DNA of 64,000 nt from Acidobacteriota bacterium (GTDB lineage: Bacteria; Acidobacteriota; Vicinamibacteria; Vicinamibacterales; CAVVIG01): assembly GCA_003222395.1 (NCBI GenBank), contig QHWB01000052.1:124001-188000 (forward strand), given 5' to 3'. A model generated the notes under the pieces. It saw only the letters and a list, made by a program, of their open reading frames with translations. It searched no databases and had not been told where the DNA came from. Below, piece after piece: positions 1-64,000 of the stretch. The translations under genes and the position numbers were made by a program. Positions within the stretch are counted from its first letter, which is position 1; each line of letters begins with the position of its first letter.

Positions 1-1612
1 CGTGCAGGAAGCTGCCCGACGCGACGTCCCACACGCGACACTTCGGACAGCCGATGACCTCGTCGCCGTCGCCGTCCGGAGCGAAGCGATAGTCGCCGTC
101 GGTGACGATGTCGGCCGTCGGAATCGGCTTCGGCTTCTGCCTGTCGAGCGACGCGATCTCGGCGGCGAGCGCTTTCTTTTTCGCGACGTCCTCCGCCTTC
201 ATGTCGCGATCGAGCAGGCGTGCGCCGATATTGGTCTGCTCGATCACCTGCGCGGCGAGCAATTGTTCGCCGGGCGTCCGCTCGGCCTCAGGCTTCGCGA
301 TCGCGCGCTGGACGTTCTCCGGAAACTGCTTGTACGCCTCCTGCCTCAGACGCTCCACGTACGGCGCGTCGATCTGCTTGATCTCCGCCTTCAGCGACGC
401 CTGGCGCTCCTCGATCGCGTGGAGCTTCTTCTCGAACGCCTCGGCCTCGGCGCGCGGCACCAGGGGATAGGTCGTCTCGACGTACCCGAAGAACGTCGTG
501 ATGAGGCTGTAGTAGTCGCGCTGCGGAATCGGATCGAACTTGTGGTTGTGGCAGCGGGCGCAGCGCACCGTGAGTCCCAGCACGCCTCGGCTCGTCGTGT
601 CGATCAGATCGTCGAGGTACTCGTAGCGGCGCTCCGGATTGTCCTTCTCGCGAAACGCGACGCGCGGACCCGCGCGAAGGAATCCGGTCGCGATCATCGT
701 ATCGTCGGTTCTCTTCTCCAGCTCGTCGCCGGCGATCTGTTCCTTCAGGAACACGTCGTACGGCTTGTCGTCGTTGAACGCGCGGATGACGTAGTCGCGA
801 TAGCGCCACGCGTTCGGACGGTCGTAATCGTGCTCGAAGCCGCTCGAGTCGGCGTAGCGCGCGACGTCGAGCCAGTGGCGGCCCCAGCGCTCGCCGTAAT
901 GCGGCGACGCGAGCAGCGAGTCGATGAGACGTTCCCACGCGTCAGGACGGCTGTCCGCGAGAAACGCCGCGGTTTCGGCCGGCGTCGGCGGCAGTCCGAT
1001 CAGATCGAGATACGCGCGGCGCAGCAGCGTGAGCCGCGCGGCGCGCGGCGCCGGCTTCAACGCTTTTTCCTGCCGCGCCTTCTCGAGGAAGCGATCGATC
1101 GGGTTAATGTGAGACGAGCCGTCGGGAACCGGCGCGCGGACCGGCAGCTTGAATGCCCAGTAGTTGCGTGCAGCCGAAGGCGCGTTGCTCGCGTCGGCCG
1201 GCGCGGCGGACGCCGACGCCGGGGCCGACGCGTCCCAATGCGCGCCTTGATCGATCCACGTCTTGATCAGCGAAATCTGCTGCGCAGTGAGAGCGGCGCC
1301 TTCCTTTGGCATCGACGGCTGCTCGAGTCCCGCGATGCGGCGGTACAGGCGGCTCTGATCGGCGCTGCCCGGCACGATGTCGCCGCCGTGGTCGCCGCCT
1401 TTCAGCGCCGACTCCGACGTGCGCAGGTCGAAGCCCGACACCTGCGCCTCGCCATGACAGCTCTCGCAGGACGTCTGAAAAATCGGACGGACGTCTTTGA
1501 CGAACGAGATGGGCGGGGTCGGCGCCTGAGCGGCGGCCGCCGGAACGAGAAATCGCGCGGCCGCGAGCGCGCTCGTACCAACCAGCGCGGCCGTAAAGGT
1601 GTGCCTGATCAC
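1..1612 (-). CDS. PSD1 (DUF1549/DUF1553) domain protein with N-terminal cytochrome-c-like motif, 3' end outside the window
   Basis: Reading the minus strand from a GTG at 1612 gives an uninterrupted frame to the left edge (about 537 residues, incomplete). The GTG is preceded by GGAGGAGGGCTGC, a strong ribosome site. A hydrophobic signal segment is followed by a CESCH heme-binding motif (CxxCH) within about the first 60 residues and the PxMPxEGAxLT pattern of planctomycete-type cytochrome C domains. The DUF1549 core follows, with HYGERWGRHWLDVARYADSSG and a second CARCHNHKFDPI motif. These large secreted proteins are common in Planctomycetes and Acidobacteria and usually pair with a DUF1501 protein; their biochemical role is not established. 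No ATG start is present, so a search limited to ATG would miss the gene and report opposite-strand frames. Confidence 0.9.
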   Translation of the reverse strand, partial: MIRHTFTAALVGTSALAAARFLVPAAAAQAPTPPISFVKDVRPIFQTSCESCHGEAQVSGFDLRTSESALKGGDHGGDIVPGSADQSRLYRRIAGLEQPSMPKEGAALTAQQISLIKTWIDQGAHWDASAPASASAAPADASNAPSAARNYWAFKLPVRAPVPDGSSHINPIDRFLEKARQEKALKPAPRAARLTLLRRAYLDLIGLPPTPAETAAFLADSRPDAWERLIDSLLASPHYGERWGRHWLDVARYADSSGFEHDYDRPNAWRYRDYVIRAFNDDKPYDVFLKEQIAGDELEKRTDDTMIATGFLRAGPRVAFREKDNPERRYEYLDDLIDTTSRGVLGLTVRCARCHNHKFDPIPQRDYYSLITTFFGYVETTYPLVPRAEAEAFEKKLHAIEERQASLKAEIKQIDAPYVERLRQEAYKQFPENVQRAIAKPEAERTPGEQLLAAQVIEQTNIGARLLDRDMKAEDVAKKKALAAEIASLDRQKPKPIPTADIVTDGDYRFAPDGDGDEVIGCPKCRVWDVASGSFLH

Positions 1613-1702
1613 GCAGCCCTCCTCCGGCTCGAAACGCGAGGCCATGATACCGCCGTTTTCATTGAAGCGGGAACGAACCGGAGGCGATAATCATCGCCGA
1701 TT

Positions 1703-2893
1703 ATGGCGAGAAACATGACACGGCGCGAGCTCGCGCGAATGCTCGCTGCGGCGCCTGCGATGGGCGCCGTCGCAGTTGCGGCTGACCCGGCCGGCGTCAG
1801 CCAGGCTGAGCAGCCACCGACATACACCGGGCCGCTGACAGGCGTGACGAACGGCATCGACGATCGGCATTTCGATCCCGTCGTCTTCACGCGCGATCTG
1901 TATGCGGCGGCGCCGCGCCGCCTTCGCTTCCAGGCGCACACGCGGCGCGAGGCGGAAGCGTGGCAGCGGACGCTGTACGCGAAGTTGACGGATCTCGTCG
2001 GCGGGTTTCCGTCCGAGCGCGGACCGCTGCGCCCGGCGACGCTCGAGACGCGCACGTTTCCCGGATACCGTCGCGAGAAGATCGTGTTCGACAGCCGTCC
2101 GGGCGTCAGCGTCCTCGCGTACGTGCTGCAGCCGACCAACGCGAAAACTCCCGCGCCGGTGGTCGTCTGCGTGCCCGGCCACGGCCGCGGCGTCGACGAC
2201 ATCGTCGGCATCGACGAGCAGGGACGCGATCGAGCCGACAAGGCCGGTTATCAGCACGACTTCGCGATCCAGGTGGCGGAAGCGGGCATGACGGCGGTCG
2301 CAATCGAGCCGATGGCGTTCGGCTGCCGGCGCGATCCGCTGAACGCGCGCCAGGGCTTGTCGCGCAAAGGGTGCGAGCCCGTCGCCGGCGGCGCGCTGCT
2401 CGTCGGGCAGACGCTGATCGCGTGGCGCGTCTGGGACGTGATGCGAACGATCGATTACATCGCCACGCGCGCCGAACTGGATGCAGGCCGCGTCGGGTGC
2501 GTGGGGATTTCCGGCGGCGGCACCGCGACGCTCTTTTCGACCGCGCTCGAGCCGCGCATTCGCGCGGCGATGGTGAGCGGCTACCTGAACACCTTCCGCG
2601 ACAGCGTCGGCAGCCTCGCGCACTGCATCGACAACTACGTACCCGGCATCCTGAATTGGGCCGAGATGTACGACATCGCCGGCCTCATAGCGCCGCGGCC
2701 GCTGTTCGTCGAATCAGGAGAGAGAGATCCGATCTTCCCGATCCACGCGAGCATCGAAAGCTTCACGCGCGTGAAGGAGATCTACGGCGTGTTCGAATCG
2801 GCCGACCGCGTCGAGCAGGAAGTGTTCCCCGGAGAACATACGTTCTGGGGCCGGCGCGGCATTCCGTTCCTGGCGCGTCATCTCGGGGCGTGA
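1703..2893 (+). CDS. Secreted alpha/beta hydrolase (acetyl-xylan-esterase / dienelactone-hydrolase-like)
   Basis: This 396-residue protein begins with MTRREL followed by an Ala-rich hydrophobic stretch, resembling a Tat signal though the twin-Arg motif is imperfect. The hydrolase fold is recognised from VVVCVPGHGRG (oxyanion region, about residues 153-163), a nucleophile elbow GISGGG with Ser270, an acid candidate in GERDPIF near residue 350, and His in GEHTFWG near residue 383. It belongs to the Abhydrolase_7-like esterases that act on acylated sugars or similar esters; the substrate is unknown. It is divergent from the PSD1 gene across about 90 bases and convergent with the GSDH-like gene. 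The start could also be the ATG at 1715. Confidence 0.85.
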   Translation: MARNMTRRELARMLAAAPAMGAVAVAADPAGVSQAEQPPTYTGPLTGVTNGIDDRHFDPVVFTRDLYAAAPRRLRFQAHTRREAEAWQRTLYAKLTDLVGGFPSERGPLRPATLETRTFPGYRREKIVFDSRPGVSVLAYVLQPTNAKTPAPVVVCVPGHGRGVDDIVGIDEQGRDRADKAGYQHDFAIQVAEAGMTAVAIEPMAFGCRRDPLNARQGLSRKGCEPVAGGALLVGQTLIAWRVWDVMRTIDYIATRAELDAGRVGCVGISGGGTATLFSTALEPRIRAAMVSGYLNTFRDSVGSLAHCIDNYVPGILNWAEMYDIAGLIAPRPLFVESGERDPIFPIHASIESFTRVKEIYGVFESADRVEQEVFPGEHTFWGRRGIPFLARHLGA

Positions 2894-2921
2894 CACCAAA
2901 ACCAAATCTGGACCGGTCGCG

Positions 2922-2996
2922 CGCCACGACAGTCACGAAAACACGAAACATACTCAAGAGATTTCGCGTGTTTCGTGATTTCGTGTGTTTCGTGGC
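2922..2996. repeat. Imperfect palindromic CACGAAA repeat element between convergent genes
   Basis: The left arm is built from CCACGA, GTCACGAAAACACGAAAC, and the right arm from TTTCGTGATTTCGTGTG and TTTCGTGGC, so a transcript would fold into a long hairpin. A sister copy with the same architecture lies at 10261-10339. Here it lies between two convergent genes and may serve as a two-way terminator; it could equally be a REP-like mobile palindrome. Confidence 0.75.
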
Positions 2997-3047
2997 GAAC
3001 CCGCGGTGGTGCTGATCCAGCGAAAACGATCCACTTGATTCGGTTGC

Positions 3048-4655
3048 TCACCAGCTGCTGGTTGCGCCGGTTGCGCCGATCACTTTGCGAATGACGCCGT
3101 CACCCTTGCTGTAGAGATACAGTTCGCCATCGGCGTCGACCGAGAACCTGACGTCGGCGCGCCCGCCTTTCACGAGATCCGCGCGTCCGGGCAAATGCTC
3201 GCTCTTTCCGCCGCGCGCTTTGTACGCCGCCGCGACGATGCCGAACATCGAGTCGTGCACGCTGCCGTTCCACCGCAGCTTGACCTCGTGAATGGCCGCG
3301 AGCGTCCCCGGCTTTCCATCGTCGGCCGCTAACATCTCTTTATAGTCGGCCCACCAGATGCGGCCGGTCGTCAGATCGCCGAACAGGTACTTGCCGCGAA
3401 GCGACGGAATCGCCTTGCCGTTGTAGACGAAGCCGCTGCCGATCGCATCGCCGCCGTCGGGCCCGTGCCCGTACTGGATGACCGGATAGATCGGCGTCAC
3501 CATCTCCGTTCCGGGCGTCTCGCCGACCTGCAGCGGGATCTTGTCGACGGCGGGCAGCGGCGCCGTCGTGTTGTCCGGCTTCAGCAGTTCGTTCCCCTCT
3601 CGGCGGCTGTAGCCGTAATTCGCGCCTTTGCGGACGATGTACACAGTCTCCCACGTATGCAGACCGACCGAATTCGCGATGAGCCGGTTGTTGGCGGGGT
3701 TGGCCGGATCGATCGCCCAGCTCAATCGATGCGGATTCCGGAAGCCATAGGCCCAGATTTCCTTGCGGGCTCCAGGCGTCGAGACGAACGGGTTGTCGTT
3801 GGGAATCCGGTACCGGCCGTTGTCGCTCACGGTGCTCGTCGACGTGTGCTCGTTCAAATCGGGAATGACGCGAAGAATTTTTCCTTCGAAGTTGTCGAGC
3901 CGCTGCGGGTTGGATCGGATCGCGACGTTCGTCGATTCGCCCGACGCGCCGTCGCCGCATTCCATGTAGAGCACCCGCCACTCGGGATCGCCGCGACGCG
4001 CCGTTGGATTGAAGATCAGATCGCCCATCGGATGGCTGCGGGTGTTGAGCTGAACTCGCAGCAATTCGCGTGCTGTACCTTCGAACGTGGAGTTGGCCGG
4101 ATTCGAGTCCGTCCACTCGACGAGCACGCCCTCGTTCTGCAGCGGACCGGGCGTTCGAATCGCGTCCGTCGTCTTGTAACCGGCGACGTTCAATGCCGGA
4201 AACCTCGAGTTGTCGGGCAGATTCGAGCCGGGCAGGGCCGGATCTTCGATGTGGACTGTGTAGAACCTGCCGTTGCGCGTATAGTCGGGATCGAGATAGA
4301 AGCCGTTCAGGCCGTTCCCGTATCCCTGCGCGATCGTCAGCTTGTGGAAGATGCCGGTCTTCCCCGCGTTGCCGTCGAAATCGAGGTACACCGAAAACTT
4401 CTTCGTCGCCTTGTCGAACACGTAGAGCGGTCCGTTCAGATCGCTGATGAAGAAGCGCTTGGCGCCGCCGACCTCTTCGCGCAGCGTGTTCACGCGCGCG
4501 AGTAGAAGGTCGTTGGATCCTTTTCCGTCGACGAGGCCGGTCATCGGCGCTTCGACGTAGTCCTGGATGTCGAGCGTCACCTGTGCCGACGCCGCCGGCG
4601 CACCACAGACGGCCGCGGCGACGACCAACCGCGCGATGTGCATCGAGGATGGCAT
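3048..4655 (-). CDS. Secreted PQQ-dependent sugar dehydrogenase-like (GSDH) beta-propeller protein
   Basis: The protein is about 535 residues with a cleavable signal peptide ending near ASAQ. The chain carries GSDH/sorbosone dehydrogenase landmarks: GNGLNGFYLDPDYTRNGRFYTVH, LMFNPTA-like GDLIFNPTARRGDPEW, LRVIPDLNEH, EIWAYGFRNPHRLSWAID, GANYGYSRREGNE, DGGDAIGSGFVYNGKAIPSLRGKYLFGDLTTGRIWW. These enzymes oxidise sugars in the periplasm using PQQ. The ATG at 4655 follows AGGACAGG and is preferred to an in-frame GTG directly before it. The gene is the last of a three-gene minus-strand set with the secreted proteins at 4666-5878. The exact substrate cannot be read from the sequence. Confidence 0.85.
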   Translation of the reverse strand: MPSSMHIARLVVAAAVCGAPAASAQVTLDIQDYVEAPMTGLVDGKGSNDLLLARVNTLREEVGGAKRFFISDLNGPLYVFDKATKKFSVYLDFDGNAGKTGIFHKLTIAQGYGNGLNGFYLDPDYTRNGRFYTVHIEDPALPGSNLPDNSRFPALNVAGYKTTDAIRTPGPLQNEGVLVEWTDSNPANSTFEGTARELLRVQLNTRSHPMGDLIFNPTARRGDPEWRVLYMECGDGASGESTNVAIRSNPQRLDNFEGKILRVIPDLNEHTSTSTVSDNGRYRIPNDNPFVSTPGARKEIWAYGFRNPHRLSWAIDPANPANNRLIANSVGLHTWETVYIVRKGANYGYSRREGNELLKPDNTTAPLPAVDKIPLQVGETPGTEMVTPIYPVIQYGHGPDGGDAIGSGFVYNGKAIPSLRGKYLFGDLTTGRIWWADYKEMLAADDGKPGTLAAIHEVKLRWNGSVHDSMFGIVAAAYKARGGKSEHLPGRADLVKGGRADVRFSVDADGELYLYSKGDGVIRKVIGATGATSSW

Positions 4656-4665
4656 CACCCTGTCC

Positions 4666-5439
4666 TTATTGACGTTTGTATTTAGGAACCTTGATACGGC
4701 CTTCCCACAGGCTCTTGTTATTTTCCTCGCACGAGTACTCCATGATCTCCCAATCGGGGCGCAGCGTGAACGTCCGCGTGTTGTTCCACTGCTTGGTGAA
4801 CGTCTTGGGATCGTCCACGATCATTTCGTACGAGATGTGCCCGAGGTCCGGGCGCGTGAAACGCTGAATGAGGTGCAGCTGATCGCTGTGCGGGTGGCCG
4901 ATCGTGTCGAGCCGCGTCTTGTCGTTGAAGTTGACCGTGTCGATGACGAGCGTGTCGCCTTCCCAATGGCCGACCGAATCGCCGAACCACGTCGGGATGC
5001 CGTGTCCGTGCGGACGGCCGTCGATCGGAATCACCGAGAACCACGAGTTCTGCTCGAAGAGGAACGCGAAGTACTTGTCGCTTTGCATGATCTGCATCGG
5101 CTCGGGCGTATTGACGGACCGCGTCATGCCGAATGGCAGGCAGGCGCCGGTGTAATCGCCTTCGGCCGCGTCGTACGATTTCCATTCGGCTTCGCCCCAC
5201 GCGGTGAATGGAAGCTGCGCGTAGCCTTTCTGATCCTTGCCGTCCTTCGTCATGTCCGGCGTGTACGGCTTCTGCCACACACCGCTGAAATCGATTTTGC
5301 CGGACGCGGTTCGCGGCGCCGGGCCGGCGGGCGGCTGATACTCGCGGCCGGTGCCGGCGGGCTGCCCCGCCGCGGAGGGCGGGCACACCCCCGTGAGCGC
5401 GAGCGCGGCGACGAGCGCCGCGGCGGAATGTATCTTCAT
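4666..5439 (-). CDS. Secreted conserved protein of unknown function
   Basis: The protein is about 257 residues starting MKIHSAAALVAALALTG, a clear signal peptide. The ATG at 5439 is preceded by GAGGCGCCGTCAT and removes a 26-base overlap with the gene upstream that a longer frame would create. The mature part has the conserved pattern RTASGKIDFSGVWQ near its start, GPHGHGIPTWFGDSVGHWEGDTLVIDT-type residues in the middle and QRFTRPDLGHISYEM afterwards. I recognise this as a family frequent in Acidobacteria next to DUF6152 proteins, but know no biochemical function. It lies between DUF6152 and the GSDH-like gene and probably shares their transcript. Confidence 0.8.
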   Translation of the reverse strand: MKIHSAAALVAALALTGVCPPSAAGQPAGTGREYQPPAGPAPRTASGKIDFSGVWQKPYTPDMTKDGKDQKGYAQLPFTAWGEAEWKSYDAAEGDYTGACLPFGMTRSVNTPEPMQIMQSDKYFAFLFEQNSWFSVIPIDGRPHGHGIPTWFGDSVGHWEGDTLVIDTVNFNDKTRLDTIGHPHSDQLHLIQRFTRPDLGHISYEMIVDDPKTFTKQWNNTRTFTLRPDWEIMEYSCEENNKSLWEGRIKVPKYKRQ

Positions 5440-5452
5440 ATGACGGCGCCTC

Positions 5453-5878
5453 TTATGGCTGTCGCTGCTGCGTCTCACCTGACGAGCCGGCGAACACGCT
5501 GCGGCCGTCGGGCAGCTTCACCAGCCGCGCATTGCACGTCTTCGATCCATCCTTCGCCAGCACGCCGTCGATCGTCACCTGATCGCCGACCTTCAGCGAG
5601 TCCTTCGTCCATCCGTTGCGCGTCAGCGTGTTGGGGGGTCCGCCTTCGCACTGCCACGGTTGTACGCCCTCGTCGTTCTTCACGTCGAGGTACACCCAGA
5701 TGTGAGGGTTGGCCCATTCGATTCGCGTGACGGTGCCCTTCAGGTTGATCGGTTTGTTCGCGTCGAATTCAGCGGCAAAGGAGTGATGGGCGGCGACCGG
5801 CTGCAGCGCCGCGAGCGCGAACCCGGCGACGATCGCGATGATGACGCGCCTCGTGTGCGTGTGGGCGGCGATGTCCAT
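5453..5878 (-). CDS. DUF6152 family secreted protein
   Basis: This is a 141-residue protein with an N-terminal signal peptide that ends near PVAAHHSFAAEFD. The HHSFAAEFDANKPINLKGTVTRIEWANPH sequence is the signature of DUF6152, small secreted proteins with a probable OB-like beta barrel and unknown role. A later segment LKVGDQVTIDG fits the same fold. The start ATG is preceded by GGGAGCGTTAA, a good ribosome site. It is the first gene of the set that continues into the unknown secreted protein and the GSDH-like dehydrogenase. Function is not known. Confidence 0.85.
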   Translation of the reverse strand: MDIAAHTHTRRVIIAIVAGFALAALQPVAAHHSFAAEFDANKPINLKGTVTRIEWANPHIWVYLDVKNDEGVQPWQCEGGPPNTLTRNGWTKDSLKVGDQVTIDGVLAKDGSKTCNARLVKLPDGRSVFAGSSGETQQRQP

Positions 5879-5904
5879 TTAACGCTCCCGTTATGCGATT
5901 CGTT

Positions 5905-6235
5905 TTTACACCCAGTCCCCGCCTCGCGCAAGGCGGTCTTTTTCCCTGGCACGCCGGCTCGGTCCTTACGATGCCGCAGCGATCATCGTTTCGAACGTCA
6001 TCGGCGGCGGCATTCTGTTCTCGCCGCCGCAGGTCGCGGCCAACGTGCCTCATCCATGGCTCTTTCTGGCGACGTGGCTGGGCGGCGGGGCGCTCGCGTT
6101 CGCAGGAGCGATGGCGTACGCCGAGCTCGCGACGCTGCGGCCGCGATCCGGCGGCGAGTACGTCTATCTCGACGCGGCGTTCGGCCGTCTCGCCGCGTTC
6201 CTGACCGGCTGGACCTCGCGCGGCGCCGATCGCGA
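5905..6235 (+). pseudogene. Truncated APC-family amino acid permease, N-terminal fragment
   Basis: One plus-strand frame reads LGPYDAAAIIVSNVIGGGILF then SPPQVAANVPHPWLFLATW, AFAGAMAYAELATLRPRSGG, EYVYLDAAFGRLAAFLTGWTS. These are the first transmembrane helices of the APC amino acid/polyamine antiporter family, including the unwound GGGI motif of helix 1. The frame has a stop (TAA) just upstream and no ATG, GTG or TTG start. Homology ends after FLTGWTS near 6215 and is followed by unrelated Arg-rich sequence. An intact member would have around 450 residues and 12 helices, so only about the first quarter remains. It abuts the 3' end of the PEP-CTERM gene. Confidence 0.75.
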
Positions 6236-6276
6236 ACCAGCAGTTCTTCTAGGACGACAGACCGAACGGGATCCCG

Positions 6277-6984
6277 TTAAGGATGGTTTAAACGAATGCG
6301 CCGACGCATTACGCCCGCGAGCGCGACGAGTCCAGAACCGACCAAGAACATCGAAGCGGGCTCGGGAGTCGGTGCGGCTTGAAGATCGAACGTAAAGTCA
6401 TATGAACTGCTCAAGCGTGTCGGTGCTGAGAAGGGATTAGCAGAAACGCCGGTCGCCACTTCGAAAAAGTACGTTCCGCTCGGTAAGCGACGACTGTTCT
6501 CAAAGACACCTGGGCGCTCATTAAAGACCTGGGTGAAAAACCTGCCGCCGAGACCGAAACTCGGGTCAAAAAAAGAAAGAGACGCGGAGCCGGACCCGCC
6601 GCTGGCTGCAGTCCAGCTCCCACGGAATCTGTAATCATGGGGAGCATCTAGCGTGAAGGCGGCGACGAAGCTTGCCCCCGCTCCAGCGAAAAAGTCAGCG
6701 GCGGCAACGGATTCGACTGATGTAAGACCGGTGCCGGTCAAATGATGTAAGTCGCTAATGGTGCTGATGGCAGTCGCCGTCGCGGACACGCCTGAGGACG
6801 CTGCCGTGACAGTGAGGAAGTCCTCAGCGCGTCGTTCCAGCAGACCCACTGGGCCGGCAGATGCCGCAACTCGACGCGCGTCGAGAACGAGCGTGATCGG
6901 ATCAGCAGAGACGATAGCCGGCCAAGAGACCAGCAGTGACATAGCAATGCCGAGGAGCAGCTTGTGATGCCGGCCGCAGAGCAC
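6277..6984 (-). CDS. PEP-CTERM sorting domain protein
   Basis: The C-terminus reads TPEPASMFLVGSGLVALAGV followed by MRRR, a textbook PEP-CTERM tripartite signal: PEP motif, one transmembrane helix, Arg cluster. Such proteins are exported and processed by an exosortase, which is not in this window. A signal-peptide-like segment HHKLLLGIAMSLLVSWPAIVSA precedes the mature region, which looks like a beta-rich Ser/Ala-rich extracellular domain with no recognised family. The start is uncertain: I chose the GTG at 6984; the ATG at 6942 is possible, and an ATG pair near 7101 has a better ribosome site but would give an unusually long Arg-rich leader. Confidence 0.75.
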   Translation of the reverse strand: MLCGRHHKLLLGIAMSLLVSWPAIVSADPITLVLDARRVAASAGPVGLLERRAEDFLTVTAASSGVSATATAISTISDLHHLTGTGLTSVESVAAADFFAGAGASFVAAFTLDAPHDYRFRGSWTAASGGSGSASLSFFDPSFGLGGRFFTQVFNERPGVFENSRRLPSGTYFFEVATGVSANPFSAPTRLSSSYDFTFDLQAAPTPEPASMFLVGSGLVALAGVMRRRIRLNHP

Positions 6985-7330
6985 TCGATCACGCGAGTCA
7001 CGAAGCCGCGAGCTGCCAGCGTTCCGGCCTAGCCGCCGCAGGTGTGGGATCAATGCGATAGGAAGACCTGTGTTAGGGAAAAACTGAGAATCTTTTGCCA
7101 TCATTGCCCCCATCCAGACCCGTGCTCGGTCAGACAAGCAATTCGAGGGCCGCGACAGGGCTCTGCGTCGAAACTCGGGTCGCGACACGCCCAATCGGCA
7201 GCGGTGGTTCGTGACGCGGGCGTTGATCGACGTGGTTGTATCCGGGATCCTCGTCGGAATCATCGCTGTCGTGTTGACTGTTAATGCGCCGTCGTTGAAT
7301 GCTGCGGCTGCGGTGCGGTAACGAACGGGT
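6985..7330. other. Gene-poor spacer between the PEP-CTERM and thioredoxin-like genes
   Basis: No convincing gene is seen. A plus-strand frame ending at 7321 could encode a 36-residue peptide from a GTG at 7211 with one hydrophobic helix (VVVSGILVGIIAVVLTV), but it has no clear ribosome site and overlaps the possible long leader of the PEP-CTERM frame. I leave it unassigned. Confidence 0.4.
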
Positions 7331-7960
7331 TCACGGGTTATGCTGCGGACCTCGCGCAGCACCGATCGCGAACTGGAAATCCTTCAGCAGCTGCGCGCGC
7401 GTCCGCATGACGGGAAATCCCCAACTGAGCAGGCCGTTCGGCGTCTCGTTCCACGCGGCGTTGCGATCGAACAGGAGGTAGCTGTCCCAGAGCGCGTCGA
7501 CGCGCTGCGGGAACACGCCGTCGCCGCCGCGCGACGGCCGCAGCGCGTTGAGGTTCGTCATGAACCACCGCCCGGCCGTCTTCGGTTCGTCCCACCGGTG
7601 CTCGACGCGGCGATCGGTCAGCAGCTCACGCGGCCATTTCGATTCCGCATCGCCGGGGTACATCCGAAACCAGATCACGAACACGCGAACGTTGGCGTTC
7701 GCGTTCTTTCCGAGCAGCTCGTTCTGCGCCCACCGGGCGCCGGCGACGCACGTCGGTCATGTCGGCGACAGCAGCAGAATCAGGCGCGGCTGCCCCTTGT
7801 ATGCGTTGAACCACCCCTTGAGCTCGTCGATGCCGCGCAGCTGCGACAGCCCCGACGCGGCTGGAAGCGCCCGCGGCATCGCCAACAGCGCGAACGCGAC
7901 GATGACGGCCGCGGTCCGAATCGATTTCACCATGCTGCGTTCCGATTGCGGTCGAGGCAT
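7331..7960 (-). CDS. Secreted thioredoxin-like protein, probable selenoprotein (U-x-x-C, in-frame TGA at 7757-7759)
   Basis: Read through one in-frame TGA, the gene encodes 209 residues: a signal peptide (TAAVIVAFALLAMPRALPAA), then GQPRLILLLSPT-U68-P-T-C71, then GARWAQNELLGKNANANVRV and FVIWFRMYPGDAESKW, DRRVEHRWDEPKTAGRWF and DALWDSYLLFD. The Leu-rich strand followed by X-x-x-Cys is the active-site context of thioredoxin folds, and Sec exactly at the first Cys position is the usual substitution. Downstream sequence is fully open and family-like for 141 codons, so simple decay is unlikely. A hairpin follows the TGA (separate entry). The start ATG at 7960 begins one base after the DASS transporter stop; 7933 is an alternative. 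A nonsense mutation of a Cys codon is the competing explanation. Confidence 0.8.
7726..7740 (-). promoter_or_regulatory. Candidate bacterial SECIS hairpin of the thioredoxin-like gene
   Basis: On the coding strand GCGCCC-GGT-GGGCGC forms a perfect 6-bp stem with a 3-base loop. It begins 17 nt after the TGA, and the loop begins 23 nt after it. Known bacterial SECIS elements have an apical loop about 16-37 nt downstream of UGA with a G in the first two loop positions, and the GGU loop matches the SelB-contacting loop of E. coli fdhF. A chance hairpin in GC-rich DNA cannot be excluded from this copy alone. Confidence 0.65.
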
Positions 7961-7961
7961 G

Positions 7962-9419
7962 CTACCGCCCGATCCCAATCAACGGCCAGTATAGCGGCAC
8001 CAGCAGCAGGAGGATGATGGCGGCGACGATCGACAGCAGCGCGCCGACTTTCAGCAAATCCCTGTTGTCGAAGTAGCCGTACGAGTAGCCGACGACGAGC
8101 ACGGCCGATTCGTACATGAAGAGCTTCGGCCCTGCGCCGAACGTCCAGATCATGCCGAGGGTCAGCGGATCGATCGCGTGCTGCTTGGCGTAGATCATCA
8201 GCGGCGGAATCGACGTCGCCAGCATCGAAATCTCGTTGCCGATGACGATGTGATAGACGAACGCCGACCAGTACAACACCATCGTCGACAACCAGCTGGT
8301 GCCGATGAACGGCTGGATCGAGTCGAACAGAATCGTGGTCAGCACGTCGAGCGCCTTGGTCTGCGCGAGCACGTTGCTGAGGCTGACCGCGGCGGCAACG
8401 AAGAAAATCGGGAGGTAGTTGATTTTCCGCACGTCGTCGGTGTCGAGCACGCCCACGCGCGGCATGATCGCGGCCAGCCCGACGCCGAGGCCGATCATCG
8501 GCGCCGGAATGTGGTGGAGGAAGTCGGTGACCCACAAGCCGACCGCGAGCGCCATCAACACGCCGGCGCGGATCTCGGTCGTCGACGGCGGACCCATCGC
8601 GCGGATCTCGCGCTGCAGGTACTCGGACCCGCCGGGGAGCGCCGCCATCTCCGGCGGATAGAGCCAGAGCGCGAGCCGCCAGGCGATGATCATGACGATG
8701 ATGTCGCACGGCAGGTACGCGAGCGCCCACTGGCTCCAGAGAACGTTCACGCCGGCGAACCGTTCGATCGCGCCGCGCGCGGTGATCGACGCCGCGCCGG
8801 CGATGACCATCTTGTCGAAGATCGTCGCCTGATATACGAGGATGATGAACATCCCCCGCGCGATGTTGCTCTCCTTGGCAACGCCGAAGGCGTCGACGAG
8901 GCCCATGGCGATCGCCGCCATGATCACCACGCGCGCGATGCCCGAGGGAACGATCGGAGTGAGCAGGAAGTTGGAGATGATGAGACCGAGGAGCAGACGC
9001 GGATAGCTGTGGCCGACGGCGCGCATCACGGCGAACGCGAGACGGCGCGCCAGACCCGATCGGCCGACCATCAGCCCGAAGCAGACGGCGCCGAACAGAA
9101 ACCACGCCGACGAATCGGCGAAGCCCGAGAACGCCGTCTCGAACCTCGCGATGCCGAGCATCCAGAACAGGAAGCAGCCGAGGATGCCGGTGACGCCGTG
9201 GTCGAGGACCTGCGTCATCCACGCGGCGATCATGAACAGGCCGACGGCGAGCGCCTTGTGTGCTTCCGGCGCGATGCCGAGCGGCAGGAACCAGAAGCCG
9301 ACGGCGCCGGCCGCGAGCGCGGCGAGCAGCGCGGCCGTACGCAGATCTGACGCGCCCGCGGTCGGCGCCGCGGGCGCGGTGCGATCCGGCGCGTCGATGG
9401 TCCGCAATGGTCTCGCCAC
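7962..9419 (-). CDS. DASS/SLC13-type anion transporter
   Basis: The protein is about 485 residues and rich in transmembrane helices. Landmarks are GIAPEAHKALAVGLFMIAAW near the N-terminus, FLLTPIVPSGIARVVIMAAIA in the middle (the TP-type substrate loop) and FHIVIGNEISMLATSIPPL-like sequence toward the C-terminus. This matches the divalent anion:sodium symporter superfamily, which carries dicarboxylates, citrate or sulfate. The start is a GTG at 9419 preceded by GAGAGGTCGC; longer upstream frames overlap the ATPase gene and are shadows. It lies 8 bases after the ABC ATPase and one base before the thioredoxin-like selenoprotein gene, implying one transcript. The substrate is not readable. Confidence 0.85.
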   Translation of the reverse strand: MARPLRTIDAPDRTAPAAPTAGASDLRTAALLAALAAGAVGFWFLPLGIAPEAHKALAVGLFMIAAWMTQVLDHGVTGILGCFLFWMLGIARFETAFSGFADSSAWFLFGAVCFGLMVGRSGLARRLAFAVMRAVGHSYPRLLLGLIISNFLLTPIVPSGIARVVIMAAIAMGLVDAFGVAKESNIARGMFIILVYQATIFDKMVIAGAASITARGAIERFAGVNVLWSQWALAYLPCDIIVMIIAWRLALWLYPPEMAALPGGSEYLQREIRAMGPPSTTEIRAGVLMALAVGLWVTDFLHHIPAPMIGLGVGLAAIMPRVGVLDTDDVRKINYLPIFFVAAAVSLSNVLAQTKALDVLTTILFDSIQPFIGTSWLSTMVLYWSAFVYHIVIGNEISMLATSIPPLMIYAKQHAIDPLTLGMIWTFGAGPKLFMYESAVLVVGYSYGYFDNRDLLKVGALLSIVAAIILLLLVPLYWPLIGIGR

Positions 9420-9427
9420 GCGACCTC

Positions 9428-10129
9428 TCACGCCGCCGGCGGGGCGTCCACGAAGCGGCCGTCGCGCATTGCGTGCACGGTCGGAAACACTTCCACGGTC
9501 TTCGCGTCGTGGCTCACCATGATGACCGTCTTCCCGTGATCGAGCGCGAGCGATGCGAGCAGCTTCGCGATGGCGGCGGCGTTGGTCGAGTCGAGGTTGC
9601 CGGTCGGCTCGTCGGCGAGGATGAGCGCGGGATCGTTGGCGAGAGCGAGCGCGACGGCGACGCGCTGCTGCTCGCCCCCGCTCAGTTCCTCCGGCCGCTT
9701 CCGCCCTTTGGCCTCGAGGCCCACCAGATCGAGCAGCGCCTTCGCGCGTGCATGGCACTCGGTTTCGGGGACGCCCGCCATGACCATCGGCAGCTCGAGG
9801 TTCTCGAGCGCGGTGATGCTCGGAATGAGATTGAAGAACTGAAACACGAAGCCGACGCGCAGCAGGCGATGCTTTTCGAGCGCGCGCTCGTTCATCTGCG
9901 TGAGATCCTGTCCATCGATGACGATCTTTCCCGTCGTCGGCCGATCGACTCCGCCGAGCAGGTTGAGCAGCGTCGTCTTGCCGCAGCCGCTCGGACCCAT
10001 GATCGCGACCGCTTCGCCGCGACGGACTTCCCACGAGCTCTCGCGCAACGCGTGGACCTCCTCCGCCGCCATCTGATACCGCTTGCTCACGCCCTCGACG
10101 CGAACGTCAACGCCTTTATGTTCGAACAT
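9428..10129 (-). CDS. ABC transporter ATP-binding protein, LolD/MacB type
   Basis: This is a complete 233-residue ATPase: Walker A GPSGCGKT at residues 45-52, Q-loop around [11 protein letters not shown] (95-104), signature LSGGEQQR at 149-156, Walker [10 protein letters not shown] at 169-177 and H-loop MVSHD near residue 203. The [15 protein letters not shown] and [16 protein letters not shown] patterns place it in the MacB/LolD branch that partners FtsX-type permeases. The likely partner is the large permease at 10376-13471, which lies upstream on the same strand, separated by 246 bases that contain a palindromic repeat. Confidence 0.93.
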
Positions 10130-10375
10130 TACTCAATCCTCGCGGGGCCCCACCCCGCTCGGCTGACGCGCTCGCGGCGTAAACCGCTCGCGCGTATTCA
10201 GAACAGAACGTCGCCGACCGCAGCACCCAGCACCAGCAACCAACAGATCGCTATGCGTTGCCACGAAAGTCACGAAAATACGAAACTACGAAATAACTTC
10301 GAGGCTTTCGTGGTTTTCGTGATTTCGTGTCTTTCGTGGTCAATTCCTCGCTCATAGTGAGTCGGACACGCCGCA
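10130..10375. other. Spacer between ABC ATPase and permease with GC palindrome and CACGAAA repeat
   Basis: At about 10142-10200 there is a GGGGCCCC-centred block resembling the 28.3 kb element (both continue into a CGCGCGTAT-CAGAAC-like tail). The CACGAAA palindrome occupies 10261-10339. No gene is seen. Confidence 0.6.
10261..10339. repeat. Second copy of the CACGAAA palindromic element
   Basis: The left arm is CCACGAAAGTCACGAAAATA and the right arm ends TTCGTGTCTTTCGTGG, pairing over most of its length. It has the same design as the element at 2922-2996. Here it lies between two co-directional ABC transporter genes, so it could attenuate or stabilise the transcript instead of ending it. 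Confidence 0.75.
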
Positions 10376-13300
10376 TCAGTCTCTTATCCCTGCGCGCGCC
10401 GTATCCCTGTACACCCACCAGCTGAAGCCCGACGCGATGCCGACGAGCATCACGACGAGGAGCAGCGCGATCCACGCCGTCAGCGGCGCGACGACCAGGC
10501 GCGTCGGCAGCAGCTGCACGACCGTACGAATTTCGCGCAGACGCCACACGTAGTTGGCAAGGCCGAAGCCGGCAAGCACCGCCGATCCGGCGCCGAGCCC
10601 CAGGCCGACGAGCGCCGGCGACAGCAGCGTCGCGACGACGAAGCGCCACATCGACGCGGGCGAGGCGCCGCGAATCCGCAGCAAGGCGAGCGTCCGGCGG
10701 TCTTCAGTGTAATTAGCCATGGCGACCGCGAGAATCGCGATCAGCGCGAGCACCAGACCGCCGATCAGATAGATCCGCATGTTCGCGAGCGCGAGCGAGA
10801 TGTACATGTCACTGCCCACCTTGCCGACTTCCTGCGCGAGGCTGTGGATCTCGAGCGGCGGGAACGGCGCCGCCTTCGCGATCGCGCGCTGGAACGACGC
10901 CGGATCCACGATGCCCTTGGTGCGCAGCAGGACGATGATTCGAGGGATCAGAATCGGCAGCGATCCGATCTGTGCGTTGTCGGCGCTGGTCGCGAGATAG
11001 GCGTTGCTGCTGAACAGGTAGTTCAGGTAGTCGACCCGCGCCTGCACGTAGCCCTGGCGATCGCTGACGCTCTTCGGCGGCAGTCCCGGCAGGAACGCGA
11101 GAATGCCAGCCGCCTTCGACGCGACGGCGCGCCGCTCGGGATCGAGCCCGAGCAGCATCTGCGATCCAGGCTCGAGCCGCCAGAAATCGGCAATCGGCGG
11201 CGATACCGCAATCCGATCCTTCACGGCCGCCACGACGGTCCGAAACTCCGCGCTGAGGCCGACGCTCGGTTCCGAGTACACGCGATCGCGATACTCGTCG
11301 GTGTTGCCGAACAGATACATCGGCACGCCGCGCAGGCCGTAGCCGGGCAGGTAGAAGCTCGGAAGCACCGCCTCGATCATGTACGTCGCATCCTTCACGC
11401 CGCTGATGCCGCGCAGCGACGCGACGAGCTTCAGGATTTCAGGCTTCAGCGCCGCGAGCTGCGACGAAGCGGTGCCGCTCAGGCGATCGACGTCGACGAG
11501 GTCGGGGCCGTTGAACAGAACCTGCCAGTCGGTCCCGAGCTGTACCTGGGCGCCGCGAATCGCCTTGTCCTCGAACGATCGACTCGTGATCGCCGGATAG
11601 AGGCTGACGCTCGACATGAGCGCGACGATCAGCAGGAAAGCGACCATGCGATGCGGCTTCACCGAAATGTGGCGCAGCGCGAACTGGCCGAGCACGCCGC
11701 CAATCGGCTCGATCACCGGCGCCATCACGCGCTGAATCCGCTCCCGCTTCGATGCCATCAGCGTCGCGATGCCGTACAGGAAGAGCGGCAGGCCCAGGAA
11801 ATCGAACAGCCGATCGACGAGGCGGAACCACGCGAACGTATCGGACACCGCGAAGTCGAAGATCCATCCGAACAGCACATATCCGCCGACGAGCAGCGCC
11901 AGTTGCTGCACCGGACCGAACGTCATCGACGCTTCCACCGCTTCGGATCCTGCGACGCGGCGCGAGGCTTCGAGCGGCGAGATCGTCATCGCATACTTCA
12001 CCAGCCGCCGGCTGACGATCAGCGCGAGCGCGACCGAGATCAGGAGGAACGCCGCGAACATGCCGAGCTGCCGCGGCTCGGTCAGCACGCCGGGCGGCAG
12101 GTGGCCTCGCTCGTACGCCAGCAGCGGCAACACCGATCCGGCGGCGAGACCGAGCAGTCCACCGGCCAGGCCGCCCCCGACGATGCTCACGAGCAGCGCG
12201 CGCGCCATCAGATCGCCGGAAATGCCGCGAAGGCGCATCAACCCGAGCGTGCGCCGCTCGTTAAGCATCAGCAGGCCGGCGAGGTTCCCGGCGAGCACCC
12301 ACGCCATCCACAGCAGCGGCAGCGCAACGAGCAGCGACACGAGGCCGATCAGCCGCGCGATCCCCTGCATCCGTTCGAGCAGTACTTCCGTCGTGCTGTC
12401 GACGACGAAGCTCACGCTGCCGCTGAATTTCGAATCGTCTTCCGGCGGTTCACCGGCTTCGTGGCTGTGGCCGGGCACAGGCTCCTGCAGCGCGCCTTTT
12501 GGAACCGGCGCGTTCTCCTCCGCGCTGCTGTGAAGCCGGCGATTGAGCGCCTGCACGTTGGCGAGCGATCCGGGAATGTCCCAGCCGGACACGAGGCTGG
12601 CGCGATCGATGCGGGCGAGGTACACGACCTCGGGCGCGTACTCCGCCATCTGAATGTGCCCCGCGTCCTGATCGGCGACGCCGACAATGTCCGAAGGGAC
12701 GAACCCGGTGGCGACCTGATCGAACTTCGTCAGGACGTCCCATTCGTACGGCATCAGCAGAATCGCGCCGATGTATGGGACGTAGCTGACCGATCCGGTT
12801 TGATCCATCAGCCAGCGATTCAGCTCGTCGCGATCGAGCCGGACGACTTTGTTCACGGGCGTGTTGAAGAGGAACCGCGGCTGATCCTGGACGTGGACCT
12901 GCAGCGTGAAGTCACGCGCGCCCTGCAGCGCGAGGAACGCCTTGCCCATCGCGTACTCGGGACCGATGAGCGACAGGACGGCGCCACGCCGGGCTGGCGG
13001 CTTCTGGTCGCTGTCGTAGGGCGAGCCTTCTAGGCGAGCCGAACGCTCGGCTGAAAGCCTCGCGCTACCGTCGTCGTGCTCCAGCGCGAGGCTCAATTCC
13101 GGCGGCAGGATCGACGGATCGGACGCGGCGAGCAGACAGAGCCACGGCGTGGTGAACGGCTTGCGATCGACCTGCGCCTCGACCTCGCCGCCTTCCGGAA
13201 AGCGCGCGCGCAGGAAGGCCATGCTTTCCACGCGCGTCACGCCTCTCGTCTTCGCGATGTGCCTCGACAAGCTGCGGTCGTTGCCGACGGCGCCCTGCTG

Positions 13301-13471
13301 ATAAATCGCGAGATCCCACGGAATGCGCCGGAGCTGATCCTCGACGTACAGCTTCAGCGCGTACCGCGATGTGATGTTGACCGTCGCGAGCAGCGCCCCG
13401 ACGAGAAAGGTGACGAGGCCGAAGGTGAGGATCGCGCGGCGGCCGAGAATGCCCAGGAGACGCCGGATCAT
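10376..13471 (-). CDS. FtsX/MacB-type ABC transporter permease with duplicated FtsX domain
   Basis: The 1031-residue membrane protein has an N-terminal helix (AILTFGLVTFLVGALLATVN), a large periplasmic domain, and a cluster of helices around residues 380-500 (LIGLVSLLVALPLLWMAWVL, AFLLISVALALIVSRRLVK). A second extracellular block and a C-terminal helix cluster (LVLALIAILAVAMANYTEDR, then RRTLALLRIRGASPASMW) follow. The TLGLMRLRGIS and TLALLRIRGAS repeats are the coupling-region hallmarks of two FtsX domains. It is probably an exporter or outer-membrane lipid/protein handling complex with the ATPase at 9428-10129. Its ATG overlaps the TGA of the beta-propeller gene upstream (ATGA). A dispersed repeat is embedded in frame at about 13045-13070. 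Confidence 0.85.
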   Translation of the reverse strand: MIRRLLGILGRRAILTFGLVTFLVGALLATVNITSRYALKLYVEDQLRRIPWDLAIYQQGAVGNDRSLSRHIAKTRGVTRVESMAFLRARFPEGGEVEAQVDRKPFTTPWLCLLAASDPSILPPELSLALEHDDGSARLSAERSARLEGSPYDSDQKPPARRGAVLSLIGPEYAMGKAFLALQGARDFTLQVHVQDQPRFLFNTPVNKVVRLDRDELNRWLMDQTGSVSYVPYIGAILLMPYEWDVLTKFDQVATGFVPSDIVGVADQDAGHIQMAEYAPEVVYLARIDRASLVSGWDIPGSLANVQALNRRLHSSAEENAPVPKGALQEPVPGHSHEAGEPPEDDSKFSGSVSFVVDSTTEVLLERMQGIARLIGLVSLLVALPLLWMAWVLAGNLAGLLMLNERRTLGLMRLRGISGDLMARALLVSIVGGGLAGGLLGLAAGSVLPLLAYERGHLPPGVLTEPRQLGMFAAFLLISVALALIVSRRLVKYAMTISPLEASRRVAGSEAVEASMTFGPVQQLALLVGGYVLFGWIFDFAVSDTFAWFRLVDRLFDFLGLPLFLYGIATLMASKRERIQRVMAPVIEPIGGVLGQFALRHISVKPHRMVAFLLIVALMSSVSLYPAITSRSFEDKAIRGAQVQLGTDWQVLFNGPDLVDVDRLSGTASSQLAALKPEILKLVASLRGISGVKDATYMIEAVLPSFYLPGYGLRGVPMYLFGNTDEYRDRVYSEPSVGLSAEFRTVVAAVKDRIAVSPPIADFWRLEPGSQMLLGLDPERRAVASKAAGILAFLPGLPPKSVSDRQGYVQARVDYLNYLFSSNAYLATSADNAQIGSLPILIPRIIVLLRTKGIVDPASFQRAIAKAAPFPPLEIHSLAQEVGKVGSDMYISLALANMRIYLIGGLVLALIAILAVAMANYTEDRRTLALLRIRGASPASMWRFVVATLLSPALVGLGLGAGSAVLAGFGLANYVWRLREIRTVVQLLPTRLVVAPLTAWIALLLVVMLVGIASGFSWWVYRDTARAGIRD
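13045..13070. repeat. Dispersed CGGCTGAAAGCCTCGCGCTAC element inside the permease coding sequence
   Basis: The motif GCTCGGCTGAAAGC-CTCGCGCTAC occurs here in frame within the permease (encoding the ARLSAERSA stretch). It recurs at about 29667-29693, 37478-37502 and, in the opposite direction, as the building block of the tandem array at 39930-40112. This pattern is typical of a REP-like mobile motif tolerated within a surface loop. Confidence 0.6.
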
Positions 13472-15795
13472 TGCGCTGAAGGCTCCCTAAAGAGCTCTGG
13501 TTTCAGGAACGTGAACAGGCCGTTCCATATCGCGTCGGGCGCGATCACTTCGCCGTCGCGCGCGTTGAAGGTGACGCCGGCCGGATGCACGATGCCGGTC
13601 GACCGCCCCTTGATCAGCGATCGCGGCGGCGCGTCGCCATCGTCGGCGACGTCGTCCCACACGCCGATGAATCCTTCGGTGCCGGTGTTCCACGGCGACG
13701 GCAGCTCGACGTTCGGGTCGAGACCGGCGCGCGGCGTGTCGATGTTGTAGGGCGGCAGGTACTCATTATTAATAGCCGCGACGTAGATCTTACCGGTCTC
13801 GGGGTCGAGCGCGATTTGACGCAAGCGCGTGATGCCGGACTTCGGGCCCGCGATGACGCGCTTCGGCGCGACGTCACCGTTGTCGGTGCGGCCGAACATC
13901 AGGAGGCCGGTGACGCCGCCCGGCAGGCGCGAATAGGTCGACACGACGAGCACGTCGCGAACCGGATCGACGGCGACGCCGACAATCTGCAGCAGCTTCG
14001 TCTTCGGTCCCTGGATCGTGCGAATGGGCGCCGCGTCGCCGTCCGCCGTTCTGCGATAGACCAGCACGCGCCGATCGCCCGGATCGCCGACGACGATCTC
14101 GTTGTTCTTCTCGTCGACCGCGACGGTTTCGGGCCGCGACAAACCGGTGCGCGCGCCCTGAATGGTCCGGACGGGCGCTTCCTCGCCGGACGCAGCGCCG
14201 CGGAAGATCACGATAGCCGCGGCCAGCGGATTGGGCGCGACGATCTCGTCGTTGGTCGTGTCGTATGCGATCCCGTGCGTCGTGCGGCTCAAGCGCGTCA
14301 GCTGTCCCTGAATCACCCTCGCCGGCGCCACGTTCCCGTTTGCCAGCCTGGCAAACGCCGCAATGCGCGGCTGGCTGACTCAATTGGGGACGAGGATCTC
14401 GCGCCGCTTCGTGTCGAACGCGACGGAGTACGGATTGCCGAAGCCGCTCGTCTCGCGCCCCGCGGGGGCGTTGCGAATGATGCGGCGCGGCCGCACGTTG
14501 CCCGCGGCGACGCGCGGAAACACGAGCGCCGTGTGATCGCCGAAGTTGGCGACGTAGATTTCGTCGTTGGCGATCGCCACGCCCATCGGTCCCTTGATGC
14601 CGGTCAGTGGCCCGCGAATGACGCGGCGGGGCGGCACGTCGCCATCGGCGGTCCGCGGGAACACGAGCACCGAGTTGTCACCGTTGTTGGCGACGACGAT
14701 CTCGCTGTTCGCCTCGTCTACGGCGACGCCCATCGGCCAGTCGATCTGGCTCAGCGGTCCCTGGATGACGCGCCTGGGCGCGACGTCGCCGTTCGCGTCG
14801 CCGTCGTAGACGGTCACCGACGAAGGAAGGAACCGGCCGCGCGCGTTCTCGTCGATCTTGTCTCCGCCGCTCCGCTCCTGACGCGATTCACGCGCGTCGT
14901 ACGCGGTGTAGGAGGTGATCAGCTCGCCCGGCCGGAAGTTGCCGTGGTTCGCGACGACGACTTCGTTGTGCGTCTCGTCGAAGTAGATGCCGTGCGGATC
15001 GGCCATCTGCGTTTTCGGACCGCGCACCGAGCGGACCGGCGCGTCGAACTTCTTCGCGTCGCGCCTGAAGACGACGACCATGTTCGGCGTCTGCACCGAG
15101 AGCGCGATCACGTCGCGTTTGGGCGCGAACGCGATGCCCCACGACTGATGCGGAACGTACAGCAGCCGCTTCGGGCTCACGTTGCCGCGCGCGCCGTAAT
15201 CGAACACGACGAGGCGATCTTCGACGTCGTTGTTCACGGTGAAGAGCTCGCGGTGCGCCGGATCCATCGCGACGCCGGCGACGAAGCCGACGCCGGTGTC
15301 GGGCCCCATGATTTGCTGGCGCGGCGCCGCCGCCTCTTTCGACGTCGGGCTTCCCGCGTCCCGGTCGTACACCAGCAGGCTCTTGCGGTTGGTGTCGCTC
15401 ATCATCACGAGCTTGTTCGTGCTGTCGACCGCCACGCCGTTGAAGCTCGGATACGGATCGACGACCATCCGCACCGGCGCGAGATCGCCGCCTTCGGCGT
15501 CGCTGCGTTTGGGAATCGCAATCCGGGATTGTTCAGCATCGGTCCGGCTAAAGCCGGACACTACATGAGACGCCGCATCCACAACAGACGCCGCATCCGT
15601 TCCGTTGGAGTGTCCGGCTTCAGCCGGGCCATCCACGCCGTCCGGCATCAGGCACATCGCGCCTTCGGTTTCCTCGGCCGCCTCGGTGGTGGCGACGAAC
15701 ATCTCTTCAACCGACGGACCGCCGCCCGGCGTGATCAGGCACACGCCTGTGATGAACGCGAGCGTCGTCAGGATGCGGCGCAGCGTATTGGTCAT
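13468..15795 (-). CDS. Secreted NHL-like beta-propeller protein, probable selenoprotein, copy 1 (in-frame TGA at 14380-14382)
   Basis: If the single in-frame TGA is decoded, the protein has 775 residues with the special residue at 472. The N-terminus has a signal peptide. The rest is a string of repeats of the form EIVVAN-x-GD-S-VLVFPRTADGD-xPPRRVIRGP-TGI, as in NHL or SMP-30-like propellers. The first half ends EILVPN, TGA follows, and VSQPRIAAFARLANGN continues the next repeat without loss of frame; the second half alone has no signal peptide. The codon after TGA is GTC, so a restart is not favoured. The gene overlaps the ABC permease by ATGA. The N-terminal linker contains an inserted palindromic repeat. 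Alternatively there are two separate proteins of 471 and about 287 residues. Confidence 0.75.
14338..14356 (-). promoter_or_regulatory. Candidate SECIS-like hairpin of beta-propeller copy 1
   Basis: On the coding strand GTTTGCCA-GGC-TGGCAAAC forms an 8-bp stem with loop GGC. It starts 24 nt after the TGA, and its loop starts 32 nt after it. The identical hairpin at the identical distance follows the TGA in two paralogs. Confidence 0.7.
15541..15630. repeat. Palindromic repeat inserted in the N-terminal coding region of beta-propeller copy 1
   Basis: Inverted arms of about 22 bases lie at 15541-15562 (GGTCCGGCTAAAGCCGGACA) and 15609-15630 (TGTCCGGCTTCAGCCGGGCC), separated by a direct repeat of GACGCCGCATCC. 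In the gene frame it encodes the low-complexity segment around GPAEAGHSNG and HVVSGFSRTD. Paralogs at 24143 and 38590 lack this segment at the equivalent linker, so it is a secondary insertion that kept the frame. Confidence 0.7.
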
Positions 15796-15894
15796 ACCAA
15801 TGGCGGGAGTTTAGCAGAAACGCATGCCGCCACGAAGAAACGCGACCGCGAGTTCGCGTGTTCGTCGTTGTGCAGCGAGCTCGCGCTCGAGGCC

Positions 15895-17796
15895 TCAGTT
15901 GTTCCCGCGTTTGCCCGGCGCGACAGGACCCAGCGTGATCTTCGCTCCGGCGCCGGGGAAGTAATGTTCGTACGTCCCCTTGTTCGCCTTGTCGAGCAGC
16001 TGCAGCGAGTACTTGCCCGGATCGGGCGCGTAATCCTTCAGGTAGTCGCCGGGCGCGTTGATGCCGGGCACCTCGGGAATCCAGTCCTCGGTCAGCAGGT
16101 AATTGGGATCGCCGTACCGCGACGCGAGCGCGCGCACCTCGGGGTTGTCGAGGCTCGTCATGTGCCCCTTCTCGAGCACGTTCACCCACCTGTTCGCGTT
16201 GCGCAGACGCAGCCGATAGGTCGTGAAGTACGTGTGCGTGTGCCAGCCGTGATCGAACGGCACGTTGTTCTTCTCGCTGAACTCGCGCCACACCTTCGAC
16301 TCGGTGGGCGCATCCGGGTCGTGCCACAGGCGGATGCCGAGACCCCAGTGAATCACGCCGCTGCGGACGCGGTCCGGGCTCGTGTTGCCGGTCTTCAGCA
16401 GCGGAATCGGATGGCGGAACGCCTTCGGATGCGAACCGAACGCGATCTCGTACAAGTACCAGAACCCCGGTTGATTGTGGTACGGGTACGTCATGTTATT
16501 CAGCTTGTCCCACTTCACGAACTCTTTCAGCGCTTCACCCTGCGCGCCGCCGCCCTTCACGTCGGAGATGAAGCCGTTGGTGAACGTGATCTCCCACCGC
16601 GGAAAGAATCCTCCGTGGCCCTGCGTGCCGGCGATGGTGCCGTTCACGCGCGCGATTGGTTCGCGCGCCAGCCACTTCTGCTGGAACGCCGGGTAGTTCA
16701 CGAACGAATAGCCGAAACGGCCCGTCGCCTGGTTGGGGAACATATATAGATGTCCGCGCTGATACGCGCCCGCCGCCCAGCGCTGCGCCATCTCGTCGGT
16801 GATGTCTGCCCACACATCGAGTCCCTCCGGATCCTTCGCCTCCATCCGATCCACGAAGACGAGCGGCTCGAGCAGCTGCTCTTCGGCGAGCTGCCAGACG
16901 TCGCCCGGATAGGTCGACATCTGGCTTTGCAGCGTGTACACGTTGTCGGTGACGAACGTGCCGAGGAATTTGTCGGACATCGGATAGAGCTGCCGGCGCA
17001 GCCCCGTACTGCCCCCCTGTCCCCAGAACACGCCGCGCACTTCCGGATGCGCCGTCAGATATTTCTTGATCCCTTCGCCGACGGCGTTGCGGCTGCGGTA
17101 ATCGGTGCTCGTCGCCGCGCCGGTGTCCGCGTCTTCGCCTCCAGGGCCGCCCGCGCCCCCGGCGGCTTCGCCGCGCGGGCGCTGTTTCGGCGCGTTCGGG
17201 TCGTACGTCACGTCGCCGGTCTCGCCCGGGAACAGCTCTTTGTAGACGTCGGGCCGCCGCGCCTTCAGCCACGCTTTCGGCTCCGCCGGATTCGGGAACT
17301 GGTTCTCGATCCACTGCGACGCCTGATAGATGCCCGCCTTCGTGATGTCGTGCCCCTTCTCCCGGCGCGCGATGCGCGCGTCGGCGGCTTCTCTGGTCTC
17401 GCCGGCCATCTCGTAGACGAACTTCATGTGCGGCGTGATCCTGCGCTCGCCGAGCGCGCGCTTGATCGCGTCGAGCACCATCGGGTCGGCGTCGTTGTTG
17501 GCGACGATCAGAACCTGATCGCCCGGCTGCAGGATGCCCATGCCCTTGCCCTGCAGCCCCGACTGATTGCGCACGAACGATCGCGCGGCGTCCATCAGGT
17601 CGTCGATCGACTTGGGCGGCTTGAAGTACGAAGGCCAGCGCGGCTCGGGATACTTCTCGCCGTTCGCGCCGGCGCGTGTCGCGGCGCTCGCAGATTCGGT
17701 GCGCCCTTTATCGGCGCGTCCGCACGCGGCAGCGACAATGATGGCGGTGAGAAACAACACGCTCGCCAGCCTGACCGCGTTCGAAGCAAGTTTCAT
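15895..17796 (-). CDS. Large lipoprotein of unknown function (distant resemblance to M29-like aminopeptidases)
   Basis: The protein is 633 residues. The N-terminus has a hydrophobic signal and a lipobox-like VAAAC, so the mature protein is probably a lipid-anchored periplasmic protein. It has a Gly-rich linker near residues 210-225. The segment GTIAGTQGHGGFFPRWEITF, then TNGFISDVKGGGAQGE and the later FGSHPKAFRHP and VIHWGLGIRL, recall the C-terminal region of M29 thermophilic aminopeptidases, but I do not see a confident complete metal site. It lies between a TonB receptor and the copy 1 beta-propeller gene on the same strand. Function is uncertain. Confidence 0.7.
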   Translation of the reverse strand: MKLASNAVRLASVLFLTAIIVAAACGRADKGRTESASAATRAGANGEKYPEPRWPSYFKPPKSIDDLMDAARSFVRNQSGLQGKGMGILQPGDQVLIVANNDADPMVLDAIKRALGERRITPHMKFVYEMAGETREAADARIARREKGHDITKAGIYQASQWIENQFPNPAEPKAWLKARRPDVYKELFPGETGDVTYDPNAPKQRPRGEAAGGAGGPGGEDADTGAATSTDYRSRNAVGEGIKKYLTAHPEVRGVFWGQGGSTGLRRQLYPMSDKFLGTFVTDNVYTLQSQMSTYPGDVWQLAEEQLLEPLVFVDRMEAKDPEGLDVWADITDEMAQRWAAGAYQRGHLYMFPNQATGRFGYSFVNYPAFQQKWLAREPIARVNGTIAGTQGHGGFFPRWEITFTNGFISDVKGGGAQGEALKEFVKWDKLNNMTYPYHNQPGFWYLYEIAFGSHPKAFRHPIPLLKTGNTSPDRVRSGVIHWGLGIRLWHDPDAPTESKVWREFSEKNNVPFDHGWHTHTYFTTYRLRLRNANRWVNVLEKGHMTSLDNPEVRALASRYGDPNYLLTEDWIPEVPGINAPGDYLKDYAPDPGKYSLQLLDKANKGTYEHYFPGAGAKITLGPVAPGKRGNN

Positions 17797-17876
17797 CGCC
17801 CTTCATCCTCTCGTGGCGCGGAGCACGCCGGCAAACATTGGCTCTGCGGTTCTCTGCGTGCTCCGCGGTCGCATTT

Positions 17877-20800
17877 CTAGAACTCGACTTTGGCGCCAAA
17901 CTGCCACTGTCTGGCCGTCCCGACGATTGTCGTGATCTGCCCCGCGTTTGTCACGCGGCCCGATGCGTTGAAGACCGTCGTCTGCGGAAGGCCGAAGTTG
18001 ACGTGGTTGGTGATGTTGAATCCTTCCGCGCGCAGCTGGATGCGGCGGCCGCCCGGCATCGGCACGTTCTTGAAGAACGCCATGTCCCACGAGCCGAATC
18101 CCGGGCCGATGATCGTGTTGCGCGGCACGTTGCCGAACGTCCCCGCCGCCGGCAGCGAGAAGCAGTCGGGATCGAAGTAGGTATCGGCGCCGCCGAGCAC
18201 CGGGTCGAGCGAGCAGCCGCTGACCAGATCGGGGCGCTGCCCCGCGCCGCCCGAGCGCGGCAGCGCGCGCGCGCGATCGAATCCGAGCACCGGTGTGAAC
18301 GGAATTCCCGACCGCACGGTGAGGATGCTCGACAGCTGCCATCCCTGCGCGAGCGCGCGGGCGATGCCGCCGAGCGAGCTTCCGACCGGAATCTCCCACG
18401 TCGCGTTGAACACGAAGTTGTGGCGGATGTCGAAGTCCGAGAGCCCCTTGTTGTCCATCGGATCGAACGCGTAACGCGGCTGGAAGCTGTTGTCGAAGTC
18501 GGCGCTGCCGATCGCTTGCGATCCGAGATCCTCGGACTTGCCGAGCGTGTACGACGCTTGCAGCGCGACGCCGGCGTTGAAGCGCCGGCTGGCGCCGACG
18601 ATCAGTCCTTTGTACCAGGACAGGCCGTCGCTGATGCGCAGGCGCATGCTGCCGAAGTTCGGATTGCGCCGCGTGCTGCCGACCGGGAAGAAGTAGCTGC
18701 CGTCAGAGAGGATCTGCGCAATCGCCTGGTTGTACTCGACGTTGCGGATCTGGCGATAGCCGCGCGAGCCGACGAAGCCGGCGGTCACGATCGTCCGGCC
18801 CGCGAGCTCGCGTTGGTACGTCAGGTTGTATTGGAGGCGGTAGGGATTACGGACGTTGTAGTCGACGAGATCGAGGCGCAGCAGCGACGCCGCGCCGGAG
18901 ACCGGCGCCGTCGGGAACGTCGGATTCGCCGGGTTGATCAGGTTGTAGTACGGCGGCGTGCGGTTGCCGTACGCGCGGTACACATTGCTGAGGATCGGTT
19001 CGAAGAACAGGCCGGCGCCTCCGTGGAGCGCGTTCTTGCCGTCGTCGGTGATCTCCCACGCGAAGCCGGTGCGCGGCGCGACGTTCTTGAAGGATGGATT
19101 CCTGAAGATCGGCCCGCCCGCCAACGTAGTCCCCTGAAGGTCCGGCATGCGCGCTTCACGTCCGTCGAGCTCGTGCGGCGTGGTGAAGAACTCGTAGCGG
19201 ACGCCCATGTTCACCGTCAGGTTGCGCTTCGCCGTCCAGTCGTCCTGCACGTAGAGGCCGACGAGGTCCTGACGCCAGCGGCGAGCGGTCGTCGATCCCG
19301 GCGACTGCCCCTCGTAGGCGTTCGGCCGGTTCAGGACGAAATTCTCGAGCGACGTGAACGTGTAGTTGCCGCCGAGGTCGAACGACGAGTCCTGATCGTT
19401 CATGTAGCGCGTGAAGTTGACGCCCGTCTTCACGTTGTGGCTGCTGTAGGACCAGATGAAGTTGTCGATGACCTGCAGGCTCTTCAGATCGACGAACGTG
19501 GGCGTGTTCGTATCGGGCCCGAGCGGCGTGAGGCTCGAGATCGCGATGTTGCCGAGGCGCGTGCCCGGCACGAAGAACAGCTTCGGGTCGAACGCGGCCC
19601 TCTCGATGTTGTCGGTCGCTTCGTACGCGCGGTTCCACGCCACCTTCGCCACGTTGAGCAGGTTCGCGCGGACGATCCACTTGTGCTCGGCGACGAACGA
19701 CTGCGACTTCGTGCGCGTATCGGTCGTCCACAGCGGAATCGCCTGATCCTGATCGACCTGCGCCTTGTCCCACGAGTACCGCGCTGAAAGCGTGTGCGCC
19801 GCCGTCACGGTGTGATCGATCTTGCCGAGCGCGTAGTTTTCGTTCGTCGGCGACGTGACCTGCACGGAGTACAAACCGGTGGCGCCGGTCTCCCTGCCGT
19901 TCGGCTCCGGATACAGGAGCAGGTACGGTTTCGTGGCCGGATTGATGTCGGTCCGCGCCCGCGTCGCGCGGCTTGGCACCGTCGCGATCGTCGTCACACC
20001 GCGATCCTGCCGCAGCCCTTCGTAGCTGCCAAAGAAGAACGTCCGGTCCCTGGCGATCGGGCCGCCGAGGTACCCGCCGAACTGATTTCGCTCGAGCGGC
20101 GGAATGTCCTGATTCGGATCGTCGAAGAACGTGCGCGAGTCGAACCGGCTGTCGCGGTTGAATTCGAACGCCGTGCCCTTGATCGCGTTCGTCCCCGACC
20201 GCGTGACGGCGGTGACGATGCCGCCGGTGCTGCGCCCGTACTCGGCGCTGTAGTTGTTGACGAGCACCTGGAACTCGCGGACGGTTTCGACGCCGAGGAG
20301 CCCTCCGGCGGCGCTGCCCGGCGATCCGTTGCCCTGCGTGTTCGAATCGGTGCCGTCGATCTGATAGCTGATCTGGTTCGGGCGCGCGCCGGCGATCGAC
20401 ACCTGCGTGCCCATGCCGCGGTCGACCTGCTGCTGCGTGCTCGGCGACGCGGTGACGCCCGGCTGCAGCAGCGTGAGCTGGCTGAAGTCGCGTCCGTTCA
20501 GCGGCAGCTCACGAATCTGTTTCTCGTCGACGAGCGCGGCGACCGACGACTGCCGCGTGTTCACCATCGACGCCTCGGCGGTGACGATGACCTGCTCGTC
20601 GATGCCGCCCACCTTCAGCCGCACGTTGACGACGGCGTCCTGACCGATGGTCAGCGGCACGTCCGCGAGCCGGGCGGTGCGGAAGCCCTGGAGCTCCACC
20701 GTCACTTCGTAATCGCCGGGCGCGAGCTGCTGCGCGCGGTAGCGGCCGGCGCCGTCGGCGACGAGCACGCGCTTCTGGTCGGTGTCGGCGTCGCGAATCG

Positions 20801-20942
20801 TGACGGTCGCGCCCGGCAGCGCGGCGCCCGTCTCGTCGGTGACGAATCCGGAAATCGATCCCGTCGTGCCCTGGGCGTCGAGTCCCGCGCGCGCGAGCGT
20901 TGCGACGAGGGCCGCCGCCGTCCAGATCCTGCTCCGCGTCAT
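17877..20942 (-). CDS. Oar-type TonB-dependent receptor with N-terminal carboxypeptidase regulatory-like domain
   Basis: The 1021-residue protein has a signal peptide ending DAQ, then the regulatory-like beta-sandwich (TGSISGFVTDETGAALPGAT). The plug follows, with RELPLNGRDFSQLTLLQPGV and GRSTGGIVTAVTRSGTNAIK, and then a long outer-membrane barrel ending QFGAKVEF with a C-terminal Phe. Members import or bind large substrates at the outer membrane with TonB energy; substrate unknown. The ATG is preceded by GGAGGTTCCACGCT. It is divergent from the receptor at 21059, with 116 bases between the two starts probably holding both promoters. Confidence 0.93.
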   Translation of the reverse strand: MTRSRIWTAAALVATLARAGLDAQGTTGSISGFVTDETGAALPGATVTIRDADTDQKRVLVADGAGRYRAQQLAPGDYEVTVELQGFRTARLADVPLTIGQDAVVNVRLKVGGIDEQVIVTAEASMVNTRQSSVAALVDEKQIRELPLNGRDFSQLTLLQPGVTASPSTQQQVDRGMGTQVSIAGARPNQISYQIDGTDSNTQGNGSPGSAAGGLLGVETVREFQVLVNNYSAEYGRSTGGIVTAVTRSGTNAIKGTAFEFNRDSRFDSRTFFDDPNQDIPPLERNQFGGYLGGPIARDRTFFFGSYEGLRQDRGVTTIATVPSRATRARTDINPATKPYLLLYPEPNGRETGATGLYSVQVTSPTNENYALGKIDHTVTAAHTLSARYSWDKAQVDQDQAIPLWTTDTRTKSQSFVAEHKWIVRANLLNVAKVAWNRAYEATDNIERAAFDPKLFFVPGTRLGNIAISSLTPLGPDTNTPTFVDLKSLQVIDNFIWSYSSHNVKTGVNFTRYMNDQDSSFDLGGNYTFTSLENFVLNRPNAYEGQSPGSTTARRWRQDLVGLYVQDDWTAKRNLTVNMGVRYEFFTTPHELDGREARMPDLQGTTLAGGPIFRNPSFKNVAPRTGFAWEITDDGKNALHGGAGLFFEPILSNVYRAYGNRTPPYYNLINPANPTFPTAPVSGAASLLRLDLVDYNVRNPYRLQYNLTYQRELAGRTIVTAGFVGSRGYRQIRNVEYNQAIAQILSDGSYFFPVGSTRRNPNFGSMRLRISDGLSWYKGLIVGASRRFNAGVALQASYTLGKSEDLGSQAIGSADFDNSFQPRYAFDPMDNKGLSDFDIRHNFVFNATWEIPVGSSLGGIARALAQGWQLSSILTVRSGIPFTPVLGFDRARALPRSGGAGQRPDLVSGCSLDPVLGGADTYFDPDCFSLPAAGTFGNVPRNTIIGPGFGSWDMAFFKNVPMPGGRRIQLRAEGFNITNHVNFGLPQTTVFNASGRVTNAGQITTIVGTARQWQFGAKVEF

Positions 20943-21058
20943 AGCGTGGAACCTCCCCGGCTGAAGGTCAGACCATTGCCGGTGCAGCGTGCGGCGCGGC
21001 GCGGCGCGAAGTCAAGGGAAAAGTGATATGTTGTCGCGACGAGCGGGAGGTCTCACAG

Positions 21059-24000
21059 ATGCGTGCGTGCCTCGTAGCGTTCCTCGTTCTCGTCCTCGCC
21101 TCGACCGCCGTCGCACAGATCACTTCAGCGACGATCTCCGGCACCGTCAAGGATCAGACGCAAGGCGTACTGCCCGGCGTCGACGTCGTCGTCAAGAACG
21201 TCGATACCGGATTGACGCGCTCGGCCGTCACCGACGGCAGCGGCTACTTCACGATCCCCGGATTGCCGCCCGGCGCGTACGAGACGCGCGCCAGCCTGCA
21301 GGGCTTCGGCAGCGTCGTCGAACGAGTGACGCTCGCCGTGGCGCAGGAAGCCGGCCTGAGCCTCACACTGAAGGTGACCGGCACGGAAGAGTCGATCATC
21401 GTCGTCGGAACCGCGGCCATCGTCGACACGCGGAGCGCGGCGATGTCGGCCGTCGTGACGGAGAAGACGATCTCCGAGCTGCCGCTGAACGGCCGCAACT
21501 ACATCGACCTCGCGCTGCTGCAGCCGGGCGTCAACAGCTTCAGCGAGAAGGACAGCACGTCGTCATCGAACCGCGGGACGAAGCTGAACATCAACGGCAT
21601 GAGCTTCCGATCGAACAGCTATCTGCTCGACGGGGCGAACATGAGGGGGTACGCGGGTACGGCGACGGTCTCCGCCGCCGAGACGACGCTGGGGGTCGAC
21701 ACGATCATGGAATTTCGCGTCGTCACCAACGCCTACTCGGCCGATTACGGCCGCGCGATGGGCGGCGTGATCAGCCTCGTGACGAAGAGCGGCACGAACC
21801 ACGTCCGCGGCTCGGGCTTCGAGTTCTTCCGCGACAGCGCGATGGACGCGCGCAACTTCTTCGATCGGGGCGACGATCCGCCGCCGTTCACGCGCCATCA
21901 GTTCGGAGCGAGCTTCGGTGGTCCGCTGCAGAAGGACCGGCTCTTCTTCTTCGGCGGCGTCGAGCGGCTGCAGGAGGATCTCGGCATCACGACGACTTCG
22001 TTCGTGCCGACCGACGCCGCGCGATCGGGTGCGCTCTTTCCGATCAATCCGATCGTGGCGCCGTACCTGAAGCTGTTCCCGGCGGCGAACGCCGGCGACG
22101 CGAGCGCCGCGCAGGGCATCGGCATCTTCACCTACGAGAAGAACCAGCCGACGCGCGAGAACTTCTACCAGGGACGCTTCGACTACACGTTCAGCGATAC
22201 CGACTCGGTGTTTGCGCGATACACGTACGACGGCGCCGACCAGAGCGTCACTGCCGGATTTCCGGACTACGGCACCGATTCGGTGTCGCGCAATCAGTTC
22301 TTCACGACCGAGTACAAACGGATCTTCAGTCCCGCGATTCTCAACACGGCGCGCTTCTCGCACAGCCGGCTCCGCTTCGAGCAGCTGCCCGCCTTCCTCT
22401 CCGCGCCCGACCTCTCGTTCATCGCGGGCCAGGATCTGATGGGCGTGATCAGCATCAACGGTTTCACGTCGATCGGCGGAACGAGCAACAACCCGTCGAC
22501 GAACAACAGCTTCTACTGGACGTTCAGCGACGATCTTTCTTACGTGAAGGGACGCCATCTGCTGAAGGCGGGAGCGCTCGCCGAGCACCTGCGGACGAAC
22601 AAGCTCACGGCGACCAACATCCGCGGCAGCTACACGTTCGCGAACCTTCGGTCGTTCCTCGCCGGCACGCCGACGCGCTTCGTCGGCGTACCGCCGGGCG
22701 CACAGCTCGAGCGCGTCCGGCCCAATACGCTGTTCGGCGCGTACGTGCAGGACGATTACCGGGCGACCGACCGGCTCACGCTGAACCTCGGCCTGCGATA
22801 CGAGTTCTATACGATTCCGGCGGAAGCCAACGGGCTCGACACCACGCTGCGCGACATCGTCAACGATCGATCGTTCACGGTCGGCCCGCCGTTCGCTAGA
22901 AATCCGTCGCTCGGCAACATCGCGCCACGCCTCGGCTTCGCGTGGGATGCGACCGGCGACGGCAAGACCGCCATCCGCGGCGGCGCCGGTCTGTATCACG
23001 ACACCGACGGCCCGTTCAACAGCGCCTTCGGCATCGCGTCGTTCTCGCCGCCGTTCGCCGCAACGGCGACGATCAACAATCCGACGTTCCCGCGTCCTGC
23101 CTCGCTGACCGCCGGCGCGGCGAGCGCGCGCACGCTCGATTACAACATCAAGCAACCGTACGGCGTCACGTTCAATGTGAATCTGCAGCGCGAGCTGGCG
23201 GGACACATCACCGCCACGATCGGATATGCCGGCTCGCGCGCCTACAACTTGATGAGCGCCGTCGAAGCCAACCCGGTCGTGCCGGTCATCCAGGCCGACG
23301 GTGCGAAATTCTTCGCCGCGGGCGCCCCGCGCCGCAACACCGCCTTCGGTCCGATCGACTACCGCACCAACGGCGGCCACTCGGAATACAACTCGCTGCA
23401 GCTCAGCGCGCAGAAGCGCTTCAGCCGGCGCTACCAGCTGCAGGCGTCCTACACGCTCGCCAAGTCGATGGACAACCTGCAGGCGCAGTTGAACGCCGAC
23501 GTGAACAACGCGTCGGTGTATCCGCAGGATCCGTACGATCGCGACATCGACTGGGCCCGTTCCGACTTCGACGTGCGCCACGTCTTCCAGGCGAACTTCG
23601 TCTGGGATGTGCCGGGCCGCGAGGGGTCGGCGCTGCTCGACGGGTGGCAGTTCAACGGCATCGTCACGCTCCGCGGCGGCGTGCCGTTCACGGCGGCGCT
23701 CGGCGGGACGAACTGGTCGCGATCGGGCAACACGTCGGGTGAGGATCGTCCGAATCTCAAGCCGGGTGTGAACCCCGACGCGATCGTCCTCGGCGATCCG
23801 GATCACTACTTCGATACGTCTGCGTTCGTGCTTCCGCCGCAGGGCACGTTCGGGGATGCCGGACGGAACACCTTGACCGGCCCGAGCTACGCGATGACGA
23901 ACGTGTCGTTCGTGAAGAACACGAGGATCGGCGCGCTCGGCGGCGGCGGTCAGCTGCAGCTGCGGCTGGAGCTCTTCAATCTCCTGAACCGCGCGAATTT

Positions 24001-24130
24001 CGCGACGCCCGATCGCGTCGTGTTCGCCGCCGCGTCGCCGACCGAGACGGCGCTGCCGACGGCGGGCCGCATCACGCGCACCGTGACGTCGTCGAGACAA
24101 GTGCAGCTCGCGGCGAAGATTCTCTTCTGA
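21059..24130 (+). CDS. Oar-type TonB-dependent receptor
   Basis: This receptor has 1023 residues. The ATG at 21059 sits 8 bases after GGGAGG and gives an ideal signal peptide (MRACLVAFLVLVLASTAVAQ); an upstream in-frame ATG at 21023 is less likely. The regulatory-like domain (ATISGTVKDQTQGVLPGVDV), plug (SELPLNGRNYIDLALLQPGV; GRAMGGVISLVTKSGTNHVR) and barrel ending LAAKILF are all present. It is followed after 12 bases by the copy 2 beta-propeller gene and then a hydrolase, a likely operon for uptake and handling of an extracellular substrate. Confidence 0.93.
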   Translation: MRACLVAFLVLVLASTAVAQITSATISGTVKDQTQGVLPGVDVVVKNVDTGLTRSAVTDGSGYFTIPGLPPGAYETRASLQGFGSVVERVTLAVAQEAGLSLTLKVTGTEESIIVVGTAAIVDTRSAAMSAVVTEKTISELPLNGRNYIDLALLQPGVNSFSEKDSTSSSNRGTKLNINGMSFRSNSYLLDGANMRGYAGTATVSAAETTLGVDTIMEFRVVTNAYSADYGRAMGGVISLVTKSGTNHVRGSGFEFFRDSAMDARNFFDRGDDPPPFTRHQFGASFGGPLQKDRLFFFGGVERLQEDLGITTTSFVPTDAARSGALFPINPIVAPYLKLFPAANAGDASAAQGIGIFTYEKNQPTRENFYQGRFDYTFSDTDSVFARYTYDGADQSVTAGFPDYGTDSVSRNQFFTTEYKRIFSPAILNTARFSHSRLRFEQLPAFLSAPDLSFIAGQDLMGVISINGFTSIGGTSNNPSTNNSFYWTFSDDLSYVKGRHLLKAGALAEHLRTNKLTATNIRGSYTFANLRSFLAGTPTRFVGVPPGAQLERVRPNTLFGAYVQDDYRATDRLTLNLGLRYEFYTIPAEANGLDTTLRDIVNDRSFTVGPPFARNPSLGNIAPRLGFAWDATGDGKTAIRGGAGLYHDTDGPFNSAFGIASFSPPFAATATINNPTFPRPASLTAGAASARTLDYNIKQPYGVTFNVNLQRELAGHITATIGYAGSRAYNLMSAVEANPVVPVIQADGAKFFAAGAPRRNTAFGPIDYRTNGGHSEYNSLQLSAQKRFSRRYQLQASYTLAKSMDNLQAQLNADVNNASVYPQDPYDRDIDWARSDFDVRHVFQANFVWDVPGREGSALLDGWQFNGIVTLRGGVPFTAALGGTNWSRSGNTSGEDRPNLKPGVNPDAIVLGDPDHYFDTSAFVLPPQGTFGDAGRNTLTGPSYAMTNVSFVKNTRIGALGGGGQLQLRLELFNLLNRANFATPDRVVFAAASPTETALPTAGRITRTVTSSRQVQLAAKILF

Positions 24131-24142
24131 CACAGGACTCAT

Positions 24143-26353
24143 ATGCGCAGAGTCATCATCGCAACCGCCGGACTCATGCTGCTGTCGATCGGCAGCTTCA
24201 GGACCGGCGATTCCGCCCGCGAGGGGACGATTTGCCCTGTTCCCTCTTCGTCGATGTCGGAGGCGAGGCTGCTGGCGCTCGAGCGCGAGAACGGCTGTCT
24301 CGACGAGATGGAAGCGGACGACGCGCCGTCGTGGCCGCCGGGCTGGGACAAAGCGACCATCGCGGGCGGCGACGTGCCGCCGGTGCGCGTGGTCTCCGAT
24401 CCGTACCCGACGCTGCACAGCGTCGTCGTCGACGCCGAGCGCGACAAGGTCTTCATGAGCGATCCGAACCGTCATGCGCTCTGGTCGTACGACCGGCTCT
24501 CTGCGTCGAAGGGCAGGGAAATGATCGAGCCGCTGACCGGCATCCGCGGCCCGTCGACCGGCATGATGTTCATCGCCGCGGTGACGCTCGATCGCGAGAA
24601 GCAGGAAATCTACACGGTCGACAACGATATCGGCGACCGCATGATGGTGTTCCCGTACGACGCGGACGGCAACGTCAAGCCGAAGCGCGTGCTCGACGTG
24701 CCGCACCAGGCCTGGGGCATCTCGATCAGCGAAGAACGGAACGAGTTCGCGATCTCGGTCGAGTCGCCGCGCGAGATCGTCATCTACCCGAAGGGCGCCG
24801 AAGGACGCGCGCAGCCGCTGCGAACGATCCGCGGTCCGAAAACCGGCCTCGGCGATCCGCACGGCGTGTTCCTCGACGGCCAGAACAACGAGATCGTCGT
24901 CGCCAACCACGGGAACCAGGGCGGCCGCCAGCCGCCGCCCGGCGACGCGCCGCCGCGGCAAAGGGGCGTGCGTGCTGCGGAGCCGCCGCCGATCGTCGGC
25001 GGCCGGTTCGACGAGCCGTCGATCTCGGTCTACAACGCCGACGCGAAAGGGGACGTCGCGCCGATCCGCAAAATCCAGGGCGCGAAGACCGGCCTGAACT
25101 GGCCGATGGCGATCGACGTCGACCGCAACCGAAACGAGATCGCCGTCGCCAACAACGGCGACAGCTCCATCCGCATCTTCCGTCGGACCGACACCGGCGA
25201 CGTGGCGCCGGTCCGCATCATCAAAGGGCCGCGCACCGGCATCGCCGGGCCGATGGGCGTCGCCTACGATTCGAAGAACAGCGAGATCTGGGTCGCGAAC
25301 TACGGCGATCACACCGCGCAGGTGTTTCCGATCACCGCGAACGGCAACGTCGCGCCGAAGCGCACCCTGCGAAATGCTCCCGGCGGCTCGCCGACCGTCG
25401 GCTTCGGCAATCCCGGAGCGGTCGCGTACGACTCGAAGCGCGACGAGATCCTGGTGCCGAATTGAGTGAGCGAGCCGAGAATCTCGGCGTTTGCCAGGTT
25501 GGCAAACGGAAATGCGGATCCAACGCGGGTGATTTCAGGACAGCAGTCGCGCCTCAGCCGGACGATGCACGGGATCTTCTACGACGACGTCCACGACGAG
25601 ATCGTCGTCCCCGTCGCTCTCGGCGGCGCGGTGTTGACGCTGCCGGGCGATGCCGCCGGCGATGCGCCGCCCAAGCGCGTGCTGCAAGGCCCGAAGACCG
25701 GCATCGTGCAGCCGGACACGATCTACGTCGACCTCAAGCACGACGAACTGATCGTCGAATCGGGCGACGACGCGGTGCTCGTCTTCCCGCGGACGGCGCA
25801 GGGCGACGTGACGCCGAGCCGCCGCATCGGCGGACCGAACTCGGGCGTCAGCAACATCTACGGTCTGGCCGCAGGACGCGATTGCCTCGTCGTCGCCAAC
25901 CGCGTCGACACCGGCGGGCGAGCCTCAGACGACGCCATTCTGGTCTTCAACCGGACGGACAACGGCGATCCGAAGCCGCGCACGAAGATTTCGGGGCCGC
26001 ACACCGGCATCATCAAGATCCGGCAGGTATTCGTCGACGAGGAACGCGGGCTGATCTTCGCGACGATCAAGAACAACTTCGAAGCGTACAACTACGCCGA
26101 CGCGCGGCCATCGCCATGGGATCCGATCAAGACCGGCTTCATCGGCGTGTGGAGCATCGACGACAACGGCGACGTGCCGCCGCGCGGCGTCATCAGGGGA
26201 CCGGCCACCGGACTGGTGTGGCCGGCCGGCGTCGCGATCAATCCGAAGAACCACGAGATCTACGCAATCGACAGCGTGAGCAACGCGCTGTTCATGTTCA
26301 AGATGCCGGAGTTCTTCCTGAAGCTGCCGGGATCCACCGCTGCCGGGAAATGA
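24143..26353 (+). CDS. Secreted NHL-like beta-propeller protein, probable selenoprotein, copy 2 (in-frame TGA at 25463-25465)
   Basis: Decoding the TGA gives 736 residues with the special residue at 441. The N-terminal segment is a signal peptide (MRRVIIATAGLMLLSIGSF). The propeller repeats (EIVVANHGN, EIAVANNGDSSIRIFRRTD, EIWVANYGDHTAQVFPITAN) run up to EILVPN-TGA and continue directly as VSEPRISAFARLANGN, in the same frame, for 295 codons. The TGA-hairpin layout matches copies 1 and 3. The codon after TGA here is GTG, so re-initiation is conceivable only in this copy, but no ribosome site is seen and the product would lack export. The gene begins 12 bases after a TonB receptor and ends 4 bases before a hydrolase start. 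Confidence 0.75.
25489..25507 (+). promoter_or_regulatory. Candidate SECIS-like hairpin of beta-propeller copy 2
   Basis: GTTTGCCA-GGT-TGGCAAAC, an 8-bp stem with loop GGT, starts 24 nt after the TGA. Relative to copies 1 and 3 the only change is the third loop base (C to T), which is silent (CTG to TTG, both Leu) and leaves the stem intact. Confidence 0.7.
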
Positions 26354-26357
26354 CGTG

Positions 26358-27983
26358 ATGAGCGCCTTTCGTGGCCTGGTGATACTTCTATCGCTCGCGT
26401 CCGGCACGGCCGCCGCGCAGGTTCCTGACACGCCGTGCGACAACTTCCTGCTCGCGCCGCGGCAGGTGAAAGGGAAAGCGGTCGGACCGAAGTCGTGCCT
26501 GATGCAGGAGACGAGCGCGACTTACGAGGGGCGCGCGCTGATTCGCCTCGACGTCGGACTCGACGGCACCGTCGACGGGTATCTCGCGAAGGTCGGCAAC
26601 TACAAGGAATACTTCTCGAACTCGCCCGATCTCGTGTTTCCGCAGACGTGGGGGGCGCGCGACATTTTCTTCGGCGTCGCCGCGTACGAGCGCGCGAAGG
26701 GCGCGTCGATGACGATCGTGTTTCCGCGCGATCGGAGCGCGTGGAACGGGAAGATGTGGGTGACCGCGCACGGGCGCGGCACGTCGTTCCAGCAGGGCCA
26801 GCTGAAGGTCTGGAACAGGTACGTGAACCCCGCCAATCCGATCGAGGGGCTCGATCGCTACGACCTGCTGATGGTGGCCAAGGGTTATGCGCTCGTGAAG
26901 ACACGCCGCACGTCGACCGAGGGGCTGGGCGAGATCGTCACGACGCTCGAAGATGGATCGACCGTCGATTACGCGGCGTTCAACGACACGTCCCGCTACA
27001 TCATGGATTTCGCCGACGTGGCGAAGAAGATCGTCGGCGATCGCCTGGGTCAGCCGCCGTCGCGCGTCTACCTGTACGGCCATTCGGCCGGCGCGCGCAT
27101 CGGGCACGCGGCGAACTACGCGCCGGGACTGAACGTCGGTCGCGACGGCAAACGCTTCTTCGACGGCATCCTGGCCGACGATCCCGCGGCGGGCACCTGG
27201 TACCCGGTCGCGATGAAAGACGGCAAGGACGTGCTCTTCTCGACCGACGCCGAAAAGGCCGCGTTCGTGCCGCAGATCGACATCGCGCACCAGATGTACA
27301 ACAACATCTGGGAGCCGAAGCATCCGGCGTGGATGACGGACAGCTATCTTCAGAACAAACGCAACAACGCGCGCATCCTGCGCGACAAGGGCGTCACGAA
27401 GTACCGCATGTACGAGGTGCGCGGCGTCAGCCATGCGGGCGGGGAAAGCGAAGGATGGCGCGGCCAGGTTCTGAACCTCGACCTCGCGAAGGTGATGGAT
27501 CGTTTCATCGACATGATCGATGCGTGGGCCGATCGGGGAGTCGCGCCGCCGCCGACGCATTCGGATTGGGCGCAGCTCGGCGGCGCGAGCCGCGACGGCA
27601 CGATCGAGTACCCGGCGCTCGCGTTTCCGGAAATCGCCTGCCCGCTCGGCGTGTATTTCCCGTTTCCCGAGAGCACGTCGGGCGCCACGTCGTTCGCGGC
27701 GTTCACCGGTGAGGGCCTCGAGCCGCTCGACGGCAAGAAGGTCTTCGTCGACATGAACCGCAACGGCGTGTGGGACCAGCGCGAGACGCCGACGCAGGCG
27801 TGGCGCCGTCTGGGTCTGCTGCAGAAGAACGAAGGGCTCACGCGCGACAAGTACGTCGCGTGCGTGCAGCGCGCCGCCGACCAGCTGCGCGGGGAAGGGT
27901 TTTTCTCCGACAAGACCGCCGCGGCCTACGTCGAGCAGGCGAAGACGGCGGATCTCCAGCCGAAATCACGCGTCAGTCAATGA
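26358..27983 (+). CDS. Secreted alpha/beta hydrolase domain protein
   Basis: The protein is about 541 residues with a signal peptide (LVILLSLASGTAAAQ). The hydrolase core shows MWVTAHGRGTSFQQGQ as the early strand/oxyanion region and RVYLYGHSAGARIGHAANYA as the nucleophile elbow (G-x-S-x-G). A His candidate lies in RGVSHAGGESEGWRGQ, and a C-terminal calcium-like loop DMNRNGVWDQRETP is visible. It resembles the large secreted alpha/beta hydrolase domain proteins of Acidobacteria, probably esterases or related enzymes. It starts 4 bases after the copy 2 beta-propeller stop and is therefore likely co-expressed with it and the TonB receptor. Confidence 0.82.
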   Translation: MSAFRGLVILLSLASGTAAAQVPDTPCDNFLLAPRQVKGKAVGPKSCLMQETSATYEGRALIRLDVGLDGTVDGYLAKVGNYKEYFSNSPDLVFPQTWGARDIFFGVAAYERAKGASMTIVFPRDRSAWNGKMWVTAHGRGTSFQQGQLKVWNRYVNPANPIEGLDRYDLLMVAKGYALVKTRRTSTEGLGEIVTTLEDGSTVDYAAFNDTSRYIMDFADVAKKIVGDRLGQPPSRVYLYGHSAGARIGHAANYAPGLNVGRDGKRFFDGILADDPAAGTWYPVAMKDGKDVLFSTDAEKAAFVPQIDIAHQMYNNIWEPKHPAWMTDSYLQNKRNNARILRDKGVTKYRMYEVRGVSHAGGESEGWRGQVLNLDLAKVMDRFIDMIDAWADRGVAPPPTHSDWAQLGGASRDGTIEYPALAFPEIACPLGVYFPFPESTSGATSFAAFTGEGLEPLDGKKVFVDMNRNGVWDQRETPTQAWRRLGLLQKNEGLTRDKYVACVQRAADQLRGEGFFSDKTAAAYVEQAKTADLQPKSRVSQ

Positions 27984-28003
27984 TCAGTCGCGGAACTTGA
28001 GAC

Positions 28004-28204
28004 CGCGTGCGGGCCACCCTCGATCTGGCGCACCGTTCGACCGTCCGAACAACACACGACGCCAGCAGCGTTGTTTCAATTGCTCGCCTACGTACGCGGC
28101 CGCAGGATTGCGGCCGCGTATGGAGGCTGGCGTCGTGTGTTGTGTGCTGTCGCGCGTTGACGGACGGCTCAAGCTGCGCCAGATCGAGGGTGGCCCGCAC
28201 GCTG
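28004..28204. repeat. About 200-base imperfect inverted repeat, MITE-like
   Basis: The ends are inverted copies of GCGTGCGGGCCACCCTCGAT and its neighbours (CTGGCGCA), followed by inverted ACACACGACGCCAGC blocks and a central GCGGCCGC-containing palindrome near 28095-28125. The frames on both strands encode near-identical peptides (MRATLDLA), which is a by-product of the palindrome and not evidence for genes. Confidence 0.7.
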
Positions 28205-28287
28205 ATGCAACGTCTCTTACTACGGATGCCTCGGCGACGACCAGCGTCGTGGAGCGGCGGCGCGTAGCGCGCCTTCGAGCCGTCTTT

Positions 28288-28502
28288 TTCTTAACGCGTG
28301 GGGCCCCACCCCCACGCGCTGACGCGCGCGGGCCGTCGCCCGCGCGCGTATCAAGAACCGGACGTCACCGCACGAAGTCACTGTTCAACACCACCGCGAG
28401 AGCGTCCGAGGCGCTCACGGGTTGGCGACGGTCTGTTCTCGATACGCCCGAGCGCTACGGCGCGAGGGCGTCTGCGCGTGGGGGTGGGGCCCCACGCGAG
28501 TG
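28288..28502. repeat. Second inverted-repeat element with GGGGCCCC arms
   Basis: The left arm CGCGTGGGGCCCCACCCCCA and the inverted right arm TGGGGGTGGGGCCCCACGCG enclose about 150 bases. The outer flanks (CGTCGTGGAGCG and CGCTCCACGACG) extend the symmetry to roughly 28240-28545. A related block lies at about 10142. The stretch 27984-28584 holds only these elements and no gene. Confidence 0.65.
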
Positions 28503-28584
28503 AGAAATGCCGCGCCAAGCGACGTCGCTCCACGACGCGGCTCGGATCGCAGATCGCAGCTTCGATTGGGAATGGGCAGAACGC

Positions 28585-29628
28585 CTACGTGTAGTCGATG
28601 AAGAATGGAATGGCGCGGAGCGACGTCGCAACCGCGAGGAGTATCAGCGCGGGCAGCGCGAACCACTGATAGACCGGCGCGTCGCGCACGAACGGGCGGC
28701 TGACGAGGAATCCTTTCTCGATCTGGTCGATCGCACGCGACGCGGCTTCGAGATCGCGCGCGGTGTTGGCGTTGAAGTAGCGGCCGCCGTACCGGCGAAT
28801 CGCCTGGAAGAGGCGCTGGACCTGCGGCTTGTTGCGAACTTCCTCCTCCAGATCGACGCCGACCATGTGCACGCGGATGTTCGCGGCGTTCGACTCGCCA
28901 AGGACCTCCATCGGGTCGCGCCCCTTGTTGTTCTCGCCGTCCGTGAAGACGATGACCACCTGATTGCGCCGATCGCGCCGCAGCCCACGCTCCTTCGAAT
29001 CGCGGTCGGAGGCGGACGCGAGCAGATGGTTCGACAATGCCAGCCCGTCGCCAATCGCGGTCATCCCTTCTCCGCGGAGCAGCTGATCGTCAATGAGATC
29101 GACGTAACGGATCACGTACTCGTGATCGAACGTGAGCGGGCTGATCACATACGCGTTGTCGGAGAAGACGACGAGCGCAATCCGATCGTCGCGCCGCGAT
29201 GCGACGAACGATTTGATCGCATCCTTCGTCGCCGTCAGCCGCGACTTCACCGACTTCATCGGCGATGCCGAATCGCTCGTGCTGAACGTGAGATTCTGGA
29301 ACGTCCGTGGCGGGCGGATGCGCCCCATCTCCTCCAGCATGCTCGACGACAGATCGAGCGCGATGACGATGTCGAGCCCGCGCGACGTGATCTCGGCCTG
29401 CGAGTACGGCAGCACCGGCTCCATCACGGCGACGCCGAGAAGAAGCAGCGCGATCGCGAGCAGCGCCAACGGGAGTCGCCGGAGCAGTGACGCCTCGTAC
29501 CTCGGCGACGCGAGCCACCGTACCGTTGTCGACGCGACGAACCGGCGCCGCACGCGCGCGCGCAGGATCGCGACCGCGGCAAGCGCCGCGAAGACGATCC
29601 AGCCGAATTCCGGGTGCAGAAAACGCAT
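28585..29628 (-). CDS. VWA domain membrane protein, BatA/BatB-like
   Basis: The protein has 347 residues. Two N-terminal hydrophobic segments (GWIVFAALAAVAIL and LALLAIALLLLGVAV) precede a von Willebrand A domain with MIDAS DLSSS (DxSxS), TAIGDGL and FTDGENN, and a last helix (FALPALILLAVAT-like) is near the C-terminus. It is the last gene of the Bat-like operon at 28585-34145. In Bacteroides-type Bat systems such proteins form a periplasm-facing complex with a MoxR ATPase; the molecular role remains poorly known. It lies 21 bases after the BatD-like gene. Confidence 0.88.
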   Translation of the reverse strand: MRFLHPEFGWIVFAALAAVAILRARVRRRFVASTTVRWLASPRYEASLLRRLPLALLAIALLLLGVAVMEPVLPYSQAEITSRGLDIVIALDLSSSMLEEMGRIRPPRTFQNLTFSTSDSASPMKSVKSRLTATKDAIKSFVASRRDDRIALVVFSDNAYVISPLTFDHEYVIRYVDLIDDQLLRGEGMTAIGDGLALSNHLLASASDRDSKERGLRRDRRNQVVIVFTDGENNKGRDPMEVLGESNAANIRVHMVGVDLEEEVRNKPQVQRLFQAIRRYGGRYFNANTARDLEAASRAIDQIEKGFLVSRPFVRDAPVYQWFALPALILLAVATSLRAIPFFIDYT

Positions 29629-29649
29629 CTGTGTCGTGCGGCGCTCGTC

Positions 29650-30663
29650 TCAGGGCGCGCCTCGGCCGCTCGGCTGAAAGCCCCGCGCTCCGGTCCTGGC
29701 GATGAGCTGCTCGGCCTGCTCGATGGCCTCGCGACATGCATCGGCAGACGGCATCGCATGCGACGGCGCGTAACGCGCCAGCTCGCACGTGGCGAGGAGC
29801 GACGCGACGAGCTCGGCCGGAGCTTTTGCGTTTACTCCTGCGAGCGCGAGCGGCACTTCCGCCGGCGTGAGGCTCGGGCCAGCGACGCCGCACACGTCGC
29901 GCAGATGCTCGCGCACCAGGGCGTCGAGCCGGGTAAACACGTCGCGACGCTGCTGAACCGTCTCCACGCCAATCGTCCGCACCGCCTCGAGCGACATGCG
30001 TTCGTCGTGCCGTACGGCGCGCACCGAGCGGCGCACGCGTCGCCGCTCGCGCCGGCTGGCCAGCGCCGCGATCGCCAGCAGCGCCGGGACGATGGACACG
30101 ATGATCAACCCGAGCCCGATCGGTTGCAGCATGGCGAAACGCATCGGCCGCGCGTCGGGCTGCTTGTCCGATCGAATGCCGGACAGATCCGGTTCGTCGG
30201 GCAGCGCGCTCCTGAACGCGAGCGTCGCCCCGGGCACCTTCACCTCGCCGGCCGGCGCCGCCTCTTCGAGGCGCTGACCGGCGCGCGTAACCGCATAGCG
30301 AACGCTCAGCGGTCCGATGGTCAGCGCCGGCGCGTCGACTCGATAGGTCGTCAGCACGTAGCGAAGCGTGTAGACGGTCGAATCGTCCGGCGCCGTGCGG
30401 CGGCTGGTGTCGCCACCCACCACCTCGAGTCCGCCGAGCTTCAGCTTGTCGCGCGACACGTCGTCGGCAAGGACGTCGACGCCGCGTTTACAGGTGATTT
30501 CAATCGTGTAGGCCGCGCGATCGCCGACGAACATCGCCGTGCGATCGAGGGAGGTGCGCACGGTCACGTCCTGATCGGCGGCGGACACGACGACGGCGCC
30601 GAGCGTGATGCTCGATACGAAAAACAGGAGACGAGACCACCAACCCAGAACCGCGGCGTTCAT
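29650..30663 (-). CDS. BatD-like membrane protein of the Bat operon
   Basis: This 337-residue protein starts at the ATG at 30663, overlapping the DUF58 stop by ATGA. It has a signal-like N-terminal helix and a beta-rich extracellular part (VTVRTSLDRTAMFVGDRAAY resembles the BatD repeat). A transmembrane helix (IGLGLIIVSIVPALLAIAAL) at about 195 is followed by an Arg-rich cytoplasmic tail. Family assignment to BatD is by architecture and operon position. The final codons (ARGFQPSGRGAP) are encoded by a copy of the dispersed GGCTTTCAGCCGAGCGG repeat. Confidence 0.75.
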   Translation of the reverse strand: MNAAVLGWWSRLLFFVSSITLGAVVVSAADQDVTVRTSLDRTAMFVGDRAAYTIEITCKRGVDVLADDVSRDKLKLGGLEVVGGDTSRRTAPDDSTVYTLRYVLTTYRVDAPALTIGPLSVRYAVTRAGQRLEEAAPAGEVKVPGATLAFRSALPDEPDLSGIRSDKQPDARPMRFAMLQPIGLGLIIVSIVPALLAIAALASRRERRRVRRSVRAVRHDERMSLEAVRTIGVETVQQRRDVFTRLDALVREHLRDVCGVAGPSLTPAEVPLALAGVNAKAPAELVASLLATCELARYAPSHAMPSADACREAIEQAEQLIARTGARGFQPSGRGAP

Positions 30664-31541
30664 CTCGCGAGCCTCCGCGCGAACAGCTCCAGCAGCGGCT
30701 CGACCGGACTGCCGTCTGTCGGCACGAACACGGGATCGATCTGGAGGCGGTACAGCGCTCGCGCCAGCGCCTCGCGGCGCTCGCGCATCTGGTCCGCGTA
30801 AGCGCGCCGGGTGCGCGGCGACAGATTCACGGCGACGTGGCGCCCCGACTCGAGATCGCGGAGCTGCACGTATCCCCGCCCGGCCGGCAGCGCAGCCTCT
30901 GTTGGATCCCCGGGCACGACGGCAATCACATCGTGCGTCGCCGCCAGCATCGCGAGCTCGCGGCTGCCGAGCAGATCCTCGTCGGTGATGAAATCCGACA
31001 CGATGAAGACGACGCTCATGCGCTTGAGCGTGGCGAGCAGGTGACGAACCGCGGGCAGCATCGCCGTCGGGCCGGCCGTCGGCGAGAGCGACCAGCACCG
31101 CTCGAGCACGGTCCAGGCTGCCGCGCGCGTGCGCCGCGGCGGACTGTACTCGAGCACGCGATCGGAAAAGGCGAGGAATCCGGCGTTGATCTGGTCGGAC
31201 ACCGCCGAAAACAGCAGCGAGCCGGTCACGTACGTCATCAGCTCCTTCTTGGACCGGTGCGCGGCGCCGAGCGCCATCGAGCGCGACACGTCCATCGCGA
31301 TCATCACGTTCAGCTCGCGCTCGGCGTGCGTGCGCCGCACGAACGGCGCGTCCATCCGCGCCGTCACGTTCCAGTCGATCCGCCGCACGTCGTCTCCATC
31401 GCGGTAGGGCTGATGCTCGTCGAAGTCGAAGCCATCTCCGCGCCGCGGGCTCGTGTACGCGCCGACGCGCAGGCTGCGGATGCGCTTCGCCGTGTAGACC
31501 TCGATGTAGCGCAGCTCCCGCATCACCGCCTCGGGGATCAT
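30660..31541 (-). CDS. DUF58 domain protein
   Basis: At 293 residues it has typical DUF58 length. It carries the family signature GDGFDFDEHQPYRDGDDVRR followed by IDWNVTARMDAPFVR, then a VWA-like fold with MIAMDVSRSM (metal-site-like DxSxS) and VVFIVSDFITDEDL. These proteins are encoded next to MoxR ATPases. Its start overlaps the MoxR stop and its stop overlaps the BatD-like start, both as ATGA, so translation is coupled across all three. Confidence 0.92.
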   Translation of the reverse strand: MIPEAVMRELRYIEVYTAKRIRSLRVGAYTSPRRGDGFDFDEHQPYRDGDDVRRIDWNVTARMDAPFVRRTHAERELNVMIAMDVSRSMALGAAHRSKKELMTYVTGSLLFSAVSDQINAGFLAFSDRVLEYSPPRRTRAAAWTVLERCWSLSPTAGPTAMLPAVRHLLATLKRMSVVFIVSDFITDEDLLGSRELAMLAATHDVIAVVPGDPTEAALPAGRGYVQLRDLESGRHVAVNLSPRTRRAYADQMRERREALARALYRLQIDPVFVPTDGSPVEPLLELFARRLAR

Positions 31542-32575
31542 GGGATCGGCACCGCCGCGAGCAGCTCATGGAGGATGTGGTCGGCGTCGACGTTCTCGGC
31601 CTGCGCGCGCACCGTGCGCGCCACACGGTGTCGCGACGCGTCGCAGTAGATCTCCTTGATGTCTTCGGGCAGCACGTAGGTCCGGCCGTGGAGGAACGCG
31701 GTGACGCGCGCGAGCGCCAGCACGTGCTGGTACGACCGCGGCGACATCCCGAGCATCAGCAGCTCGCGCAAGTCGCCGCGGCCCACCTCGCCCGGCGCGC
31801 GCGTCGCGCGTCCGAGGCGGACGATGTACTCCATGATCTTGTCGTCGACGTAGACGGCGTCGCGGACGAACGCGCGCAGCCGCGTGACGTCGGACGGCGA
31901 CAGCTGCGGCTCGATGTGCTGCTCCGTCATTCGCGCGTGCAGCATCGCCACTTCTTCGGCGGCGCTCGGATAGTCGACGCGCAGCATCATCGAGAACCGA
32001 TCGAGCTGCGCTTCCGGCAGCGCGTACACGCCTTCCTGTTCGACCGGGTTCTGCGTCGCCAGCACCCAGAAGGGATCGTCGAGGCGGAACGTCGTGTCGG
32101 CCAGCGTCACCTGGCGCTCCTGCATCGCTTCGAGCAGGGCGCTCTGCGTCTTCGGCGTCGCGCGGTTGATCTCGTCGGCCAGCAGGATGTTCGTGAAGAT
32201 CGGTCCCTGTTCGATCCGGAACGTCGCGCTCTTCGCGTCGTAGATGCGCGTGCCGAGGATGTCGGCCGGCAGCAGGTCCGGCGTGAGCTGGATGCGCTGG
32301 AACCGCGCCGAGATCGCGTGCGCCAGCGTCGTCGCCGTCAGCGTTTTCGCGACGCCCGGCACCCCTTCGAGCAGGATGTGCCCGCAGCCGGCGCGCGTCT
32401 CGCTTCGCGCGGTCGCGAACGGGATCGCGGCGAACAGCCCGGTGAGCAGCCGCCGGATCAGCGTGTGCTGCCCGACGATGACCTTCGCGATCTCCGATTC
32501 GAGGCCGGAGATGAGGGCCGCGGCGTGCTCCGCCGCGAGCCCGGTCGACACGATGCGGCCGTCCGGCGCGGTCAT
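31538..32575 (-). CDS. MoxR family AAA+ ATPase
   Basis: The 345-residue ATPase starts at the ATG at 32575 (overlapping the upstream VWA stop). Motifs are Walker A GVPGVAKT, Walker B ILLADEINR, the MoxR-specific NPVEQEGVYALPEAQLDRFS sensor/arginine region, and the lid region GMSPRSYQHVLALARVTAFL. MoxR proteins act as chaperone-like ATPases with VWA partners, which are encoded on both sides here. A longer frame extends upstream but is a shadow of the VWA gene. Confidence 0.95.
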   Translation of the reverse strand: MTAPDGRIVSTGLAAEHAAALISGLESEIAKVIVGQHTLIRRLLTGLFAAIPFATARSETRAGCGHILLEGVPGVAKTLTATTLAHAISARFQRIQLTPDLLPADILGTRIYDAKSATFRIEQGPIFTNILLADEINRATPKTQSALLEAMQERQVTLADTTFRLDDPFWVLATQNPVEQEGVYALPEAQLDRFSMMLRVDYPSAAEEVAMLHARMTEQHIEPQLSPSDVTRLRAFVRDAVYVDDKIMEYIVRLGRATRAPGEVGRGDLRELLMLGMSPRSYQHVLALARVTAFLHGRTYVLPEDIKEIYCDASRHRVARTVRAQAENVDADHILHELLAAVPIP

Positions 32576-33561
32576 AGCAGGAAGCAGAGTGCCGCGGCCG
32601 CGGCGGCCGCCACTGCAAGCGCCGAGGGATACAACTCGCGGTATTCGGTCGACGACCGCCACCCGACGATCCGGCGATCGCCCTTGGCGGTTTCGGCGAT
32701 CGCGCGCGCCAGCTCGGTGCCGCTCGTCGACCGCACGTAGCGGCCGCCGGTCGTCGCGGCGATCTGCATCAGCGTCGCCTCCTCGAACCTCGTCGTCACG
32801 CGCCGTCCCGCATCGTCTCTGAGATAACTTTCCTCGGTGTCCGACGCCGCCAGCGGAATCGGCACGGCCGCTTCCGACCCGATGCCGATGCAATCGACGC
32901 GGTACCCTTCGCCGCGAAAGAGGTCGAGCGCCGCTTTGAGCTCCGTGCCGTTGTCCTCGCCATCCGAGACGATCAGGAAACGTTTCCTCGTCGGACGATC
33001 GTCCTTCTTCGCCACGTCCCTGGCGCTCTTGAGCGCGGCGCCGAGGTTCGTGCCGAAGAGCACCGACGGTTCGGCATCGAGCCACTCGAGGTAGAAGAGA
33101 ATGCTCTCGACGTCGCCGGTCAGGTACGACAGCACGAGCGAGCTGTCGGCGAAGCCGACGAGGCCGATGCGATCGATGCCTTCCGGCTTTTGTCGCAGCA
33201 GGTTTCTGAGCTCCGCCGTCGCGCGCGCGAACCGCGACGGCGCGATGTCGCGCGCGCGCATCGAGATCGAGCGATCCAGCATGACGATGAGATCCTGGTG
33301 CTCGTAGTCGGGCACGCGCTCGGCCATCAGCAGCTGCGGTCGCATCAGCGCGAAGACGATCGCAGCGGCCGCGAGCACGCTCGCGCCGCAGATGGCGGCA
33401 TGACGCCGCCACGTCGATCGCCGCGAAAGGGAGGCGAACCGGCGGTCGATTGCCTCGCGGCGGCGGAACCGACGCGTCAGGCGCCAATGCAGCCCGCAGC
33501 TCGCGACGAGCACCGGGATCACCAGCCACCACTGCAGGAGATCGGGTCGAAGCAGTCTCAT
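32572..33561 (-). CDS. VWA domain membrane protein, BatA-like
   Basis: The protein has 329 residues. The first helix is LLQWWLVIPVLVASCGLHW and the second AAICGASVLAAAAIVFALM. The VWA domain follows with MLDRSISM (MIDAS), GTNLGAALKSA and IVSDGEDNGTELKAAL, and a final hydrophobic C-terminal helix (LAVAAAAAAALCFLL). The ATG at 33561 overlaps the stop of the upstream gene as ATGA and its stop overlaps MoxR in the same way. Together with the second VWA gene at 28585 it gives the usual pair of the Bat system. Confidence 0.9.
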   Translation of the reverse strand: MRLLRPDLLQWWLVIPVLVASCGLHWRLTRRFRRREAIDRRFASLSRRSTWRRHAAICGASVLAAAAIVFALMRPQLLMAERVPDYEHQDLIVMLDRSISMRARDIAPSRFARATAELRNLLRQKPEGIDRIGLVGFADSSLVLSYLTGDVESILFYLEWLDAEPSVLFGTNLGAALKSARDVAKKDDRPTRKRFLIVSDGEDNGTELKAALDLFRGEGYRVDCIGIGSEAAVPIPLAASDTEESYLRDDAGRRVTTRFEEATLMQIAATTGGRYVRSTSGTELARAIAETAKGDRRIVGWRSSTEYRELYPSALAVAAAAAAALCFLL

Positions 33562-34145
33562 CCGACGCGTCTGACCGGTTTCGCGCCGGGCTTGGGTTGC
33601 GGGCGCAGCAGCTGCATCAACTGGTTCGGCGGCGTCTTCGGCTGCTTGCGCAGTTCGGCGGCGAGCCTCGTCACCATCTCGAAATCGAACTTCGTGTCCC
33701 AGTCGTCGGGCGCGGCCTCGACGGCGCGCCGGAACTCTTCCTCCGCGCGCGTGAGCCACGCGAGCCGCGGTTCGGGTTTCTCCTCGGCGCGCGCCTTCTC
33801 GAAGAACGCACAGCCCGACCAGAAGTGCGGCAGCGCGCCCTCGGGCGCGCGCTGGGCCTTGTCGATCGTCTCATCGTAGCGCTGCAGCCGGTAGAGGAGC
33901 CACAGCTGGCTCGCCATGACATGACCGTAATCGGCGGCGAAGAATTCCTTCACGGCCGCCAGCCGGTCGAATCGCGTCTCCGCGCGGGCGTAGCTCGCCA
34001 GCGCCTCATCGTAGCGGCCGTCGGCGAGCGCGGCGTCGGCGTCGGCGGCCGGCCGCGTCCAGCGCGCGTAGGCGAGGGCCGAGCTCCCTGCAACGAGCGC
34101 CAGCACCATCGCGGCGCCGCCGGCTGAACGGGTCCAACGGGTCAT
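33558..34145 (-). CDS. Small membrane-anchored TPR-like protein, first gene of the Bat-like operon
   Basis: The protein has 195 residues. One N-terminal helix (AMVLALVAGSSALAYARW) is followed by TPR-like helices: ALADGRYDEALASYARAETR, RLQRYDETIDKAQRAPEGAL, RAEEEFRRAVEAAPDDWDTK. It is similar in layout to BatC/BatE-type TPR proteins that sit with BatA/BatB. The ATG at 34145 is chosen because upstream residues in the frame look non-coding. It overlaps the following VWA gene by four bases, and the gene is divergent from the TonB receptor at 34269. Confidence 0.78.
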   Translation of the reverse strand: MTRWTRSAGGAAMVLALVAGSSALAYARWTRPAADADAALADGRYDEALASYARAETRFDRLAAVKEFFAADYGHVMASQLWLLYRLQRYDETIDKAQRAPEGALPHFWSGCAFFEKARAEEKPEPRLAWLTRAEEEFRRAVEAAPDDWDTKFDFEMVTRLAAELRKQPKTPPNQLMQLLRPQPKPGAKPVRRVG

Positions 34146-34268
34146 CGATTCGGTTCCCTGTATCGGGCGCCGCCGAACGCCGCGCGCGCCCGGTTTCAGC
34201 CTTGACTGGTCGGCCAAAACCATACACCCTACGGCCAGCAAATGGTAGGACCAAAGGGAGGCTTCGAC

Positions 34269-37200
34269 ATGCGGCTGTCCATTCTGGCGACCGTGGGCTT
34301 CTTCATTCTCGCGCCCGCGACGGCGCCGTCCGCAGTGCACGCCCAGGCGACGACCGGCACGATTTCCGGCGCGGTCACCGACGAATCGAAAGCGGTGCTG
34401 CCCGGCGTCACGATCGTCGTCCGGAACATGGAAACCGGCGCGACGCGGCAGCTCGTCACCGACGAGCGCGGCGGCTTCCGCGCGCTCAACCTGCCGCCGG
34501 GGATCTATTCGGTCACCGCCGAGCTCTCAGGGTTCACCTCCGCGAAGCGCGAGAACCTCACGCTCGAGATCGGCCGCGAGGTGAGCGCCGATCTCTCGCT
34601 GAAAGTCGGCGCGATCAGCGAGAACGTGACCGTCGAGGGCGCGGCCACCAACATCGACTTGAGCAGCGCCGTCGCCGGCGGCGTCGTGTCGACCACGCAG
34701 ATCGCCGAGCTGCCGCTCAACGGCCGGAACTTCATGCAGCTCGCGACGCTGCAGCCGGGCGTCACCGTCAGCCGCGCCACGGCGCGCGATTTCACCGGAG
34801 GCTTCGGCGGCACGCAGGTGTCGATCGGCGGCGCGCGTCCCGAGATGACCGGCTACCTGCTCGAGGGCACCAACATCGCCGACGTGTCCGACAAGGCGCC
34901 GTCGAGCATGGCGGGCGTGCTGCTCGGCGTCGACGCGGTGAAGGAGTTCAGCGTCCAGACGCACAACTACGCCGCCGAGTTCGGCCGCGCCGCCGGCGGC
35001 GTGATCAGCGCCGTGACGAAGTCGGGCACGAACAGCCTCCACGGCGCCGTGTTCGAGTTCCTCCGCGACAGCAAGTTCGACAAGCCGAACTTCTTCGATC
35101 CGATCGACGCCGCGACCGGCACGCAGGTGAATCCGCCGTTCACGCGCAACCAGTTCGGCGGCACGGCCGGCGGCCCGATCGTCCAGAACACGCTGTTCTA
35201 CTTCGGGAGCTACGAGGGACTGCGGCAGGATCTCTCGCTCACGCACCTCGCGCGGCTGCCCAACGCGGCGGCGCACAACGGCGTGCTGCCGACCGGCGCG
35301 GTCGCGATCAACCCGCTCGTCAAGCCGTATCTCGATCTGCTCTTCCCGATCCCGGACGGCCGCGACTTCGGCGACGGCACAGCGGAGCTGCGCCACACCG
35401 ACGTCGATCCGACGCGCGAGAACTTCTTCGTCGGCAAGGTCGACTGGGAAGTCAGCAACGCCAACTCGATGTTCGTCCGCGGATCGAGCGATCGCTCGAA
35501 CGCGACGGCGCATCAGGATCACCCGCAGTTCGTCGAGCCGACGACGACCGATACGCGCTACTTCACCTATCAGGATCAGCACCTCTTCAGCTCGCGCGTG
35601 CTGAACGTCGCGCGCGCGGCCGTCAATCGCACGAACCGCACCGACGATTTCATCCCGACGATCTCGATCCCGCAAAACCTGTACTTCACGGCCGATCCGC
35701 ACTTCGGCGCGATCACGATCACGACCGGCATCAGCGGACCCGGGACGACGGCGACGACGCCCGTCGACTACACGCAGACGATCTTCCAGTACTCCGACAC
35801 GCTGACGCTCAGCTCGAGCGCCCACACGGCGAAGTTCGGCGGCGACTTCCAGCGGTATCATTTCGACGGCTTCTCGTATTCGCGCTTCGGCGGCGAGTTC
35901 CGCTTCACCAGCCTCCAGAACTTCCTCCGCGGCACGGTCAACCGCTTCACCGGCAACATGCCGAACACCGACACGCGCAGGAACATGCGTCAGAGCTACG
36001 TCGCGCTGTTCGCGCAGGACGAGTGGCGGCCGACCAACGATCTCACGCTGAACTACGGGCTGCGCTACGAATTCTTCACCGTGCCGAACGACACGCAGGG
36101 ACGCGTCGCCGGCCTTCTGAGCTTCAACGATCTCGAATCGGGCCCGCAGGGCGTCACGCCGGGCACCGATATGTTCAAGAACCCGTCGAAGCTCGAGTTC
36201 GCGCCGCGGCTCGGCGTCGCGTGGAAACCGTTCGGCGATCAGAAGACGTCGATCAAGGCCGGCGCCGGAATGTTCTACCAGCCGCTCACGACGTCGTACT
36301 ACCGCGGCACCACGTTCCGGATCTATCCGTACTTCGCCGGCGTCGACATCAGGACGGTCCCGACGTTCGGACCGGCCGTCCAGCAGCTGCTGGCGCAGGG
36401 CACCGGCCTCGCGGTGCAGAAGCGATCCGAGTTCATCGACTACGACACGAAGCAGCCGTACACGGCGCAGTACCATGCCAGCGTTCAGCACGAAATCGGC
36501 AGCGGCATCGTCGCCGAAGTCGGCTACATCGGATCGCGCGGCTACAACCTGCCGTTCTACAGCGATCCCAACGCGGTGCCGGTGCGGTTCAACGCGGCCG
36601 ACGGACACTGGCAGGTCGTGCCGGGCGCGGCGCTTCCGTTCCCGTCATGGGGCCGCATCCGCACGCGCACGAACGTGGCGCGCTCCTGGTACAACGGGAT
36701 GACGGCGAGCCTCAACCGCCGATTCGCGAACGGGCTGCTGTTTCAGGGTTCGTACACCTACGGCAACTCGCGCGACACGTGGTCGGGCGGCCTGATCGGA
36801 TCCTCCGACTTCGAGAACGGCGCGGGCAGCGCGACCAGTTACTTCCATCCGGAGAACGAGCTCGGGCCGTCGAGCTACGACGTGCGACATACGCTGGTCT
36901 TCAACGCGGTGTACCAGCTGCCGTTCGGAAAGAGCCTGACGGGCGGCGCGCGGCACCTCGTTCAAGGCTGGCAGGTCGGCGTCGTCGCGAACTACGCGAG
37001 CGGCATTCCGTTCACGCCCTTCATCGGATTCGACTACGCAAAGGATCTGTCGAGCGATCCGAATCCGCAGAAGCCGGACTGGGCCGCGGGCTTCAACCCC
37101 GACAGCGCGATCGTCGGCGCACCTGACAACTGGTTCAACGCGAACGCGTTCGTCCTGCCGCCGGCCGGCGAGTATGGAAACGTGCAGCGGAACAGCCTGC

Positions 37201-37436
37201 GCGGCCCCGATTTGAAGATGGTGGACTTGTCGATCTTCAAGAACGCCCTGGTCGCCAGGCAGAACCTGCAGCTGCGCGTGGAGATCTTCAACCTGTTCAA
37301 CCGCGCGAACTTCGCCACGCCGAACTCCGCCGCGCTCTTCAATCCGGACGGCACGCGGATTCCGGGCGCGACGCAGATCACCCACACCGCGACGACCTCG
37401 CGGCAGGTGCAATTAGGAGTGAAGTTTATTTTCTGA
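34269..37436 (+). CDS. Oar-type TonB-dependent receptor
   Basis: This 1055-residue receptor starts at the ATG at 34269, 8 bases after GGGAGG. The signal peptide ends VHAQ, the regulatory-like domain is TGTISGAVTDESKAVLPGVT, and the plug motifs are AELPLNGRNFMQLATLQPGV and GRAAGGVISAVTKSGTNSLH. The barrel ends VQLGVKFIF. It faces the copy 3 beta-propeller gene (37654-39900) in a convergent arrangement, in contrast to copy 2 where receptor and propeller share a strand. The substrate is unknown. Confidence 0.93.
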   Translation: MRLSILATVGFFILAPATAPSAVHAQATTGTISGAVTDESKAVLPGVTIVVRNMETGATRQLVTDERGGFRALNLPPGIYSVTAELSGFTSAKRENLTLEIGREVSADLSLKVGAISENVTVEGAATNIDLSSAVAGGVVSTTQIAELPLNGRNFMQLATLQPGVTVSRATARDFTGGFGGTQVSIGGARPEMTGYLLEGTNIADVSDKAPSSMAGVLLGVDAVKEFSVQTHNYAAEFGRAAGGVISAVTKSGTNSLHGAVFEFLRDSKFDKPNFFDPIDAATGTQVNPPFTRNQFGGTAGGPIVQNTLFYFGSYEGLRQDLSLTHLARLPNAAAHNGVLPTGAVAINPLVKPYLDLLFPIPDGRDFGDGTAELRHTDVDPTRENFFVGKVDWEVSNANSMFVRGSSDRSNATAHQDHPQFVEPTTTDTRYFTYQDQHLFSSRVLNVARAAVNRTNRTDDFIPTISIPQNLYFTADPHFGAITITTGISGPGTTATTPVDYTQTIFQYSDTLTLSSSAHTAKFGGDFQRYHFDGFSYSRFGGEFRFTSLQNFLRGTVNRFTGNMPNTDTRRNMRQSYVALFAQDEWRPTNDLTLNYGLRYEFFTVPNDTQGRVAGLLSFNDLESGPQGVTPGTDMFKNPSKLEFAPRLGVAWKPFGDQKTSIKAGAGMFYQPLTTSYYRGTTFRIYPYFAGVDIRTVPTFGPAVQQLLAQGTGLAVQKRSEFIDYDTKQPYTAQYHASVQHEIGSGIVAEVGYIGSRGYNLPFYSDPNAVPVRFNAADGHWQVVPGAALPFPSWGRIRTRTNVARSWYNGMTASLNRRFANGLLFQGSYTYGNSRDTWSGGLIGSSDFENGAGSATSYFHPENELGPSSYDVRHTLVFNAVYQLPFGKSLTGGARHLVQGWQVGVVANYASGIPFTPFIGFDYAKDLSSDPNPQKPDWAAGFNPDSAIVGAPDNWFNANAFVLPPAGEYGNVQRNSLRGPDLKMVDLSIFKNALVARQNLQLRVEIFNLFNRANFATPNSAALFNPDGTRIPGATQITHTATTSRQVQLGVKFIF

Positions 37437-37437
37437 G

Positions 37438-37460
37438 CGCTCGCAGTTTTCGCGAGCGCG
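37438..37460 (+). terminator. Terminator-like hairpin after the TonB receptor
   Basis: GCGCTCGC-AGTTTTC-GCGAGCGC is an 8-bp GC-rich stem starting just after the receptor stop. No long U tract follows, so strength is uncertain. Confidence 0.55.
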
Positions 37461-37653
37461 TAGCGAGAAAGTCTGCCGCTGGGCTGAAAGCCTCGCGCTA
37501 CAGGAAACTGAGGAGCGCGCTAGCCATTGAGCGACCCCGCAACCGCGTAAGGTTTGTTGAGTTTTTAAAGTGTGACGTTGATCGAATCAAGTCACACCTG
37601 GGCGGAAAGAATCGTGCCCTCCACGGCGGCGAACTCGACTTCGTGGCGAGCGT
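37461..37653. other. Spacer between convergent receptor and beta-propeller genes
   Basis: It holds one copy of the dispersed GGCTGAAAGCCTCGCGCTAC motif (37480-37500) and no gene that I can support. Confidence 0.5.
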
Positions 37654-39900
37654 TCAACGCGTGCCGCCGGTCTTTCGGAACGGCTTGAAGAACTCCGGCA
37701 GCAGGAACGTCTGGAAGCCGTTGCCGCCGACGGTGATGATTTCCTTCCGCTTCGGGTTCAGCGCGACGCCGGCCGCGCCGGCGAGCCGGATGCCCGGCCC
37801 CTTGATGATCGCGCGCGGCGGGATGTCGCCGTTGTCGTCCGGCGCGTAGACGGCGATGAATCCCATCTGATCGAGCCGTCCCGAATCGCTGTCGTCGTCC
37901 TCGTCCTCTTTCTCTTCCTTCGCCTTGAACCCTTCGCGCGGCTTGTCGAGGACGTACGCCTCCATCTGCTTCATGCGCGTGTTCTGCTGCGCGAGGAAGA
38001 TGTTGCCCGTCGCGGGATCGATCGTGACCTGGCGGAAATGCGCGAGCTTCGAATTCGGGCCGCCGATGAACTGCTTCGGCTCGACGTCGCCGTTCGCGAG
38101 GCGGTCGAAGACGAAGATGCCGACCTTCTCGCCGTTCCCCTTCCGGCTCGCGGCCACGATCACGTTCCGGATCGGATCGACGTCGAGGCCGACGATGTCG
38201 AGCAGACCGGTTTTCGGACCAGTGATGACGCGCTTCGGCGCCACGTTGCCGTTCGCGGTCCGATCGAAGACGACGACCGCCCGCATGCTCGGATCGGCGG
38301 TGAGGATTTCGTTGTTGACCGGATCGACCGCGACCGTGTGCGGCCGCACGAGGCGCGTGCGCGTCCCCTGGATCGCGCGCAGCGGCGGCACTTCGCCCGT
38401 CGCGTCGGCCCTGAACACGAGCACCGCGCCGCCGAGCGCGACCGGGATGACGATCTCGTCGTGGATCGCGTCGTAGGCGATGCCGTGCATCGTGCGCGAG
38501 AGGTTCGTCGCCTGACCTTCAATCACGCGTTTGGGAGCCACGTTTCCGTTTGCCAGCCTGGCAAACACCGAGATCCTCGGCACGCTGACTCAATTGGGGA
38601 CGAGGATTTCGTCGCGCTTCGAATCGTACGCGGCGGCCGACGCGTTGGTGAACCCGCAGGTCGGCGTGTCTTTGGGCGCGTTGCGGATGATCCGCTTCGG
38701 CCGGACGTTGCCGCTGGCCGTGCGCGGGAAGACGACCGCCGTGTGGTCGCCGTAGTTGGCCACCCACAGCTCCTCGTTCTTCACGTCGATCGCGACCGAG
38801 ACCGGACCGACGATCTGCGTGAGCGCGCCGCGAATCACGCGCGTCGGCTGCACGTTCCCCTTCGCGTCGCGGCGGAAGATGCGGACCGACGAGTCGCCGT
38901 AGTTGGCGACCGCGATCTCATGGTGCGTGAGGTCGACGTCGATCCCCATCGGCCAGTTCAACCCGGTCAGATCGCCTTCGATCGTCCGCAGCGGCGGCAC
39001 GTCGCCGTTGGCGTCGGCGGCGTGGAACGTGATCGCCGATGGATGGAAGGCGCCCGACTTGTACTCGCCGACGTCGGTGACGATCGGATCGTACGGCGTG
39101 TAGGGACGAATCTGCGTCCAGTTGCCGTGGTTGGCCGTGATCAGCTCGTTGTGCGTCTCGTCGAAGTAGAGGCCGTGCGGATCCTCGAGCCCGGTCGCGA
39201 GCCCGCGGATCGTACGAATCGGATGATCGGTCCCCTTCGCTCCGCGCTTGAAGATCGAGATCGCATTCGACTGCTGCACCGTGATGGCGATTTCGTCGCG
39301 TGTCGGCGCGAGCGAGACGTCCCACGACTGGTGCGGCAGCGTGAGCGTGCGCCGCGGCTGCGCGTTGCCGTGGTCGTCGTACGAGAAGACGACCATGCGG
39401 TCGCCGCCGTCGTTGTTGACGGTGTAGAACTCCTTCCGCTTCGGATCGACCTCGACGCCGGCGATGTATCCGAGCTGCGCCTTCGGACCGAACACCCACT
39501 GCACCGGCTCGGTGACGTCGTTCGACGAGCCGCCGGCCGTGCGGTCGTACACGAGCATGGAATGGCGGTTCTCGTCGCTGAAGATCACGCGGTTGTTCTC
39601 GGTGTCGACGGCCACGCCGTCGAACGTCGGAAAGAGATCCGACACCGATCGAATCGGCGGGATGACGCCGCCGATAGCGTGCGGCGGCCACTGGTCGGAC
39701 GCGACGCCGCCTTCCTGCGGGAGACGCCCGGCCGCCTGCGCGATCTCCATCGCGGTGTCGTCCACGCAATCGGCTGCGAGCAGCGCCTCGAGCGACGCGT
39801 CGTCCGCAAGATCGCCCGGGGCGCTGGCCTCGGGCGACGGCTCAGCACCGGCGAGCAGCAAGGCGGACGCGGCCGCGGCAGCAATCAGGACGCGACGCAT
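37654..39900 (-). CDS. Secreted NHL-like beta-propeller protein, probable selenoprotein, copy 3 (in-frame TGA at 38590-38592)
   Basis: With the TGA decoded the protein is 748 residues, special residue at 437. A signal peptide (MRRVLIAAAAASALLLAGAE) is followed by propeller repeats: ELITANHGNW, EIAVANYGDSSVRIFRRDA, ELWVANYGDHTAVVFPRTAS. The chain reads EILVPN-TGA-VSVPRISVFARLANGN and remains open for 311 more codons, including an acidic linker (KEEKEDEDDDSDSG). The codon after TGA is GTC. A Cys lies 21 residues before the special position (PTCGF), but copies 1 and 2 have Ser or Val there, so it is not a conserved redox partner. The 26-base tandem array lies just upstream of the start. Confidence 0.75.
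38548..38566 (-). promoter_or_regulatory. Candidate SECIS-like hairpin of beta-propeller copy 3
   Basis: The coding strand reads GTTTGCCA-GGC-TGGCAAAC, identical to copy 1, and begins exactly 24 nt after the TGA. The codons used include AGG for Arg and GCA for Ala, both unusual in this GC-rich DNA, as needed for the stem. Confidence 0.7.
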
Positions 39901-39929
39901 ATGCTTTTCTCCAGCCGCGCGCTTCTCCG

Positions 39930-40112
39930 GAGCGCGAGGGCGTTCAGCGCCTTTCGTAGCGCGAGGCGTTCAGCGCCTTTCGTAGCGCGAGGCTTTCAGC
40001 GCCTTTCGTAGCGCGAGACGTTCAGCGCCTTTCGTAGCGCGAGGCTTTCAGCGCCTTTCGTAGCGCGAGGCGTTCAGCGCCTTTCGTAGCGCGAGGCTTT
40101 CAGCCGAGCGGT
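39930..40112. repeat. Tandem array, seven copies of a 26-base unit
   Basis: The unit GCGCGAGGCGTTCAGCGCC plus TTTCGTA repeats with strict 26-base spacing (TTCAGC at 39943, 39969, 39995, 40021, 40047, 40073, 40099). Units alternate between GGCGTTC, GGCTTTC and GACGTTC variants. It derives from the dispersed GTAGCGCGAGGCTTTCAGCC motif and lies about 30 bases upstream of the copy 3 beta-propeller start, within its probable promoter region. Confidence 0.9.
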
Positions 40113-40221
40113 AGTGTGCCACGCTCAGGCGGCGGCCGCAAGGCGAATGGTCGGACCATTTTCTTCTTCATGTCTTCGAGGCTCCGTGGTTGCATATCCG
40201 TGAGCTCTCTTCAGTGTGCGA

Positions 40222-41262
40222 TTATCGGCAGCCGGCGCACCGGCCCGAGCCGTCGAACGTGCGCGTCACGTCGCTCAGCGGGAGGACGACGTCGACGTAA
40301 TCCCGAACGAAGAGCTGGAACAGATCGACGCGCGTACCGCCGCGGACGATGCCGCCGGCCGTCGCCTGCTCGTTGACGTGCGACGGCATCACCGAGCGCG
40401 GCCGGATGAGCGACTTCATCATGAAGATCGCTTCGTTGGGGCCGAGCGTCACCGTGTCGCTCATGTTCAGCACGACCAGATTCGGATGGTAGTAGCGCGA
40501 GATGATCGTCTCCATGTCGCCGAACATGCCGGTGTCGCCGGTGAGATACGCCGCCAGGCCGTTGGTGAAGGTGATGACGAATCCCGATTCCGAGCCGCCG
40601 TATCCGCTCAGGCCGGGCGCTTCGCCCGGCGAATCGACGAGGCCGCCGGCGACGCCGTTGCTGTGAATCGCCTGCACGGCGGCGATGCGCACGCCCGACG
40701 CCGCGCCGCCGCGCCGCGCGGTTCGGCTGCCGCCCGGACGCAGCGACGCCGTGCACGGCGCCGGGAGCGGCACGTCGAACGTGTTGTCGATCCCGCCTTC
40801 GGCACAGGCGGCCGGCGCCGAGCCGCGGATGTTCTGGATCTTGCGCGACAGATATGTCGACAGCTCTCCGGGCGCGAGGACCGCCGCGTTCTTGAGCGAG
40901 GCAATCGCGGCGAAGTTGGTGTTCGCGTTCGCCGCTCCCGTCGCAGGCGCGGCGCATGTACCGCCCGGGCTCGGGCGGACGTCGCCGATGTGATCGTTGT
41001 GCGCGTGCGAGAGCAGCATCACGTGGACATCGCCGAGTCGACCGTCGGTCTCGTCGACGGTCCGTCCAGGATCGTAGAGAATGCGCACGCCGGTCGGATC
41101 CTCGAACAGCAGCGCGCGATCGTTGCGGCACAGCTCGCCGCTGTGGCTGCCGAACGGCGTCACCTTGACCAGCCCCGACGACTGGCCGCTCGCAATGCTT
41201 CCGAACGAAGTCCACAGCATGAACAGGATGGATGCGGCGACGACGACCGAACGCAAGCGCAT
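40222..41262 (-). CDS. Secreted MBL-fold metallo-hydrolase
   Basis: The protein has 346 residues with a signal peptide (VVVAASILFMLWTSFGSIAS). The metallo-beta-lactamase motif is LLSHAHNDHIGD (HxHxDH), followed by a long Ala/Gly-rich insertion, AIHSNGV for the third metal ligand, AYLTGDTGMFGD for the bridging Asp, and MPSHVNEQ for the last His. The ATG at 41262 lies next to GGAGGGCGT, favouring it over a start 27 bases upstream. It resembles the UlaG/YtnP-like MBL hydrolases; substrate unknown. Confidence 0.85.
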   Translation of the reverse strand: MRLRSVVVAASILFMLWTSFGSIASGQSSGLVKVTPFGSHSGELCRNDRALLFEDPTGVRILYDPGRTVDETDGRLGDVHVMLLSHAHNDHIGDVRPSPGGTCAAPATGAANANTNFAAIASLKNAAVLAPGELSTYLSRKIQNIRGSAPAACAEGGIDNTFDVPLPAPCTASLRPGGSRTARRGGAASGVRIAAVQAIHSNGVAGGLVDSPGEAPGLSGYGGSESGFVITFTNGLAAYLTGDTGMFGDMETIISRYYHPNLVVLNMSDTVTLGPNEAIFMMKSLIRPRSVMPSHVNEQATAGGIVRGGTRVDLFQLFVRDYVDVVLPLSDVTRTFDGSGRCAGCR

Positions 41263-41289
41263 ACGCCCTCCTAGACCTCCCCGATCCAT

Positions 41290-41372
41290 TTACCTGCCAC
41301 CAACCCACCCGACCTACCCGAGCCGACCTATCTGACCTACCCGCCCCACCCGGCCTACCCGACCTGCCTGGC
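41290..41372. repeat. Low-complexity decamer repeat (CCCACCCGACCTACCCGAC)
   Basis: Imperfect units of CCTACCCGAC/CCCACCCGAC recur across the stretch; read on the other strand it is G-rich (GTCGGGTAGGTCGGGTGGG). Similar stretches lie at 45963-46012, 48204-48232 and 50588-50634, always at gene junctions. Its end encodes the last residues of the gene at 41355. Confidence 0.7.
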
Positions 41373-42686
41373 CTCCAAGCCTCGCAACAACTGACGGGCG
41401 GCCTCGGCCTGCTCCGTCCGCGGATACTCACGCGTGATGCGCAGGCACTCGGCGCGCGCGAGGCGCCGGTATTTCGCGGCGTTGGCGCCGTCGTGTGCCT
41501 CGGCGTACCGCCGCTGCAGATCACGGTAGTCGACGGCGAGGTAGAGGCGCAGCTCGGCGTTCCCCTCGAACCGCGGGTATCGCGACAGGAAGCGCGTCTT
41601 CGCGGCGGCAGCCGCGCTGAGCGCTGCGATGTCGGCGCCGGACGATTGATAGAAGCCGTAAGACAACAGCTTGAATTCGGCGGGCGCCGCGTGCGCGCCG
41701 CGCGGCGCTTCCTTCAGGTATTCGCCGAACGCGTCGCCGTCGTAGAAGAATTTTTTCTTCTCGCGGTTGTAGGCGATGCGGACGCCGAGCTCCTTCGTCC
41801 GGCGCAGCGCGAGGTCGAGCAGCCCGCGTTCCTGCATGCCGTGCGACTCGACCTCCATGTTCATGATCGACGCGAGGCCGTCGGCCTCGGCGCCGAGCTG
41901 AAACAGCGCTTCCTGACGCGCCGCGGGCGCATCGTCGTTCGCCTGCCGCGTCAACTTCTCCATCGTCTTCAGCGTGGCGTTCAGCGCCTGCGCCGACATG
42001 ATGACGTCGGCCTGCGCAGTGGCGGCGATGAGGATGAACACGAGCGCGGCGCCCGTCTTGTCGCGCCGAAGCGCCGAGGGCGCGAAGGCGGACTTCTGCC
42101 GAGCCGTCGAGCGACGAATCAGCAGCAACACGCCGACGACGAGGAGGCCGCCGATGGCGACGGCAATCGTCGCGGCGCGATCGGGTGCGAGGCGCTTCTC
42201 GAAAGCCGATACCGATTCGAACGTGAAGCGCTCGTCACGTCCCGCCATGCTGATCCGGCCGAGCGTCTTGTGCGACGGGTACAGCTCGGTGAGGAAATCG
42301 GACCGGATTGCCAGGCGGCCGACACGGCGCCGCGCATGAAACGACAGGTCGCCTTCAAGGTACTGAAACGCCGACGGATCGCGCCACGCGGCTATGCGAT
42401 CCAGCGTGCCCGCGACGCCCACGCCGTCCACCGCTACGTGGAGATGCTTCGCGAAGTACGCGCGAATCGCGGCCTGAGCGGCAGCGAGCTCGGCGTCCGA
42501 CACACGGCCGTCGAGATCGCGATCGAGGCGCAGCAGCAGGTCGACGTCGTCGAGCGGCAGCCGCACGATCGCGCGGATGGTGCCGCGATCGACGGAAAAC
42601 TCGGCGTAGCTGACGCTGTTCGCGTGCGCGCTCACAGTCACCGCCGCAAGCGCGATCGCCGCAGCGGTCCAGAGGATGCGTCGCAC
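41355..42686 (-). CDS. Exported membrane protein with EF-hand-like loop and C-terminal helical repeats, unknown function
   Basis: The 443-residue protein has a signal peptide (MRRILWTAAAIALAAVTVSAHA). An EF-hand-like loop DRDLDGRVSDAEL near residue 55 is consistent with Ca2+ binding. A membrane helix (ATIAVAIGGLLVVGVLLLI) lies at about 170-190 and another hydrophobic stretch at about 215. A helical C-terminal region ends with TPR-like YREYPRTEQAEAARQLLRG. I do not recognise the family. The stop codon falls within the decamer repeat, so the C-terminus may vary between strains. Confidence 0.65.
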   Translation of the reverse strand: MRRILWTAAAIALAAVTVSAHANSVSYAEFSVDRGTIRAIVRLPLDDVDLLLRLDRDLDGRVSDAELAAAQAAIRAYFAKHLHVAVDGVGVAGTLDRIAAWRDPSAFQYLEGDLSFHARRRVGRLAIRSDFLTELYPSHKTLGRISMAGRDERFTFESVSAFEKRLAPDRAATIAVAIGGLLVVGVLLLIRRSTARQKSAFAPSALRRDKTGAALVFILIAATAQADVIMSAQALNATLKTMEKLTRQANDDAPAARQEALFQLGAEADGLASIMNMEVESHGMQERGLLDLALRRTKELGVRIAYNREKKKFFYDGDAFGEYLKEAPRGAHAAPAEFKLLSYGFYQSSGADIAALSAAAAAKTRFLSRYPRFEGNAELRLYLAVDYRDLQRRYAEAHDGANAAKYRRLARAECLRITREYPRTEQAEAARQLLRGLEARQVG

Positions 42687-42710
42687 ATCGCCCTTCTTAC
42701 TTCGTACTTC

Positions 42711-43745
42711 TTACTTTTTCTCTTCGTATTCCCCGCGCGGGACGATTGCGAGGTAGCGCAGCGGTTCGGTGCCGGTGCTGAAGTGCTGATGCCAGTGCGG
42801 TCCGCCGGGAACGCCGCAGAGCGTTCCGGTCCCGTACTCGGCGCGGTGCGCCGTGCCGGCCTTGACCGCAGCCTCGTACTCCTTCAGGTCGCGCGCTTCC
42901 GACCAGATGTCGTATCCGGCGCCCTTGAGGATGACGAAGATCGGCTGGTTGCCGTGCTTGTGCGCGTAGGCCTGCGGCCCGACGAGCTCGCTGATGTGCA
43001 CGTTGGGATGCGTCCGGTGGCCGACGGTCGACATCATGTTGAAGAATGCGGTGCGATCGGCGCGCGCCTCGCGCATCGCGACGGGATGATCGCGCAGGTC
43101 GTCCACGTAGTGCCCCGGATACGTCGTCGTCGACAGCACCCGCGCTCGCTCCTCGGCGTTCTCCGCCGGATTCTGACGCCCGACGCGCAGCTCTTCCTCG
43201 ACGAACGGATACATGTTGATCGCGTAGCCGGTGACCGCGAGCAGCCGCACCGGCTGCGCAGGATCGAGATTGGTGTGCTGCATCTCGTGGTCGACCGGAA
43301 TCGCGAACAGCGAGTTCTTCTTCCACGTGTACTTGTTCGACGGCAGACCGCCCGTCATGCCGCGGTACTCGGTCTGGCCGCGGCCGCTGAGGACGTAGAA
43401 CAGCGCCTCGCCCTCCCAGCCGTAGCCGTGCCACACCGTCTTCCTTCCCGGTGGAATCTCCACGACCTGCGTCAGTTGACCGGCGCCGCCGACGCGCAGA
43501 ATCTTCGCTTTGTCGCCGAGCTGCGGCCGATCCACGAGCGGCAGCGTGTTGAGATTCCAGCAGTAGCCCTCGAGCGTGTTCTGCTGGATGAACGCCGGCC
43601 ACCACGCGGCGATGGCCGCCGGCGATTCCTTGCTCGCGGTGAGCTGATAGTCGATCTTGCCGTCGAACGGCGTTCGCTTCTGCGCGGAGACGGCGAGCGT
43701 GGCCGCCGACGCGGCGACGAACGTGGCGAGGAGGATTCTGCTCAT
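42711..43745 (-). CDS. Secreted bicupin domain protein
   Basis: The protein has 344 residues with a signal peptide ending VSAQ. Two cupin-type regions are visible: the first around IPPGRKTVWHGYGWEGEALF with YVLSGRGQTEYRG and the second around HISELVGPQAYAHKHGNQPI with FVILKGAGYDIWSE. A late PGGPHWHQHFSTG may supply further metal-binding His. The layout recalls gentisate-dioxygenase-like bicupins, but the signal peptide argues for a periplasmic protein with an unknown role. Confidence 0.75.
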   Translation of the reverse strand: MSRILLATFVAASAATLAVSAQKRTPFDGKIDYQLTASKESPAAIAAWWPAFIQQNTLEGYCWNLNTLPLVDRPQLGDKAKILRVGGAGQLTQVVEIPPGRKTVWHGYGWEGEALFYVLSGRGQTEYRGMTGGLPSNKYTWKKNSLFAIPVDHEMQHTNLDPAQPVRLLAVTGYAINMYPFVEEELRVGRQNPAENAEERARVLSTTTYPGHYVDDLRDHPVAMREARADRTAFFNMMSTVGHRTHPNVHISELVGPQAYAHKHGNQPIFVILKGAGYDIWSEARDLKEYEAAVKAGTAHRAEYGTGTLCGVPGGPHWHQHFSTGTEPLRYLAIVPRGEYEEKK

Positions 43746-43835
43746 GTTCTTCAGGCGCAGTTTGACGCGCAGGCGAGAATGGTCTTACCTTTGCGGGCAT
43801 CCTAGCCGCCGGATCCTGGAGTGTCAAGCGCACCG

Positions 43836-44546
43836 ATGTCGTCCAACGCCGTGAATCGCCGGCAATTCCTCGCTGCATTCGCTGCGCTCGCTGTCCCTCC
43901 GACCGGACCGCTGCCGCCGGTGTCGTGGACCTGTCCGATGCATCCCGAGGTCGTCGACGATCAGAGTGGCGCGTGTCCCATCTGCAGGATGGCGCTGACG
44001 CCGGTGCGGCTCGAGCTCGTGTGGAGCTGTCAGCTCCACCTCGACGTCACCGAGCACAGGGCCGGCAGGTGCCGGATCTGCGGGCGGCAGCTCGTAAAGA
44101 TCATCAAAGCGCTCTCGTTCACGTGCCCGGCACATCCGAAGATCAACGAGATCAATCCCGGCAGGTGTCCGATTGACCATCGGACGCTCGTCGCCAGGTA
44201 TGCGCTGCGGCCGCACGGCGATCACAATCCGAAGCACGGCGGCAGCTTCATCATGGCGCCGAACAACTGGCACGTCGAAGCGACGCATCCGTCGCCGTCG
44301 CAGTTCCGCCTCTACGTCTACGACGAGTACTCGCGTCCGTTCATTCCGCGTGGATTCACGAGCCGCATCGTCGTGGGCGAGAGCTCGATTCCCTTCAACC
44401 CGGCGGCGGGCGGCGCGTTCCTCGACGCGCACGTGCCGCACCTCGCCTTGCCCGCGACGATCGTCGTCCGCGCGCGCTTCGAAGAGCAACAGCCCGAGTA
44501 CCGCTTCGACTTCCAGTTTTATGATTACTCGAAGGAGCCGAAGTGA
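43836..44546 (+). CDS. Exported protein with three heavy-metal-binding (HMBD/YHS-like) Cys motifs
   Basis: The protein is about 236 residues. A Tat-like signal NRRQFLAAFAALAVPP starts the chain. Three metal-binding modules follow: WTCPMHPEV...GACPICRMAL, WSCQLHLDV...GRCRICGRQL and FTCPAHPKI...GRCPIDHRTL. These are the CPMHP + CPxCxM-type domains found in copper efflux proteins; the third module has lost the final Cys. The C-terminal half is a beta-rich domain without a recognised family. The ATG at 43836 is preferred to one at 43821 only because it removes extra residues. It directly precedes the GntR gene. Confidence 0.75.
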   Translation: MSSNAVNRRQFLAAFAALAVPPTGPLPPVSWTCPMHPEVVDDQSGACPICRMALTPVRLELVWSCQLHLDVTEHRAGRCRICGRQLVKIIKALSFTCPAHPKINEINPGRCPIDHRTLVARYALRPHGDHNPKHGGSFIMAPNNWHVEATHPSPSQFRLYVYDEYSRPFIPRGFTSRIVVGESSIPFNPAAGGAFLDAHVPHLALPATIVVRARFEEQQPEYRFDFQFYDYSKEPK

Positions 44547-44590
44547 ACCGTCGTGTTGACGCACCTCGCCGTGTTCGGGAGAATGCAGCC

Positions 44591-45331
44591 ATGCTAGTCA
44601 CTGCGCGCCGTCCGGGCCGAGTGTCGGAAGCGATCGTCCGGCGGATCAAAGAGCAGATCACCGAAGGCCGGATCGAAGCCGGCCACAAGCTTCCGGCGGA
44701 GCGCGAGATGGCGCGGCGGTTCAAGACGAGCCGCGTGTCGGTTCGGGAGGCGTACCGGTCGCTCGAGGAAGTCGGTCTGCTCAGGATCCGGCGCGGCGCC
44801 GACGGCGGCGCGTTCGTCGTCAAGGTCGATCACGAGCCGGTGCTCCGGTCGCTCTCGCTGGTGCTCGGGCTCGGCAAGACGCCGCACAAACAGCTCACCG
44901 AGGCGCGCATGCTGATCGAGCCGCCGATGGCCCAGCTCGCGGCGCTGCGCGCGCGAAAAGAGGACATCGCGCGGCTCGAACGTGTGCTGCTGAAGGAGGA
45001 AGAGGAAGCGGCGCGCCCAACGGGGCCGTTCCGCCCGACCGACTCGCAGTTCCACCGCTCAATCGCCGACTGCGCGCGCAACCTGCCGCTGATCGTGCTG
45101 ATGAACGCCCTGGCCGATCTGACCGCCAACGTCGCGTCGGCGCTCGACGCCTCGACCCGCGCGCGCCACCGCCTCCGCAACAGCCGCTATCACCGGCAGA
45201 TCTTCGAGGCCATCCGCCGCCGCGACGGCGACGCCGCGTACACGATCATGGCCGAGCATGTCGGCGACATCCAGAAGCGGGTCCACCAGTGCCTTACAGC
45301 TTCGCGTGGTAATGGTCCCAGGTCTTCCTGA
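44591..45331 (+). CDS. GntR/FadR-family transcriptional regulator
   Basis: The 246-residue regulator has an N-terminal winged helix (LPAEREMARRFKTSRVSVRE, then AYRSLEEVGLLRIRRGADGG) and a C-terminal all-helical FCD effector domain with the metal-binding style pattern FHRSIADCARN and HRQIFEAIRRRDGDAAYTIM followed by AEHV. Such regulators usually repress catabolic genes and respond to a carboxylate. I chose the ATG at 44591, preceded by GGGAG; a GTG at 44543 would overlap the previous stop. Its 3' end overlaps the convergent aldolase gene by 38 bases. It probably controls the surrounding aromatic-acid genes. Confidence 0.88.
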   Translation: MLVTARRPGRVSEAIVRRIKEQITEGRIEAGHKLPAEREMARRFKTSRVSVREAYRSLEEVGLLRIRRGADGGAFVVKVDHEPVLRSLSLVLGLGKTPHKQLTEARMLIEPPMAQLAALRARKEDIARLERVLLKEEEEAARPTGPFRPTDSQFHRSIADCARNLPLIVLMNALADLTANVASALDASTRARHRLRNSRYHRQIFEAIRRRDGDAAYTIMAEHVGDIQKRVHQCLTASRGNGPRSS

Positions 45332-45965
45332 ACAACGCCGGCGTCCACAGCCGTTCGCGAAATGATTGCTGCTCGGCCTCGCTGAACACGTACGGATCGC
45401 CGATCTGCATCGCCATGTACTGGCGGTAGGCGTTCTCCTCGAGGTACGCCGCGAGCGCGAAGCATTCGACGAGGGTCGATCCGACGACGACCGCGCCGTG
45501 CGATTTCAGAAGGACGGCAGGGCCGCGGCCGAGCGTCGCGGCGACCTTCTCTCCCATCGAGCGCGTGTTCACCGACAGCGGCGAGTCGACCAGCGGGATG
45601 TCGTCGCCGAGCAGCGCGCCCTGCGCGTAGACCGCTCGGTACTTCGCGCCAGTCATCGTCAGAAACGTCGACCAGCGCGGATGCGTGTGCATGACGGCGT
45701 GCACGTCGGGCCGGACGCGGTAGATTTCAGAATGGATGTGGAACTCGAACGGCGGCCGCGCGCTCCCCTCGATCAGGTTGCCGTCGAGATCGACGGCGAC
45801 GATGTCGTCGGCGGTCAGGGCGCCGCGCGCCGAGGCCGCTGAATTGACGTAGAACGACTCCCCGTCTCGGCGCGCGCTGCCGTGGCCGCTGTGGTCCACG
45901 ATGTCGGCGCGCGCCAGCATGCGAATCGCGTCCGCGAGTTGCTGCCTGATCTCAGCCGCGCTCAC
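45294..45965 (-). CDS. Class II aldolase/adducin family protein
   Basis: This 223-residue enzyme has the full class II aldolase pattern: RMLARADIVDHSGHGSARR at the N-terminus, phosphate/substrate loop, the metal His pair in AVMHTHPRWS, an acidic residue after it and the third metal His in LLKSHGAVVVG. Members cleave or decarboxylate hydroxy-acids, including aromatic pathway products. It is followed on the same strand by a Zn dehydrogenase, and its 3' end overlaps the convergent GntR gene. Confidence 0.9.
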   Translation of the reverse strand: MSAAEIRQQLADAIRMLARADIVDHSGHGSARRDGESFYVNSAASARGALTADDIVAVDLDGNLIEGSARPPFEFHIHSEIYRVRPDVHAVMHTHPRWSTFLTMTGAKYRAVYAQGALLGDDIPLVDSPLSVNTRSMGEKVAATLGRGPAVLLKSHGAVVVGSTLVECFALAAYLEENAYRQYMAMQIGDPYVFSEAEQQSFRERLWTPALFRKTWDHYHAKL

Positions 45966-46007
45966 CTCAAACCTGCCTGACCCACCCGACCTGCGCGACC
46001 CACCCGC

Positions 46008-47120
46008 CTACTTCCACGGCAGAACGGACACGTGAATCGCGCCCGGCGCTCCCTGCCCGCCGACCGACTTGATCGCGAAGTCGACGTCGGCGAGTCCGAA
46101 CGTGTGCGTCATCATCATGTCGAGCGGAAACCGGTGCGAGGCCAGCTGACGCAGCGCGAGCTCCACGGCGCGATAGGAATGGCCGCGGGCGCTCTTCAGC
46201 GTCATCCCTTTGCGCGTCAGCCTTCCAATTGGAAAATTGGGAAACTCCTGGTTGCCTTCGCCCTGGACGACCATCGTCGCGCCGCGACGTCTGGCGGCTT
46301 CGATGCCCAGCAGCGTCGGCGCGCTGCCGGCGCCGACGGTGCAGTCGAGCACGACGTCGACACCGCGTCCACCGGTGATCTCGAGAATGCGCGCGAGCGG
46401 ATCCTCCTTCTCCACGTCGACGACCGCATCGGCGCCGAACGCGGTGGCGACCTCCAGCCGTCGCCTGTCTTTCGACGTGCCGGTGACGATGACGCAATCG
46501 GCGCCCGCCTGTTTCGATGCCATCAGACAGCACAGTCCCTGCTGTCCCGGACCCTGGATGAGGACGCTCGATCCGTATCCGACGCCTCCGTCCATCAGCG
46601 CCCACTGCACGCCGTTGGACATCGGCGTGGCGACGCCGGCTTCCTCCGGCGTCAGCCCTCTCGGAACTTTGTGCAGCACCGCATTCAGCGGCAGGTACAC
46701 GTAGTGGCTGAATCCGCCCCACAGACCCGGCGCGATGTCCATCGACGTGTAGCCGTATCGGATCGCGTTCGGATCGTAGAACCACTCGGTCGCCGCGCAG
46801 TGGCGGTACTCGCCCATGTGATCCCATTCGCAGTGACCGCAGGGCAGGTAGTGCTCGAGGAAGACGAGATCGCCTTCTCTCATGCCTTTGTGCGCGGCGA
46901 AGATTTTTCCGACGCGCGCGAGGTAGCCGACGTTCTCATGGCCCATCACCAGCGGTCCGCGGCGCAGCGGCAGCCGGTACTGTGTGACGTCGGTTCCGCA
47001 GACGCCCGCGACTTCGACCTTCATCAGGGCCGCGTCGTCGGGAACCGGCGGCAGATCCAGTTCACGCAGCTCGGTCGTCGATGGTCCGACCTTTACTGCG
47101 GCGACGATTTTTTCAGGCAT
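46008..47120 (-). CDS. Zinc-binding alcohol dehydrogenase (MDR family)
   Basis: The protein has 370 residues. Catalytic Zn ligands are Cys41 (VCGTD) and His61-Glu62 (GHENVG), and structural Zn cysteines lie around CGHCEWD and YRHC (94, 97, 108). The Rossmann segment is SSVLIQGPGQQGLCCLMASK, with GPGQQG replacing the usual GAGxVG. The ATG at 47120 is used because the earlier in-frame residues look non-coding. With the upstream aldolase it forms part of the catabolic cluster. Confidence 0.88.
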   Translation of the reverse strand: MPEKIVAAVKVGPSTTELRELDLPPVPDDAALMKVEVAGVCGTDVTQYRLPLRRGPLVMGHENVGYLARVGKIFAAHKGMREGDLVFLEHYLPCGHCEWDHMGEYRHCAATEWFYDPNAIRYGYTSMDIAPGLWGGFSHYVYLPLNAVLHKVPRGLTPEEAGVATPMSNGVQWALMDGGVGYGSSVLIQGPGQQGLCCLMASKQAGADCVIVTGTSKDRRRLEVATAFGADAVVDVEKEDPLARILEITGGRGVDVVLDCTVGAGSAPTLLGIEAARRRGATMVVQGEGNQEFPNFPIGRLTRKGMTLKSARGHSYRAVELALRQLASHRFPLDMMMTHTFGLADVDFAIKSVGGQGAPGAIHVSVLPWK

Positions 47121-47212
47121 ACGCGAGAACCGACTGTAAGTCGTGTCGTCGCGCCGAGTCAACGGAGAGAACCGGTGTGATACCGTGGTCTCCCTCGATC
47201 GCTGTTTCGCCG

Positions 47213-48205
47213 ATGCCGAAGCTCGCGCTCACGCTCGCGTGCTGGAATTACGATCGCACTCGTGCGCTCCTCGAGGGACGCATCCGGCCGGATGGCGTCG
47301 ACCTCAACTACCTGAACATCCCGGTCGAAGAAACGTTCTTCCGGATGCTGCGGCACACCGAGTTCGACGCCGCCGAGATGTCGCTGTCGTCGTACGTGCT
47401 GTCGCTGTTCCAGCCGAATCGGCCGTTCGTCGCGATTCCGGTCTTTCCGTCGCGGGTGTTCCGCCACTCGTCCATCTACGTCCACGCCGCAAGCGGCATA
47501 AAGGAACCGAAAGACCTGATCGGAAAGCGCGTCGGCACACCCGAGTACCAGATGACGGCCGCGGTGTGGATCCGCGGCATTCTTTCCGACGAGCACGGTG
47601 TGCCGGCCGACAGCGTCGTCTACGTGACCGGCGGCGAGGAGGAGCCGAATCGTCCCGAGAAGCTGCCGCTCGATCTGCCGCCGCAGATCCGCGTCGAGCG
47701 CATCGGTCCGGACGAGACGCTGTCGTCGATGCTCGCGCGCGGTGAGATCGACGCCTTGTACGCCGCGCGCGCGCCGTCGAGCTTTCGTTCCGGCGGCGGG
47801 ACGGTGAAGCGGCTGTTCGAGGATTTCCCCGGCGTGGAACGCGCCTACTTCCATCGAACCGGCATCTTCCCGATCATGCACACGCTCGTCATTCGACGTG
47901 ACGTGTACGACAGCAATCGCTGGGTTGCGCAGTCGCTTTACAAGGCGTTTTGCGCTGCGCAGCAGGAAACCTACGCCGATCTCGCCGAGACGGCGGCGCT
48001 CAAGGCGATGCTGCCGTGGCTGCCGGCGCACGTGGAAGAGACACGCCGCGAGATGGGAGAGGAATTCTGGCCGTACGGGATCGAGCGAAATCGCCGCACG
48101 TTGGCGACGTTTCTGCGGTACTCCCATGAGCAGGGTCTCGCAAAGCAGCAGCTGGACGCCGACCAGCTGTTCGCCGCGGAGACGCTGGAACGTTTCAGAA
48201 TCTGA
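47213..48205 (+). CDS. 4,5-dihydroxyphthalate decarboxylase-like protein (copy A)
   Basis: The protein has 330 residues. The start LALTLACWNYDRTRALLEGR plus IRPDGVDLNYL and the middle segment FDAAEMSLSSYVLSLFQPNR are characteristic of the 4,5-dihydroxyphthalate decarboxylase family, which shares the fold of periplasmic solute-binding proteins. DLIGKRVGTPEYQMTAAVWI and the FPIMHTLVIRRD motif also match. No signal peptide is seen, favouring an intracellular decarboxylase. A GTG at 47177 with GGAGAG upstream is an equally plausible start. Its 3' end converges with the ferredoxin gene within a decamer repeat. Confidence 0.85.
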   Translation: MPKLALTLACWNYDRTRALLEGRIRPDGVDLNYLNIPVEETFFRMLRHTEFDAAEMSLSSYVLSLFQPNRPFVAIPVFPSRVFRHSSIYVHAASGIKEPKDLIGKRVGTPEYQMTAAVWIRGILSDEHGVPADSVVYVTGGEEEPNRPEKLPLDLPPQIRVERIGPDETLSSMLARGEIDALYAARAPSSFRSGGGTVKRLFEDFPGVERAYFHRTGIFPIMHTLVIRRDVYDSNRWVAQSLYKAFCAAQQETYADLAETAALKAMLPWLPAHVEETRREMGEEFWPYGIERNRRTLATFLRYSHEQGLAKQQLDADQLFAAETLERFRI

Positions 48206-48219
48206 CCGACCCACCCGAC

Positions 48220-48531
48220 CTACCCGACCTCCACGTACACCAGTCCGTGCTCGACCACGGTGCGATAAGTCCTGACCGGGATCATGCACGGCGGCCTCAC
48301 GCATTCGCCGGTGCGGATGTTGAACACGCCCTGATGGAAGTTGCACTCGATCGTGTCGCCGTCGACGAATCCTTCCGACAGCGACCCGGGACCGTGCGTG
48401 CACGCGTCGTCGGTGACGTAAAACGCGCCGTCGAGGTTGTAGACCGCCAGCGTCAGGCCGCCCGCGTCGATCTTCCGCACCTCGCCGACGCCGACGTCCT
48501 CGACCTTGCACAGTTGCACGCGGGACGGCAT
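48220..48531 (-). CDS. Rieske-type [2Fe-2S] ferredoxin
   Basis: This complete 103-residue ferredoxin has ligands Cys44-x-His46 (CTHGPGSLS) and Cys63-x2-His66 (CNFHQG). Length and pattern fit the electron-carrier component of multicomponent ring-hydroxylating oxygenases. It is divergent from the Rieske oxygenase (48591) with 59 bases between starts and probably passes electrons from the FAD reductase at 50635 to that oxygenase. Confidence 0.92.
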   Translation of the reverse strand: MPSRVQLCKVEDVGVGEVRKIDAGGLTLAVYNLDGAFYVTDDACTHGPGSLSEGFVDGDTIECNFHQGVFNIRTGECVRPPCMIPVRTYRTVVEHGLVYVEVG

Positions 48532-48590
48532 AATCCGGTTCCAGTATACGAGACGCCAAAGGTCGGACCATTGGCTGCGGAGCGCGGACG

Positions 48591-49877
48591 ATGCTCAGGA
48601 AAGAACAGAACGATCTGCTGACGCTGACCGGTCCCGGCACGCCGATGGGACGCATGTTCCGGAGCTACTGGATTCCTGCGCTGTTGTCCGAAGAGCTCCC
48701 CGAGAACGACGGTCCGCCCGTGCGTGTGAAGCTTCTCTCGGAGCGTCTGCTCGCGTTCCGCGACACGCAGGGGCGTTGCGGTCTGATTGACGAGTTCTGC
48801 GCGCATCGAGGCGTGTCGCTCTGGTTCGGCCGCAACGAGGAGTGCGGGCTGCGCTGCTGCTATCACGGGTGGAAATACGACGTGACCGGTCAATGCGTCG
48901 ACGTGCCGTCGGAGCCCGAAGCTTCAGGTTTCGCGAGGAGGATCAAGCTGCGATCCTATCCGCTCGTCGAGCGCGGCGGCGTGCTGTGGACCTGCATGGG
49001 TCCGGCCGACTCGCAACCGCCGCTCCCCGAATGGGAATTCATCACGGTGCCGCGCCCTCAGACGTTCACCAGCAAGCGCTTCCAGGAATCGAACTGGCTG
49101 CAGGCGATGGAAGGCGGCATCGATTCGAGCCACGTGTCGTGGCTGCACCGCGGCGATCTGGATTCGGATCCGCTGTTCAAGGGCGCCCGGGGCAACCAGT
49201 ACAACCTGACCGATGCGCGGCCGGTGTTCGAGGTCGTCGAAAGCGCCGGCGGGTTGCACATCGGCGCGCGCCGGAACGCGGAAGGCGGCAACTACTACTG
49301 GCGCATCACGCAGTGGGTGATGCCGTCGTTCACGATGATCGCGCCGCGAGGCAATCATGCCGTCCACGGCCACTTCTGGATCCCGATCGACGACGAGACC
49401 TGCTGGGCGTGGAGCTACGACTACCATCCGGTTCGCGAACTGACCTCAGCCGAGCTCGCCGCCATGCGCGACGGCAGAGGCATTCACGTTCGGTACGTTC
49501 CCGGCACCTTCCGTCCGCTCGCCAACAAGGACAACGATTACCTCATCGACCGTGCGGCGCAGAAGGCCGGCAGGACGTTCAGCGGCGTCGAGGGCATCGC
49601 GATGCAGGACGCGTCGCTGCAGGAGAGCATGGGACCGGTGGTGGATCGAACCAAAGAGAACCTGGTGTCGACCGACAACGGCATCATCATGGCGCGGCAT
49701 CGCCTGCTGCGCGCGGTGAAAGCGTTCGTCGACGAGGGCACGGTGCCGCCGGGCGTCGACCCGGAACATCAGAAAGTGCGATCGGCGGCAATCGTGCTCC
49801 CGCCCGACGTGCCGTTCACCGAAGGCGCGCGCGAGGCGTTGATCGCACGTCCAGCTGTCGCGCCCGCTTCGGTGTAA
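48591..49877 (+). CDS. Rieske non-heme iron oxygenase, phthalate 4,5-dioxygenase-like large subunit
   Basis: The protein has 428 residues. Rieske ligands are Cys70-x-His72 (CAHRG) and Cys89-x2-His92 (CYHGWKYD). The catalytic mononuclear iron facial triad is seen as IDSSHVSWLH (His and His) with the preceding NWLQAMEGG bridging region. It belongs to the monomer-type class IA/phthalate family which hydroxylates aromatic carboxylates. An AT-rich tandem repeat separates it from the next small gene. The precise substrate is inferred to be an aromatic acid. Confidence 0.92.
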   Translation: MLRKEQNDLLTLTGPGTPMGRMFRSYWIPALLSEELPENDGPPVRVKLLSERLLAFRDTQGRCGLIDEFCAHRGVSLWFGRNEECGLRCCYHGWKYDVTGQCVDVPSEPEASGFARRIKLRSYPLVERGGVLWTCMGPADSQPPLPEWEFITVPRPQTFTSKRFQESNWLQAMEGGIDSSHVSWLHRGDLDSDPLFKGARGNQYNLTDARPVFEVVESAGGLHIGARRNAEGGNYYWRITQWVMPSFTMIAPRGNHAVHGHFWIPIDDETCWAWSYDYHPVRELTSAELAAMRDGRGIHVRYVPGTFRPLANKDNDYLIDRAAQKAGRTFSGVEGIAMQDASLQESMGPVVDRTKENLVSTDNGIIMARHRLLRAVKAFVDEGTVPPGVDPEHQKVRSAAIVLPPDVPFTEGAREALIARPAVAPASV

Positions 49878-50099
49878 CTTGAAATTGCTGATTGCTGATT
49901 GCAGATTGCTGATTGAATTGCTGATTGCAAATTGAATTGCTGATTGCAGATTGAATTGCTGATTGCAGATTGAATTGCTGATTGCAGATTGCAGATTGAT
50001 TGCTGATTTCAGATTGCGGATCGCAGATTGAATTGCTCAATGCTGATTCATTCAATGACCAATTCAATCTGCAATCTGAAATCAGAAATCTGCAATCTC
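49878..50099. repeat. AT-rich GATTGCTGATTGCAGATTGAATT repeat array
   Basis: Irregular copies of ATTGCTGATTGCAGATTGAA run to about 50040, then a short inverted half (CAATCTGAAATCAGAAATCT) follows near 50069-50094. The composition is strikingly AT-rich compared with the neighbours. It lies between the Rieske oxygenase stop and the next start. Confidence 0.85.
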
Positions 50100-50113
50100 A
50101 TGTGACCGTGACC

Positions 50114-50590
50114 ATGAGGAGCGAATCCGCGCGCATGAATTCGGCGGCCGAAGCGCGCTTCCGCGTGCAGGCCCCGAACTCGCTGCCGCGCTCGATACGC
50201 GTCATCGCGCTCGATGCCGCCGGCGAAGCGGCGGTGGCGCGGCTCGCCGGCGCCGCGTGGAGGCAGGCAACGTTCCTGACGGCAGCGTCCACCGACGGCG
50301 CTCTGCACGATCTCGCGGGACACGCGAGGAACGTCGAACACGAGGTCAACGCTTCGGATCTCGTGATTCTCGTCGCCGGGCCTGGCGGCCACGCCCACGC
50401 GGTCTCGCGCATCGGACAGGCGTGCAGTCTCGAGCGTGTGACAACGACCGGCCTCATCGTCGGCGCGAGCGCCGCTTCGGAAACCGATCTCTCCAGGACC
50501 CTCGCGCAAATCCGGCCGTGGTCGCTGATGGTCGTGCTTTCCAGGAGCGACGACTACATCGACGACATGCTGACCGCTCTGCGCGCCTAG
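50114..50590 (+). CDS. Small protein of unknown function between the oxygenase and reductase genes
   Basis: The protein is 158 residues. The middle (SIRVIALDAAGEAAVARLAG, later NASDLVILVAGPGGHAHAVS and TTTGLIVGASA) looks like an alternating beta-alpha fold of the FtsZ/Rossmann kind, without a clear nucleotide motif. I cannot name the family. The ATG at 50114 is used; earlier in-frame starts would be encoded by the AT repeat. It sits between oxygenase and reductase in one direction, so a role in the same pathway is likely. Confidence 0.6.
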   Translation: MRSESARMNSAAEARFRVQAPNSLPRSIRVIALDAAGEAAVARLAGAAWRQATFLTAASTDGALHDLAGHARNVEHEVNASDLVILVAGPGGHAHAVSRIGQACSLERVTTTGLIVGASAASETDLSRTLAQIRPWSLMVVLSRSDDYIDDMLTALRA

Positions 50591-50634
50591 GCCGGTCGGG
50601 TGGGTCGGGTAGGTCAGGTGGGTCGAGTGGGTTG
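50588..50634 (+). repeat. G-rich decamer repeat upstream of the reductase
   Basis: GGTCGGGTGGGTCGGGTAGG followed by TCAGGTGGGTCGAGTGGG repeats the GGTCGGGTGG/GTAGG unit. It runs directly into the GTG start of the reductase, and its G runs may act as the ribosome site or form a G-quadruplex. Confidence 0.7.
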
Positions 50635-51849
50635 GTGCGCGTCGTTGTAATCGGCGGCGGTCCCGCCGGTACCTTTGCAGCAATTGCGGCGCGGAAGCAG
50701 GATGCCGACGCCGCCGTCACGCTGCTCACACGAGAACGCTGCGAGCCGTACGAGAAACCGCCGCTGTCGAAGGCGGTGCTGCTCGGCCGCGTCTCGCCTG
50801 AAGACGCGCCAATCGCCGGGCCGGGCGGCGTGGCCGGCCACGGGGTCGTCCTCGAAACCTCGGCAGACTGCACAGGGATCGATCGGACCGGGCACGTTGT
50901 CGTGCTCGCCGACGGCCGAAGCCTGCCTTACGAGGCGCTCGTGATTGCGACCGGCTCGACGCCGCGCGAGATCCCGCAACTTCCAGTCGGCGCGCCCCGC
51001 ACGTATTACCTCCGTACCGAAGCCGATGCCCGCGTGCTGAAGGCGGCGCTTGCCGGTTGTCGCGACCTGCTCGTCGTCGGCGGCGGATTGATCGGTCTGG
51101 AGGTCGCCTCGTCCGGCGCGATGCTGGGCGTGAAGGTGACGGTGCTGGAAGTCGCGCCCCGCATTCTCGCGCGCGTGTGCGACGAGCAGATCGGCGGCGC
51201 CGTTCACGAGGCGCACGCACGGCACGGCGTGGACATCCGCGTCGGGACGACGCTCCTGACGGCGACGGCGCAAAGGGACGGCCGAATCGCAGCGGTCACC
51301 GGCGCCGGCGAGCGCTTCGTCGCCGACATCGTCGTCGTCGGCACCGGATCGAAACCCGACGACGCGCTTGCGGCGTCCGCGGGCCTCGCGACTGACGACG
51401 GCATCGTCGTAGACGCGCAGTGCAGAACGTCCGACCGCGCGATTCTCGCCGCCGGCGACTGCGTGCGCTTTCCCGGTCCGCAGGGGCTCGTCCGCCTGGA
51501 GAACTGGCTGCACGCGCAGGACCAGGGCGCGATCGCCGGACGGAACGCCGCCGGCGCGAACGAGCGCTACACGACCGTCCCGTCGTTCTGGTCGGAGCAG
51601 TACGACCTGTACATCCAGGGCGTCGGCTGGCCGGCGCCGGGCAGCGCGCGCGTGCATCGTCCGCTGGGCGGCGGCCGCGTGCTGATCTTCGACGTGATCG
51701 ATGGACGTCTCGCCTACGCGATGGGAATCAACGCGCAGCGCGACCTCGCGATGGCGCGGCGGCTGATCGAGCGCCGCGTTGCCGTCGATGCCACTGCGCT
51801 CGCAGATCCGGGACAACCGCTCGCCGCGATGCTCAAACCTCAGTTGTAG
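50635..51849 (+). CDS. FAD-dependent ferredoxin reductase of a Rieske oxygenase system
   Basis: The protein has 404 residues from a GTG start. The N-terminal FAD motif is VVVIGGGPAGTFAAIAA, the CEPYEKPPLSK motif is typical of BphA4-type reductases, ALVIATGSTPRE follows, the NAD motif is LLVVGGGLIGLEVAS, and the second FAD motif is ILAAGDCVRF. It is the missing third component to the ferredoxin at 48220 and oxygenase at 48591. A TTG just before the GTG is an alternative start. Confidence 0.9.
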   Translation: MRVVVIGGGPAGTFAAIAARKQDADAAVTLLTRERCEPYEKPPLSKAVLLGRVSPEDAPIAGPGGVAGHGVVLETSADCTGIDRTGHVVVLADGRSLPYEALVIATGSTPREIPQLPVGAPRTYYLRTEADARVLKAALAGCRDLLVVGGGLIGLEVASSGAMLGVKVTVLEVAPRILARVCDEQIGGAVHEAHARHGVDIRVGTTLLTATAQRDGRIAAVTGAGERFVADIVVVGTGSKPDDALAASAGLATDDGIVVDAQCRTSDRAILAAGDCVRFPGPQGLVRLENWLHAQDQGAIAGRNAAGANERYTTVPSFWSEQYDLYIQGVGWPAPGSARVHRPLGGGRVLIFDVIDGRLAYAMGINAQRDLAMARRLIERRVAVDATALADPGQPLAAMLKPQL

Positions 51850-51852
51850 GGC

Positions 51853-51868
51853 ACGGTCTTTAGACCGT
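51853..51868 (+). terminator. Hairpin after the reductase gene
   Basis: ACGGTCT-TT-AGACCGT is a perfect 7-bp stem four bases after the stop codon. It may terminate transcription or be a short REP-like palindrome; no U-run follows. Confidence 0.5.
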
Positions 51869-52043
51869 CCTTCCGACGGCGCCGGCCGATTGGCTTGACG
51901 AGCGCTACTGAATGCGGCCAGTCACTGAACATATTTGGACATTCGTTGAAATCGCAAATTCGTGCGAGACGATCGACGAACTGCGATGCAACATGGACGG
52001 CTTAGCGGCAACAAGTTAGGGTTTCATTTTGCGATGCGCATGC

Positions 52044-52614
52044 TCAATGCTTCGGCTCCTTGTGTGGAATTGGAGCGTCTTGATGCTGAAAGCGGTCATG
52101 TTCTCCCTGCCCGTAAAGCTCCTGCTCTTTCAGTGGTGTACTTACAGTGAGCAACATCAGCTGCGCAGGCTGGTCGATTCCGGCTCGCAGATCAACCGGA
52201 ATTTTTCCAAAGTTGAACATTTCTAGCGTAATCGTTGCATCGAACCCTGGATCGATCTTGGGCGCGGTGACGTGAATGGAAACGCCTACGCGCGCCCAGC
52301 TACTTCTACCCTCCACTAAACCGACCAGATCGTCAGGAATACAAATGCGTTCGAGTGTGTGCGAGCACAAAACTGCCCGGGTGAAGACGAAAAACATCTT
52401 TCTCGATATGCTCCCAAAGGTCAGCAGAATCCCACAACGAATGATCGACGTGGATGGCAGGAAGATACTTCGGTGGATCCTTGAAAGTAGTGAACTTCCG
52501 ACCTAAAAGAAGATCTACAGATACTTGTGCGACACGATCCGGACCGATGGCCGGATCAAATTTGAGCTTGCCCTTCTCAAGGTAGTCGAGAATATCAGCC
52601 CGTGAAAGAATCAA
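52044..52614 (-). pseudogene. dcd: dCTP deaminase-like gene broken by a frameshift
   Basis: The upstream frame reads ILSRADILDYLEKGKLKFDP through DVFRLHPGSFVLAHT; the downstream frame continues LERICIPDDLVGLVEGRSSW, GVSIHVTAPKIDPGFDATIT, LEMFNFGKIPVDLRAG. Together they are a normal dCTP deaminase, whose catalytic region is the EGRSS segment. The switch falls at a CACACA tract near 52362, consistent with loss of one CA. The start would be a TTG at 52614. It may be a true pseudogene, a phase-variable tract or an assembly error. Confidence 0.8.
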
Positions 52615-52900
52615 TCGGTTGAGCTCGTGAGATGGAATCCTCGAACACCGTATTCGCGAACCCATCGCCCACAAGCTGAGCGAAGAACCGACCGTCGAAT
52701 ACGTTCACAACGATCGCTGACACATAGGTCGTGCCGCATTCTATCGGCTCGCGAAGCCGCGTCGTTGGAACGAAACCGATCCAGCTGCTCACTGCGGAAT
52801 TCACCGCGGGTGAATTAACGCGAACCATTCGTTCGTCTGAAAACGGACCGGGCTTGACCTCACAGGGAATCCAAACACGCTGACCTATAGAGACATTCAA
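52595..52900 (-). CDS. Small unknown protein upstream of and overlapping dcd
   Basis: The protein is about 101 residues from a TTG at 52900: NVSIGQRVWIPCEVKPGPFS and later GFVPTTRLREPIECGTTYVS and VVNVFDGRFFAQLVGDGF. This looks like a small beta-barrel protein; family unknown. It overlaps the dcd start by 20 bases, consistent with translational coupling in the original operon. A run of seven G lies upstream of the start. Confidence 0.5.
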   Translation of the reverse strand: MNVSIGQRVWIPCEVKPGPFSDERMVRVNSPAVNSAVSSWIGFVPTTRLREPIECGTTYVSAIVVNVFDGRFFAQLVGDGFANTVFEDSISRAQPIDSFTG

Positions 52901-53082
52901 CGGAGTCGCCCCCCCGCCACAAGATGTTGTGGCGAAACATTGACAAAAATATTCTGCGAAGCATATTTCCGCAGTCAAGATAATTCAGAACCGAATCGGA
53001 GTCAGACGCTAACCATCCCGCGAACGCCTAAACGCCATTCAATGCAATCGGTTTAGAACGGCTCGATCGACGTCGAATCGAA

Positions 53083-53952
53083 TTACACGGACGTTCTCCG
53101 CGTCAGCTTCCGGCACGCGTCCAGACCCGGATACGATCGCGTCGGCGCGGCGACGAGAAATCGGTAGCCATCGTCGACTACCTTCTGCGCGTTGGCGGCG
53201 TCGACGTGCGGGTGGCCGCACGCGACGTTGTGCTCGACGCAGATCCGCCGGATGGCGGTCATCGCTTCCACAACCGACGGGTGGCCGTATTGCCGCGGCT
53301 GACCGAGATTCTGCGACAGGTCGCCTTCGCCGATCAGGACGACGCCGATGCCGGCCACCTCGCGCAGGATCTCCGGCAGGTTGTCGATCGCCTGGACGTC
53401 CTCGCACATGATCACGACGAGAATCTCGCCGGCGGGATTGAGCGGCCACACGTCGGCTTTCGCGTAGTACTCCTGTTGGGTCAGGCCCCAGTACCGTGCG
53501 GCCGCCGTCGGCGCGTCGCCGCGCTGGCCGGCCGGCTCGTACGCCGGCGACGATTTCGGGCGCGGGTAGCGGCACGCCGCGACGGCGTTGTAGGCCTCTT
53601 CGGCCGTGCTGATGTGCGGCCAGACGACTCCATATGCGCCGATGTCGAGCACCTGCTTCGCGCACCACTGGTTCATTTCCGATCCGTTCGGGGGAATACG
53701 GATCATCGGCGTGACGGCCGGCGCCAGCGTGCCCTGATCGACGATCTGACGCCGGTTCAGCATGTACTGCAGACAATCGCGCAGATCCCTGATGTCGTAA
53801 GCGTTGTGCTCGGCTTCGAAGATGAGCCCGTCGTACGGCGCGACCGACAACGCGATCGCGTTGTCGACGGTCGGTGGCGCGAAGACGCTCACCGGAACCT
53901 CGCCGTTCTCGAGCGCTCGTATGACGGTATTCAGACGCGGCAACGCCGCCAT
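53083..53952 (-). CDS. HpcH/HpaI aldolase family protein
   Basis: The protein has 289 residues with the HpcH pattern: DGLIFEAEHNAYDIRDLRDC near the N-terminus, MIRIPPNGSEMNQWCAKQVL, GAYGVVWPHISTAEEAYNAV, CRYPRP, and later ILVVIMCEDVQAIDNLPEIL and GVVLIGEGDLSQNLGQP. These metal-dependent aldolases split 4-hydroxy-2-oxo acids to pyruvate plus an aldehyde, the last step of aromatic meta-cleavage routes. It is followed upstream on the same strand by the amidohydrolase, monooxygenase and class II aldolase genes. Confidence 0.9.
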   Translation of the reverse strand: MAALPRLNTVIRALENGEVPVSVFAPPTVDNAIALSVAPYDGLIFEAEHNAYDIRDLRDCLQYMLNRRQIVDQGTLAPAVTPMIRIPPNGSEMNQWCAKQVLDIGAYGVVWPHISTAEEAYNAVAACRYPRPKSSPAYEPAGQRGDAPTAAARYWGLTQQEYYAKADVWPLNPAGEILVVIMCEDVQAIDNLPEILREVAGIGVVLIGEGDLSQNLGQPRQYGHPSVVEAMTAIRRICVEHNVACGHPHVDAANAQKVVDDGYRFLVAAPTRSYPGLDACRKLTRRTSV

Positions 53953-53970
53953 GATCGCTCCCTCCAGAGA

Positions 53971-54984
53971 TCAAAATATACGGTTGAAGAGTCGTTCGGC
54001 ATTCCCCTGATAGATCTTCCGCCGATCGGTGTCGCTGATGTCGAGCGCCTCGATGATCTTCAGTGTTTCCCGGATGTACAGCGGACCGCCTTCCGGATCG
54101 AACGGCGCGTCGGACGCGAAGACGACCTGATCGGCTCCGAAGAACTTCAGGCCGCATTCGGTCGCGGCCCTGCTGCCGAACACGGCGGTGTCGGCCCAGA
54201 ACATCTTGAAGTAGTCGTACGGCCGCCTGGGCAGCGATGCGAGCAGCGTTCCGTAATCTTCGTCGGATGTGCGCGTGCCCAGCTGATCGAGGCCGTATCC
54301 GATCCGTCCTTCGAAATACGGGATCATCGCGCCCAGATGATGCGCGACGATCCTGATGTCCGGCAGCCGATCGAACAGCCGCGAGAAGACCAGCCGCTGC
54401 ATCGCCACGCTCGTCTCGTACGGCCATCCGAACGTCCACCAGATCTCGTACTTTGATTTCTGCTCGCTCGCATAGTCGGCGAATCCGGCGCCGCGCGCCG
54501 GATGCAGCAGGATCGGGCATCGCAGTCGATTTGCGGCTTCGAACAGCGGGTGGAATCGCGGCTCGTCGAGCGGCAGCCCGTTCACGTTCGAGAACAGCTG
54601 CACGCCGACGGCGCCGAGCTGAGTGACTGCCCGTTCCAACTCTGCGACGCTCTCCTCCGGCAGGCTCAGCGGCAGCGACGCGATGAATCCGGGAAACCGA
54701 TCCCGGTGATCGCGCACGAGGCCGGCCATCGAGTCGTTCGCGAGCTTCGCGAGGTCGAGCGTGATGCCGCGATCGGGATTGATCGATTCGATCGGCGGCG
54801 CCGACAGCGACAGGATTTGACGGTATTCGGGTCCGAACTCCTCGAGCTTTCGAAATCGGACGTCGAGGTCGTACAGAAACGGGATGTTGAGCCAGCGTTT
54901 GACGGCGCCTTTGTTGACGACGACCTGCTGGAGCCGTTCGAAGAACCGTTTCGGGAAAATGTGATTGAAGACGTCGATTTTCAC
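53971..54984 (-). CDS. Amidohydrolase_2 (ACMSD-like decarboxylase/hydrolase)
   Basis: The 337-residue protein has the ACMSD-type TIM barrel: MKIDVFNHIFP start, LHPARGAGFADY with a metal His in the middle, RIVAHHLGAMIPYFEGRIGY and ADTAVFGS, VVFASDAPFDPEGG. The expected D-x-H-x-H at the N-terminus is D-V-F-N-H here, so the first His is Phe. Related enzymes decarboxylate aromatic or muconate semialdehyde acids. It lies with the HpcH aldolase and the monooxygenase in one direction. Confidence 0.88.
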   Translation of the reverse strand: MKIDVFNHIFPKRFFERLQQVVVNKGAVKRWLNIPFLYDLDVRFRKLEEFGPEYRQILSLSAPPIESINPDRGITLDLAKLANDSMAGLVRDHRDRFPGFIASLPLSLPEESVAELERAVTQLGAVGVQLFSNVNGLPLDEPRFHPLFEAANRLRCPILLHPARGAGFADYASEQKSKYEIWWTFGWPYETSVAMQRLVFSRLFDRLPDIRIVAHHLGAMIPYFEGRIGYGLDQLGTRTSDEDYGTLLASLPRRPYDYFKMFWADTAVFGSRAATECGLKFFGADQVVFASDAPFDPEGGPLYIRETLKIIEALDISDTDRRKIYQGNAERLFNRIF

Positions 54985-54996
54985 ATTCGGCCTCGC

Positions 54997-56607
54997 TCAG
55001 TTTCCGGTCACGAGCGCCGCCAGTTGATCGGGATCGCCCGGCGGCGTCTGGCCGCGCCAGACGACGTGCAGATCCGGTCGCACGAGGATCAGGTCGCAGC
55101 CGTAGACGTCGCGAGGCGCCTCCGCGTCGATCGTCAGGACCGTGAAAGGCGCGTTGCGCGCGCGCATCGCCCGCTCGAGCCCGCCCGAATCGGCATCGGA
55201 TCGGCCAAGCCGGAGCAGCGTATAGCCGTCGCCGATCGCGTCGTGCACCGACCGGCCTTCCTCGAGCCAGACGTGCGGCAGGCGCGCGCCCGGCCATGTG
55301 GTCGGCACGTAGTCGCGAAACAGATGTTCGGGCCCGCCGGGCTCGTCGCGGATGATCGGCGATCCGACGTACCGGTAACCGAGCTCGGCGCCGATCATCT
55401 CGTTCGTCTTCCGCTGCTCCACGTTCGCCACGCGCGCCAGATGCTCTCGCGTGGCCCGACCCTCGGGCGTCGCGTCACGGATGTTCGGGCGGAACTCCGA
55501 GCGCCACCTGCGCCGCCCCGTGGACGCGTAGCGCGACGCGCCGACCGCGCGCTCGCCGACCTGGCGCCGCTCGACCCCGTACGACCGCAGAAGGTTGGGA
55601 CCGCCCCAGCGTCGAAGCGTGGCGTGGAGCTTCCACGAGAGATCGATCGCGTCGCCGACGCCCGTGTTCATGCCGAGGCCGCCGGTGGGAATGACGAGGT
55701 GCGCGGAATCGCCGGCAAGGAACACGCGGCCGTCGCCGTAGCGATCCGCGAGCAGCAGATTCTGCTTCCACTCGCCGACATACAGCATCTCGTACGGCAC
55801 CGCGATACCGATCGTGCGCTCGAACTGCGCCGCCATCTCCTCCGGTTTCTCGACGACCGCGTGCAGCGTCCAGTGCTTCGTCGAGTCCTGCATGATCAGA
55901 AACGTCGATTGGGCGTCGGCGATGTGATAGTGGCGTCCCTTGCCCGGGCCGTCGCCGATCGGAATCCGATCGAAGAGATCGGGCGCGTAGTACAGCCCCT
56001 GATGCAGCCGCAGCAGATTCCCTTCGCCCTGCAGGTGAATCCCGAGCTGTCTGCGGACCGCGCTCGCGCCGCCGTCGCAGCCGACGATGTACTGGGCACG
56101 CATCTCGATCGTTCGGCCGTCCGGATCCCGCACCGTTGCGGAGACGCCGTCCGCGTCCTGGGACAGGCGCAGGAATTCGTGGCCGTACCGCACGGTGACG
56201 CTCGGCAGCCGCTCCGCTTCGCGCTTGAGCAATGGCTCGAGCGTGTACTGCGAAATGAGCTGATACGGCTCCCGCGGCATCGAGCCGTCGTTCGACGCCG
56301 CGATCTGCGCCTGCGCTTCGGCGACCGACGGATACGGCAGCCGCAGCAGCGGAGGTTCATTCATCGCCAGCGCGATGTACACGTCCATCGGGACGTTCCG
56401 GTCCAGGCCCGCGGCGCGAATCCGATCGGCCACTCCCATCCGCCGGTAGATCTCCATCGTCCGCGCGTTGCATCGCTCCATCTTCGGCAGGAATTCCGGC
56501 GCGGGCTTCTTCTCGATGAGCGCGCAGCGAACGCCGCGCCTTCCGAGATCGACCGCCAGCGTCAGGCCGACGGGTCCGGCGCCGACGACGAGCACTTCGG
56601 CGTTCAT
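54997..56607 (-). CDS. FAD-dependent aromatic monooxygenase (PheA/MhpA-like)
   Basis: The protein has about 536 residues. The FAD-binding motif is VLVVGAGPVGLTLAVDLGRRG at the N-terminus, the DG motif is YIVGCDGGASAVRRQLGI, and the GD motif VFLAGDSAHLVIPTGGLGMN matches flavoprotein hydroxylases. The C-terminal part is thioredoxin-like, as in phenol hydroxylase/MhpA relatives, ending with DLILVRPDLHVVWRG. The start ATG is two codons beyond the previous stop. It probably hydroxylates an aromatic ring intermediate in the cluster. Confidence 0.92.
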   Translation of the reverse strand: MNAEVLVVGAGPVGLTLAVDLGRRGVRCALIEKKPAPEFLPKMERCNARTMEIYRRMGVADRIRAAGLDRNVPMDVYIALAMNEPPLLRLPYPSVAEAQAQIAASNDGSMPREPYQLISQYTLEPLLKREAERLPSVTVRYGHEFLRLSQDADGVSATVRDPDGRTIEMRAQYIVGCDGGASAVRRQLGIHLQGEGNLLRLHQGLYYAPDLFDRIPIGDGPGKGRHYHIADAQSTFLIMQDSTKHWTLHAVVEKPEEMAAQFERTIGIAVPYEMLYVGEWKQNLLLADRYGDGRVFLAGDSAHLVIPTGGLGMNTGVGDAIDLSWKLHATLRRWGGPNLLRSYGVERRQVGERAVGASRYASTGRRRWRSEFRPNIRDATPEGRATREHLARVANVEQRKTNEMIGAELGYRYVGSPIIRDEPGGPEHLFRDYVPTTWPGARLPHVWLEEGRSVHDAIGDGYTLLRLGRSDADSGGLERAMRARNAPFTVLTIDAEAPRDVYGCDLILVRPDLHVVWRGQTPPGDPDQLAALVTGN

Positions 56608-56611
56608 CGCA

Positions 56612-57358
56612 TTACGCGCCGGACAGCGGACCTTCCATCGGTCCGGCGTCGTACCGACGGCCGGCGCGGCGGCACCAGAACTCCCACGCGCGTTCGTAGG
56701 TGAACGAGCCGCGCGTGCGGAGCACGGCGGCAATCTCCCCGTCGCTCAGAAACGTGGTGTCGCCGAGCGCGCCGGCTTTCATCTGCAGGTCGGCGTTCAG
56801 CTGGAGGTAGATCGAATTGAAGACCACCGCACGCAGCGACGCACCCGCCACGACGGCGCCGTGGCCGCGCATCAGGATGGCAGGTCGATGCCCCAGCGCC
56901 GCGGCCAGGTCGGCGGCCATCTCCGCGTTGGTCACGAGCAGATTCGTGTCGCCGAACCGGGTGCGCGAATCCCAGGTCGGCACGCATGCGCCGATGCCGG
57001 CGCACATGTGCATCACGGGCGAGAGCCTGGCGGCGGTGACGCTGAACGGAATGACGCTCGGACTGTGGTGATGGACGACGGCGTGCACTTCGGGCCGAGC
57101 CCGATAGACGCCGCCGTGAATGTACCGCTCGGCGTACGGCTTGCGGCCGGCGGCGTCGATGGCCGCGCCGTCGAGGGCGAACTCCATGAGGTCCTCGATC
57201 TCGATGCATTCCGGCGCGCGCGCGCGCGACAGAATGTAGCGGTCCGGCCGATCGGGGTGGCGGATGCTGACGTGTCCGAACGAATCGACCACGCCTTCGC
57301 GCGCCAGGATGCGGTTCGCGGTCACGAGATCGTCGAGCGCCGGCGTCGATGCACTCAT
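56612..57358 (-). CDS. Class II aldolase/adducin family protein (second copy)
   Basis: The protein is about 248 residues (start at ATG 57358; 57373 also possible). Class II motifs are NRILAREGVVDSFGHVSIRH, the metal His in HAVVHHHSPSVIP, and ILMRGHGAVVAGAS. It is distinct from the copy at 45294. It is the first gene of the run with the flavin monooxygenase, the ACMSD-like protein and HpcH aldolase, and is divergent from the decarboxylase-like gene at 57385. Confidence 0.9.
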   Translation of the reverse strand: MSASTPALDDLVTANRILAREGVVDSFGHVSIRHPDRPDRYILSRARAPECIEIEDLMEFALDGAAIDAAGRKPYAERYIHGGVYRARPEVHAVVHHHSPSVIPFSVTAARLSPVMHMCAGIGACVPTWDSRTRFGDTNLLVTNAEMAADLAAALGHRPAILMRGHGAVVAGASLRAVVFNSIYLQLNADLQMKAGALGDTTFLSDGEIAAVLRTRGSFTYERAWEFWCRRAGRRYDAGPMEGPLSGA

Positions 57359-57384
57359 GGCGGCCTGCAACATAACATGATGGT

Positions 57385-58317
57385 ATGACCAAACGACTGA
57401 AGACCGCGCTCGCGACGCGCGGGCACACCGAGGCGCTCAAGGACGGGACGGTGAAGCCGCGCTCGTTCGACTTCGAGTTCGAAGACGTGCCGGTCATCAT
57501 CAACGCGTTTCGCCGAATGGTGCGCAACCTCGACTTCGACATCTGCGAGCTGGCGATGACGACGTACCTGTGCTCGCGCGCCTACGGCAAGGCGTTCACC
57601 GCGATTCCCGTCTTCCCGATGCGCGCGTTTCATCATGGCGCCATCGTCTACAACACGAACGCCGGCGTCCGCACGCCGAAGGATCTCGAAGGCAAGAGGG
57701 TCGGCGTCAACCGCGGCTACACCGTGACGACGGGACTCTGGGTGCGCAGCATCCTGCAGCACGAGCACGGCGTCGAATTGAGCAAGGTGACGTGGGTCCT
57801 CTCCGGCGACGAGCACGTCGCCGAATACCGGCTGCCCGCCAACGTCGTCTCCATCGAACCGGGCAGGACGCTCGAAGGGCTCGTCGAGTCCGGCGACATC
57901 GCGGCGGCCATCGGCGTGCAGGTGGACTCGCCGAACGTGAAGCCGCTCATCGCGAACGCGAAGGAAGCCGGCTTCGACTCGCTGCGCTTGCGCGGTCTCT
58001 ATCCGATCAATCACACGGTCGTCGTCAGAAACGACGCGCTCGACGCGAATCCTGATCTCGCGTCCGATCTGTTCAACGCGTTTGCGGCGGCCAAGCGCGT
58101 GTACGTCGATCATCTGGCCGCCGGCCGCGTCGAGGGCGCCGATCCGATCCACGTGCGCGTGATGGAGCTGACCGGCGATCCGCTGCCGTACGGCATCGAG
58201 CCGAACCTTCACAATCTCGAGGCAATCGTTCGGTACAGCGTGGAACAGGGCATTCTCGCCAAACCGTTCAGCGTCGAGGAGCTGTTTGTGGAGACGACCC
58301 GCGATCTGACGGCGTGA
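57385..58317 (+). CDS. 4,5-dihydroxyphthalate decarboxylase-like protein (copy B)
   Basis: This 310-residue paralog of copy A has LKTALATRGHTEALKDGTVK, FDICELAMTTYLCSRAYGKA, IPVFPMRAFHHGAIVYNTNA, DLEGKRVGVNRGYTVTTGLW and YPINHTVVVRNDAL. No signal peptide is seen. Solute-binding-like proteins share this fold, so a binding role is the alternative. It is divergent from a class II aldolase, a pairing that mirrors the GntR/aldolase/copy A region and suggests two related sub-pathways. Confidence 0.85.
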   Translation: MTKRLKTALATRGHTEALKDGTVKPRSFDFEFEDVPVIINAFRRMVRNLDFDICELAMTTYLCSRAYGKAFTAIPVFPMRAFHHGAIVYNTNAGVRTPKDLEGKRVGVNRGYTVTTGLWVRSILQHEHGVELSKVTWVLSGDEHVAEYRLPANVVSIEPGRTLEGLVESGDIAAAIGVQVDSPNVKPLIANAKEAGFDSLRLRGLYPINHTVVVRNDALDANPDLASDLFNAFAAAKRVYVDHLAAGRVEGADPIHVRVMELTGDPLPYGIEPNLHNLEAIVRYSVEQGILAKPFSVEELFVETTRDLTA

Positions 58318-58459
58318 TGTGTGACACCGGCAGGATGGCGCCGTGCACATCTCGTCGATCTGTCGCGCGAACACATGGACGCGCGCATGATGATCGACAT
58401 GTCTCGACGCCAGCCGGACGCTATCCCCACGATCGCGGCTGTGCACGAGGAACAGACGA

Positions 58460-58795
58460 TCAGATGCGCCGCCGAGGACGTCCGCCAAGGCGACCATTCG
58501 CACGCGAGCTGGCGGCCTTCCGACGACTGGTGTGGCGACCGACAAGCGCGGCCGCGCTCACCAGCGCGACTTTGGGTTTCCTGCCCATGATGGACGGCCT
58601 TACGGTTGCGACTTTGACGTTTGCCGACGACGAAGTCCCCGGGTGAGCTTCCAGATAGGCGGTCAGCGTGCGCTGGATTGCGCGCTCGGCCTGGATGGCG
58701 GTCGCCCCCTGAGCGTACACCGGCAACCCAGCCACGTAGGCGCTAAACACACCAGAATCCTCACGTTCGACGACAATCGGAAAATGCGTTGACAT
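58460..58795 (-). CDS. hicB: HicB-family antitoxin
   Basis: The 111-residue protein begins FPIVVEREDSGVFSAYVAGL then PVYAQGATAIQAERAIQRTL and TAYLEAHPG, the partial RNase H-like fold of HicB. The C-terminal part is Arg/Ala-rich. Its ATG overlaps an upstream TAA as TAATG, the classic coupling with hicA. The toxin gene is degraded, so this may be an orphan antitoxin. A perfect palindrome 87 bases upstream could be its operator. Confidence 0.75.
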   Translation of the reverse strand: MSTHFPIVVEREDSGVFSAYVAGLPVYAQGATAIQAERAIQRTLTAYLEAHPGTSSSANVKVATVRPSIMGRKPKVALVSAAALVGRHTSRRKAASSRANGRLGGRPRRRI

Positions 58796-58863
58796 TACTG
58801 CACCCCCGCATCCCTCAATATTCGACTACCAAGTTTCCCGGCGTCATGGCGATGAACCGTGAC
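58795..58863 (-). pseudogene. hicA: Remnant of hicA (toxin) upstream of hicB
   Basis: The frame that ends in TAATG with hicB reads VTVHRHDAGKLGSRILRDAG, which resembles the HicA C-terminus (VTVPxH...LxxILRDAG). The expected start and the GSH active-site segment are not in this frame; a different frame upstream carries SVSRKSGS, which looks like the preceding HicA part after a frameshift. Assignment rests on a short match. Confidence 0.45.
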
Positions 58864-58881
58864 CCAGACTTCCTCGAAACA

Positions 58882-58905
58882 GAATAACCTAACGTTAGGT
58901 TATTC
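58882..58905. promoter_or_regulatory. Perfect 24-base palindrome, candidate operator upstream of hicB
   Basis: Half-site GAATAACCTAAC is followed by its exact complement GTTAGGTTATTC. It is AT-rich and stands out from the GC-rich context. Position upstream of the hicAB remnant suggests autoregulation by HicB; part of it may overlap former hicA coding sequence. Confidence 0.6.
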
Positions 58906-59092
58906 GCAATGCAGTTGCCTGATGTACGGTCGAGAACGGGCCTGCGGCATTCCGATCGACGGTCACGCGGCGCATCGGACCGCGTCGATCTTCTGAAGCC
59001 AGCGGGCAATCCGGTTCCAACTGCCGGTCATTAGGAAACCCCACATGATGGTATGTGGCGCCGCACCATCATGTGCATGTGGCGCGGGCCTT

Positions 59093-59977
59093 TCAGGCCC
59101 GCGTCTGGGGCCCTGAAAGGGGCGCCCCACCGGTGCTTTCGAGAAATTCGATCAGCCGCGCCGGTGCGTTCCGCTCGGTCTGCTCGTCCACGGGAACGTC
59201 CCAGTACTGCGCGTTCGGCAAACATTCCTCGAGATATCGCGCCGCGGACGTGGCGTGCGTCGCGTCGCGGCCGGGGACGATGAGCGCGGGAACGGTCAGT
59301 TGCAGCAGATCTTCGGGCTCGGCGCCGGGCGCCGTGTCTCTGTCGAGCAGCGCGCGCGCCATGCCTGCGACGAGCGGCATGTAGCGGTCGACGTCCTGCC
59401 GCACGTACGACGCGGCGAACTGGCCGTCGCGTCTGAGCACCGAGACCCACGGCCCGCCGCGCGGATCCTGTCCGAACGATTTGTCGCCGCTCTTCGCGAG
59501 CGAAACGACCTGCTCGAGGCCGTGCTGTCTGACGTACGCGAGATGCTCGGCGAAGCGCAGGTGGCCGTTGATCCGATACTTCGCGCCGCCCACCGGCCAC
59601 CAGAGCAGCAGGCTCAGCGTCATGTCGGCGTGCGCGACAGCGAATGCGGCCGCAGGCGAGCAGCCCATGCAGCCGCCCATGACGTGCGCGCGATCGATCC
59701 GCAGATGTCGGAGGAGGCCGTGTCCCTGTTCGACGTAATGCGCCCACGTGATGCGCTCGACGCGGCCGCCCGACTGGCCCGTCTCGCGGCGGTCGAACAC
59801 GATGCACGTGTACCGCCGCGACAAGTGATCGAGCACTTTGATGCGGGCGTACACGCCGAGCGTCGTCCACTTGTCGAGCGTCGCGTCGAAGCCGCCGGGG
59901 GAAAACATGAGCAGCGGGTCGCCGCTGCCGATCACTTCGTACCGCGTGGTGATTCCGTCGATGACTGCCGTCGCCAA
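59093..59977 (-). CDS. Alpha/beta hydrolase with Cys in the nucleophile position
   Basis: The protein has 294 residues. PLLMFSPGGFDATLDKW gives the oxyanion strand, IVFDRRETGQSGG is conserved, and the nucleophile elbow is GG-C103-MG where most family members have Ser. A late acid candidate is PALIVPGRDATH; the C-terminal catalytic His is not clear. Cys elbows occur in dienelactone hydrolase-like and some C-C hydrolase relatives. The last codons are encoded by GC-rich palindromes (GCGGGCCT-TTC-AGGCCCGC). It probably acts in the catabolic cluster. Confidence 0.82.
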   Translation of the reverse strand: MATAVIDGITTRYEVIGSGDPLLMFSPGGFDATLDKWTTLGVYARIKVLDHLSRRYTCIVFDRRETGQSGGRVERITWAHYVEQGHGLLRHLRIDRAHVMGGCMGCSPAAAFAVAHADMTLSLLLWWPVGGAKYRINGHLRFAEHLAYVRQHGLEQVVSLAKSGDKSFGQDPRGGPWVSVLRRDGQFAASYVRQDVDRYMPLVAGMARALLDRDTAPGAEPEDLLQLTVPALIVPGRDATHATSAARYLEECLPNAQYWDVPVDEQTERNAPARLIEFLESTGGAPLSGPQTRA

Positions 59978-60000
59978 GCCGACCTCTCGAGGATGATCCT

Positions 60001-60774
60001 TCAGGATCTGCGCGCCGCCGGCGCGCCGCGGATCTGGCGGCCGGCGCGGACATCATCGCACAGCGCCTGAATTGCCGTGAGAGCGGTCGCCGCGACGTTC
60101 GCGTACCGCTCGGTCGCGTCGTCCATTGCGGACGCGAGGTAGCCGATCGCCGCGACGATCGATCGCACGCGGCCGTCGAGCCACGGGCCGCCGCCGAGTC
60201 CGCCGATCACCGGGATGCGGACGGCGCGGACGGCTTCCGGCCCCGCGACGGGACCTGAATGCCTGAAGTCGAGGAGCGATGCGCCGGCTTCCTCGAGTCG
60301 CTTCGCTTCGCGCACGAGCGGATCCGTCATCGGTTCCGCGCGCTCAGCCCCGAATTGCGCCCACACGGGAATGCCGGCATGGACGACCGCTCGAACCACG
60401 CCGGCAGAAGCGGCGGATGCGTCGATCTTGACCAGATCCGCTCCGCCTTCCTGCAGCAGGCGTGTCGCCGCGCGCGCGGCCGCGTCATCGCCCTCCTGCA
60501 GCGCGCCAACTGGAACGTCGCAGCTGACCAGCGCGCGCGATACGCCGCGCCGCACGGCCCGGCACACGAGGAGCATCTGATCGAGCGTCACTTCCGATTC
60601 GCTCTGATGTCCCCAGAAATTGACGCCGACCGAGTCTCCCACCGAGACGATGTCAACGCCGGCGCGATCGGCGATCTGCGCCATCTGATGGTCGTAGACG
60701 ATCACGCCGACGATCTTGCGCCCATCCTGTTTCATCCGCTGGAGCGCGGCCAGCGTCACCTTCGGGTTGCTCAT
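60001..60774 (-). CDS. PanB-like (ketopantoate hydroxymethyltransferase family) protein
   Basis: The protein has 257 residues starting VTLAALQRMKQDGRKIVGVI. PanB-type metal and substrate residues appear in DIVSVGDSVGVNFWGHQSES and VTLDQMLLVCRAVRRG, but the Lys/Glu motif (here LVKIDASAAS) and the C-terminus differ from true PanB. A role in pantothenate synthesis is therefore doubtful, and an aldolase in the catabolic cluster is likelier. Its ATG overlaps the TGA of the upstream amidohydrolase (ATGA). A longer frame in front is a shadow. Confidence 0.8.
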   Translation of the reverse strand: MSNPKVTLAALQRMKQDGRKIVGVIVYDHQMAQIADRAGVDIVSVGDSVGVNFWGHQSESEVTLDQMLLVCRAVRRGVSRALVSCDVPVGALQEGDDAAARAATRLLQEGGADLVKIDASAASAGVVRAVVHAGIPVWAQFGAERAEPMTDPLVREAKRLEEAGASLLDFRHSGPVAGPEAVRAVRIPVIGGLGGGPWLDGRVRSIVAAIGYLASAMDDATERYANVAATALTAIQALCDDVRAGRQIRGAPAARRS

Positions 60775-62204
60775 CGTTCTCCGCGGGCGCCGCCTGTTGC
60801 ACTCCCCGCGGACCCCGGGACGAAGGCGGACGAGCGCGATCCGGTCGCGGGACCGCCCTTGTAGACGACGCCGTCTTTCACGACGACCTCGACGTGCGAC
60901 AGCGCGGTGATGTCGAAGAGCGGGTTGCCGTTGACGACGATGATGTCGGCGATCTTGCCGGGCTCGATCGATCCGAGCTCGCGTCCTTTGCCGATGATCT
61001 GCGCGTTGACGCGCGTCGCGGCGGCGATGGCGCGCGTCGCCGTCATGCCCATGTCGACGTGCACCTTGATCTCGCGCCACAGCGCCTCGCTGTGAAAGTT
61101 CATCGGCGTCCCCGAATCGGTGCCCATCCCCATGACCGCGCCCGACTCGATGAACTGCTTGACGCCGCGCTCGCGGTACAGCATCTCGCGGTCGGTCCGC
61201 TGGAAATAGCCGAGCGTCCACCAGTTCTTCAGCGAATCCTGCACTTCGGCATAGATGTCCGGGCCGAACGCCTTCCTCAGATCCGGATCCTGCAGACGCT
61301 CCGGGAAGTCGGCGGTGTCCTGATAAATCCAGGCGCGGTGCGCCGCGGTGACGACAACCGGTCGTCCTGCGTTGACGATCTCGGTGATCAGGTCCTTGCT
61401 GTAGGGCGGCGCCGTGCCGGCCGATCCGACGTGCTGCAGCACGTCGACGCCCGCCTCGAGGGCGTTGCGGACGTCGCGCTCGGCGTAGACGTGCGCGAAT
61501 ACCCGAATGCGGTGTTTGTGCGCGGCGCCGACGATCGCTTTGTAGTCGTCGAGCGTCAGCCCTGCGTGCGCCTTGATGTGATCGACGCCGGCGACAGCGA
61601 GCTTCTCGGTCTGCTGCGCCGCTTCTTCCGGCGTCGAGATGTTGATGCCGCCGAAGCCGTCCTGCATCGCGCCGCCGGCGCCGCGCGAGATCCACGGTCC
61701 GCTGACGAACAGGCGCGTGCCGGAGGCCTCGCCCCTGCTGATCCGATCGCGCATGCTCAGGATCGGCTGCAGCGGCGCTCCGAGATCGATCGTCGTCGTC
61801 ACGCCCGCCATCAGCAGCTGCTTCGCCGAGATCTCCATGACGCGCGTCAGCATGGCGTCGCCACCGTGCGCCTTGATCCATGGAAACCAGGTGTCGTAGC
61901 TGCCGTGGCCGAGGACGATGAGGTGGCCGTGTGTCTCGATGAGGCCGGGCAGCATCGCGCGCCCACTGGTGTCGACGACGATCGCGTCGGCCGGAATCTT
62001 CACTTCGGCCGCCGGACCCGCCGCAACGATCTTGTTGCCTTCGACGAGGACAGCGGCGCGATGAATCGGCGGAACCTCGTACCCGGTCACCAGCATGCCG
62101 CCGACGAGCGCGAGCCGCTTCGGCGTCTGCGCGCGAGCCGCGGGCGCGCTGACGAGCGAGGCGGCCATGGCAGCGACCGTTATCCCTCGACGGATGAGCG
62201 ACAT
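60771..62204 (-). CDS. Secreted amidohydrolase family protein
   Basis: The protein is 477 residues. The ATG at 62204 lies next to GGAGGTTCGT. A signal peptide (GITVAAMAASLVSAPAARAQ) is followed by MLPGLIETHGHLIV (HxH metal site), KAHAGLTLDDYKAIV with a candidate carboxylated Lys, RVFAHVYAERDV, a later His in VVTAAHRAWIY and the Asp in MGMGTDSGTP. The C-terminus is ELGSIEPGKIADIIVVNGNP, typical of imidazolonepropionase/prolidase-like amidohydrolases. Substrate unknown. It is coupled to the PanB-like gene. Confidence 0.9.
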   Translation of the reverse strand: MSLIRRGITVAAMAASLVSAPAARAQTPKRLALVGGMLVTGYEVPPIHRAAVLVEGNKIVAAGPAAEVKIPADAIVVDTSGRAMLPGLIETHGHLIVLGHGSYDTWFPWIKAHGGDAMLTRVMEISAKQLLMAGVTTTIDLGAPLQPILSMRDRISRGEASGTRLFVSGPWISRGAGGAMQDGFGGINISTPEEAAQQTEKLAVAGVDHIKAHAGLTLDDYKAIVGAAHKHRIRVFAHVYAERDVRNALEAGVDVLQHVGSAGTAPPYSKDLITEIVNAGRPVVVTAAHRAWIYQDTADFPERLQDPDLRKAFGPDIYAEVQDSLKNWWTLGYFQRTDREMLYRERGVKQFIESGAVMGMGTDSGTPMNFHSEALWREIKVHVDMGMTATRAIAAATRVNAQIIGKGRELGSIEPGKIADIIVVNGNPLFDITALSHVEVVVKDGVVYKGGPATGSRSSAFVPGSAGSATGGARGER

Positions 62205-62228
62205 ACGAACCTCCAACTCCGACTCCGA

Positions 62229-63347
62229 CTAGAACGAATAGCGCAGGCCCCACTGAATCTGGCGGGCGGGACGCGCCGAGCTCGGGATGAGGAACGAGGT
62301 CGTGTTCATGTTCCCGTTGTACCCGGACAGGTTCACGTGGTTCGTCAGGTTGAACGTCTCGAGGAACACTTCCATCCGATGATGATCGGCGAACGGGAAC
62401 GCCTTGGTCGCGCGCATGTCGAAGCGGCGTCCGCTGCGTCCCGCGCAGCGTGCTGAAGAAATCGACGCCGTCAATCCGCTGCTTCGAGAACGTGTACGAC
62501 ACCTGCAGGCTGTTGGCGCCGCGCACGCGCGTGCGCAGCTGCATCTGCAGCGCGTTGTAGGTGCTCGTGACGTAGTTCTCCATCGAGAGCACCTGCGCGA
62601 ACTGCGGCACCGGCCGCGGGTTCGCCGCGTTGACCGCGCCGGATGCCGGCAGGTTCAGATCCACGAGGCCGATCTGATCGCGCCCGAGCGCGTTGACGTA
62701 GTCGACGTCGAGCGAAGTGACGCGGTTGATCTGCCAGCCGAAGCCGACAGTGCTGTTCAGAGAGGATGGCAGCTTGAAGTGGTCCGAAATCAGCGTGCCG
62801 ATGTTGGTCGCGGCCGTCGCCGCGAACTGGCTGAGCGTCTTCCCGCCGAGCACGCCCTTGATGTCCGGGAAGAACTTCATCGCGTTCGGATCGGTGATGA
62901 ACACCGAGCTGCTCGTCGTCTGGTTCATCGTGCGCGTCTCGAACCACGGCCGGTTGCGCGTCACGTATCGGCCCCACCCGCCGCGCAGGACGAGCGATCC
63001 GGTGCCGCTCACGTCGAACGTGGCGCCGAGCCGCGGCTGAAGCGTGTCGAGGTCCATGCCGGCGTCGGCATTTCCGCGGAAGCGCGCGAGCGGCGCGTAG
63101 AACGGATCCTTCAGCAGGTCGCTGTAAAACCCGTTGATTCGCATGTTGGTGTCGGCGTCGTAACGCAGCCCGGCGTTGACGTGGAGCCTCGGCCGCAGCT
63201 GCCACTCGTCCTGGACGTAGGCCGCAACCTGCGTCGATTTGTAGTCGTAGAACCCCGGCAGCTGCATCGTGAACGACGTCGGATACGTGCGCCGATCCAC
63301 ATCAGCGCTGCAAACGCGAGGAACAACCGAGAGGTTGACTGCTTCAT
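62229..63347 (-). pseudogene. Degraded Oar-type TonB-dependent receptor
   Basis: A signal peptide (MKQSTSRLFLAFAALMWIG) at 63347 is followed within about 50 bases by mid-barrel sequence in another frame (YPTSFTMQLPGFYDYKSTQV). The regulatory-like domain and plug are therefore deleted. The barrel runs to SKQRIDGVDFFSTLRG, then a second break at about 62440 leads into FDMRATKAFPFADHHRMEVF and the terminal QIQWGLRYSF. Intact relatives here have over 1000 residues. At least two deletions or frameshifts show it is not functional. Confidence 0.85.
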
Positions 63348-63402
63348 GTTCACCTCCTGGGATACGCGATGAGAGCGCGAGAGAAGATGCGGCATGCCGT
63401 CG

Positions 63403-64000
63403 CTACTGTGCGCGCGCGAGACCGGCCTGCGCGCACTCGTCGACGACGGTGAGGTAGCGCTGAACGCCGCTCGTGCCGATCACGTACGGATGAGGCTCGC
63501 CGGGCTTGCGCCGCTCGAGCGCAGGAAGCTTGGTTTTCGATCCGTCGAAGATGGTGTGGTTCGAGATGAGCACGTCGGCGCCCGCTTTCGCGGTGACTTC
63601 CTTGAACCGGCGCGCCGACCTGCTGTAGGTCTCGAACCAGAAACGCGCGGGGCGATCCGGTGTGATGTATGCGGATTGATTCGCCATCCAGTTGAACGCC
63701 GTGCCGCCCCACGACGCCGCGACGTGCGGCGTGCCGTGGTCGGTCACCGGAAACACGGTCGACAGCGTGCCGAGCGTGTGGCCGGGCGTCGCGTAGATCG
63801 TGATGGTGGTGTCGCCGAGCGTGAGCTTCTGTCCGTCGGTGGCCACCAGATCGCGGCGCGGCCTGGTGCCGTTGCTGCGATCGAGCAGGTCCCAGTCGGC
63901 CGCGCCGAGGAGCACGTGCGCGTTGAAGCGATCCTGAAGGTACTTCGCGCCGCCGGAATGATCGGAGTGCCCGTGGCTGACGATCACATACTTGATCGTC
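63403..64000 (-). CDS. MBL-fold metallo-hydrolase, 5' end outside the window
   Basis: The C-terminal 198 residues or so of an MBL protein are present. The first metal motif is VIVSHGHSDHSGGAKYL (HxHxDH), followed by AHVLLGAADW, IYATPGHTLGTLSTVFPV with the third His and a terminal ADVLISNHTIFDGSKTKL. This arrangement resembles subclass B3-like enzymes and related hydrolases. The stop is TAG at 63403. Start and signal peptide are not visible. Confidence 0.88.
   Translation of the reverse strand, partial: TIKYVIVSHGHSDHSGGAKYLQDRFNAHVLLGAADWDLLDRSNGTRPRRDLVATDGQKLTLGDTTITIYATPGHTLGTLSTVFPVTDHGTPHVAASWGGTAFNWMANQSAYITPDRPARFWFETYSRSARRFKEVTAKAGADVLISNHTIFDGSKTKLPALERRKPGEPHPYVIGTSGVQRYLTVVDECAQAGLARAQ

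Follow-up and report, generated by a model that had tools for sequence, protein, structure and literature searches.

A predicted selenoprotein family of NHL double-propeller proteins with a conserved in-frame TGA in soil Acidobacteria

A recent inventory (PMC13188914, May 2026) lists 119 bacterial selenoprotein families and subfamilies in its Table 1, and families credited to Haft and Tolstoy 2025 (mSystems) are included there. Most characterised selenoproteins have a thioredoxin-like fold (PMC13188914). No name or domain among the 119 entries points to an NHL or beta-propeller family. The family described here is also absent from NCBIfam 20.0, which gives only a weak 6-phosphogluconolactonase match. 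The literature we searched, mostly as titles and the starts of abstracts, holds no propeller or NHL selenoprotein, and a term search of PMC2398784 and PMC9312934 found no mention of one. The original prediction, made from the sequence alone, knew of no described family of such selenoproteins, and within this inventory, NCBIfam 20.0 and the literature searched this held. The family is likely new to the catalogues, a statement that reaches only as far as the sources checked.

The window is a stretch of 64,000 nucleotides (C64, 124-188 kb) from the draft genome, in 118 contigs, of a soil Acidobacteria. It contains three NHL beta-propeller genes of about 740 codons, each with one in-frame TGA in the context VPN-TGA-V. 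Lengths are given with that TGA read as selenocysteine (Sec).

24143..26353, plus strand: gene 1, NHL double-propeller protein, predicted selenoprotein, 736 amino acids
25463..25465, plus strand: in-frame TGA of gene 1, predicted Sec441
13468..15795, minus strand: gene 2, paralog, 775 amino acids
14380..14382, minus strand: in-frame TGA of gene 2, predicted Sec472
37654..39900, minus strand: gene 3, paralog, 748 amino acids, the protein used for modelling
38590..38592, minus strand: in-frame TGA of gene 3, predicted Sec437

It had been claimed that three beta-propeller paralogs share an in-frame TGA at a common point and that the frame of gene 1 stays open for 295 codons beyond it. Both claims held. 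The three TGAs occupy one alignment column, the joined products of genes 2 and 3 are 47 and 48% identical to that of gene 1, and the frame of gene 1 has this single interrupting TGA and then 295 codons up to a TGA stop. The prediction was silent on strand; genes 2 and 3 lie on the minus strand. The codon right after the TGA is GTG in gene 1 and GTC in genes 2 and 3, so there is no start codon directly after the TGA in the latter two. With gene 3 as query, the source genome gave no family match beyond genes 1-3 at E <= 0.001.

When the window was scanned for TGAs flanked on both sides by coding-like sequence in one frame, 8 places came up. At genes 1-3 a SECIS-like stem of 9 bp follows, and at the other five the stem is 1 to 6 bp. 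The three sites are more than chance would give. The stretch 3' of the TGA is under purifying selection: across 8 homolog pairs dN/dS is 0.06-0.22 after the TGA and 0.08-0.25 before it, lower after than before in 7 pairs and slightly higher after in the remaining one (0.22 vs 0.20).

The gene is carried by 5 of the 27 genomes of the family group. Across the phylum, 9 of 396 genomes gave matches at E <= 1e-30, and those of G275 and G338 are only remote. A search through the genome collection yielded 24 loci, all labelled Acidobacteria; it was seeded with two conserved peptide patterns, and relatives without these patterns would have escaped it. When loci are matched to contigs by hand the family is counted in 18 genomes. 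Seventeen of these span the site, all with TGA, and in the eighteenth the contig ends upstream of it. After deduplication 39 genes span the site, 38 with TGA and one (L057) with TGC; L057 is the only known Cys homolog. The original prediction proposed that TGA or Cys at the residue after LVPN would support Sec. Counting by the motif [LVI]xPN with later loci included, 61 of 62 distinct sites have TGA and one has Cys (TGC), which favours Sec; in this search of Acidobacteriota loci TAA or TAG was found at 0 of 62 sites, and Trp also at 0 of 62. Homologs complete at LVPN as separate proteins were to have refuted the claim, and none was seen among 45 sequences.

The members of that set without a TGA at the site can each be accounted for. 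L057 has Cys, L037 and L063 are contig-end fragments (the contig of L063 ends with the stop codon itself), L030 and L031 are pieces split by gaps or frameshifts, and L038 and L039 are two remote NHL proteins. Of 53 motif matches, a TGA and a TGG in unrelated frames are left out of the counts. Also left out are the non-TGA rows L078, L096 and L100 minus strand, which align to other repeats or to unrelated stretches, and three loci without coverage of the site. Two GCC matches, in another blade of L048 and L065, are left out of the 62-site count, and no site was obtained for L107 and L109.

Copy number varies from genome to genome. The source genome has 3 copies. The genome G249 (2.5 Mb, 77% complete) has at least 14 distinct TGA sites; that many Sec sites of one family in so small a genome would be a large selenium investment, and its purpose is unknown. 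G155 and G358 have 6 TGA sites each, by the same pattern as for G249, and the G155 count omits two sites cut or broken just after the TGA. The loci of G249 are L074, L080, L087, L089, L091, L094, L097, L100, L105, L106, L108 and L110, and some of its sites read PN-U-N or PN-U-T instead of PN-U-V, with the hairpin kept. Two loci, L048:993-10196 and L065:786-10055, hold three Sec propeller genes each, a tandem pair on the plus strand and a single gene on the minus strand. Broken members also occur: L098 (G155:C142) loses its frame just after the TGA, and L026/L030/L066 (G014:C37) is a broken or gapped member whose gene is spread over two frames. Some distant homologs show an extra TGA, TAG or TAA. 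We do not claim a second Sec or UAG recoding there, because the extra stops in L041, L042, L033 and L034 are C-terminal, past the last blade, and read as ordinary terminators; this placement covers those four loci and not every locus with extra stops.

The rules for bacterial SECIS elements (bSECIS; PMC13188914, Fig. 2 legend) call for a loop of 3-9 nt with G in the first two positions, a stem of 4-16 bp, a UGA-to-loop distance of 16-37 nt, and a minimum free energy of at most -7.5. A hairpin of this type occupies nucleotides 24-42 after the TGA, with 8 bp, a 3-nt loop and 31 nt from TGA to loop.

25489..25507, plus strand: SECIS-type hairpin of gene 1, 8 bp, loop GGT
14338..14356, minus strand: SECIS-type hairpin of gene 2, loop GGC
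38548..38566, minus strand: SECIS-type hairpin of gene 3, loop GGC

All 38 genes of the A3 alignment satisfy the bSECIS rules for loop, stem and spacing. The energy rule, applied to the bare 19-nt hairpin, is satisfied by 33 of the 38, the remainder being weaker, to -6.6. The loop reads G[G/T]N in 38 of 38 genes. Of the 59 sites whose sequence reaches far enough, 58 have it too; the exception is L098, which has no hairpin and loses its frame directly downstream of the TGA. SECIS-type loops on stems of 7 bp or more follow 37 of 38 TGAs vs 4.0% of 28,225 other codon positions in the same sequences. In the Cys copy L057 the stem is only 3 bp, so the hairpin is lost.

The pairing itself is also supported by covariation. 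Within A3, 95.7% of hairpin cells are paired, as against 27-51% for slid structures. Three pairs show changes on both sides, with 12 double-changed cells. None of 500 shuffles equals the paired cells, the double-changed cells or the score, and 26 of 500 reach the same number of double-changed pairs. The clearest compensatory change is Phe TTT with Ala GCA vs Phe TTC with Ala GCG, both synonymous, and the pair states at this position are 28 UA, 9 CG and 1 UG. The outer pairs vary: of the 38 genes, 8 break the bottom pair and 5 the top pair.

The peptide F.R.A.G comes with 7-8 pairs in 34 of 34 cases at the site vs 3 of 80 in other blades, and its Arg is AGG in 32 of 34 vs 2 of 80. Codon identity over the six hairpin codons is 0.74 vs 0.47 (sd 0.14) over 172 other conserved columns, and these codons are the gene's most conserved window of codon choice. 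The stretch from the TGA to the hairpin contains a second short stem that covaries (A3 columns 12-26; 25474-25488 in gene 1). At one of its pairs both bases depart from the commonest pair in 17 of 38 sequences, and a synonymous Arg CGN/AGN switch tracks an Ala/Ser switch in the partner codon. Rfam gave no family match within the 64,000-nt window.

The presence of the Sec genes in the source genome had been proposed as a further check, and selA, selB, tRNA-Sec (UCA) and selD were all found, each over its cut-off. The selA gene (542 bits) lies at 48 kb on C64, the same contig as the window; selB scores 314 bits, the tRNA-Sec with anticodon UCA 62.5 bits and selD 344 bits. The selD gene of this genome (L103, C26:9514-10446) has one in-frame TGA of its own, at CAG-U-ASK, and for this reason we consider SelD likely to be a selenoprotein as well; its candidate element has the loop GCA after 15 nt, slightly outside the bSECIS rules. 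Of the 18 family-bearing genomes, 17 have a SelB that scores over the cut-off. The eighteenth is G019, in which SelB (G019:C90:12378-14331) is split into consecutive pieces in different frames (168 and 135 bits), a frameshift that may be real or may come from assembly. The co-occurrence is consistent with Sec but weak as evidence, because SelB is common across the phylum (254 of 396 genomes, and 16 of 27 in the family group).

The fold argues for one polypeptide. AlphaFold with the A2 alignment (37 rows) gave a model of the gene 3 protein with pLDDT 83.5 and pTM 0.84, in which twelve blades can be counted by eye. Residues 87-395 match the TRIM3 NHL domain (Z 30.8, 2.2 A, 251 residues). A separate model of residues 396-741 is a six-bladed NHL propeller (pLDDT 81.9), which matches TRIM3 as well (Z 32.1, 2.1 A, 262 residues). 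The NHL profile (PF01436) scores 45.0, 50.6 and 46.3 bits for the three proteins with a cut-off of 20, and with six predicted blades per propeller the criteria for NHL repeats are satisfied. The 7-bladed Lactonase profile (PF10282) scores 30.2, 18.0 and 35.3 bits vs a cut-off of 21.7, over short stretches only. The 6-phosphogluconolactonase model (NF008258, cut-off 370) reaches 23.8 and 20.0 bits in two of the proteins and gives no match in the third. A full-length Foldseek search and a viral structure library returned only generic propellers.

In the model the TGA residue falls in blade seven of the twelve, which is the first blade of the second propeller. Strands 431-436 and 442-447 flank residue 437, and the blade would be cut by a stop at this point. 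It had been inferred that each propeller carries one Sec. This part of the original prediction needs correcting: there is one predicted Sec per double-propeller gene, in the second propeller. Among the residues of A2, His386 and His472 are invariant (37 of 37), as is His242 (36 of 36), and His258 is found in 34 of 36. Cys45 of the arm is present in all 27 rows aligned there. Every one of the 37 rows has at least one further Cys, at varying places (the arm, -22, -167, about -300), some of which may lie inside the signal segment.

We believe it is very likely, with a probability of roughly 0.93-0.95, that the UGA is decoded as Sec within one polypeptide. This is an inference from sequence, with no protein or expression data behind it. 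Those checks proposed in the original prediction that could be computed favoured Sec, and by the field's own criteria the prediction is a strong one. In this view SelA would make Sec-tRNA(UCA) using selenophosphate from SelD, and the hairpin at nucleotides 24-42 after the UGA (8 bp, loop G[G/U]N) would recruit SelB with its Sec-tRNA(UCA), the binding of SelB being inferred. The predicted product would be a single chain with a signal-like N-terminal segment, a flexible arm, a six-bladed NHL propeller and a second six-bladed NHL propeller, with Sec in the loop between strands B and C of the second propeller's first blade.

Three other explanations deserve consideration. The UGA might be read through by an ordinary or suppressor tRNA, inserting Trp, or Cys by way of another UCA tRNA, and the product would be a mixture of a short one-propeller form and a long selenium-free form. 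UGA is the leakiest of the stop codons, the tRNA scan covered selected loci only and so does not exclude other UCA tRNAs in the source genome, and the Cys of the sole non-TGA homolog is also compatible with Cys insertion. However, plain readthrough does not account for a hairpin that matches the bSECIS loop and spacing and is gone in the Cys copy, for a tRNA-Sec (UCA) in the genome together with the remaining Sec machinery, or for the lack of TAA, TAG or Trp at any of the 62 sites. We regard this explanation as very unlikely.

The idea that the TGA is a true stop and that the second propeller is translated separately by coupling draws on the GTG after the TGA in gene 1, which could serve as a start, on the propeller repeats in both halves, and on the second half folding alone in prediction. 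Against it, genes 2 and 3 have GTC at that place, the stop would split blade seven between its strands 431-436 and 442-447, and the codon is TGA at 61 of 62 sites, never TAA or TAG, with one copy left open by Cys. Pseudogenes or assembly errors are suggested by the draft state of the genome (118 contigs) and by gaps or frameshifts in some related loci (L026/L030/L066; L029/L031/L047; L098), but the same TGA recurs in 17 of 18 family-bearing genomes, the eighteenth contig stopping before the site, and dN/dS is low on both sides of it. Separate translation is all but excluded, and so are pseudogenes or assembly errors, which are inconsistent with the data.

If Sec is inserted, as we believe, the question becomes what it does. 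Propeller enzymes keep their active sites on the face that bears such a B-C loop. Because its loop lies on this face, Sec is probably redox or nucleophilic, and we lean toward a catalytic or redox (or nucleophilic) residue, by inference only. It may be partnered by the invariant His472 and by Cys elsewhere in the chain, partners that are likewise inferred. The proteins are likely exported and would act outside the cytoplasm, although export has not been shown. The neighbouring genes offer some hints about their role.

21023..24130, plus strand: Oar-like TonB-linked outer-membrane protein, directly before gene 1 (PF25183, 582.8 bits)
26355..27983, plus strand: hydrolase (Abhydrolase_10; weak Tannase match), directly after gene 1
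15895..17796, minus strand: 633-aa protein without a Pfam match, directly before gene 2
10376..13471, minus strand: FtsX-like permease, with a 4-base overlap with the end of gene 2 (PF02687, 26.6 bits)
34242..37436, plus strand: Oar-like outer-membrane protein converging on gene 3 (PF25183, 552.1 bits)
40222..41289, minus strand: metallo-beta-lactamase-fold protein before gene 3 (PF12706, 35.8 bits)

Between genes 1 and 3 there are also a VWA-domain protein (28585-29628, minus strand) and a MoxR-type AAA ATPase (31538-33532, minus strand). Searches with 15 ORFs of the window found a match within 1.5 kb of 19 of the 32 homolog entries, an Oar-like one for 11; 13 have no neighbour match, some for lack of flank, and two genes are counted twice among the 32, being in pieces. 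The metallo-beta-lactamase-fold protein has matches beside the orthologs L049 and L056 as well. At L048 a LigXa-type Rieske oxygenase lies among the three propeller genes, and at L057 there is one about 4.4 kb away. L065 resembles L048 in layout. Adjacency of Oar-like genes to the family is frequent and not general, and there was no control for chance; such proteins may abound in these genomes.

From these neighbours (Oar-like proteins, the Rieske oxygenase and others) we infer that the family helps to handle organic substrates beyond the cytoplasm. That it shares substrates with the Oar-like TonB proteins is an inference we consider less likely than not, and a link to aromatic substrates is a guess that remains possible. 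There is a named link between selenium and TonB outer-membrane proteins, namely the TonB-dependent receptors with Sec (NF049944 PUIUD and NF049945 FCYXU). In those the Sec is in the receptor itself, whereas the Oar-like neighbour of gene 1 is open, with no in-frame TGA, and matches them only faintly, below both cut-offs (22.9 bits against 850 for NF049944, 19.9 against 825 for NF049945). A bolder reading, possible when taken as a whole, makes these proteins a class of exported propeller enzymes that depend on Sec, which would sit together with conserved His at the mouth of an NHL propeller; the class would have been amplified in soil Acidobacteriota and would work with TonB-dependent uptake, perhaps acting on plant-derived aromatics.

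Gene calling that ends at TGA splits the genes of this family in two. The description of a recent Sec predictor warns that selenoproteins lacking Cys homologs may escape it (PMC12013277); this family is almost without them, and therefore shows where more selenoproteins may hide.

It is worth setting the family beside the two kinds of known system that it resembles. Like known bacterial selenoproteins it has an in-frame UGA, a G[G/U]-loop hairpin at the usual spacing and a Cys homolog, in a genome with SelA, SelB, tRNA-Sec and SelD. Its fold is that of the NHL propellers (PF01436), as in TRIM2, TRIM3, Brat and the amidating lyase PAL. PAL (3fvz) compared with the second propeller gives Z 27.7, a comparison of fold only and not of the catalytic metal site, and identity to solved NHL and PAL structures is 13-23%. 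Unlike those NHL propellers, these proteins have two propellers per chain, a signal-like N-terminus and, by prediction, Sec. The decoding mechanism is already known; the novelty lies in the fold context, the expansion into paralogs and a chemistry not yet known. If the prediction is true, the NHL double-propeller fold joins the selenoproteome, and it does so from little-studied soil bacteria.
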